Of a DNA stretch of 33,864 nucleotides, positions 1 through 33,864 are shown piece after piece; within the stretch, counting starts at the first letter, position 1; each line of letters starts with the position of its first letter. The notes beneath the pieces were generated by a model that saw only the letters and a program-made list of their open reading frames with translations, searched no databases and was not told where the DNA came from. The stretch covers positions 1-33,864 of the forward strand of contig JABDDK010000015.1 in NCBI GenBank assembly GCA_013287665.1, in the 5' to 3' direction. The DNA is from Alphaproteobacteria bacterium. GTDB lineage: Bacteria; Pseudomonadota; Alphaproteobacteria; UBA9655. The position numbers and the translations under genes are program-made.

Positions 1-73
1 TAAGCATTGATTAGTTTTCATGAAAGTTACTCAAGGTCAAAGTTAGATTTGGGTAATATGACAAGTGGCACCA

Positions 74-216
74 TCACCTCTCCCCTGCGTGGGAGAGGTC
101 GATCCAAAGGATCGGGTGAGGGGGAAATATAACTAAACAAATGTCAAAGAATACTGCGTACGGCCTACCCCTCACCCGCCTCTTCGAGTCGACCTCTCCC
201 ACAAGGGGAGAGGTGA
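74..216. repeat. 143-bp inverted repeat downstream of the Pro/Ala/Glu protein gene
   Basis: Two imperfect arms, 74-124 and 168-216, are reverse complements of each other around a 43-bp centre. Each arm contains its own short hairpin: CCTCTCCC (77-84) pairs with GGGAGAGG (91-98), and the matching copy lies at 193-213. The outer blocks GGGTGAGGGG and CCCCTCACCC also pair. The right arm ends 10 bp before the stop codon of the gene at 227, so transcription of that gene would read straight into it and it may act as its terminator or a 3' stabiliser. No transposase is nearby. It resembles dispersed palindromic intergenic repeats of proteobacteria; copy number cannot be judged from one window. Confidence 0.75.
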
Positions 217-226
217 AGATTCTTAA

Positions 227-1207
227 TTAAAAGCTTGCATTATAGGCCTTATTATCACTCACATTTTTCTCAATTTTAACGTCCACCAACTTTTCATGAG
301 CTTTTTCTTCTACCTTGAGGGCGGCGTCAACTTTTTCAGAAGTGGCTTCCGACTTTTCCATTGCTGTCTCGATATCCTTTATCAAGGCTTCTTTTTGCTC
401 AGGTGTTGTGTTCTCGTCAGCAAGGGCCGTGTCAGCTTTATCGAAAAGAGTGTCAACTTCTGTATCTGCAGCAGATTCTTGTTTTATTGCCGCATCTGCT
501 ATTTCAGTTGCTTGGACAGCCTCATGGGTTACCTCTTGCAATGTTGGTTCAGCCGGCGGTGGTGCTTGTTCAGCATGTTCTGGCTCTGCTGGTTCTGCTG
601 GTGCTGAGGCAGCTGGTGCTTGTTCTGTATGCTCTGCCTCTGCCGGAGCTGGGGCAGCTGGCGCTTGTTCAGCATGTTCTGGCTCTGCCGGGGCTGAGGC
701 AGCTGGCGCTTGTTCGGTGTGCTCTGGCTCTGCTGGTGCCGGTGCTGCCGGTGCTTGTTCAGCATGTTCTGGCTCTGCAGGAGCTGAGGCAGCTGGCGCT
801 TGTTCTGTATGCTCTGGCTCTGCCGGTGCTGGTGCTGCTGGTGCTTGTTCTGTATGTTCTGGCTCTGTCGGTGCTGGTGCTGCTGGTGCTTGTTCAGCAT
901 GTTCTGGCTCTGTCGGTGCTGGTGTTGCTGGTGCTTGTTCAGCATGTTCTGGCTCTGCCGGGGCTGCTGGCGCTTGCTCAACTTGAGGTTGTTCAACTTG
1001 AGGTTGTTCTGCCGGCTCTGGTGCTCCGCCACCTCCGATATCGCCTCCACCACCTCCTCCGCCCTCATCTTCAGCAAAGATCAACGGTTTTTCAGACGTC
1101 ATGTTTATTGTTTTCTGAAGAGTATTCTCAGGAGCTGCCTTCGCAGAATTAAATGAAAGAATGGATCCTGCAAGTAATAAACTTGTAATATTTATGAGCT
1201 TGTTCAT
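227..1207 (-). CDS. Secreted Pro/Ala/Glu-rich tandem-repeat protein
   Basis: Predicted 326-residue exported protein with no recognised enzymatic domain. The start at 1207 is chosen because it gives a clean signal peptide (MNKLINITSLLLAGSILSF, cleavage near AKA-A) and has AGGGA about 8 nt upstream; an in-frame ATG at 1231 would only add eight residues ahead of the signal. After a Gly-rich stretch (about residues 48-61) come eight copies of a 15-residue unit of the form EHxEQAPAxxAPxEP plus a shortened final copy, with Thr/Ala and Pro/Ser alternating between copies. The C-terminal ~100 residues are acidic, Ala/Glu/Lys-rich and probably helical. The 45-bp DNA repeat keeps other frames open too, so overlapping ORFs here are artefacts. 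Its start lies 29 bp downstream of the DUF4239 gene, so the two are probably co-transcribed. It could be a periplasm-spanning or surface low-complexity protein; function unknown. Confidence 0.85.
   Translation of the reverse strand: MNKLINITSLLLAGSILSFNSAKAAPENTLQKTINMTSEKPLIFAEDEGGGGGGGDIGGGGAPEPAEQPQVEQPQVEQAPAAPAEPEHAEQAPATPAPTEPEHAEQAPAAPAPTEPEHTEQAPAAPAPAEPEHTEQAPAASAPAEPEHAEQAPAAPAPAEPEHTEQAPAASAPAEPEHAEQAPAAPAPAEAEHTEQAPAASAPAEPAEPEHAEQAPPPAEPTLQEVTHEAVQATEIADAAIKQESAADTEVDTLFDKADTALADENTTPEQKEALIKDIETAMEKSEATSEKVDAALKVEEKAHEKLVDVKIEKNVSDNKAYNASF
530..1000 (-). repeat. 45-bp coding tandem repeat (15-residue units)
   Basis: Roughly eight to ten direct copies of a 45-bp unit inside the Pro/Ala/Glu protein gene; on the plus strand each unit carries variants of GGTGCTTGTTCAGCATGTTC. 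The unit length is a multiple of three, so copy-number change keeps the reading frame. Neighbouring copies differ in a roughly alternating pattern (AEHT/AEHA, AAS/AAP), suggesting duplication of 90-bp pairs. Exact edges are approximate. Confidence 0.8.
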
Positions 1208-1236
1208 TGTGTTTTTCCCTATTAATATCAAAATTA

Positions 1237-2166
1237 TTACTGTTTATCTTTTGAGTTCTTTTTTTTCTTTGATTGCGGCTGTTCAACAGGTTTAGCAACC
1301 TCTAACTTAACTGCCTTTGCTCCTTTGGGCTGAATCGCTTTTATTTGAGCCAGTTTCAGGGCATAGAGTTGTTTCTTGTTCGCGCGCTCCATCTGTTTCA
1401 GTTTATCAGGAATACCTTGCAGCAATGCTTTCCCTTCAACGCTATAGGGCCCAGAGAAAGGATATGTGAGCAGAAGAGCCAACCCAATATTAATTGAGAT
1501 GAGAAGGCAAACAACAAACATCGAAATAAAATGGTGGTGTACATTTTTAGGTTCATTAACCGCAACTGAGAAGATAATAAAACCGACACCTAAAAGAATA
1601 ACAGTAAGGAGTCCGATGTTCAAAACGGGATCAACGGTTTGCATCCGCCCTAACCGTGTCGCTGCAATGGTATCGAAAAACCGCATAATTTTTTCTAACG
1701 TACCAGCATCACTGGCATTAGATTTCATGTCTTGTAAGGTGCTAAAAATTTGATTAAATGCATTCCAGCCTTCGGAGCTACTAAGACCCAAACGCATAGC
1801 AGGCCATTCCTTAGCATTTAAAACACTCGTATAATTTTGAATAACTGAAATCAGTTTGCTTTGCTCTATTGGGTTTAATGTTTTTACATAATCTAGCATT
1901 ACGTAAAAGTTGACGGCTTCATCTAAAGTTAACTTGATCGCATTTGTATAATTTTGCCACAGAAGCGCTATGGTAAATCCAAGTAAAAAAGCAACTGCTG
2001 TTGCGATCACGCTAAACGCAGGCGACATAGAATCAGTGATCAGTTTAGGATAAAATCTCCTAACAATAAAATAGGAGAGGAAAGCAACTGCGGCAAAGAA
2101 AACGAAAAGAATTCCAATCACTCCCCAAGACGGTAGCGTATTGATTAAAGTACGATGATACGGCAT
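1237..2166 (-). CDS. DUF4239-family (bestrophin-like) integral membrane protein
   Basis: A 309-residue membrane protein whose layout matches the DUF4239 family. There are two N-terminal transmembrane segments (about residues 14-35 and 50-70), the latter with the FLLGFTIALLW-type motif followed by a conserved DEA. A soluble helical middle region follows, then two more membrane segments (about 182-202 and 212-235) and the typical PFSGPYSVEG motif. It ends in a Lys-rich tail rich in Pro/Val/Lys that looks lineage-specific. The start at 2166 has a strong GGGGAGG five bases upstream. The family is distantly related to bestrophin channels, but its biochemical role is not established. It is followed after 29 bp by the secreted repeat protein gene on the same strand. 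Confidence 0.8.
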   Translation of the reverse strand: MPYHRTLINTLPSWGVIGILFVFFAAVAFLSYFIVRRFYPKLITDSMSPAFSVIATAVAFLLGFTIALLWQNYTNAIKLTLDEAVNFYVMLDYVKTLNPIEQSKLISVIQNYTSVLNAKEWPAMRLGLSSSEGWNAFNQIFSTLQDMKSNASDAGTLEKIMRFFDTIAATRLGRMQTVDPVLNIGLLTVILLGVGFIIFSVAVNEPKNVHHHFISMFVVCLLISINIGLALLLTYPFSGPYSVEGKALLQGIPDKLKQMERANKKQLYALKLAQIKAIQPKGAKAVKLEVAKPVEQPQSKKKKNSKDKQ

Positions 2167-2201
2167 GAAGCCTCCCCTTTAATGTGTAATATTTAACTTA
2201 A

Positions 2202-2230
2202 ATGATAGCTAATTTTGAAAGGAGATGCAA
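2202..2230 (-). promoter_or_regulatory. Possible promoter for the DUF4239/repeat-protein pair
   Basis: Read on the minus strand, TTGCAT (2225-2230) is followed after 17 bp by TATCAT (2202-2207), 36 bp before the start codon. The -10 matches five of six consensus bases and the -35 only three, so the call is weak. The GATGC-aa-GCATC hairpin at 2224-2235 overlaps the -35. Confidence 0.3.
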
Positions 2231-2349
2231 GCATCCAAAGCGTTTTATCGGAGAACGCACCTAATGTTTAGTGAGCACTTAACGTTCCTAACGGCGTCAT
2301 TCCTGCGAAAGAGGCTGTAAAGAAATTAATAGTTCTGCTCCAAACCTAT

Positions 2350-2637
2350 CCCACTGGCGTCATCCCACTGCCATTAAGTTAAGGGAAAGCCCTCCCCGCT
2401 GGGGTCGTCCTCGAGAGCGCGAAGCGCGGGTCGGGGATCCAGGGCTAATAATTCATTCCGTAGGAATGCAATGATTTTCTTTATAAAGGAGCGTTGTATT
2501 GCTTACGCAATAGTTTTGCTCCTGGATCCCGGGCAATGAGAAATCTTGAGCAAAGCTCAAGAAATTCTCATTCCCAGGACGACCCACCTGGGGAACATTT
2601 CTCCCTAACTTAATGGCAGTGGGACGACGCCAGTGGG
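2350..2637. mobile_element. MITE-like palindromic element with 35-bp terminal inverted repeats
   Basis: Terminal repeats 2350-2384 and 2603-2637 are reverse complements with one substitution and one single-base indel (outer end CCCACTGGCG). Inside them a second nested pair matches: GGGATCCAGG (2434-2443) with CCTGGATCCC (2521-2530), and GTCGTCC (2405-2411) with GGACGAC (2577-2583). Local hairpins include GCGC-gaa-GCGC (2417-2427), CATTCC-gta-GGAATG (2454-2468), ATTGC-ttac-GCAAT (2498-2511) and a long one at 2535-2572 (AATGAGAA ... CTTGAGC-aaa-GCTCAAG ... TTCTCATT). There is no transposase, so it would be non-autonomous. Its right end stops two bases from the stop codon of the ankyrin protein gene. 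A flanking target duplication is not obvious. Confidence 0.75.
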
Positions 2638-2639
2638 GA

Positions 2640-4361
2640 TTATGGTGAATAGATACCACTTTTTTTGATCAACTCTAGATGCGTCTTATATCGGTTATCT
2701 TCGTCAGCTTTATTAACCCAAGCCTCCACAGTCTTCAGTGGAACATCCTTTAGAGTTGCGCCCTTCTTAACCAAGTAATTTGTTAACTCTACGGATCCAT
2801 ACCGCATGCTATAGGCTAAGGGTTTGAACCCTAGTGTTTCATTAAGATCAAATCCATCTCCCTTATCTCTTTCCCTGATAAGGTTCACGTTTAGCTTTGC
2901 GCCCTTTTCAACAAGTACCTTAACACTCTCAAGATTATTGAATTGGATTGCATAAAACAGAGCTGTCTTGCCAAAGCCCGTTGTTTCGTCAATTTTTGCC
3001 CCTTTCGAGAGTAAATGTTTCAAAATATCGGGGCGATTTGAAGCCTTCATGAGGGGTGTCTCATCATCAACTTTCCCATTCACATTTGCGCCTAACCCTA
3101 TCAGCAGATCCAGTACATCCGTTCCATAATTGTTCAAAATTGCATAGGAGAGCGCTGCATTGAGGTCTCTTTCGGAAAAATCTTGAACGGCACCTTTAAT
3201 TTCGGGGAGCGGCCTTCCCGGCTTTTTAAACACTTCAAAGGCTTGATTGCTCGCTAGTTGAATATCTTGGCCATAGATCTCAGACACATATTCATTGAGG
3301 TAATCGGTCGCATAAAGGGCATATTTATCTAAATGATCATAGGCTTCATAATACCCCTTCAAGCCTTCGGCCATTTTTTCAAATGATTTTTTGAAGTCAT
3401 TGTACTTCTTGAAATTCCAGGGACCGAGGAAAGCCCACTTTTCAAGAGAAGGACTATTAAGCGAATAATCAGTTGCTGGATTTTCAGGGTCCGGAAGGCT
3501 TAAATGTTTTGGTGTATAGGATAAATAATCCCGCAACCTGCAATGGTAACTGCCTATTGTTTGTCTTATCGTCCCAGATAACTGCCAATGATGAACGGAA
3601 AGATCCTTGAGAAGGGCGGCAAAGGCGTCATAATCAGGAATATTTTCTATATTGTCCGTCGAAATAACGTCAACTCCGTAGGGATTGTAGCACGTTCCTG
3701 TATCATACTTTTGAATTTCCTCTTCTTTTAGATATAGCCATAAAGGAACTGTTACCATTGGGATTTCTTGTCTCTCTTTAGGCAAAATACAGTCCTTACA
3801 ATTTGCGATCTCAACGACAACATCCCGCAACAAAGCCTCTTCATTGGATTTGTTTTTAAAGGAGGGGTCAAATTTGGCTAATAGATTCAAAAATTTCTCT
3901 TCCATAAACTTCTTTTTTTCATCTGGATTCGATATTTTCTGAGCTTGAAAATAGATTGCATACCCTTGACACGCCATTGTGGGGCAGGCTTTTACAAGCT
4001 CTTCAGCCTTTGCAAAGTCAATCTTCGGCTCCCCCACGAGGATCTGACTCATGATGGGGTCTTCCTTCTTTTTAATTCGTGTCTTCAAAAGGGCAATACG
4101 ATCGTGATAACTTGATTGAAGTGCTTTTTCAGTTGTTGTCTGATTCCTTGTCCTTAACCACTCTTGCTGATCTCTAAGGAGGGTTTGTTTTTCTTCATGG
4201 GAAGAGAAATCCTTGAGAATTGAATACACGATATTTAAATCAGCGTCGTCTTGTTTAAGACTTTCATTTTTGGAAATAATGGATTGAATTTCTTTTTCTG
4301 TATAAGCATTCAAATGCTGTACAGATAAAAGTAAAGCGATCACAGTGTAGATTATTTTCAT
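2640..4361 (-). CDS. Secreted LprI-like/ankyrin-repeat protein
   Basis: Predicted 573-residue exported protein. The start at 4361 gives a signal peptide (MKIIYTVIALLLSVQHLNA-Y); upstream in-frame codons lie inside the HAD gene. Residues about 20-100 resemble the LprI/DUF1311 domain (motif LLRDQQEWLRTRNQ, compare the L-x-x-AQ-x-x-WL-x-x-R signature), although the usual cysteines are missing. The middle (about 105-400) is not recognised and contains several Cys, including a NCKDC pair. The C-terminal ~170 residues contain about four ankyrin repeats (DVLDLLIGLGANVN, ETPLMKAS, TALFYAIQFNN, PLAYSMRYGSVEL). It begins four bases after the HAD stop with no clear ribosome binding site, so coupled translation is likely. 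Ankyrin proteins with signal peptides are candidates for host interaction in intracellular bacteria; that role is inferred. It ends beside a palindromic element. Confidence 0.75.
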   Translation of the reverse strand: MKIIYTVIALLLSVQHLNAYTEKEIQSIISKNESLKQDDADLNIVYSILKDFSSHEEKQTLLRDQQEWLRTRNQTTTEKALQSSYHDRIALLKTRIKKKEDPIMSQILVGEPKIDFAKAEELVKACPTMACQGYAIYFQAQKISNPDEKKKFMEEKFLNLLAKFDPSFKNKSNEEALLRDVVVEIANCKDCILPKERQEIPMVTVPLWLYLKEEEIQKYDTGTCYNPYGVDVISTDNIENIPDYDAFAALLKDLSVHHWQLSGTIRQTIGSYHCRLRDYLSYTPKHLSLPDPENPATDYSLNSPSLEKWAFLGPWNFKKYNDFKKSFEKMAEGLKGYYEAYDHLDKYALYATDYLNEYVSEIYGQDIQLASNQAFEVFKKPGRPLPEIKGAVQDFSERDLNAALSYAILNNYGTDVLDLLIGLGANVNGKVDDETPLMKASNRPDILKHLLSKGAKIDETTGFGKTALFYAIQFNNLESVKVLVEKGAKLNVNLIRERDKGDGFDLNETLGFKPLAYSMRYGSVELTNYLVKKGATLKDVPLKTVEAWVNKADEDNRYKTHLELIKKSGIYSP

Positions 4362-4365
4362 ATGT

Positions 4366-5088
4366 TTAACTAACTTTTGTTTTCTCAACTTGTGATAGTA
4401 GCAAATCAGGGAGTTCTTGCCAATTATTGAAACACGTATCCGCCCCATTCTCTTTAAGCTTCATTGCCATCTCCTCTGGCTTATCTGCAAATCCTAAAAA
4501 GCCAAAGGTCCTAATGCCAGCCCCTACGGCAGCCTTTACGCCCGTTGGGCTATCCTCAACCGCAGCGCACTGCTCTGGTATTATTCCTAATTGCTCAATT
4601 GCTCTGAGGTAGACATCAGGCTTTGGTTTTTGAACATCACCTGCTTCAAAAAAGGCCGTCCCAAAAAAGCGAGCGAGCCGATCTCCCTGACCATTTGTGG
4701 CGTACCTCATGGCGGCGAGTCCTCGTTGTATGGGATTATTCGAAACAAAGGCAAATCGGAACCCCACCTTTTGCAAGGCTTCCAAAGTTTCAACAAGTTG
4801 ATCTGCCATCTCAACACCCGTCGACTGAAGCAGTTGCATAAGTCTCCCTTCACGATTTTCGTACAACGTTGGGTAGTCAACTTTAATGTTGTAATGCTTA
4901 GATAAATTCTCACAAAGCGATTCCCTCGACTGTCCATGGAAATGCGTCTTAAAGTCTTCAAATGTCAGCTCTGAGGGTATCTGGCTTCTATACAACTCAT
5001 TAAAGCGATTAATAAGGGCAGGAACAGCTAAATGTTCAGTCGCCATTTGACAATTATCAAAATCGAGGAGGAGCCATGTTTGGGTCAT
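4366..5088 (-). CDS. HAD-superfamily hydrolase (phosphatase, subfamily IA type)
   Basis: A 240-residue cytoplasmic hydrolase of the haloacid dehalogenase superfamily, most like phosphoglycolate phosphatase/beta-phosphoglucomutase-type enzymes. Motif I is LLDFDNC (nucleophile Asp9, general acid Asp11), followed by a helical cap (about 20-95). Motif II is FVSNNP (about 115-120), motif III the Lys in QKPKPDVY and motif IV VEDSPTGVKAA. In motif I the usual Gly-Thr/Val after the second Asp is replaced by Asn-Cys, so substrate prediction is unsafe. It begins six bases after the sulfatase stop and ends four bases before the ankyrin gene, with no good ribosome binding site, which suggests coupled translation in one operon. 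It may dephosphorylate a sugar phosphate used by the envelope genes around it, but this is inference. Confidence 0.85.
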   Translation of the reverse strand: MTQTWLLLDFDNCQMATEHLAVPALINRFNELYRSQIPSELTFEDFKTHFHGQSRESLCENLSKHYNIKVDYPTLYENREGRLMQLLQSTGVEMADQLVETLEALQKVGFRFAFVSNNPIQRGLAAMRYATNGQGDRLARFFGTAFFEAGDVQKPKPDVYLRAIEQLGIIPEQCAAVEDSPTGVKAAVGAGIRTFGFLGFADKPEEMAMKLKENGADTCFNNWQELPDLLLSQVEKTKVS

Positions 5089-5094
5089 AAGGAG

Positions 5095-7254
5095 TTACTT
5101 GTCTAATATTTGAAATGAGCTTATTAGGAGGCTAATCGGCACGTCTGTTTTCCAGAGGCCTGCCTTGCGAGGTGAAATCGCATCAAGAGGCTTAAATTCA
5201 ATAATATTAGCATTATTACTCAATAAATAGGTTGCAGGAATTACAATATCAACAGACTGGTTGTCAAAGCCTGTAAACACATACTCACCCAGAACCTTGC
5301 CATTGACTGAAATAACAACCCTCTGGTTAGGATGCTTTTCACTCGTTAAAGCTCTAAAGTCGAGTCGCAATATATGTTCCTTAGAGCTGTCAATGTCATT
5401 TAGCTTAAATCCCATAGTACCGGGGTGCCCCATCAACCATGAACCTTCTTTTTCCTTAGACCAATGATCAATGAGATAGTCCTGTGGGTTAGTTGGTTTT
5501 GCACCTATCACATAGTCATTGAATTTCTTATTTCTCTCTTGAACAAAAACGGTTCTTAAGTCGGCAACATTTCCTTCAAATTTATGTTCAACATGATCAT
5601 CTGCTGTAAAATAAGGATTAGATTTTATATCTTTATCAAAGACAATTATTTTTATTTTGGAGTTTTTTTGGAAAACATCTTGAAAATTAACTTTTGTAGC
5701 GTCATTTTCTCTCAAATATGTTTGAACCACTGACCGAATTCCGGTCGTACTTGCAGAAGCTCTAGAAATCTTTAATGGCTCAGAATCTAAGGGAGGTTTA
5801 ATAAGTATAGCTGCATTATACATACCGACGGCACGCCTCCATGGACCTTGATCTGCTCCATAAAAGTCTTCTGTTCCTACATTATATTTATAAAGTTCTG
5901 GTTTATTACAGATAAAATGACCGTGATCTCCTGTAATAATTATCAAAGAATTATTATACACCCCTATTTTCTTCATTTGTTCTAAAACGTCACGAACTTG
6001 TCCTAGAAAAAAGCTGGTTTCTAACCAATAATTCTCAACTGTATCCGCAACAGCTCTTATATCATTTTCAGTCGCTCGTTCATTTTTACATATAAAACCA
6101 GTTGGGGCATGTGGAACCATATTATGAATATAAATCAATCGATTAGGACTTTTACCAATCGTAGAATGAGCCAACCGATTCATCATTTCTCTACTGTTGA
6201 TTTTAAGACCCATAATAGGATCAATAGCGTGTTCCGTAAAAAATAAAGATATTATTTTCTGTTTAAAAATTCTTTTTAAACCCAAATCCACGAGATAAAT
6301 AGATGTCTGCAGAGAGTGAGGGTCCTCTTTGATGACGTTATTAAAAGAGAATTGGTCTTTATCTACAGTCATGCTTGTAAGAGAAACAACTGTTTTATCA
6401 TACTTATAGGGAACTGCATCCTGAAGTAATGAACTCTCTTGCGTATGTTTCAGGACTTCCGGTTGGTTTGCTTTTTCTCCATTTATATAGGTATCTCCTG
6501 TTAGGATGGCTGGAACACCATAAGACGTGTACGGAAAAGGTGAAATAGCTCTAGAGTAAAGCGTAAAACCTTCAAACCCGTTTTTCTCAGCTGGATTGTT
6601 CGAAAGAAACTGCTCAAGGGTCGACCCTTGCAACATATCTGCCATAATAACGACTATATTTTTCTCAGAACCAAAACTAAAATCCGTAGAGTCATTGTAC
6701 ATCCCCACCTCAGCAGCAGCTAAAGCTTCTGCATTTGGCGCACTGTTTGCCTGATTCCTATAATACTCATATACATTCGAACCAAAAATCACCGCGGAGA
6801 AGAGGGCCATTAATATAAATAGATTGGTGAATACACGTTTGAGAATGTTATTTGACATAAAAATATACATTGAAAAACATAAAGCTATAAAATAACTTCC
6901 ATAGTTCAATAAATATTGAGAGCGACTCAAGACAGCATCACGAACTTGACCGTCCTGCATTTCAGACCCAACTGGAAAAAATATAGTAATGACGAAAGAA
7001 ACGATGAACAAACTTTTAAATAAGGACAGAACTATTCTATAGTACTTATCTGACATGAGACTGATGATTAAAGCTAATAGCATCGAAATTGCAAAAGAGC
7101 TCACAATGAGTATATATAGTGTAGAATTTTGAATCCCAAAGGATTTATCTGAGGCTAATATCAAAGACGGATTCACCAAAAGAATAAGTCCAATAAAGGG
7201 CAACACTTGTAAGAAAGTGACCATTATTCTTTTTAAGGTAAGGCGATTTAACAT
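5095..7254 (-). CDS. Membrane-anchored sulfatase/phosphoglycol-transferase-fold enzyme
   Basis: A 719-residue inner-membrane protein with about five N-terminal transmembrane helices (between residues 10 and 162) and a periplasmic alkaline-phosphatase/sulfatase-fold domain (about 198-520). Visible metal-site motifs are NIVVIMADML (199-208), the nucleophile region PYTSYGVPAILTG (241-253, Thr or Ser nucleophile), HNMVPHAPTG (377-386) and ITGDHGHF (440-447). The arrangement recalls lipoteichoic acid synthase and phosphoethanolamine transferases rather than soluble sulfatases, since no CxPxR formylglycine motif is present. The last ~100 residues are beta-rich and may bind carbohydrate. GGAGAG about seven bases before the start supports 7254. 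It sits 48 bp after the NoeA-like gene and six bases before the HAD gene. Probable role: transfer or removal of a phospho- or sulfo-group on an envelope glycan or lipid. Confidence 0.8.
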   Translation of the reverse strand: MLNRLTLKRIMVTFLQVLPFIGLILLVNPSLILASDKSFGIQNSTLYILIVSSFAISMLLALIISLMSDKYYRIVLSLFKSLFIVSFVITIFFPVGSEMQDGQVRDAVLSRSQYLLNYGSYFIALCFSMYIFMSNNILKRVFTNLFILMALFSAVIFGSNVYEYYRNQANSAPNAEALAAAEVGMYNDSTDFSFGSEKNIVVIMADMLQGSTLEQFLSNNPAEKNGFEGFTLYSRAISPFPYTSYGVPAILTGDTYINGEKANQPEVLKHTQESSLLQDAVPYKYDKTVVSLTSMTVDKDQFSFNNVIKEDPHSLQTSIYLVDLGLKRIFKQKIISLFFTEHAIDPIMGLKINSREMMNRLAHSTIGKSPNRLIYIHNMVPHAPTGFICKNERATENDIRAVADTVENYWLETSFFLGQVRDVLEQMKKIGVYNNSLIIITGDHGHFICNKPELYKYNVGTEDFYGADQGPWRRAVGMYNAAILIKPPLDSEPLKISRASASTTGIRSVVQTYLRENDATKVNFQDVFQKNSKIKIIVFDKDIKSNPYFTADDHVEHKFEGNVADLRTVFVQERNKKFNDYVIGAKPTNPQDYLIDHWSKEKEGSWLMGHPGTMGFKLNDIDSSKEHILRLDFRALTSEKHPNQRVVISVNGKVLGEYVFTGFDNQSVDIVIPATYLLSNNANIIEFKPLDAISPRKAGLWKTDVPISLLISSFQILDK

Positions 7255-7302
7255 GTTCTATCTCTCCGATACATTTTCAATCTCTAACACTATTTATATA
7301 AT

Positions 7303-8715
7303 TTATGCTTTAGTTCTCTCATACCAGAACAAGCATCTATCACTATCCGGAACTATTTGTTTTTTTACGATTTTCGCACGAGATTTTATCTGTTTCTCAA
7401 ATTCTTCGACATGATAATCCGGAAAAATATCTTCTCTGACAGCCAGCATTTTCTGAACCGTAGGATCTGATTTTGGCACAAACTCAATGATTCCTTGAGG
7501 TGCAATATTAATTAGCCATTCCACAACTTGTTTTAGGGGAATATTTTGCGCAATCGCTAGATGGTGTTCAAATGCAAGGGCAATCAAGGCATCTACCTTT
7601 GTTCTGGAGTCGAATCCTTGCCTTTCGGTTTGCATCCACCCTTGATCAGGACTTGGATTGGATGCATCGAAGTATAAGGATAGAAAGGGCAAATTTAACT
7701 TTTGAGCCCGTGAAAATCCTAAATCCACAGCTTGTTGATCAAAGTCAAACCCAACGACATATTCTGCACCCGATGAGAGAGCACTCACACTGTAGTTTCC
7801 CGTATTACAGCCAAGGTCCACTAGGATTTTTGGCTTAACTTTAGCGACAAAATCACTAACAAACTGGTGCTTCTCATCTACTCCTTGAGAGGAATACGTA
7901 TTCACGTCAGCATAGTCTCCCCAGATGGTTTTACCTTTGTCTGCTGGAGTTAACTTAGATATCCAGTTTCTGAGCTGAGTTAAAAGTCCCCGGTAGGCCG
8001 TCTTAGATAGCTCCCTACAGGATTTTGCTCTCTGGACAGCAGAATCAGGTGAATGAATCGCCTTCTTATCAAGTTTTGCTTTCAACATGACTTGCGTTAG
8101 CATGTTCAAAGAGAACCTTTTTGTTTTTGGGATGAGTTTTGCGAGGTCGATAGTTGTAATCCCCTGCATCGAACCCCGGAACCAGGCATTGTGGCTTATA
8201 CCTACAACGGAACGGAGTAGAAGGGGATTTAGAAACTGCTCACAAAATTGTCGATATCCACCCCAAAACTCTCCTTTTTTATAAGGCCTGATCGAAAGTA
8301 AATCTATGAAGATAGGTTTTGAGCCAACGAACTGAACGTTATAGGCTGTTGCATCTGAAAGTACTGCATCGTTTTCCAGCAAAAACAACTGAAAATCGAG
8401 ATGATGAAGTGCTGCAGCCTTGAGCTGGTGGAAACTCCATTCATAGGGATAAGATATGTAAGGAATGCGGGGATGCTCTAAAACATACGCAATTGTCGAA
8501 TCTTTAAAAGGCCATTGATCTTTCTCAAGCTCTTTAAACTCGCATAAATACCCAGCCTCTACGGCCTTTGATAAGACTCCATTATCCCGTAATTTGCTAT
8601 AATCAGATCGAGCAATTTCACTGACTGTCCGTAAAATTTGATTTCCAAAAACATATACCTTTCCCGCAGGATCTCGAAAAGATCCGGGGACTTGTGCAAG
8701 ACTTTTTGAGGCCAT
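7303..8715 (-). CDS. NoeA-like protein with C-terminal SAM-dependent methyltransferase domain
   Basis: A 470-residue soluble protein. The C-terminal half is a class I methyltransferase: SAM-binding motif VDLGCNTGNYS at 299-309, followed by VVGFDFDQQAVD. The N-terminal half matches what I recall of the rhizobial nodulation protein NoeA family, with motifs DATAYNVQF and FWGGYRQFCEQFLNPLLL. Within it D121-x4-N126 followed by D138 (PIFIDLLS) has the spacing of the catalytic loop and metal-binding Asp of small-molecule kinases, so a kinase-like fold is possible. It follows the small LDPG peptide gene by 13 bp and precedes the sulfatase by 48 bp. The ribosome binding site is weak (GAGAT about 10 nt upstream). 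Likely role: modification of a sugar or lipid-linked glycan; substrate unknown. Confidence 0.75.
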   Translation of the reverse strand: MASKSLAQVPGSFRDPAGKVYVFGNQILRTVSEIARSDYSKLRDNGVLSKAVEAGYLCEFKELEKDQWPFKDSTIAYVLEHPRIPYISYPYEWSFHQLKAAALHHLDFQLFLLENDAVLSDATAYNVQFVGSKPIFIDLLSIRPYKKGEFWGGYRQFCEQFLNPLLLRSVVGISHNAWFRGSMQGITTIDLAKLIPKTKRFSLNMLTQVMLKAKLDKKAIHSPDSAVQRAKSCRELSKTAYRGLLTQLRNWISKLTPADKGKTIWGDYADVNTYSSQGVDEKHQFVSDFVAKVKPKILVDLGCNTGNYSVSALSSGAEYVVGFDFDQQAVDLGFSRAQKLNLPFLSLYFDASNPSPDQGWMQTERQGFDSRTKVDALIALAFEHHLAIAQNIPLKQVVEWLINIAPQGIIEFVPKSDPTVQKMLAVREDIFPDYHVEEFEKQIKSRAKIVKKQIVPDSDRCLFWYERTKA

Positions 8716-8728
8716 CAGAACAATATCT

Positions 8729-8926
8729 CTACTTTTTTGCTTTGATTAAACTAGAAAAAAAATCTTTCACCCGTTGATAAAAAAATGAAACCGCCGTAGC
8801 GCCTACAGCAATTCCACCAACTAGCCATTGCAAAACAATGCTCGTTGCACCTGGATCAAGGTAAGCATGGGCAGGTGAATCAAGGGAGATAAAAACGATG
8901 GTCGCGAGTAATAGAAATTTTTTCAT
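8729..8926 (-). CDS. Small exported LDPG-motif membrane peptide
   Basis: A 65-residue protein: signal peptide MKKFLLLATIVFISLDSPAHA, then the motif YLDPGATSIVLQ, one transmembrane segment (about residues 28-50) and a short basic tail (YQRVKDFFSSLIKAKK). The start at 8926 is preferred over an upstream in-frame ATG at 8986 because it opens the signal peptide and has AAGGA about 10 nt upstream. Small proteins beginning with a signal and YLDPGTGS-like motif recur, as I remember, beside polysaccharide and sulfatase genes in many bacteria, but I know of no assigned function. It is the first gene of the five-gene run ending at 2640 and may be an accessory subunit of the membrane sulfatase-fold enzyme. 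Confidence 0.75.
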   Translation of the reverse strand: MKKFLLLATIVFISLDSPAHAYLDPGATSIVLQWLVGGIAVGATAVSFFYQRVKDFFSSLIKAKK

Positions 8927-9102
8927 CTGTGAAGTTTCCTTTTCTATTTCATTTAAAATAAGCATCTCTGAAGAAGATGATATCAATTAACAGCTCTCAT
9001 TCTATTATTCAAGTCCTATTTTAAAAGGGAAAAGTTTCAATTTAATAGAAAATTCACAGAAAAAATTATTAATATTTATCCTATTAGTAATCGCTTTACT
9101 GG

Positions 9103-11514
9103 TTAACCCCAAAAGCTCAACCTTTGCCTACAAAATTCATCTAATCGTCTACGAAGTAAAATCATAGTAATTAGCATAAGAAAGACTCCGAAAGAAATAC
9201 CCATAGCCCAAAGAAGTGTGCGGGGTAGATAATTCATTTTAATTGTATAATTACCTGGGGGAACGATGACCCCTCGGAAGGTGCCATTTATCTTAATAAT
9301 AGGAGTTTCCACTCCATTCACAGTGGCTCTCCAATTTTTATGCCAATTATCTGTTAGCACCACCAGCGTTCTTGTTAAGGCCGTATCACTTATCTCAACC
9401 TCTGTATTTTTATAGGAAGTGATTTGAGACTCGTGGATATGATGATGAAAATCCTTGGGCAAATTCATTGATTGGTGAATTTCATTATTATTGTGTAACG
9501 CTACTGAGAAAGAACGTGGCAGCACGTATGGATTTTCAAAAACCGAACTCAACGACCAAAGCAATTCTGCTGGCGTTTCGTAAACCAACTTCATTCCCTG
9601 CTTAAGGAGTTCTTCTTTATAGGCCACATAATGAGAAGGTAAAATAATATATTTAACACCTAATAAATTAATGTCATTCCAATTTATTTTATGATCTTGT
9701 GGGGTATCCTTTATGACTCTGAGTGTAGGAAATTCACCCCCATGATCAGCGTTAAGATGAATGGCTGAATCGAAGAAGGCTCTATATGATGGCAGAACAC
9801 CTGGGTTCATAGATGTAATTTCTTGAATTTGAAACGCCGCCCCCAATTCTGGATACAAGCCAAGACTTGAAAAATTCAATGTACGATATAAACCAACGTT
9901 TTTACGCACGTATTCAATAGCTGGCGGTGGCGTTGTAAAAAATTCATTCTTTCGATGGCGTAGCATCTTGCTATGAACCATGAGTTCAACAAACATGCCA
10001 CCTACAAGGCAATACAAAACAGAGGATGATAGAATAATGTTTTTGGTAAATCTTATTGAAATAAGTACTGAAATCATAATTGCCGTTAATACAGCGAACA
10101 AAAGCAGGCCACTGAATTTATAAAAGATATGAGGCTCATGGAGACCGAAAAGATTATATACAAGAAGCATTGTATATAGCCCACCAGCGAGCAGAAACAT
10201 GGCGAGCAGAATTCGCGCATTATGTCGTTGTAAATTATCAATGCCGAGCCCTACAAGAATAACCGAAGGAACTATGATAGCGGCCCACCAATATTGGCAA
10301 CCAAAATGGCCTATAATAGGAATTTTTGAAATAAAACCTACATGCTTGCATTCAAATATGCGTATAAAGATCAACATAATACAGACCATACTTGCTATTG
10401 CCAATGGCCTATATTTTCCTTTTTGTAGTGTTAAACAGCACCCCGCAAAGGCGATAGCGATAACGCTCATATGATAAACCGTATTCCCGTTGATACCCCA
10501 TGCGCCAGGCTCAATAGCGTTATATAATTCAAAGAAATGAGTCGAAGAAAAAAGTGAAGCAAACGATTGAGGAAAGAGTATGGGATAGAAAGTTCTCTTA
10601 CTATAATTTTCAATAATTCCAGAGCTCTTAATATTTTCAAAAATAGGAAAATAAACAAAAGCTAACAACAATATTGATAATATAAAAGCCAACCCTTGAA
10701 GAACAAACACTGACATTCCAGAAGAATAATTTAATTTTCCTTGGCTAATTTTCGCAAAAATGTACCCAATGATGAGCGCATAAATAGCAATGAGCGAGAC
10801 GACAGTTGTTGGAATAAATGTACACGAGAGAAAGACGGCAAATGAGAAAGCAACGGCCACAAATCGTGTCACTTTTGGAACATCAATAAAGTGAAATGAA
10901 ACAAAAAGACACATTGGAATATAAAGATAACTCTGAGTAACATTCGAGCCAAAATTTGCTGCCGAATATCCATTGAGCAAATAAATAATTGCAGCACCAG
11001 TGCCCGCTAGAACCGATAAATCTAGTTTCTCTCGTGCCACTCTGTACATAAAAAATATCGAGAAATAGAGAAGGAACAACATAACTGAGGTGTAGACTAT
11101 CGATTGATTACCCAATAAAGAATGAATCAAGGTGAAAGCAGAAAATTTCAGATCGACAAGAGTCTCTGGCCCTAGCGACCCCGCTGCGGAATATGGATTC
11201 CAATAGGGTGATTGACCTGTTGTTATGGAATGCCTCATAAACCCAATCATTGGCTCTGATTGAAAGACGGCACCCCCTGCATCATTATAGCCGGCATGCC
11301 ATCCCGTCGAATTAGGGAGATTATAAAACGTCTTTTTCTTCGCGTTCTGACGGTGTTGTTGAATCTGATCTGTCAGACGAAGACTTGCACCTTTAAAGAT
11401 GACATCTGGAAAGACTGCAAGGATTAAAACGAAAGCAATGATAAAAGCTTCAATAATCTTATGCCTTGACATAAGCAATTGAAAAGATGCGATTTTTGAT
11501 TTAATCATATCCAT
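9103..11514 (-). CDS. YfhO-family polytopic membrane protein (probable GT-C-type glycosyltransferase)
   Basis: An 803-residue protein with about a dozen transmembrane helices and a periplasmic C-terminal domain. Family marks are the first extracytoplasmic loop with DAGGAVFQSEP and SPYWNPYSAAGSLGPE (about residues 77-116), and the C-terminal block NWRATVNG ... NGTFRGVIVPPGNYTI followed by a last transmembrane helix. YfhO proteins in Firmicutes transfer sugar from a lipid carrier onto lipoteichoic acid; in a Gram-negative the acceptor would differ. It starts nine bases after the GT2 stop, so the two are coupled. An alternative start two codons in (11508) is equally likely; AAAGAG is the only ribosome-binding-like sequence. 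The Asp near the first loop would be the catalytic candidate, by analogy with other GT-C enzymes. Confidence 0.8.
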   Translation of the reverse strand: MDMIKSKIASFQLLMSRHKIIEAFIIAFVLILAVFPDVIFKGASLRLTDQIQQHRQNAKKKTFYNLPNSTGWHAGYNDAGGAVFQSEPMIGFMRHSITTGQSPYWNPYSAAGSLGPETLVDLKFSAFTLIHSLLGNQSIVYTSVMLFLLYFSIFFMYRVAREKLDLSVLAGTGAAIIYLLNGYSAANFGSNVTQSYLYIPMCLFVSFHFIDVPKVTRFVAVAFSFAVFLSCTFIPTTVVSLIAIYALIIGYIFAKISQGKLNYSSGMSVFVLQGLAFILSILLLAFVYFPIFENIKSSGIIENYSKRTFYPILFPQSFASLFSSTHFFELYNAIEPGAWGINGNTVYHMSVIAIAFAGCCLTLQKGKYRPLAIASMVCIMLIFIRIFECKHVGFISKIPIIGHFGCQYWWAAIIVPSVILVGLGIDNLQRHNARILLAMFLLAGGLYTMLLVYNLFGLHEPHIFYKFSGLLLFAVLTAIMISVLISIRFTKNIILSSSVLYCLVGGMFVELMVHSKMLRHRKNEFFTTPPPAIEYVRKNVGLYRTLNFSSLGLYPELGAAFQIQEITSMNPGVLPSYRAFFDSAIHLNADHGGEFPTLRVIKDTPQDHKINWNDINLLGVKYIILPSHYVAYKEELLKQGMKLVYETPAELLWSLSSVFENPYVLPRSFSVALHNNNEIHQSMNLPKDFHHHIHESQITSYKNTEVEISDTALTRTLVVLTDNWHKNWRATVNGVETPIIKINGTFRGVIVPPGNYTIKMNYLPRTLLWAMGISFGVFLMLITMILLRRRLDEFCRQRLSFWG

Positions 11515-11523
11515 CTCTTTTTG

Positions 11524-12312
11524 TTAAAACCAGTAAACAAGATTGAATCTGTGCAAAAATGTCCGAAGCAAACAATACCCATAGCCTATACCTTCCTTAT
11601 GGAAAATAAACTTAGAAACTCCATACACGCGGACTCCTTGCGCCCCCGGAATGTATTTAATATTTCCCCCCACGAGAATGGACTTAAAAGTAATTTCAGG
11701 GCTTATACTGAACCTGTTCTGACTTAAGCCAACCCCTAAGGTTTCTCGTCGTCTGAACATTTTAAATGCGTAGGTTGAATCAGGAATCTGTTGCCCTAAA
11801 ACGATTCGCACGCCACGTCTGAAAAAAAACTGGAAGAACTTATATTTAAAAGGAATTGTCTTATCATGGCCAGGTATGAGATACCGTGAACATTGAGCAA
11901 GTGTTGCCCCTTTTTCCATTTCCTCATAGAGCTGAGGAATCAGTTGAATGGGATCTACCGCATCTGCAGATACAAAGATACAATAACGACCATGACCATG
12001 AGCGGTACCATACCTGACAGCCGCTCCATAGCCACGACGATGAAGTGAGCGACGAATCACTCGAATGAGGAGTACATCCTTATTCTCTTCTCCCCATTGC
12101 ATAGCTAAATCATATGTATTATCATCACTTTTATCATCCACAACGACAATTTCAGTGGTGAAGGGTTGTCCTTGAACCACATCACGAACACTGTCCAAGA
12201 TTCCAACTATATTTTCAGCCTCATTCAAACAAGGAATAACTATAGTCAAGTCAACAGGGTCATCCAAAAAATGTTTGACAGGCATGGCTTGTATATTGTC
12301 GTTTTTACTCAT
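11524..12312 (-). CDS. GT2-family glycosyltransferase (polyprenyl-phosphate glycosyltransferase-like)
   Basis: A 262-residue GT-A fold enzyme without obvious transmembrane segments. The N-terminal signature DLTIVIPCLNEAENI (21-35), VVVDDKSDDNT (56-66) and a SADAVDP block (115-121) in the DxD position resemble dolichol/undecaprenyl-phosphate sugar synthases. GAGGGAACT directly before the ATG supports the start. It is followed after nine bases by the YfhO gene, and the flippase-like gene lies upstream on the same strand. The combination suggests that it charges a polyprenyl phosphate with one sugar, which is then flipped and used by YfhO. Sugar identity cannot be read from sequence. Confidence 0.85.
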   Translation of the reverse strand: MSKNDNIQAMPVKHFLDDPVDLTIVIPCLNEAENIVGILDSVRDVVQGQPFTTEIVVVDDKSDDNTYDLAMQWGEENKDVLLIRVIRRSLHRRGYGAAVRYGTAHGHGRYCIFVSADAVDPIQLIPQLYEEMEKGATLAQCSRYLIPGHDKTIPFKYKFFQFFFRRGVRIVLGQQIPDSTYAFKMFRRRETLGVGLSQNRFSISPEITFKSILVGGNIKYIPGAQGVRVYGVSKFIFHKEGIGYGYCLLRTFLHRFNLVYWF

Positions 12313-12333
12313 AGTTCCCTCTATATCAATACA

Positions 12334-12339
12334 ATTATA
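12334..12339 (-). promoter_or_regulatory. Possible -10 element for the GT2-yfhO pair
   Basis: A perfect TATAAT on the minus strand lies 21 bp before the GT2 start codon. No convincing -35 is seen at the usual distance (the region is T-rich), so the assignment is tentative. It sits in the 122-bp gap between the flippase-like gene and the GT2 gene. Confidence 0.3.
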
Positions 12340-12389
12340 AGAACTCGAAAATCAAAAAACCCGTATCACATCTATTTTTAAATTGCTAG

Positions 12390-12417
12390 AAAAATTTACT
12401 CAGCCGATTTTTAATCG
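12390..12417 (-). terminator. Weak hairpin after the flippase-like gene
   Basis: Minus strand, 18 bp past the stop at 12435: CGATT-aaa-AATCG (12405-12417), then a short T-rich stretch (AAATTTTTC) some ten bases later. The stem is only five base pairs, so termination here would be inefficient at best; the GT2 gene downstream may be partly read through. Confidence 0.25.
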
Positions 12418-12434
12418 AAGAATTAATTTTGTAT

Positions 12435-13427
12435 TTAAGAACTCATTTCTCTCTCAACCTTGGCATAAGTTGCAAACAATGAATTCCCATTTAAGAAAAG
12501 ACAAACAACCCCACCTATCGATCCTACAAGCAATACTGTAAAGTGCCATGAAAGCGCAAAAGCAAGAGTTGCTGGCCCTTCATAACCCATAAATGCCATG
12601 CTTGATTGAATTGCAAACTCCATCACACCAATCTGAGCAGGTAAAAGGGGGACGAAACAAGCAAGTACTGCGTATATCATCACAAGCCAGCTTTCAAAAA
12701 ATGAAAGAATAAACCCAAATGACTTCGCAAAAAACCATAAGACTCCTACTTCCATTCCCCATATAAGGATCGTCAACGTTATAAATTGGAAAAAAGAACG
12801 CCGGGAGAGAACGCCTCTTGTTCCTTGTATAAATTCTCGAAGTATAGGTTCAAAAAAGTGTGTGATGCGCTTAGGCAATAAATTCAATAACTTTAAAAAT
12901 AGGGTGGAAAAACGACTTGTATATTTAGATAATACCAACAAGGCCACGAGTCCAATAAGTGACGCGCTCCCGGTAATCAAGGCAAAATTATGAATCCATT
13001 CAGGCATTGGAATTACATACAATACCAATAATGACATGAGGCAAATCAAAATAAGTTCTGACAGACGTTCAATCAAAACGGTCGCTAAAATATAACTTTT
13101 CGATAACGGCGTATTTTTTCCAAGTATGTATACTCGGACTAAATCGCCCCCACGCGCAGGTAAAAGATTATTAGCTAAGGCTCCAATCATGATTGCAGAG
13201 AAGAAAGGATAAACACTCATCTTCCTCATGTTTGGAAAAAGGCTTCTCCACCGCAACGCTCGTAAATAGATTCCCATTAAAAGAAGAGAAACTGCACAAA
13301 GTATATCACTGATCTGCACTGTACGCATCGCTTGTAATATAGCGGAAGTCCCAGTTTTACTGATCAGCCAGTATAACACACCTAGACCTATTCCGAGTCC
13401 CAACACTTTCAAAAAAATATTTTTCAT
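12435..13427 (-). CDS. Flippase-like membrane protein (LPG_synthase_TM / UPF0104 family)
   Basis: A 330-residue protein with about eight transmembrane helices and the family motif NNLLPARGGDLVRVYILG (86-103), a YLRALRWRSLF segment (54-64) and a late LLPAQIGVMEFA motif. These mark the lysylphosphatidylglycerol-synthase transmembrane region family, often annotated as flippase-like and frequently linked with glycosyltransferases; it lacks the C-terminal aminoacyl-transferase domain of MprF. The start at 13427 has only a short AGG four bases upstream. It is the first gene of the minus-strand group GT2-YfhO, and divergent from the polysaccharide operon. Possible role: flipping the polyprenyl-linked sugar or handling lipid in that system (inference). 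Confidence 0.8.
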   Translation of the reverse strand: MKNIFLKVLGLGIGLGVLYWLISKTGTSAILQAMRTVQISDILCAVSLLLMGIYLRALRWRSLFPNMRKMSVYPFFSAIMIGALANNLLPARGGDLVRVYILGKNTPLSKSYILATVLIERLSELILICLMSLLVLYVIPMPEWIHNFALITGSASLIGLVALLVLSKYTSRFSTLFLKLLNLLPKRITHFFEPILREFIQGTRGVLSRRSFFQFITLTILIWGMEVGVLWFFAKSFGFILSFFESWLVMIYAVLACFVPLLPAQIGVMEFAIQSSMAFMGYEGPATLAFALSWHFTVLLVGSIGGVVCLFLNGNSLFATYAKVEREMSS

Positions 13428-13740
13428 GCCTACAACACCATTTTCTTATGAATGACCCCATGTTATTAGTCTATTTTAGAAATTTTGCAAAACCTTAACC
13501 ATCACCTTACGGATAGCAGGTTGAAAAGTACGAGAAAAAACTCATCTTTTTTGCTAGCGATTTGCAACAAAAGATTTCAAATGAAAAATATAATCCTTTC
13601 AATAAAAAAGGATCAAATCACTTTTTAATACAATCATCAAGAAAAAAACGTTACACAAACTTTAAATGACTTTTAACTTGCTAGGAACAATGAAAGATGC
13701 TAATTGCCTACAAACAAGACGATTTGATGGAGAAATTTTA
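13428..13740. other. Divergent intergenic region between the flippase-like gene and the polysaccharide operon
   Basis: No gene is seen. The region is strongly AT-rich and should carry promoters in both directions. The only distinct element is the TATAAT/inverted-repeat cluster at 13589-13613, listed separately. An in-frame upstream ATG at 13666 would extend the reductase by 25 residues but lacks a ribosome binding site and adds sequence foreign to the family. Confidence 0.6.
13589..13613 (+). promoter_or_regulatory. TATAAT overlapping a 7-bp inverted repeat; possible promoter/operator of the polysaccharide operon
   Basis: A perfect TATAAT (13589-13594) is followed directly by ATCCTTT (13593-13599) and AAAGGAT (13607-13613), a perfect inverted repeat with a 7-base spacer. 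If the TATAAT is a -10, transcription would begin within the repeat, a natural position for a repressor site, and leave a leader of about 140 nt. No good -35 lies 16-18 bp upstream (TTGCAA is 21 bp away), so this is tentative. Confidence 0.3.
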
Positions 13741-14616
13741 ATGAAAGTTCTTGTATTTGGTATTTCTGGAATGTTGGGCAACTCCATTTTCCGATATTTC
13801 AATGAACGCGATGAGCATGTGATCTTTGGTACAGCTCGTTCATCATCCTGTTTCAAATATTTCGATCAGAAGACTCATAAAAACATCATAACAAACGTTA
13901 ATGTTGATCAGCCGGACTCTCTTTTAAAAGTCATGAATGATGTAAAACCGGACGTTGTGATCAACTGTATTGGCGTCGTTAAACAGCTCAAACAGGCTTA
14001 CGATCCATTGGAGAGTATTCCCCTAAACTCTCTTCTCCCTCACCGTCTTGCTGAGATTTGCAAGGCTTTTAATGCACGTTTAATTCATATCAGCACGGAC
14101 TGTGTTTTTTCAGGAACCCAAGGATTTTATAAAGAAACAGATTTACCTGATGCAACAGACCTCTATGGTCGCTCGAAATTATTGGGCGAAGTTACCTATT
14201 CGCATACCATAACACTGCGCACATCTATTATTGGGCATGAGTTGACGGGCTCCAGAAGTTTGGTTGACTGGTTTCTTTCACAGAAAGAGAAGACCAAGGG
14301 CTTTACAAAGGCAGTGTTTTCTGGATTCCCTACGGTCGAATTAGCACGCATCATTCATGATACTGTCTTACCACAACCAAAGTTAAGTGGTCTTTATCAT
14401 GTAGCAGCAAATCCGATCAATAAATTTGATCTTTTAACTCTCATTAAGAATACTTATAAAAAGGATATAGAGATTGAACCAACTGACGAACTTATTATTG
14501 ATCGTTCTTTAAACGCAGAACGGTTTAATAAAGAGGCTGGGTACATACCCCCAAGTTGGTCTGATCTCATTAAGTTAATGCACGATTCAAAACGACCAAA
14601 GGGTGATCATGTTTAA
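13741..14616 (+). CDS. RmlD/WbvR-like NAD(P)-dependent sugar-nucleotide reductase
   Basis: A 291-residue extended short-chain dehydrogenase. The N-terminal Rossmann motif is VFGISGMLG (about residues 5-13). ISTDCVFSG holds the catalytic Thr region, YGRSK the YxxxK dyad, and RTSIIG the RmlD-like substrate segment. GGAG about nine bases before the ATG at 13741 sets the start. The next two genes encode a 4,6-dehydratase of the CapE/WbjB type and a WecB-like 2-epimerase. In the UDP-L-FucNAc pathway the reductase (CapF/WbjC/FnlB) is about 370 residues with a C-terminal cupin domain; this protein has none and instead looks like WbvR of the UDP-L-QuiNAc pathway. It is therefore inferred to reduce the C-4 keto group of UDP-2-acetamido-2,6-dideoxy-L-lyxo-4-hexulose. 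It overlaps the next gene by eight bases. Confidence 0.8.
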   Translation: MKVLVFGISGMLGNSIFRYFNERDEHVIFGTARSSSCFKYFDQKTHKNIITNVNVDQPDSLLKVMNDVKPDVVINCIGVVKQLKQAYDPLESIPLNSLLPHRLAEICKAFNARLIHISTDCVFSGTQGFYKETDLPDATDLYGRSKLLGEVTYSHTITLRTSIIGHELTGSRSLVDWFLSQKEKTKGFTKAVFSGFPTVELARIIHDTVLPQPKLSGLYHVAANPINKFDLLTLIKNTYKKDIEIEPTDELIIDRSLNAERFNKEAGYIPPSWSDLIKLMHDSKRPKGDHV

Positions 14617-15619
14617 GGATAAAACCATCTTAATTACGGGTGGAACAGGCTCATTTGGAAATGCTGCTCTGAAAAGGTTTTTATCAACTGATGTTGGTGA
14701 AGTTCGCGTCTTTAGCCGAGACGAGAAGAAGCAAGAAGACATGAGAATTAAACTCAACAACAATAAAGTTAAATATTACATTGGCGATGTTCGCGATTAT
14801 GACAGCGTTTTTCAAGTGACACGTGGAGTTGACTATATCTTTCACGCTGCGGCTCTCAAGCAAGTCCCTTCCTGTGAGTTTTATCCCATGGAAGCCGTTC
14901 GCACAAATGTGCTGGGTGCTGAAAATGTATTAAATGCGTCTATTTCTAATAATGTTAAGAAGGTCATCGTTCTCAGTACGGATAAAGCTGTATATCCAAT
15001 TAATGCAATGGGTATCTCAAAGGCTATGATGGAAAAGTTGATGATTGCCAAATCACGTATGCAAAGTGAAGATCAAACTGTTCTTTGCGCCACACGGTAT
15101 GGCAATGTTATGGCGTCACGTGGATCAGTCATTCCTCTATTCGTGAGCCAAATCAAGGAAAACAAACCATTAACAATCACAGAACCTACGATGACTCGAT
15201 TTTTGATGTCACTTGAAGATTCGGTCGACCTTATTTTATATGCATTTCAAAAGACCCGGCAGGGAGACATTTTTGTTCAAAAAGCTCCCGCATCAACCAT
15301 TGATGTTCTTGCTAATGCCTTGATTGAATTGTTTGGGTCTAAGAGCACAATTCGTTATATTGGGGCTCGTCATGGAGAAAAACTTTACGAATCTCTTCTC
15401 TCTCGGGAAGAGATGGGAAAAGCGGAGGATCTTAAAGAATATTACCGTATTCCGGCCGACAATCGTGATTTAAATCCTGCTAATTATTTTGTCGAAGGAA
15501 CGCCTGGATTGATTACAAATGAGGATTATACATCCCACAATACGACTATTCTTGATGTGGAGGGAGTGAAGAAACTCTTATTAAAGCTCGATTTCATCCA
15601 GGAGCAGCTTCATGCTTAA
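14609..15619 (+). CDS. capE: UDP-GlcNAc 4,6-dehydratase/5-epimerase, CapE/WbjB/FnlA type
   Basis: A 336-residue short-chain dehydrogenase/reductase that should convert UDP-GlcNAc to a 4-keto-6-deoxy-L-hexosamine intermediate. The cofactor motif GGTGSFG lies at 11-17. The active-site block STDKAVYPINAMGISK carries the DK pair and the MxxxK in place of YxxxK that is typical of the CapE/WbjB branch. FHAAALKQVPSCE is the substrate-side motif, and ATRYGNVMASRGSVIPLF a strong family signature. The start at 14609 (ATG, AAGGG five bases upstream) is preferred to GTG at 14603; it overlaps the reductase stop by eight bases. The 3' end overlaps the 2-epimerase gene by eight bases, so the three enzymes are translated as a block. 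Length is normal for the family. Confidence 0.9.
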   Translation: MFKDKTILITGGTGSFGNAALKRFLSTDVGEVRVFSRDEKKQEDMRIKLNNNKVKYYIGDVRDYDSVFQVTRGVDYIFHAAALKQVPSCEFYPMEAVRTNVLGAENVLNASISNNVKKVIVLSTDKAVYPINAMGISKAMMEKLMIAKSRMQSEDQTVLCATRYGNVMASRGSVIPLFVSQIKENKPLTITEPTMTRFLMSLEDSVDLILYAFQKTRQGDIFVQKAPASTIDVLANALIELFGSKSTIRYIGARHGEKLYESLLSREEMGKAEDLKEYYRIPADNRDLNPANYFVEGTPGLITNEDYTSHNTTILDVEGVKKLLLKLDFIQEQLHA

Positions 15620-16745
15620 AATAATGACAGTTGTTGGAACGCGTCCAGAAATTTTAAAAATGGCACGTGTCATCAATGAATTTGACAAATATACAAATCA
15701 TATATTGGTTCATACAGGGCAAAATTATGATTATGAGCTCAATCAAATATTCTTTGACGAATTGGGCATTCGTAAACCGGATTATTTTTTGGATGCAGCC
15801 GGGTCATCTGCTGCAAAAACAATCGCACAGGTCATAGACAAATCGGATACAGTTTTTGAAAAAGAACGTCCAGATGCTGTTCTTATCTATGGAGACACAA
15901 ATTCAGCCCTGTCAGCCATATCAGCAAAGCGGTTGAAAATTCCCGTTTTTCATATGGAAGCTGGTAATCGGTGCTTTGATCAAAGAGTTCCCGAAGAACT
16001 CAATCGGAAAATAGTAGACCACATTAGTGATATTAATATGGTTCTGACCGAACATGCGCGAAGGTACTTGATCGCGGAAGGCCTTCCCCCTGAGAGAATT
16101 ATAAAAACGGGTTCTCACATGGAAGAGGTTTTAGATTACTATATGCCTCAAATTAAGGAATCAAAAGTCCTTGAAGAGCTTAATCTTGAACCAAAAGGTT
16201 ATTTCATTGTCAGTGCACACCGTGAAGAGAATGTAGACGACGTCAAGAATCTTCAGAACTTCTTGGATAGTTTAGAAGCTCTAGTCAATGAATTTAATTT
16301 ACCAGTTCTTGTGTCAACCCATCCTCGGACAAAAGATCGTCTCGATAAACTCGGGCTTGATGGCAAATTCAATGACAAGATTCGCTTTTTAAAACCCTTT
16401 GGCTTTCTTGCCTATATCAAACTTCAAATGGAAGCCTTTTGTACATTATCCGATAGTGGAACCATCACAGAAGAATCATCCCTCTTAAATTTCCCAGCCA
16501 TTACAATCCGGAATGCTCATGAAAGGCCAGAGGGAATGGATGAAGGCACGCTTATTATGAGTGGGCTTTTACCAGAACGCGTTGTGAACGCAGTTAAGGC
16601 AGTCACCGATCAACATCAACGGATGGGGAATGTAAGAAAAATTGTTCCGGATTATCAAGCAGGCATGGTATCTGTAAAAGTCTTACGAATAGTGAAAAGT
16701 TACATCGATTATATTAATCGTGTTGTATGGCAAAAAGGGCTTTAA
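15612..16745 (+). CDS. wecB: UDP-N-acetylhexosamine 2-epimerase, WecB family (WbvD/WbjD/FnlC branch)
   Basis: A 377-residue non-hydrolysing 2-epimerase. Motifs: VVGTRPEILKMA (N-terminal UDP region), HTGQNYDYELNQIFF, EAGNRCFDQRVPEELNRK (catalytic and nucleotide loop) and LSDSGTITEESSLL followed by RNAHERPEGMDEG near the C-terminus. The RNAHERPEGMDEG block recalls the WbjD/FnlC/CapG branch more than the WecB that makes ManNAc. In context it would carry out the last step, C-2 epimerisation of UDP-6-deoxy-L-hexosamine, giving UDP-L-QuiNAc if the reductase is WbvR-like, or UDP-L-FucNAc if it is not. AGGAG eight bases upstream fixes the start inside the end of the dehydratase gene. The symbol names the protein family, not the enterobacterial common antigen function. 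Confidence 0.88.
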   Translation: MLKIMTVVGTRPEILKMARVINEFDKYTNHILVHTGQNYDYELNQIFFDELGIRKPDYFLDAAGSSAAKTIAQVIDKSDTVFEKERPDAVLIYGDTNSALSAISAKRLKIPVFHMEAGNRCFDQRVPEELNRKIVDHISDINMVLTEHARRYLIAEGLPPERIIKTGSHMEEVLDYYMPQIKESKVLEELNLEPKGYFIVSAHREENVDDVKNLQNFLDSLEALVNEFNLPVLVSTHPRTKDRLDKLGLDGKFNDKIRFLKPFGFLAYIKLQMEAFCTLSDSGTITEESSLLNFPAITIRNAHERPEGMDEGTLIMSGLLPERVVNAVKAVTDQHQRMGNVRKIVPDYQAGMVSVKVLRIVKSYIDYINRVVWQKGL

Positions 16746-16746
16746 A

Positions 16747-17565
16747 GTGAACCAGTTAAAATCTATGAAAAATGTGATAAGGTTATTTTATAACCATCGA
16801 ACACTCATATCTGAAATGATCAGAAGAGAAGTGTTTGGTCGTTATAGAGAGCAATTTGGGGGTCTTGCTTGGTCTTTTCTGAATCCCCTCATCATGCTTG
16901 GCATTTATACCTTTTTCTTTTCTATTGTCTTTAAAGCCCGTTGGGCGGGAACGATTAGAGAGTCGCACCTTGACTTTGCCCTCATCTTATTTGCTGGCTT
17001 AATTACATATGGATTCCTTGCGGAATGTTTGAGTCGAGCCCCTCACCTCATTATTTCGAATGTGAACTTTGTCAAAAAGATAGTCTTTCCCCTTGAGGTT
17101 CTGCCAGGAATTGCCATGGGTTCAGCCTTATTTCATGCCTGCATCAGCTTTTCGACCTTGATATTAGCACAAATCGTGATGTCAGGAAGCTTGCCTTGGA
17201 CAATCATTTTTCTACCCGTCATTATGCTCCCTTTAATGATAATGACTTTAGGTTTTACATGGTTCATATCTGCAACCGGTGTGTACATTCGTGATATTAG
17301 CCAGATTGTAGGATTTTTATTGCCCATCCTTATGTTTGTGTCACCCATATTTTGTCCCGTTTCAGCCTTTCCAGAGCGATTTCAACCCTTTCTTTTTTTG
17401 AACCCCCTAACCTTTCCTGTAGAAGAAATAAGAAATATAGTGATATTTGGAAATTTGCCACACTGGAAGGGCTTAGCCATATATTATTTGATCAGTCTCG
17501 TTATCGCACATCTAGGACTTTCCTGGTTTCAAAAGACAAGAAGTGGATTTGCAGATGTCCTCTAA
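16747..17565 (+). CDS. wzm: Polysaccharide ABC exporter permease Wzm
   Basis: A 272-residue ABC-2-type integral membrane protein with about six transmembrane helices. The N-terminal amphipathic segment LISEMIRREVFGRYREQFGG is the usual entry motif of Wzm/KpsM permeases, and the NPLTFPVEEIRN block near the end is also characteristic. GTG at 16747 is chosen because AAAGGGC lies eight bases upstream and it starts just after the epimerase stop; ATG at 16765 has no ribosome binding site. It overlaps the ATPase gene by 11 bases, so transporter subunits are co-translated. It should move a lipid-linked polysaccharide across the inner membrane in one piece. Confidence 0.9.
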   Translation: MNQLKSMKNVIRLFYNHRTLISEMIRREVFGRYREQFGGLAWSFLNPLIMLGIYTFFFSIVFKARWAGTIRESHLDFALILFAGLITYGFLAECLSRAPHLIISNVNFVKKIVFPLEVLPGIAMGSALFHACISFSTLILAQIVMSGSLPWTIIFLPVIMLPLMIMTLGFTWFISATGVYIRDISQIVGFLLPILMFVSPIFCPVSAFPERFQPFLFLNPLTFPVEEIRNIVIFGNLPHWKGLAIYYLISLVIAHLGLSWFQKTRSGFADVL

Positions 17566-18901
17566 TAACATAGTCCTCTCTGCACACAATGTCGGCAAGT
17601 GTTTTTATATGTATGATCGCCCTGCGGATCGCCTTAAAGACCTTATAGCCCCTAAACTTAGTTTTATTCCCAGTCTTAATAAGAGAAAATTCCACACAGA
17701 ATTCTGGGCATTGAAAGATGTCTCTTTTGAAGTTGGCAAGGGTGAATGTGTTGGAATTATTGGGCAGAACGGAAGTGGCAAGAGCACACTCCTTCAGATC
17801 ATTGCAGGGACAATGACTCCTACTACCGGTCATGTTGATGTGCAAGGCAAGGTTACAGCTCTTCTCGAGCTCGGATCTGGTTTTAACCCTGACTTTACAG
17901 GGAGAGAAAACGTCTACCTCAATGGTTGCCTGCTTGGACTTACCCGAACAGAGATCGACGAGAAGTTTGATTGGATTGCGAGCTTTGCAGACATTGGCCC
18001 TCACCTTGAGCAAGCCGTAAAAACATACTCAAGCGGTATGATGCTTCGTCTTGCCTTTGCAGTCCAAGCCGCGATCGATTCACAACTTTTAATTGTCGAT
18101 GAGGCTTTAGCTGTTGGAGATGCTCGCTTCCAACTCAAATGTTTCAAGCGCCTGGAAGAATTAAAAAATAGCGGGACGACAATTTTATTTGTATCACATG
18201 CTACTGAGCTCGTAAGATCCTTATGTAGTCGAGGCCTTCTCCTTAATGGAGGAGATGTTATTTATTGGGGAGATGCAAAAGTAGCGACAACAAAGTATTT
18301 TGACATTCTATTCCCTGAAGAAAAGGGAACTGAGACAATTCATGAAGTAGAAACAAACACTCAAACGTTTTCTAACGACTCAAACGATCCTTCTGCCTAT
18401 TGCCTAACCTTAGGCCTATCTGATCTTCAGGGTGAGCGATTCGGTATCGGGGGAGCAGACTTAATTTCAGTAAACATTCTCGGATTAGATAAGCCGAACA
18501 TCCTTGTTGGTCAACGTCAACTTAATGTGAAATGTCAGTTTTCATGGGATATTGAGTTTGTTAAAGATCTTATAAAAAAAGAAAATTATGAGAAGAACAT
18601 TACTCTTGGTATATCACTCTGTGATAACATGGGGCGATACTTATTTGGCTGTAATGGCTTCGATAATTATGTCCATATAGATGTTGAAAATAAAGGCAAG
18701 AGTACTGTTGAATTCAAAGTAAAAATCCCCTATCTTACGCCTGGAACTTATTTTTGCACTATAGCAATCGCCGTAGGAAATCAAAAACACCACGCTCAGC
18801 TTAAGTGGTACGATTGTGCAATTCAACTTCAAGTTCAAGAGAGTTCGAATAATGTCTATGGCGTTTTTGCAATCGATTATGAAATGAAAAAGGTGGCTTA
18901 A
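17555..18901 (+). CDS. wzt: Polysaccharide ABC exporter ATPase Wzt with C-terminal carbohydrate-binding domain
   Basis: A 448-residue ATPase of the O-antigen/capsule exporter class. Walker A is GQNGSGKST (70-78), signature YSSGMMLRLAFA (about 158-169), Walker B LLIVDEALAVGD (178-189) and switch His FVSHA. After a linker, residues about 265-445 form a beta-rich extension (TLGLSDLQGERFGIGGADLI ... LTPGTYFCTIAIAVG) matching the Wzt C-terminal domain. In Escherichia coli O9a and similar systems this domain recognises the modified non-reducing end of the finished chain before export. Start: ATG at 17555; a GTG four codons earlier is possible. The next gene encodes a double methyltransferase only one base after the stop, which fits a terminator-exporter pair. 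Confidence 0.9.
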   Translation: MSSNNIVLSAHNVGKCFYMYDRPADRLKDLIAPKLSFIPSLNKRKFHTEFWALKDVSFEVGKGECVGIIGQNGSGKSTLLQIIAGTMTPTTGHVDVQGKVTALLELGSGFNPDFTGRENVYLNGCLLGLTRTEIDEKFDWIASFADIGPHLEQAVKTYSSGMMLRLAFAVQAAIDSQLLIVDEALAVGDARFQLKCFKRLEELKNSGTTILFVSHATELVRSLCSRGLLLNGGDVIYWGDAKVATTKYFDILFPEEKGTETIHEVETNTQTFSNDSNDPSAYCLTLGLSDLQGERFGIGGADLISVNILGLDKPNILVGQRQLNVKCQFSWDIEFVKDLIKKENYEKNITLGISLCDNMGRYLFGCNGFDNYVHIDVENKGKSTVEFKVKIPYLTPGTYFCTIAIAVGNQKHHAQLKWYDCAIQLQVQESSNNVYGVFAIDYEMKKVA

Positions 18902-18902
18902 A

Positions 18903-20411
18903 ATGAACGAACTACAAAAGTTAATTTTTAATGAGGGTGAAAGATTAATTCCCTATGTATCACACAATGAAGATGAATTGATACGCCATCGAAGTTCATA
19001 TGTTTTTTTTCATCAAGTTATTCTTGCTGACCTGAACCAGAAGAAAAAAAATAAATCTCCACTCAGAATTGTAGATTTAGGTTTTGGTACTGGTTATGGA
19101 TGCACAATCTTAAGCAACTTACCCAATAGTAGTGTCGTCGGAGTTGACATCTCTGAAGAATGTGAGAAATTTGCCCGCATATATTATCCTCGATCTAACG
19201 TTAATTATATTATTGAGGATTTAGCAACATATATCCCAAAAATGGAAACTTTTGATTATGCTGTTTCCAGAGGTGTTCTAGAGCATGTCCCCGATGGTTT
19301 GAATGTTATAAAAGACATTAAATTCCGTAACCGCGTCATGATTGATGTCCCTTATGATGAAATTCCAGGCAATGAACACCATGTTATTACCGGAATTAAA
19401 GAGGATGCTTTTAACCACCTAGAAAACTGCGAATTATTTTATGAATCTCTCGATGGTACCATTTATGACGAATCTACTCGTCCCGAAAGCGCTAATATGA
19501 TAATGGCCGTCATTAGTGACCCCCAACTTCCTAAGGTCAGCAGTTTATTCCAATTTCCTATCCCACCCGTTATAACGGATGATCTAGAAAATAACGAGCA
19601 TGGCACCTCAGACAATAATAAATTCTATTTTAATCAAGCAGAACAATTATTAAAAAGAGTTGAAGAAGTTGTAGAGACAACTGATGTCGTTGCAGATATC
19701 GGTTGTGGGATTGCACCCATGGTTTACTTCCAACCAAAACTACATTTAATGATTGACCCGTGGCAAGAGTACACAGATATTTTGTCTCATCGTCATGCGG
19801 ATGACAAATCAATTATTGTTCTGCGTGCTACAGCTCTTGAGGCCCTCCGTTCATTTGGAGATAAGTCAGTCGACACTATTTTTCTTCTCGATGTCATTGA
19901 ACACATGGAAAAGGACGAAGGTTTTGACGTTATTAAAGAAGCGGAACGTGTTGCACGTCAACAAATTATAGTATTTACCCCACTTGGTTTTATGTCTCAG
20001 GAAATGGAACTCGATGAAAAGGACGGATGGGGTCTTTCTGGAACAGTCGTCCAAACTCATAAATCTGGATGGACACCAGAGGACTTTTCTTCTGATTGGT
20101 TGTTTTATATTTGTAAAACGTTCCACAAAGTAGATCACAAAGGAGTCACATTAGAGGTACCCCATGGCGCGTTTTTTGCTATAAAAAACATAAGAGACAA
20201 AAGCGTTGCTGCCCCTAAAATCATGTCAGATATTCGCCGTTACACCCAACTGGAGTTGCATTACCAAAAATGGCAGGAAGATTATCAAAGAATGCAGGAA
20301 GATTATCAGGCAATAACCATTCAATATCAAAAACTGATGTCTGAGAATAGTCTACTTAAATCCTTGTTAATCATTAGAGTCTTGCGTAAATTAAAGCTAA
20401 TTAAAATATAA
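18903..20411 (+). CDS. Tandem SAM-methyltransferase with C-terminal coiled coil; candidate chain terminator
   Basis: A 502-residue protein with two class I methyltransferase domains. The first has motif I VDLGFGTGYG (57-66) and SRGVLEHVPDG; the second has VADIGCGIAP (263-272) and LLDVIEHME. Residues about 443-490 form a probable coiled coil built from repeated YQ-containing segments (YQKWQEDYQRMQEDYQAI), ending in a basic-hydrophobic tail (LLIIRVLRKLKLIKI) that could touch the membrane. In WbdD-type terminators a methyltransferase (with kinase) caps the O-chain and a coiled coil measures its length. Here no kinase domain is visible, so capping would be by methylation alone. It starts one base after wzt with AGGTGG upstream. 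Alternatively it methylates internal sugars. Confidence 0.75.
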   Translation: MNELQKLIFNEGERLIPYVSHNEDELIRHRSSYVFFHQVILADLNQKKKNKSPLRIVDLGFGTGYGCTILSNLPNSSVVGVDISEECEKFARIYYPRSNVNYIIEDLATYIPKMETFDYAVSRGVLEHVPDGLNVIKDIKFRNRVMIDVPYDEIPGNEHHVITGIKEDAFNHLENCELFYESLDGTIYDESTRPESANMIMAVISDPQLPKVSSLFQFPIPPVITDDLENNEHGTSDNNKFYFNQAEQLLKRVEEVVETTDVVADIGCGIAPMVYFQPKLHLMIDPWQEYTDILSHRHADDKSIIVLRATALEALRSFGDKSVDTIFLLDVIEHMEKDEGFDVIKEAERVARQQIIVFTPLGFMSQEMELDEKDGWGLSGTVVQTHKSGWTPEDFSSDWLFYICKTFHKVDHKGVTLEVPHGAFFAIKNIRDKSVAAPKIMSDIRRYTQLELHYQKWQEDYQRMQEDYQAITIQYQKLMSENSLLKSLLIIRVLRKLKLIKI

Positions 20412-20420
20412 TGATATTTT
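20403..20420 (+). terminator. AT-only hairpin at the end of the double-methyltransferase gene
   Basis: AAAATAT-aatg-ATATTTT is a perfect 7-bp inverted repeat straddling the stop codon (20409-20411), followed some 11 bases later by a run of six T. The stem has no G-C pair, so it is unlikely to be a strong terminator; the 75-bp gap that follows is the longest in this part of the operon up to the parS gap. Confidence 0.2.
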
Positions 20421-20486
20421 ATCAACTTATATTTTTTCATGATATGAGAAGTTTTTAACTAATTATTTGTGAGTTAGGATGTGGCA

Positions 20487-21746
20487 ATGAACATTTTACA
20501 AATCAATGGCTACGAAACTCCCGGAGCTCGTTTTCATGGTCTGGCCATTACTCCTTTATTAAAAAAGCATGGAGTTGAGTCACAGCATTTTGCTTGGAGG
20601 AAAGATACGAATAACCCTGATATTTTAAGCTTTAAAAGTATACACGAGAAAATATCTCATAAGATTTATCAGAAAACAGAAGATCTTCTCTCTCTTCAAT
20701 CCGTGATCTATCCGTATGCACGCAAAATAATGGCTTTGCCCGCCTTTAAACAAGCAGATCTTATTCATCTTCACATCATCCATTCTGGTTTCTTCAGTCT
20801 ACGGCATTTACCCGAACTTACAAAACAAAAGCCCACCGTTTGGACGCTGCACGATCCTTGGGCCTTAACAGGACATTGCATACATCCCTTTGAGTGTGAT
20901 CGTTGGAAAATAGGGTGTGGCAGTTGTCCTGATCTTAAAACTCCCTTTTCGATGAGACGTGATAATACGAAATTTCAATTTTCCTATAAAAAAGAATCTT
21001 ACGAAAATTCTGATCTGGATATTGTTGTTGCATCAAAGTGGATGAAAGACATGGTTGAGGCTTCCCCTATGTTGAGGAATGCTCATGTTCACGTCATCCC
21101 TTTCGGTTTAGATCTTACTTATTTTAGTCCATTAGATTCAAAAAAAGCACGGATGCGTTTCGGTATCCCAGAGGAGGCAATTGTCCTTAGTTTTAGAGCT
21201 GAAGATGAACCATTCAAGGGCTTATCCTATATTATAGAAGCTCTTGAAAAATTAAAAGGAAATGACCCGATCTACCTCCTGACATTAAGTAGTGCCCGTC
21301 TTAAAAAAAGAGTATCAAACCGCTTTCAGATTGTTGAATTAGGGTGGGTCTATGATCAAGAAATTGTACGTGATGTTTACAGGGCCTGCGATATTTTTTT
21401 AATGCCATCTCTTGCTGAATCTTTCGGAATGATGGCTGTTGAGGCAATGGCATGTGAAAAACCTGTTATTGTATTTGAAGGTACCGCATTACCGGATGTT
21501 ACCTTTGCTCCCGAAGTCGGAATTGCAGTGCCAAATCGGGACTCTCATGCCCTTTCTGAAGCTATACAGAGATTGATTGATCATCCAGAAGAACGGATAG
21601 AAAGAGGTAAGAAATGTCGTGAAATTGCTGAAAAGGTATACAGTGAAAAGGCACACGTCCAAGCTATGGTGAATCTCTATAAAGATGTCTTGAACAAAAG
21701 CAAGAATAAGAATAGAAGCAAAAATATTAAGGTTTTTGGTAAATGA
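20487..21746 (+). CDS. GT4-family glycosyltransferase
   Basis: A 419-residue GT-B retaining glycosyltransferase. The N-terminal half contains WTLHDPWALTGHCIHPFECD and a GCGSCPD motif, found in a subset of GT4 enzymes of exopolysaccharide and O-antigen clusters (the TGHC plus Cys cluster). The C-terminal half has the nucleotide-sugar motif FLMPSLAESFGMMAVEAMAC with the E-x7-E pair. ATG at 20487 is chosen over GTG at 20481 because AGGAT then sits eight bases upstream. It is overlapped at its end by the next gene (ATGA). Adds one sugar to the operon's glycan; donor and linkage unknown. Confidence 0.85.
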   Translation: MNILQINGYETPGARFHGLAITPLLKKHGVESQHFAWRKDTNNPDILSFKSIHEKISHKIYQKTEDLLSLQSVIYPYARKIMALPAFKQADLIHLHIIHSGFFSLRHLPELTKQKPTVWTLHDPWALTGHCIHPFECDRWKIGCGSCPDLKTPFSMRRDNTKFQFSYKKESYENSDLDIVVASKWMKDMVEASPMLRNAHVHVIPFGLDLTYFSPLDSKKARMRFGIPEEAIVLSFRAEDEPFKGLSYIIEALEKLKGNDPIYLLTLSSARLKKRVSNRFQIVELGWVYDQEIVRDVYRACDIFLMPSLAESFGMMAVEAMACEKPVIVFEGTALPDVTFAPEVGIAVPNRDSHALSEAIQRLIDHPEERIERGKKCREIAEKVYSEKAHVQAMVNLYKDVLNKSKNKNRSKNIKVFGK

Positions 21747-22963
21747 CATCTGAAAAGATTTTGATTCTCAGTTATGCTTTTCCCCCTTTAAAAGTACAGA
21801 TGACTCCTATTGTTACCAAGCACTTAGAAGTGTTTACTAAACTGGGCTATGAAGTCGATGTCGTAAGTTGTGATGCGTCGACCTTTTGGTTTGGTATAGA
21901 TAATAGTTTAAGTTCTTTTGCTTCCAAAAAAGTCTCAAATTTATACCTTGTTGAGTCAACATTTAATTTAAGTAACTTACTGCTTAATAAATTAATTTTT
22001 TCAAACACTTTTGCACTCAAAATGAGGCAGCTACATTCTGCTTCTTTGAAATATCTAAAAAAAATGGACTTATCAAAATACAATGCGGTTATTACTTTTT
22101 CACCCTTTAATACTGTGAATAGAGTCATGATTGATCTCAAAAAACAACAACCAGACATTCCATGGATTGCACAGTTTAGTGATCCATGGGCGAGGAATCC
22201 TCTAGAAAAGAAGAAAATCGTTAACCTGTGGAATGCTTATTTTGAGCCAAAGGCAGTTAAAGCTGCAGATGCAATCATTCACTGCACGCCCTATTCTTTG
22301 GATCTGATGTTACAAGGAAACCTTAGAAAGTATAAAAATAAAGGATATGTGATCCCTCACTTTTTTGTGGAAGAACTCTATCCAAAGAGACCAAAAGTCA
22401 AGAATGACCTCATTACTTTAAGGTTTTTAGGGACTCTCTTTGATAATCGTAACCCAGGGTCTTTTTTTAAGGCTCTCGATCTCATGTTGAGCCGGCGCCC
22501 CGATTTAAAGGAAAAAATATCCATCGAACTCATCGGCAGTGTTCCAGAAAATATGCTAAATATCAATGAGTTAACGTCTATTCCTCCAGGGCTCATTAAA
22601 ACAATGGGAAGCGTGAGTTACATTGAATCTTTAGAGCTCATGTATGATGCGGATATCCTCCTCCTTATTGAAGCCGACGTTCATCAGAACGTTTTTTTTC
22701 CAAGTAAACTTATAGATTATTTAGGGGCTAACACACGAATTTTAGGATTGGTCTCATCCGGGGTCTCTAAAGATATTTGTGAAATGCTGAAAACATGGCA
22801 TGCCTCTCCTTCAGACGTTGTTGGTATCTCTCACAACCTTGAAGCCGCCATTGATGATGTAAAGCGACATCCCCTTTTTCGAGGATATGACGCCTCCATT
22901 AGAAACCAGTTCTCAGTCACAACAGCTGCAGCGCATTATGATGCGATTATCAAACATTTATAA
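21743..22963 (+). CDS. GT4-like glycosyltransferase
   Basis: A 406-residue protein with GT-B architecture. N-terminal motif ILILSYAFPPLKVQM, a central WIAQFSDPWARNPL segment often seen in GT4-like enzymes with an N-terminal GT4 fold, ADAIIHCTPYSLDLM, and a C-terminal domain with YIESLELMYDADILLLIEAD and FFPSKLIDYLGA. The E-x7-E motif of classical GT4 enzymes is not clear here, so the donor site may be atypical. Its start overlaps the previous stop in an ATGA arrangement. Its own stop codon forms the left edge of a 24-bp palindrome containing a parS sequence. Confidence 0.8.
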   Translation: MTSEKILILSYAFPPLKVQMTPIVTKHLEVFTKLGYEVDVVSCDASTFWFGIDNSLSSFASKKVSNLYLVESTFNLSNLLLNKLIFSNTFALKMRQLHSASLKYLKKMDLSKYNAVITFSPFNTVNRVMIDLKKQQPDIPWIAQFSDPWARNPLEKKKIVNLWNAYFEPKAVKAADAIIHCTPYSLDLMLQGNLRKYKNKGYVIPHFFVEELYPKRPKVKNDLITLRFLGTLFDNRNPGSFFKALDLMLSRRPDLKEKISIELIGSVPENMLNINELTSIPPGLIKTMGSVSYIESLELMYDADILLLIEADVHQNVFFPSKLIDYLGANTRILGLVSSGVSKDICEMLKTWHASPSDVVGISHNLEAAIDDVKRHPLFRGYDASIRNQFSVTTAAAHYDAIIKHL

Positions 22964-22985
22964 AATGTTTCACGTGAAACATTTT
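22962..22985. promoter_or_regulatory. parS: parS centromere site (ParB-binding palindrome)
   Basis: The 16-mer TGTTTCACGTGAAACA (22966-22981) is identical to the widely conserved bacterial chromosomal parS consensus bound by ParB. It is embedded in a perfect 24-bp palindrome (AAAA and TTTT flanks) that starts within the TAA stop of the preceding glycosyltransferase gene. Other CACGTG cores in the window (14820, 15117, 15664) lack the flanking arms. parS sites usually lie near the replication origin and near parAB; neither is in this window. A bidirectional terminator hairpin is the alternative reading, but exact identity with parS makes that less likely. Confidence 0.85.
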
Positions 22986-23013
22986 GAGGGTCAATCGATG
23001 GGAAAAAGACTAT

Positions 23014-23036
23014 TTTGTAAGAAAACGACTTACAAA
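23014..23036. repeat. 8-bp inverted repeat between parS and the methyltransferase gene
   Basis: TTTGTAAG (23014-23021) and CTTACAAA (23029-23036) form a perfect inverted repeat with a 7-base spacer, 54 bp before the next start codon. No T-run follows, so it is not an obvious terminator. CTTACA (23029-23034) followed after 17 bp by TATGGT (23052-23057) could be a weak promoter that would be covered by a protein bound to the repeat. Confidence 0.45.
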
Positions 23037-23090
23037 TGTAGAAGAATACTGTATGGTCTTTTTACAATACTAATATAGAAGGAAACAACA

Positions 23091-23798
23091 ATGTTCGTTA
23101 ACTTAGCAAAGAAAATTGCACGAAAATTGGGTTTAAATGCGAATAATGGAAATTATTCCAATGATTTAAAGGAAAAATTTTCAGAAGTTTATGACAAAAA
23201 TTTGTTCGAAGGAAAAAAATCCCGCTCCGGCGAAGGCTCTGACCATATTCAAACAGAGATCATTCGCCGCGAAATACCAAAGCTCATCAAGAAATATAAA
23301 ATTAAAACCTTTCTTGATGCTCCCTGTGGTGATTGGTATTGGATGAGCCAAGTTGATCTGGGAGTCGATACCTATTACGGGGCGGATATTGTTGAAACCA
23401 TGATTGAAAAAAATACAAAAGATTATGGAAATTCATCAACGATATTCAAATGCTTAAATCTGACAACCGATACTTTACCTGCAGTCGACCTCATCTTTTC
23501 AAGAGATTGTCTTGTCCATTTAAGCTATGAGGACGCCCTTAATATTCTCAAAAATTTCAAAAAATCAGGTGCTAAGTATCTTTTAACAACGACCTTTACA
23601 AATAGGGACAAAAATACTGACATGATTGATGAGAACGGCAATTCCCTTTTCTGGCGAACATTGAACATGCAACTCAGTCCCTTCAACTTTCCTGAACCGA
23701 TTCTTCTTATCAATGAAGGATGCACTGAAGATAATAATAATTACGCGGACAAATGTTTGGGATTATGGAATTTGAGTGATCTGACGCTCACCGAATAA
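23091..23798 (+). CDS. SAM-dependent methyltransferase-like protein
   Basis: A 235-residue protein. Motif I is FLDAPCGDWYWM (about residues 74-85), with ADIVETMIEKN as the acidic second strand and LIFSRDCLVHLSYEDAL as the motif-IV region, a variant seen in small methyltransferases of glycan loci. The N-terminal 60 residues carry a basic segment and an SxGEGSDH motif probably involved in substrate or cofactor binding. AAGGA eight bases upstream supports the start. It is separated from the upstream genes by the 127-bp parS gap and followed nine bases later by a glycosyltransferase. It probably O-methylates a sugar; this is inferred from context. Confidence 0.8.
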   Translation: MFVNLAKKIARKLGLNANNGNYSNDLKEKFSEVYDKNLFEGKKSRSGEGSDHIQTEIIRREIPKLIKKYKIKTFLDAPCGDWYWMSQVDLGVDTYYGADIVETMIEKNTKDYGNSSTIFKCLNLTTDTLPAVDLIFSRDCLVHLSYEDALNILKNFKKSGAKYLLTTTFTNRDKNTDMIDENGNSLFWRTLNMQLSPFNFPEPILLINEGCTEDNNNYADKCLGLWNLSDLTLTE

Positions 23799-23807
23799 AG
23801 TGATGTA

Positions 23808-24839
23808 ATGCAAAAAACCAAACGTAAAGGTAAGTTTATATTATACGGACCCAATGTTCATAATGGTGGGGGACTTGTTCTATTACAAGACTTATTAAAA
23901 GTTAATCGTATTTCGATACAGAATGCATTTCTTTCTTTAAGAGCGAAAGATCAACTCATCCTTCCGAAGGGAACTCAAATCAACTATATTAAGGGATTAT
24001 TTTCTCGCATCAAAGGGGAATGGAGTTTAAAGAAACTCTGTACAGCCAAAGACATCACGCTCTGTTTTCATGGTGTGCCTCCCTTGTTTTCTATCCCAGG
24101 GAAAGTCGTTGTATTCGCCCAAAATCGTCTGATATTCGAGAAGGGATCCCTGTGTCAATACGACTTCAAAACAAGGTTGCGATTACATCTCGAGCGTTTC
24201 TGGATCAAACTAACCCATAAATCCTCAATTCAATACATTGTGCAAACACCATCGATGGCATCGAGTTTAAAACAGCAACTTGGGGCTGATTGCCATTTAA
24301 GGATAGTCCCCTTTATGGAGACGAAAGCTGAAAAAATACCATCAAAATCAACCCGTTATGACTTCATTTATATCGCGAGTGGTGAGCCTCATAAAAACCA
24401 TCATACCCTCATCAAGGCTTGGGAAATTCTCGGCAAACAAGGATTAAAACCCTCACTTGCCATTACAATTGACCCTCATGTATTTCCTAATCTTATAAAA
24501 ATACTGGAGAAAGCAAAACTTTCTTTTCATCTTAACATGACCAATTTAGGCGTAGTCCCTCATGAAGAAGTGAAGTCTTTATATGCGTCTTCAGGCGCTC
24601 TTATCTTTCCATCCTCCCTGGAATCATTGGGACTTCCTTTGATCGAGGCTTCTCAATATGGGCTTCCCATCATTGCTTCAGAAAAGGACTTTGTCCGTGA
24701 CTCCGTAAATCCAACTGAGACCTTTGATCCAAGCTCGCCCGTATCAATTGCACGTGCTGTTCGCAGGTTCATGAAGAAGCCCGAACCTTCACAGAAGATA
24801 CAGTCAGCTTTTGACTTTCTCAAGGAAGTAAACAAATGA
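23808..24839 (+). CDS. GT4-family glycosyltransferase
   Basis: A 343-residue GT-B enzyme. It begins with GPNVHNGGGLVLL, where the glycine-rich loop is the acceptor-side motif, has YIASGEPHKNHHTLIKAW at the start of the donor domain (about residue 185 on), and carries ALIFPSSLESLGLPLIEASQYGLPII with the E-x7-E catalytic pair near 265-273. It is somewhat shorter than average for the family. The ribosome binding site is weak (AAGTGATG). It overlaps the next gene by four bases (ATGA). Donor unknown. Confidence 0.85.
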   Translation: MQKTKRKGKFILYGPNVHNGGGLVLLQDLLKVNRISIQNAFLSLRAKDQLILPKGTQINYIKGLFSRIKGEWSLKKLCTAKDITLCFHGVPPLFSIPGKVVVFAQNRLIFEKGSLCQYDFKTRLRLHLERFWIKLTHKSSIQYIVQTPSMASSLKQQLGADCHLRIVPFMETKAEKIPSKSTRYDFIYIASGEPHKNHHTLIKAWEILGKQGLKPSLAITIDPHVFPNLIKILEKAKLSFHLNMTNLGVVPHEEVKSLYASSGALIFPSSLESLGLPLIEASQYGLPIIASEKDFVRDSVNPTETFDPSSPVSIARAVRRFMKKPEPSQKIQSAFDFLKEVNK

Positions 24840-26065
24840 GAATACTTATTTGGTCACAGTACTTCTGGCCCGAAAACTTTCGAATTAACGAAATTGTACA
24901 GCAACTAAGCCTACAAGGAAATGCTCTAACGGTTTTAACAAGTAAACCGAACTATCCTGAAGGTGCGATTTATCCGGGATATAAAGCCTGGGGAATTGAT
25001 CGTGAGTCCTATTCTGATGCTGAAGTCATTAGGATTCCTATTATCCCCAGAAGAAAGGGCTCAAAACTTGACCTGATTCTGAATTACCTATCCTTCATTC
25101 TATCCGGATACATTTTTGCACCTTTTGCCTTAAAAAACAGAAAATATAGTGTTGTTTTTGTTTATGCTCCTTCTCCCCTCCTCCAAGCTTTACCGGCCAT
25201 CTTTATAGCATGGCTGAAGGGTGCAAAGCTTGTTATTTGGGTTCAAGATTTATGGCCAGATGCTCTTGAAGCGACAGGTTTTGTCAAGAACAAGTGGGTG
25301 TTAAAAGCTGCAGGAGTGGTCGTAAAATTCATCTATAAACATGCTGATTCCATTCTTATACCATCTGAGGCCTTTCGACCGTCCATTGAGCCTTTTGTTT
25401 CTGACAAAAATTCTATTATTTATCTTCCCAATCCAGCCGATGATTTAACAGTAATGAAGGAAACGACTCCAAAAGCCACCAAGATTGCACAAGATATATC
25501 AAAGTACTTTTCACTCATTTATGCGGGAAATATAGGCCATGCACAATCTGTTGAAACAATCATACAAGCTGCAAATTTATTGATTTCGTATCCTGAAATT
25601 AAATTTTATCTTGTAGGAAGTGGAAATAGGGCTAAAACCATCTCTACAATGATAGAAGATCAAAAGCTCGAAAATGTCGTTATGGTGGGTCAGTTTCCCT
25701 ATTCGGATATGGGAGCCATATTTGCAGTTTCTTCAGGTTTAATTTTATCCTTGAAGAATTATGACTCCCTTTCAAAAACAATACCCAGCAAGCTTCAGAG
25801 TTATCTTTCTGCAGGTAAACCCATCATTGGATCCTTAAATGGTGAAGGAAAAAGGTTAATTTCTGAGATTAGAACTGGCTTTTCAAGCCCTGCCGAGGAT
25901 CCGAAATCACTTGCTGATCAAGTCCTCAAACTCTATACACTTAAACCTCAGGAACGCGAAAAAATGGGAAAGAACGGAAGAGAGCATTATGAATGCTTCT
26001 ATTCCGTTCCCATTATCACGAAATGCTTAGAAAAATATCTAAAGTTTAAAGACCCAACTCTTTAA
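24836..26065 (+). CDS. GT4-family glycosyltransferase, WbuB/WbjE-like
   Basis: A 409-residue GT-B enzyme. The N-terminus [20 protein letters not shown] with TSKPNYPEG and the [14 protein letters not shown] segment are typical of WbuB-type transferases, which in other organisms accompany fnlABC/wbj genes and are assigned as L-FucNAc (or related 6-deoxyhexosamine) transferases. [18 protein letters not shown] opens the donor domain, followed by [43 protein letters not shown] about eight bases before the ATG supports the start. Its presence fits the 6-deoxy-L-hexosamine genes at the operon start. Its last 20 bases overlap the end of rpmE on the other strand. Confidence 0.85.
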
Positions 26066-26264
26066 AGCGGCCTTGGAATTTAGCCAACTGTCCACCTGAA
26101 TCCAAGAGGCGATGAACACCTGTCCAAGCCGGATGGGATTTAGGATCAATATCGAGACGCAATGTATCGCCCGCTTTTCCATAAGTTGAACGTGTTTTAA
26201 ATTCAGTTCCATCAGTCATGACGACACTAATTTCATGGTAATCAGGATGTAAATCTTTCTTCAT
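26046..26264 (-). CDS. rpmE: 50S ribosomal protein bL31
   Basis: A 72-residue ribosomal protein L31 of the large subunit: opening [12 protein letters not shown], the SHPAWTG block and the RFKELG end are clear family marks. It has no Cys at all, so it is the zinc-free (C-minus) form. GAGGAG eight bases before the ATG is a strong ribosome binding site, and a good promoter lies just upstream. Its 3' end overlaps convergently with the last gene of the polysaccharide operon by 20 bp. Confidence 0.95.
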
Positions 26265-26290
26265 ACTTCAATCTCCTCTAATTGGAGCCA

Positions 26291-26319
26291 CTTATAGAGA
26301 ATTTAGACGCTCGTGTCTA
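26291..26319 (-). promoter_or_regulatory. rpmE promoter
   Basis: Minus strand: TAGACA (26314-26319), 17-bp spacer, TATAAG (26291-26296). Both hexamers match five of six consensus bases at optimal spacing. Predicted transcription start is near 26284, giving a leader of about 20 nt before the rpmE ATG at 26264. A TAGAC/GTCTA inverted repeat (26304-26319) overlaps the -35. Confidence 0.55.
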
Positions 26320-26334
26320 GTGTTGATGACATGT

Positions 26335-29169
26335 TTATTCTGGGGTCTCCTTTCCCTGAACTGTCAAAAGGGTGTGAAATACATCCTCTGGATCTACCTC
26401 TCTCTTAAGCTTTTGCAGCCTTTTGTATTGTTCTTCGTCATCGTAGTACATCTGTCTAATTTTTGGGTCACTTATGTTTGTATCGCCAAATGAACCCCAG
26501 AAGACCCTCCTCTCATGAGAATCATTGTGGAAGTATTTGTTGACTATCCCCTGCATATCGCTCTGTAGCTCCGTTGCTCTCTCTTCATAACCAGGCTCAT
26601 AAAAGAGATCGAAGACAAAAGTAAATACACTGTCCCTATGAGGGATTGATGTGATTGTCGAGTCATTCAGCTTTTCATTTCCTTTCGCTCTAAAGGATCC
26701 CCCACCAAATGCCATTTGAAAAACCAATTTCACCCCTGCTTCATTCCAAACCACTTCATCCATTTTTTGAGAAAAATGATCCACGAATTCATCAGAGAGC
26801 GCCTTAACTGTAACATTGACACGTTTATTATAAGGGTATTTAAACTCACGCCCATCCAACGTTGTCGCTGGGAATCGACGCACAAATGAATCAGAGAGTG
26901 CTGAGAGTTTATTTTCACCTTGTTTGCCGTGAGGGTCTAAAAGGCCGTTTTCCTCATTAGCTATATTAATGATAGAGTCAAACTGTCCATTATAGGGAAC
27001 ACCCTTTTTCTGATCTGAATACACAAGTTCAACGAGCATTAAAGGTAACCATGTTGATACTGTCGAGGACTCAACCGACATCATAAAATCGACTTCTTCA
27101 ATTTTGGCCTCATTGCGTTCTTCAATCATCTGAGTCCATTTCTGAGCCTCTTTCAACAATCTCTTGAAAATATCCCCATTATATCTTCTTGTTTTCGTAA
27201 ATCCGTAAGAACGAGGATGGTCCTCGTCCTTAATCCCATTGAAAACATATTTTGTGATGACGCCAAATGAGCCCGCATTTCCACCAAGAACACCTCGGAA
27301 TAAGTCTAGATTAGCTAACACTTTTGGATCAGTTGTTGAAAAGTCTTTAAGTTCTGGGCGGGTAACGGTACGCAAAGTTCCATCTCCGAGAACAATGTCA
27401 AAAGACTGAACATAATCCAGTGTAAGTCCAAAGCTACGTATAAGATGCCCATATCCTCCCGTTTGCGCGTGGCCCCCAATAGCGACTAATGGGCATTCTC
27501 CGTGTGGGATTGTGAGGTTCCATTCCTTGAATTGGTGAGCAAGATGAGTGAGTTTAATGCCAGGGCCAACCTCAACTCGACCATTGCCCAGTTGTTTTAA
27601 GGTGTTGAAATTATCCATACTCAGGACGATCGTTTTGTTGTCACCCGAAGACTTTCCCGTATATTGATGACCTCCGCTCCGAGCGGCGACGTATAGGTTA
27701 TTTTTTCTGGCATAAAGGATAGCCGCTCTAATATCATCCGAAGATGTCGGGTAGGCCACCATTAACGGTGTCATCAATTTCTTGTCCATTGAGGATGTGG
27801 CGTATTGCTCTCTTTTCTCATCGTAACCGCTATCATCTTGTTTATAGATAGGGCCAGAAAAGTTTTCTATGGGACCTTTACTTTCCGTAATGTCAGTCAG
27901 TGCAAATAGAGTCGTCAATGGTTTAGCTCTCGAAATAAGAGGGAGAGAGACGCCTACATGAAGGCGCTTGGGGTTTGCCTTAATAGGGGTATAAATATAC
28001 TCCGTAAGTTCTAATTGATTATCACGATTTATTTGTAAGCGAGAAGCATGTTGGGCATTATTACTTTGGAGGAGCGCACGATCAACCGCTCCAACATAAT
28101 CACTCAATTGTTCATCCAATTTTTCATCCATTGGAATCGTACTATGGACTTTCTGTGACTCAACGGTGGGGTCCGTTGATGCAACGAGTACCTTAGTGTC
28201 CATGAGATTATTAAGAACTTGATCGCCGGAATAGAAATCTGAACTGTAGTGTGACTCGCCAAGAATGCTTCCTTGCTCAAAAGCAATTTTGTAGAGCATA
28301 CTCAAGAACTGATTGTCTTGCCTGTCTTCTCGTGCATTGTTGATTATACATATTTTCACGAGTGGAGTCCCTTGACGACCGTTATAAGCTTCCAACAAAA
28401 GGTCTGTATTTTCAAGTCTAGAGCTGTCTTTAAACAATGATTTAACTATTTTGAGAAAGCGTTCCTTACCAGGATAAACAAAATTTACGCTACACATGGA
28501 AAGACTTTTGGCTGGTTTAGGGATAAATTTGATTTGCGTGACAACTAAACCAGATGTTTTGCACTCCTCTACACAATTTTCGCTTTGGAAAGTTTTCAAC
28601 TCTCCATTTGGCATCACGCCTGAAATCTCAGAGACACAACGTGATAATGGACCTAAGCTACGCATAAGGCATGAAGGGTGATCCCCTTCATAAAGGACAT
28701 TTGAAGTAATACTCACCAACGGATTTTCAACGAGTGGCAGAGCATAATTTTGTTCAGAGAGTTTCTTAAAGACTTCCTCGATGGTCGCTCCTGCCTGGGC
28801 GATGACCTCATCCTTTTTGACTTCAACATTTGATAAATTCCTCAGGTTAATGACAACACCACCCGTACCATCCACCTTATCGTTCTTTCTAAGATGGTTT
28901 CCACTGCGAATGAACGTTTTCCAATCTTTTTTATGAGCATCAAGAACGGCCGCGTGAACATCCTTGTCATCCGTGGGATATAAGACGTGATGAGGGCCGG
29001 TTACATCAAACAAGGACGACTGAGGGTCATTAACGGAAAGTATGACCTTGCCCTTAAAACGATTCTCCGTAGATAGTTCTTCTGTATCCATAGCATAAGC
29101 AGAGTATTGGCTAATAAGAATTGTACTAAATAGAAGAGATGAGATAATATTCTTAATTGGTTTTTTCAT
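26335..29169 (-). CDS. Exported tandem FAD-linked oxidase (berberine-bridge-enzyme-like, two PCMH modules)
   Basis: A 944-residue protein with a signal peptide (MKKPIKNIISSLLFSTILIS, cleavage near AYA-M); start 29169 has AAGG about eight bases upstream. It contains two FAD-binding oxidase modules. The second (about 440-944) looks complete: RSGGHQYTG with His501 and GECPLVAIGG with Cys559 are the two residues that hold FAD bicovalently in BBE-like enzymes, and YKRLQKLKREVDPEDVF is the usual BBE C-terminal motif. The first module (about 50-430) is degenerate: it keeps RSGNH (His92), but the Cys position is Asn149 (VENPLV) and the following glycine-rich segment is replaced. BBE-like enzymes oxidise sugars, alcohols or alkaloids, making hydrogen peroxide. 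Family enzymes are usually about 450-550 residues with one module. It is divergent from nrdJ. Confidence 0.8.
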   Translation of the reverse strand: MKKPIKNIISSLLFSTILISQYSAYAMDTEELSTENRFKGKVILSVNDPQSSLFDVTGPHHVLYPTDDKDVHAAVLDAHKKDWKTFIRSGNHLRKNDKVDGTGGVVINLRNLSNVEVKKDEVIAQAGATIEEVFKKLSEQNYALPLVENPLVSITSNVLYEGDHPSCLMRSLGPLSRCVSEISGVMPNGELKTFQSENCVEECKTSGLVVTQIKFIPKPAKSLSMCSVNFVYPGKERFLKIVKSLFKDSSRLENTDLLLEAYNGRQGTPLVKICIINNAREDRQDNQFLSMLYKIAFEQGSILGESHYSSDFYSGDQVLNNLMDTKVLVASTDPTVESQKVHSTIPMDEKLDEQLSDYVGAVDRALLQSNNAQHASRLQINRDNQLELTEYIYTPIKANPKRLHVGVSLPLISRAKPLTTLFALTDITESKGPIENFSGPIYKQDDSGYDEKREQYATSSMDKKLMTPLMVAYPTSSDDIRAAILYARKNNLYVAARSGGHQYTGKSSGDNKTIVLSMDNFNTLKQLGNGRVEVGPGIKLTHLAHQFKEWNLTIPHGECPLVAIGGHAQTGGYGHLIRSFGLTLDYVQSFDIVLGDGTLRTVTRPELKDFSTTDPKVLANLDLFRGVLGGNAGSFGVITKYVFNGIKDEDHPRSYGFTKTRRYNGDIFKRLLKEAQKWTQMIEERNEAKIEEVDFMMSVESSTVSTWLPLMLVELVYSDQKKGVPYNGQFDSIINIANEENGLLDPHGKQGENKLSALSDSFVRRFPATTLDGREFKYPYNKRVNVTVKALSDEFVDHFSQKMDEVVWNEAGVKLVFQMAFGGGSFRAKGNEKLNDSTITSIPHRDSVFTFVFDLFYEPGYEERATELQSDMQGIVNKYFHNDSHERRVFWGSFGDTNISDPKIRQMYYDDEEQYKRLQKLKREVDPEDVFHTLLTVQGKETPE

Positions 29170-29197
29170 GTGAAACCTTCTTTTTATAATTTTTTTA

Positions 29198-29226
29198 ATC
29201 CTATAAAGGTATATTCCACAAGTCAA
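29198..29226 (-). promoter_or_regulatory. Probable promoter of the tandem oxidase gene
   Basis: Minus strand: TTGACT (29221-29226), 17-bp spacer, TAGGAT (29198-29203), placing the transcription start near 29191, about 20 nt before the ATG at 29169. The -35 matches five of six bases and the -10 four of six. Confidence 0.4.
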
Positions 29227-29292
29227 CAGCACAACCCCATAACACCTCAAAACCACCTTCAAAAAAATATGCTGTCAAGCGAAAATTGGAGA

Positions 29293-29320
29293 TTGACGTC
29301 TTCCAATAACAGCATATAGT
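29293..29320 (+). promoter_or_regulatory. nrdJ promoter
   Basis: TTGACG (29293-29298), 16-bp spacer, TATAGT (29315-29320). Each hexamer matches five of six consensus bases. Transcription should begin near 29327, leaving a leader of about 90 nt. The -10 is covered by the upstream NrdR-like box. Confidence 0.6.
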
Positions 29321-29354
29321 GGTCTTATCCGGAATTAGACACAACATATTGTGT
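29307..29354 (+). promoter_or_regulatory. Pair of NrdR boxes upstream of nrdJ
   Basis: The downstream site ACACAACATATTGTGT (29339-29354) differs from an ideal NrdR box (ACACAATATATTGTGT) at one position. The upstream site TAACAGCATATAGTGG (29307-29322) matches about 11 of 16 positions. They are separated by 16 bp, the spacing (about three helical turns centre to centre) at which NrdR boxes normally occur in pairs before ribonucleotide reductase genes. NrdR is the ATP/dATP-sensing repressor of these genes; its own gene is not in the window. Confidence 0.75.
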
Positions 29355-29418
29355 TGCTAGGGGGAAATCTCCTAACGCATTCTTATACAATAACAATACG
29401 GGAGAAAAGGAACCCTCG

Positions 29419-32400
29419 ATGAAGATTTCGCGCCATTTTACTAAAGCAAACCAAGATCCCTATAGCACTTTTGAATTCCGCAAAACAGACAGCGAAATTC
29501 GGAATCCCGATGGCTCGATCATTTTTCGTTTAGAAGGAATTGAAGTTCCTCAAGCCTGGTCTCAAGTTGCCTGTGACGTTCTTGCACAGAAATACTACCG
29601 TAAAGCAGGTGTTCCAAAAGCTCTCAAAGCGGTCAAGGAGCCAGGTATTCCTGAGTGGTTATGGCGCAAAGAAGCCGATACGGAAGCCCTCTCAAAATTG
29701 CCTGAAAAGGAACGTTATGGCAGCGAAATGACGGCCAAGCAGGTCTTTGACCGGATGGCAGGATGCTGGACGTATTGGGGTTTTAAAGGTGGATATTTTG
29801 AAACTGAAGCTGACGCCCGCGCCTATTATGATGAAATGCGCTATATGTTATGCGCTCAAATGTGCGCCCCAAACTCTCCGCAATGGTTTAATACAGGTCT
29901 TTATTGGGCTTACGGCATTAATGGTCCTGCACAAGGACACCACTTTGTCGATTACAAAACGGGTGAACTCCAAGCCTCAACATCCTCTTACGAACATCCT
30001 CAACCCCACGCTTGCTTTATCCAAAGCATTAATGATGACCTTGTGAATGAAGGGGGCATCATGGACCTCTGGGTTCGCGAAGCGCGCCTCTTTAAATATG
30101 GCTCTGGGACGGGATCAAACTTTTCTAACCTGCGCGGTTCAGGGGAAACTCTGTCGGGCGGAGGGCGTTCCTCTGGTTTGATGAGCTTTTTACGCATAGG
30201 TGACCGTGCAGCCGGCGCCATTAAATCGGGCGGAACAACACGAAGAGCCGCCAAAATGGTTGTTGTCGATGTGGACCATCCCGACATTGAAGAATACGTC
30301 AATTGGAAAGTCGTCGAAGAACAAAAAGTTCTCGATCTCGTTGTGGGCTCAAAAGTCGCAAAAAAACATCTTTCTGCTATCTTTGCAGCTTGCCAGACAG
30401 GCAAAGGGGACGAGCGGTTTAATCCAAAAGAAAACCCAAGCCTCACACAAGCCATTCGCGCAGCGCGTGAAGCAACGATTCCAGAGAATTATTGCCAACG
30501 TATTATTCAATTCGCCCGTCAGGGTTACACACATATGTCGTTCCCAGAATATGATACGGATTGGGATTCAGAAGCCTATAGAACAGTTTCTGGACAGAAC
30601 TCAAATAACTCCGTTCGCGTTAATAACAAGTATCTTCACGCCGTTATGGAAGACAAAGAATGGGACCTCTTGCGCAGAACGGACGGTAGCGTTTTTAAGA
30701 CCATTCATGCCCGCGATTTATGGGATCAAATTGGCCAAGCCGCATGGGCGTCTGCTGATCCGGGACTACAATTCGATACAACGATTAATGAATGGCATAC
30801 ATGCCCTCAGAGCGGCCGTATTAAGGGGTCTAACCCGTGTTCTGAGTATATGTTCTTGGATGACACAGCTTGTAACCTAGCGTCCCTCAATTTGGTCACG
30901 TTTATGAATCATCACGGCAAAAATTCAAAAGCGGGCGAACTTCACTTTGACGTTCCCGCCTTTGAACATGGGGTTCGTTTGTGGACCATTGCGCTTGAAA
31001 TTTCAGTCATGATGGCCCAATTCCCTTCCAAAGAGATTGCGCTTTTGTCCTATGAATTCAGGACGTTAGGTCTTGGATTTGCGAACATTGGCGGACTTTT
31101 AATGGCCTCAGGTATTCCTTATGGGAGCAAGGAAGGCCGCGCTATCGCTGGAGCGATCTCTGCATTGATGACTGGTGTTTCTTATGCAACCTCTGCGGAA
31201 ATGGCCAGTGAGCTTGGAGCCTTTAAACATTTTGAGCTCAATAAAAAAGACATGCTCCGCGTTATGCGTAACCATCGTCGTGCTGCTTATGGTGAAACGA
31301 AGGGATATGAAGAGATCCAAATTAACCCGGTTCCTTTAGAAGAAAAGGATTGCCCCAGTGCAGCTCTGATTAAGTCTTGTCGCCATGCGTGGGATCAAGC
31401 CATTAAACTTGGTGAAAAGCACGGGTACCGCAACGCTCAAACCACGTGTATTGCGCCAACGGGAACCATTGGACTTGTCATGGATTGCGATACGACAGGG
31501 ATTGAACCTGACTTTGCGATGGTGAAATTTAAGAAGCTCGCGGGTGGTGGTTACTTTAAAATTATTAATCGCCTTGTCCCACAAGCGCTTGAAGTCTTGG
31601 GTTACAATGAAAAACAACTGGGTGATATCATCCTTTATGCGGTCGGTCATGGAACCCTTGAAGGATCTCCTGGCGTTAACTATAAGGCATTGAAATCAAA
31701 GGGTTTTACGACGAGAGAAATTGACATATTAAATGACAATTTAAAAGCTGCATTTGATATTAAATTTGTCTTTAATCGTTGGACTTTAGGGGATGACTTC
31801 TTAAAGAACACATTAAAGCTGACTGAGGATCAACTCAATGATATGCAGTTTGATCTCTTATCCCATCTTGGCTTTAAAAAAGACGAAATTGAAGCCGCGA
31901 ATTCTTTCTGCTGCGGAACGATGACCGTTGAAGGAGCTCCCCACCTTAAGAAAGAGCATCTTGCCGTCTTTGATTGTGCCAATCCTTGTGGTCGCATCGG
32001 AACACGGTACTTGTCTGCTGAAGATCACATCCGCATGATGGCCTCTGTTCAGCCTTTTATATCGGGGGCTATCTCTAAAACTATTAACATGCCGAACTCA
32101 GCCACCATTGAAGAATGCAAGAGTGCTTACCTGCTCTCTTGGCGACTCGGAACAAAAGCGAATGCCTTGTATCGAGATGGCTCCAAGCTTTCCCAGCCTT
32201 TAAGTTCCACCCTCTTGGACGATGATGGGATTGAGGAATTTTATGACCTTCCCACAACTGAAAAAACAAAAGTCGTTGCGGAAAAAGTTGTTGAACGCGT
32301 TGTTGAGCGCTTTATGAATCATGCCCAACGTCAAAAGCTGCCCAATCGTCGTAAAGGCTATACGCAAAAGGCCGCGGTTGGTGGACACAAGGTGTATTTA

Positions 32401-33072
32401 CGAACAGGTGAGTATGATGACGGCACCTTAGGCGAAATCTTCATTGATATGCATAAGGAAGGCGCTTCCTTCCGTAGCTTGATGCATAACTTCGCCATGG
32501 CGATTTCCATTGGTTTACAATATGGCGTCCCTCTTGATGAATACATCGATGCCTTTGTCTTCACCCGTTTTGAACCTTCTGGGCCAGTGGCTGGGAACGA
32601 CACCATTAAAATGGCGACATCGATCCTCGATTATATATTTCGCGAGCTTGCCATTTCTTACATGGGCCGCACAGATCTTGCCCATGCAGAACCGATGGAC
32701 TTGCGTCCAGACACGATCGGTCGCGTTGATGCTGAAAAAGGGACTGTTGTCTCTAAGGAAAAGACAAAAGGTGAAGTTGTTAACAGCCTTACGAGTAATG
32801 GATATATCAGAAATAAAGTCTTTATGCCCTCTAAAGTTGCCAATAGTGATCTAGACGCTTATTTGCTTCATGAAGCCACAGGAACAGACTCAGCCGCACC
32901 TGTCATGGGATCCGGTACCATCACAACGACAGAATTTGAAGATCGCCGTGCGCAGGCCCGTCTTAAAGGGTATGCCGGAGATGCGTGTGGTGAATGCGGC
33001 AACTTCACGCTTGTTCGTAATGGGACGTGCTTTAAGTGCGATACGTGCGGCGCAACGAGTGGATGTTCTTAA
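29419..33072 (+). CDS. nrdJ: Adenosylcobalamin-dependent (class II) ribonucleoside-diphosphate reductase
   Basis: A 1217-residue class II ribonucleotide reductase that makes deoxyribonucleotides using coenzyme B12, independent of oxygen. N-terminal region [20 protein letters not shown]; first catalytic Cys in QPHACFIQS; radical-site block NPCSE with Asn472, Cys474 and Glu476; [20 protein letters not shown] loop; and a C-terminal zinc-ribbon-like tail (CGECGNF ... CFKCDTCG, last ~28 residues) that holds the redox cysteines used for re-reduction. Length agrees with the long alphaproteobacterial NrdJ type. AAGGA about nine bases before the ATG supports the start. The gene has its own promoter with NrdR-like boxes and overlaps the convergent crotonase gene by four bases. 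Dependence on cobalamin implies uptake or synthesis elsewhere in the genome. Confidence 0.97.
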
Positions 33073-33864
33073 GCTTTTTCGTCCCACCAGGGGAAGAAAG
33101 CCGGCATATCTTTTGAAACTTTACCCGGGAAATGGGGGGGTCGTTTTTCTAAGAAAGACAGGATCCCTTCCCTTGCCTCTCCCGTCATTCCTAAGGCAAA
33201 AAATCCTTTTGTTTCAATCTCATGAGCTTGCATGGGGTGATCAGCCCCCAACATGCGCCATTGCATTTGACGGATCAAAGCGACTGAAATCGCTGAAGTG
33301 TTCTGTATAATATCTCGTGCAAGTTCACGCGCCGCTGGTAATAAATCATTTGGTTCATAAATTCCTTTAACGAGCCCCGCTTCAAGAGCTTCTTTCGCTT
33401 CAAAAACGCGCCCCGTTATCGACCAATCCAATGATTTAGCAATACCCACAATACGAGGTAAAAACCAATTTGAACAGGCTTCGGGAACAACGCCTCGACG
33501 GGAAAATACAAATCCAAAGCGCGCATTTATTGATGCCAAGCGAAAGTCAGCAGGAAGTTGCAGTGTCGCACCAAAGCCAACAGCAGGGCCATTAACCGCA
33601 CATATAACAGGTTTTAAACAGTTATATACAGCAAGAGAAAAAACACCACCAGGATCTCGAAAGTGTGGATCATTCCAATCTATAGGGCCAATATCCGCCA
33701 ATTCATTGATATCAAACGTTTTTTCGCCTCCAGACAAGTCCATCCCTGCACAAAAAGAATCCCCTGCACCCGTTATAATAATACACCCAATCTCATCATT
33801 AGCATTGGCTTGCAAAATAGCATCCGTGAGTTCATTTATTCCAGTGATTGTAATGGAGTTCATT
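33069..33864 (-). CDS. Enoyl-CoA hydratase/isomerase (crotonase) family protein, 5'-truncated by the window edge
   Basis: 264 residues are visible. The oxyanion-hole segments are [15 protein letters not shown] and [22 protein letters not shown], and the acid-base Glu region is [19 protein letters not shown]. The first visible Met (33861-33863) sits where crotonases have the internal NRPEKxNS/AL motif ([16 protein letters not shown]), so the real start lies beyond the right edge by perhaps 20-25 codons. Crotonases hydrate or isomerise CoA esters, for example in fatty acid degradation; this sequence does not point to one substrate. It converges on nrdJ with a four-base overlap. Confidence 0.9.

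Follow-up and report, generated by a model that had tools for sequence, protein, structure and literature searches.

The question raised by this locus is whether a perfect palindrome lying within a run of surface-glycan genes is a genuine chromosomal parS site and, if so, why it should be found there. The window analysed here, a stretch of 33,864 nucleotides from an alphaproteobacterium, makes up all of contig C15 of the host draft genome (G000), and its features are collected in Table 1. A preliminary description had reported an exact parS consensus inside a perfect 24-bp palindrome that begins in a stop codon, and both points are borne out by the letters: the first two flanking A's of the palindrome double as the second and third bases of the TAA closing the upstream gene. 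The exact 16-mer occurs only once in a scan of the window. One other site, at 29162, carries 3 mismatches, where a mean of 0.27 sites with three or fewer mismatches is expected by chance.

Table 1. Features at and around the parS palindrome of the window
Feature	Position	Strand	Basis or remark
parS core, TGTTTCACGTGAAACA	22966..22981	.	letters read directly; exact consensus
24-bp palindrome AAAA-parS-TTTT, AAAATGTTTCACGTGAAACATTTT	22962..22985	.	motif common to 25 copies
TAA stop codon of upstream gene	22961..22963	+	shares two bases with palindrome
Upstream gene (406 aa), resembling a glycosyltransferase on visual inspection only	21743..22963	+	no Pfam match at 1e-5
Downstream gene (235 aa), resembling a methyltransferase on visual inspection only	23091..23798	+	no Pfam match at 1e-5
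Surface-glycan gene run, co-directional, contains window site	13666..26065	+	Pfam matches in 8 of the 10 proteins tested

Copy number and distribution in the host genome

The window copy belongs to a large set. Twenty-five exact parS 16-mers were found on 15 contigs of G000 where base composition predicts about 0.0005 in 1.58 Mb, and the 16-mer pattern read backwards gave 0 copies in the same assembly. Near-misses are limited to one site with one mismatch and two sites with two. The assembly is a draft of 1,580,843 bases in 74 contigs and is 83.7% complete, so that the copy counts are lower bounds and a second ParB may lie in the missing part. With an exact consensus, this excess of copies and one parS-type ParB encoded in the genome, identification of the window palindrome as parS is well supported at the level of sequence. 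We therefore regard it as very probably a genuine chromosomal parS and one of 25 such sites in an unusually expanded ParB-binding zone. The preliminary description had offered two alternatives, a locus close to oriC or one distal parS embedded here, and this pair of choices misses that the window copy is one of 25.

The copies were also observed to be clustered. On contigs C1-C29, to which the test was restricted, 19 sites fall on 9 of the 29 contigs (p = 0.001 for spread and 0.006 for contigs hit; p = 0.002 when the pair in rsmG is counted once), six further sites being located on smaller contigs whose lengths are not all known. A random distribution of the 16-mer, which had been named as an outcome that would speak against the earlier proposal, is thus disfavoured on these contigs. 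If the parS zone forms one block, it covers at least 354,574 bases (355 kb), equivalent to 22% of the assembly and 19% of the completeness-scaled size. An association of the sites with assembly breaks was rejected, as seven of 25 are found less than 2 kb from a contig end, roughly the number expected from the count and lengths of the contigs. At two of the copies, C4:59428 and C6:34193, parS is followed immediately by the same flank, TTGATGGGAT; the flank at C28:12292 is TTGATGACAT. Furthermore, a nearly identical stretch that reads as an ORF occurs on both C24 (near 7554-7904) and C39 (near 12747), where it is located at parS or some 200 bp or less from it, and it looks like a dispersed repeat.

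ParB and comparison with known systems

A single ParB match over the family cut-off (E 3.9e-56) was found in G000, on contig C4, so the absence of ParB that would have spoken against a parS function does not apply. The gene order at this locus is rsmG-parA-parB and two parS sites lie inside rsmG. The earlier remark that parAB is not near the window site holds as far as contig C15 reaches. The nearest named records to ParA are from alphaproteobacterial MAGs with 74-75% identity. In an alignment with 6t1f, a ParB chain of solved structure that we take to be the Caulobacter protein, the ParB of G000 was observed to carry R173, T179, T184 and G201. According to excerpts of PMC7383237, R173 and G201 are conserved in parS-binding ParBs while residue 184 is variable; Noc-type proteins have Q173, K179, K184 and R201, and noc is described there as having arisen in Firmicutes only. 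The system in G000 resembles Noc and its binding sites (NBS) in having a ParB-family protein and many dispersed 16-bp palindromes, but the sequence is that of parS and the ParB carries R173 and G201 in place of Noc's Q173 and R201. The window site was accordingly not classed as an NBS, its sequence being parS and the only ParB found having R, T, T and G at the four positions.

A close likeness is seen to the chromosomal ParABS systems of Caulobacter crescentus and Bacillus subtilis, with which G000 shares the 16-bp palindrome, a single parS-type ParB, the rsmG-parA-parB order and sites adjoining the locus. It differs from these two, in which parS lies near oriC, in the number and spread of its exact copies. 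Caulobacter has at least five clustered parS sites (excerpts of PMC5815017) and B. subtilis has eight over about 0.75 Mb (excerpts of PMC8357415). A single ParABS also serves twenty or more parS sites in Streptomyces coelicolor and Listeria innocua, with 20-23 near the origin (PMC7333895, in part), and in Myxococcus xanthus, with 22 in a 9.1-Mb genome (PMC3899335, in part). G000 differs from these high-copy zones as its 25 sites occur in an incomplete 1.58 Mb and the other members of its genus have 1-9. In excerpts of PMC8357415, widely scattered parS sites are described as rare, as counterproductive for SMC and as confined to a small number of lineages; Bacilli are one of these, and there sporulation may account for them. 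A comparable case was not found in a search of the open-licence literature; G000 combines known parts with a small genome in which the set of sites is very large and looks recent.

By analogy with known ParABS systems, we infer that the ParB encoded at the single rsmG-parA-parB locus would load as a clamp at each 16-bp site and slide into the flanking few kb. The loaded segments would then be bridged into one partition complex that is moved by ParA, and SMC, if present, would also be loaded at them. Selection would keep the copies. However, 25 sites over at least 355 kb greatly exceed the requirement for parS, and some of them may be weak or unused, since one parS site often suffices (PMC7333895, in part) and, in Caulobacter, a new parS is tolerated within a zone of about 500 kb around the native cluster and carries a fitness cost outside it (PMC5815017, in part). 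This tolerance zone offers a possible explanation for the clustered growth of sites in G000.

Placement and origin of the copies

The conserved signal at the sites extends slightly beyond the 16-mer. Among the 50 half-sites of G000, the information content at positions +1 to +4 was 1.43, 1.69, 1.04 and 0.55 bits and fell to 0.17 bits or less at +5 to +14, whereas the outer positions were weaker in five relatives (0.40, 0.82, 0.47 and 0.44 bits in 58 half-sites). The signal stops at 24 bp, and a test for a longer repeat at the sites was negative. No likeness of the flanks was found beyond the 24-bp motif, the best pair agreeing at 18/34 positions where random sets gave 16-19.

Although coding sequence makes up 88% of the DNA, 16 of the 25 sites are intergenic (p = 8e-10). 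The other nine are counted as inside ORFs of at least 100 aa, one of which (on C24) is unlikely to be a gene. Twelve of the 16 intergenic sites, including the window site, start no more than 20 bp from a stop codon, a distance shared by 7.8% of intergenic positions. This comparison is generous, as its null takes in all intergenic positions and long gaps weigh most in it. Several copies are located between co-directional genes that are separated by a short gap, as at rho, rodA, ftsX and kdsB. Sites within dapD, tilS, glyS and ligA are associated with no length change against the relatives compared, which were one relative of another genus only for dapD, glyS and ligA and two for tilS. For two other genes the comparison is less clear, since ccmA could be aligned only to a paralogue-like protein and bcp differs at its C-terminus. 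By contrast, the first parS of rsmG (a gene located at L100 6855-7469) forms an in-frame 7-aa insertion relative to six relatives. In four of the six relatives aligned, the residues VSRET occur near the RsmG N-terminus in place of this insertion.

These observations bear on whether the copies might be a small mobile or copy-spread palindrome of the REP type that equals parS by chance, in which case the window copy would be one insertion and ParB binding a side effect. REP-like elements favour gene 3' ends, as the sites of G000 do, and the rsmG insertion and the partly tandem copies, with a 37-bp period, of another genome with 78 sites (G246) fit such an origin. Flanks that are unlike beyond 24 bp and four sites within genes that arose with no length change in the relatives compared do not, and a decaying repeat family would hardly show one single-mismatch site against 25 exact copies, except after a very recent spread. 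We consider this origin improbable. Under the preferred reading of the copies as genuine parS sites, the substitutions in four of the genes open to comparison, the one in-frame insertion in rsmG and the lack of common flanks beyond 24 bp suggest that the copies arose mostly one by one.

The surface-glycan neighbourhood

The run of genes that contains the window site encodes RmlD-like, Polysacc_synt_2 and Epimerase_2 proteins, an ABC-2/Wzt-type transporter, a methyltransferase and group 1 glycosyltransferases according to Pfam searches of ten proteins, in which the last gene (24836-26065) was left out. The G+C content of the run is 37-41% in 2-kb steps compared with 44% over parS-bearing stretches. 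A search of 16 relatives for the gene upstream of the site gave no homologue at a threshold of E<=0.001. The preliminary description had suggested comparing the same intergenic gap in relatives; this left-hand gene offers no anchor for such a comparison in the 16, and its absence places the window copy in lineage-specific DNA. Together with the low G+C content of the run, this points to a parS copy that arose in, or came with, such DNA. Elsewhere in the window, the protein encoded at 227-1231 on the reverse strand consists largely of repeated PAPAEPEH/EQAPAA units.

It had also been suggested that ParB spreading could affect the flanking glycan genes, and a real parS that additionally silences them is conceivable by analogy with Pseudomonas aeruginosa, where ParB represses genes adjoining parS3 and parS4 (excerpts of PMC5521831). 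In Caulobacter, however, the spread of ParB from a single site covers no more than about 2 kb (excerpts of PMC5815017), and the sites of G000 follow gene ends and not promoters, which suggests an avoidance of regulation. Such silencing appears unlikely here.

Position relative to oriC

The other alternative of the preliminary description, a locus close to oriC, was approached through dnaA and gene order. No dnaA was found in the 74-contig assembly of G000, where two weak DnaA-like matches on C2 lie below the cut-off. The gene order of G015, a 20-contig relative from another genus, is scrambled with respect to G000, and GC skew over 39 stretches of this relative is noisy. Neighbours of nrdJ, which is the window gene at 29419-33072, map to parS-bearing G000 contigs in G002, G004, G005, G006, G013 and G014, and also to G000 contigs that have no parS in G002, G004, G005, G008, G013 and G014. 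The nrdJ homologue of G007 (C9 9796-11850) was matched in three pieces within one 711-aa frame that covers the query partly.

Variation among relatives

The number of exact copies varies widely within the genus, where the 14 other members have 9, 9, 4, 4, 3, 1 and eight times 2, and two relatives from the same family have 3 and 0. Within one genus, the number of exact sites thus ranges from 1-9 to 25 with one ParB, such that gains can be dated, placement rules measured and changes in the protein correlated with copy number. This makes G000 a natural case for how bacterial centromeres grow; why the number of parS sites varies, why they cluster and how a centromere region expands are questions posed in excerpts of PMC7333895 and PMC5815017.

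Judged by gene neighbours, only three of the 25 sites of G000 are matched in G001, G004, G007, G008 and G012, which have 29 exact sites between them. The matched sites are the one directly after rho, the second of the two in rsmG and, in G001 only, the one within tilS; turnover of parS sites is fast by this sequence comparison. The rho and rsmG genes are on separate contigs in G000 and adjoin in the relatives examined, with parS kept at both. Of 54 genes located near parS in G001, 46 map to G000 contigs that carry parS, whereas parS-bearing stretches form 42% of the DNA compared and just 2 of 14 genes from five G001 stretches with no parS do so. For the other four relatives together the figure was 54 of 83, with the lowest proportion in G008 (8 of 20). 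This mapping indicates that a parS-rich chromosome region exists and is shared in part.

In a tree of ParA and ParB with 15 rows (G002 entering without ParA and G011 being absent), G000 forms the first branch in the genus with a support of 81, and G001 and G004 are placed elsewhere. A parallel expansion of parS copies is only suggested by these sequences, as the inner nodes are weak (35-51). ParB residue 177 in Caulobacter numbering is Thr in G000, G246 and G218 and Ala in all 13 genus-mates with a readable ParB. Thr177 was observed in three of five copy-rich genomes against three of 71 panel ParBs (Fisher p 0.003), but this test was post hoc, the sequences are related and not independent, and 9 of the 80 panel loci have no readable motif. 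The association of Thr177 with copy number is a lead only.

In a wider sample of the class, 282 of 385 alphaproteobacterial genomes have at least one exact copy and five have ten or more: G246 with 78, G000 with 25, G227 and G385 with 18 each and G218 with 13. Only G246 exceeds G000. A bolder reading is that ParB in G000 has shifted from an origin-anchored to a distributed centromere of at least 25 selected 24-bp sites over at least a fifth of the chromosome. Its sites would stand mostly just behind gene ends, sparing coding sequence and promoters, and would be regained in newly acquired DNA such as the glycan run. ParB would then pull and compact a large domain in a Noc-like role at the scale of the nucleoid, helped by a changed DNA-reading helix (Thr177 for Ala). 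We put this shift forward tentatively and think it more doubtful than probable; the same shift may have taken place independently in G246, G227, G385 and G218. The 78 exact 16-mers of G246 occur in a 1.8-Mb draft with one ParB over the cut-off. Tandem arrays with a 37-bp period are found on many of its contigs among the matches listed (e.g. L294 5889-6089, L295 and L302).

In G227, a single contig of 2,753,527 bases (L284-L293), eight copies lie within 5 kb beside parB and ten are distributed all round the chromosome. Eight of these ten dispersed copies have GTTC seven bases before the second GTTTC, and this GTTC-N7-GTTTC pattern resembles what we take to be the alphaproteobacterial LexA box, overlapping parS. 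The pattern lends some weight to the reading of the palindromes as operators of another regulator, and perfect palindromes at gene 3' ends whose RNA folds into a 10-11 bp stem could likewise be taken for terminators. At the window site, however, the GTTC-N7 flank is absent from the sequence, the predicted RNA fold has a z of -1.52 with 18 of 200 shuffles folding equally well, and none of the 14 terminator-like calls (a G+C-rich stem followed by a T run) between 13600 and 26300 falls on the site. Moreover, divergent gaps hold just one of the 16 intergenic copies of G000 when 23.7% is expected (p = 0.08), and the copies in short gaps between co-directional genes also argue against such a role. 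An operator or terminator is therefore a very remote explanation for the G000 sites, which we continue to regard as parS. In G227, the recurrence of GTTC-N7-GTTTC suggests that another factor may be involved at the dispersed copies.
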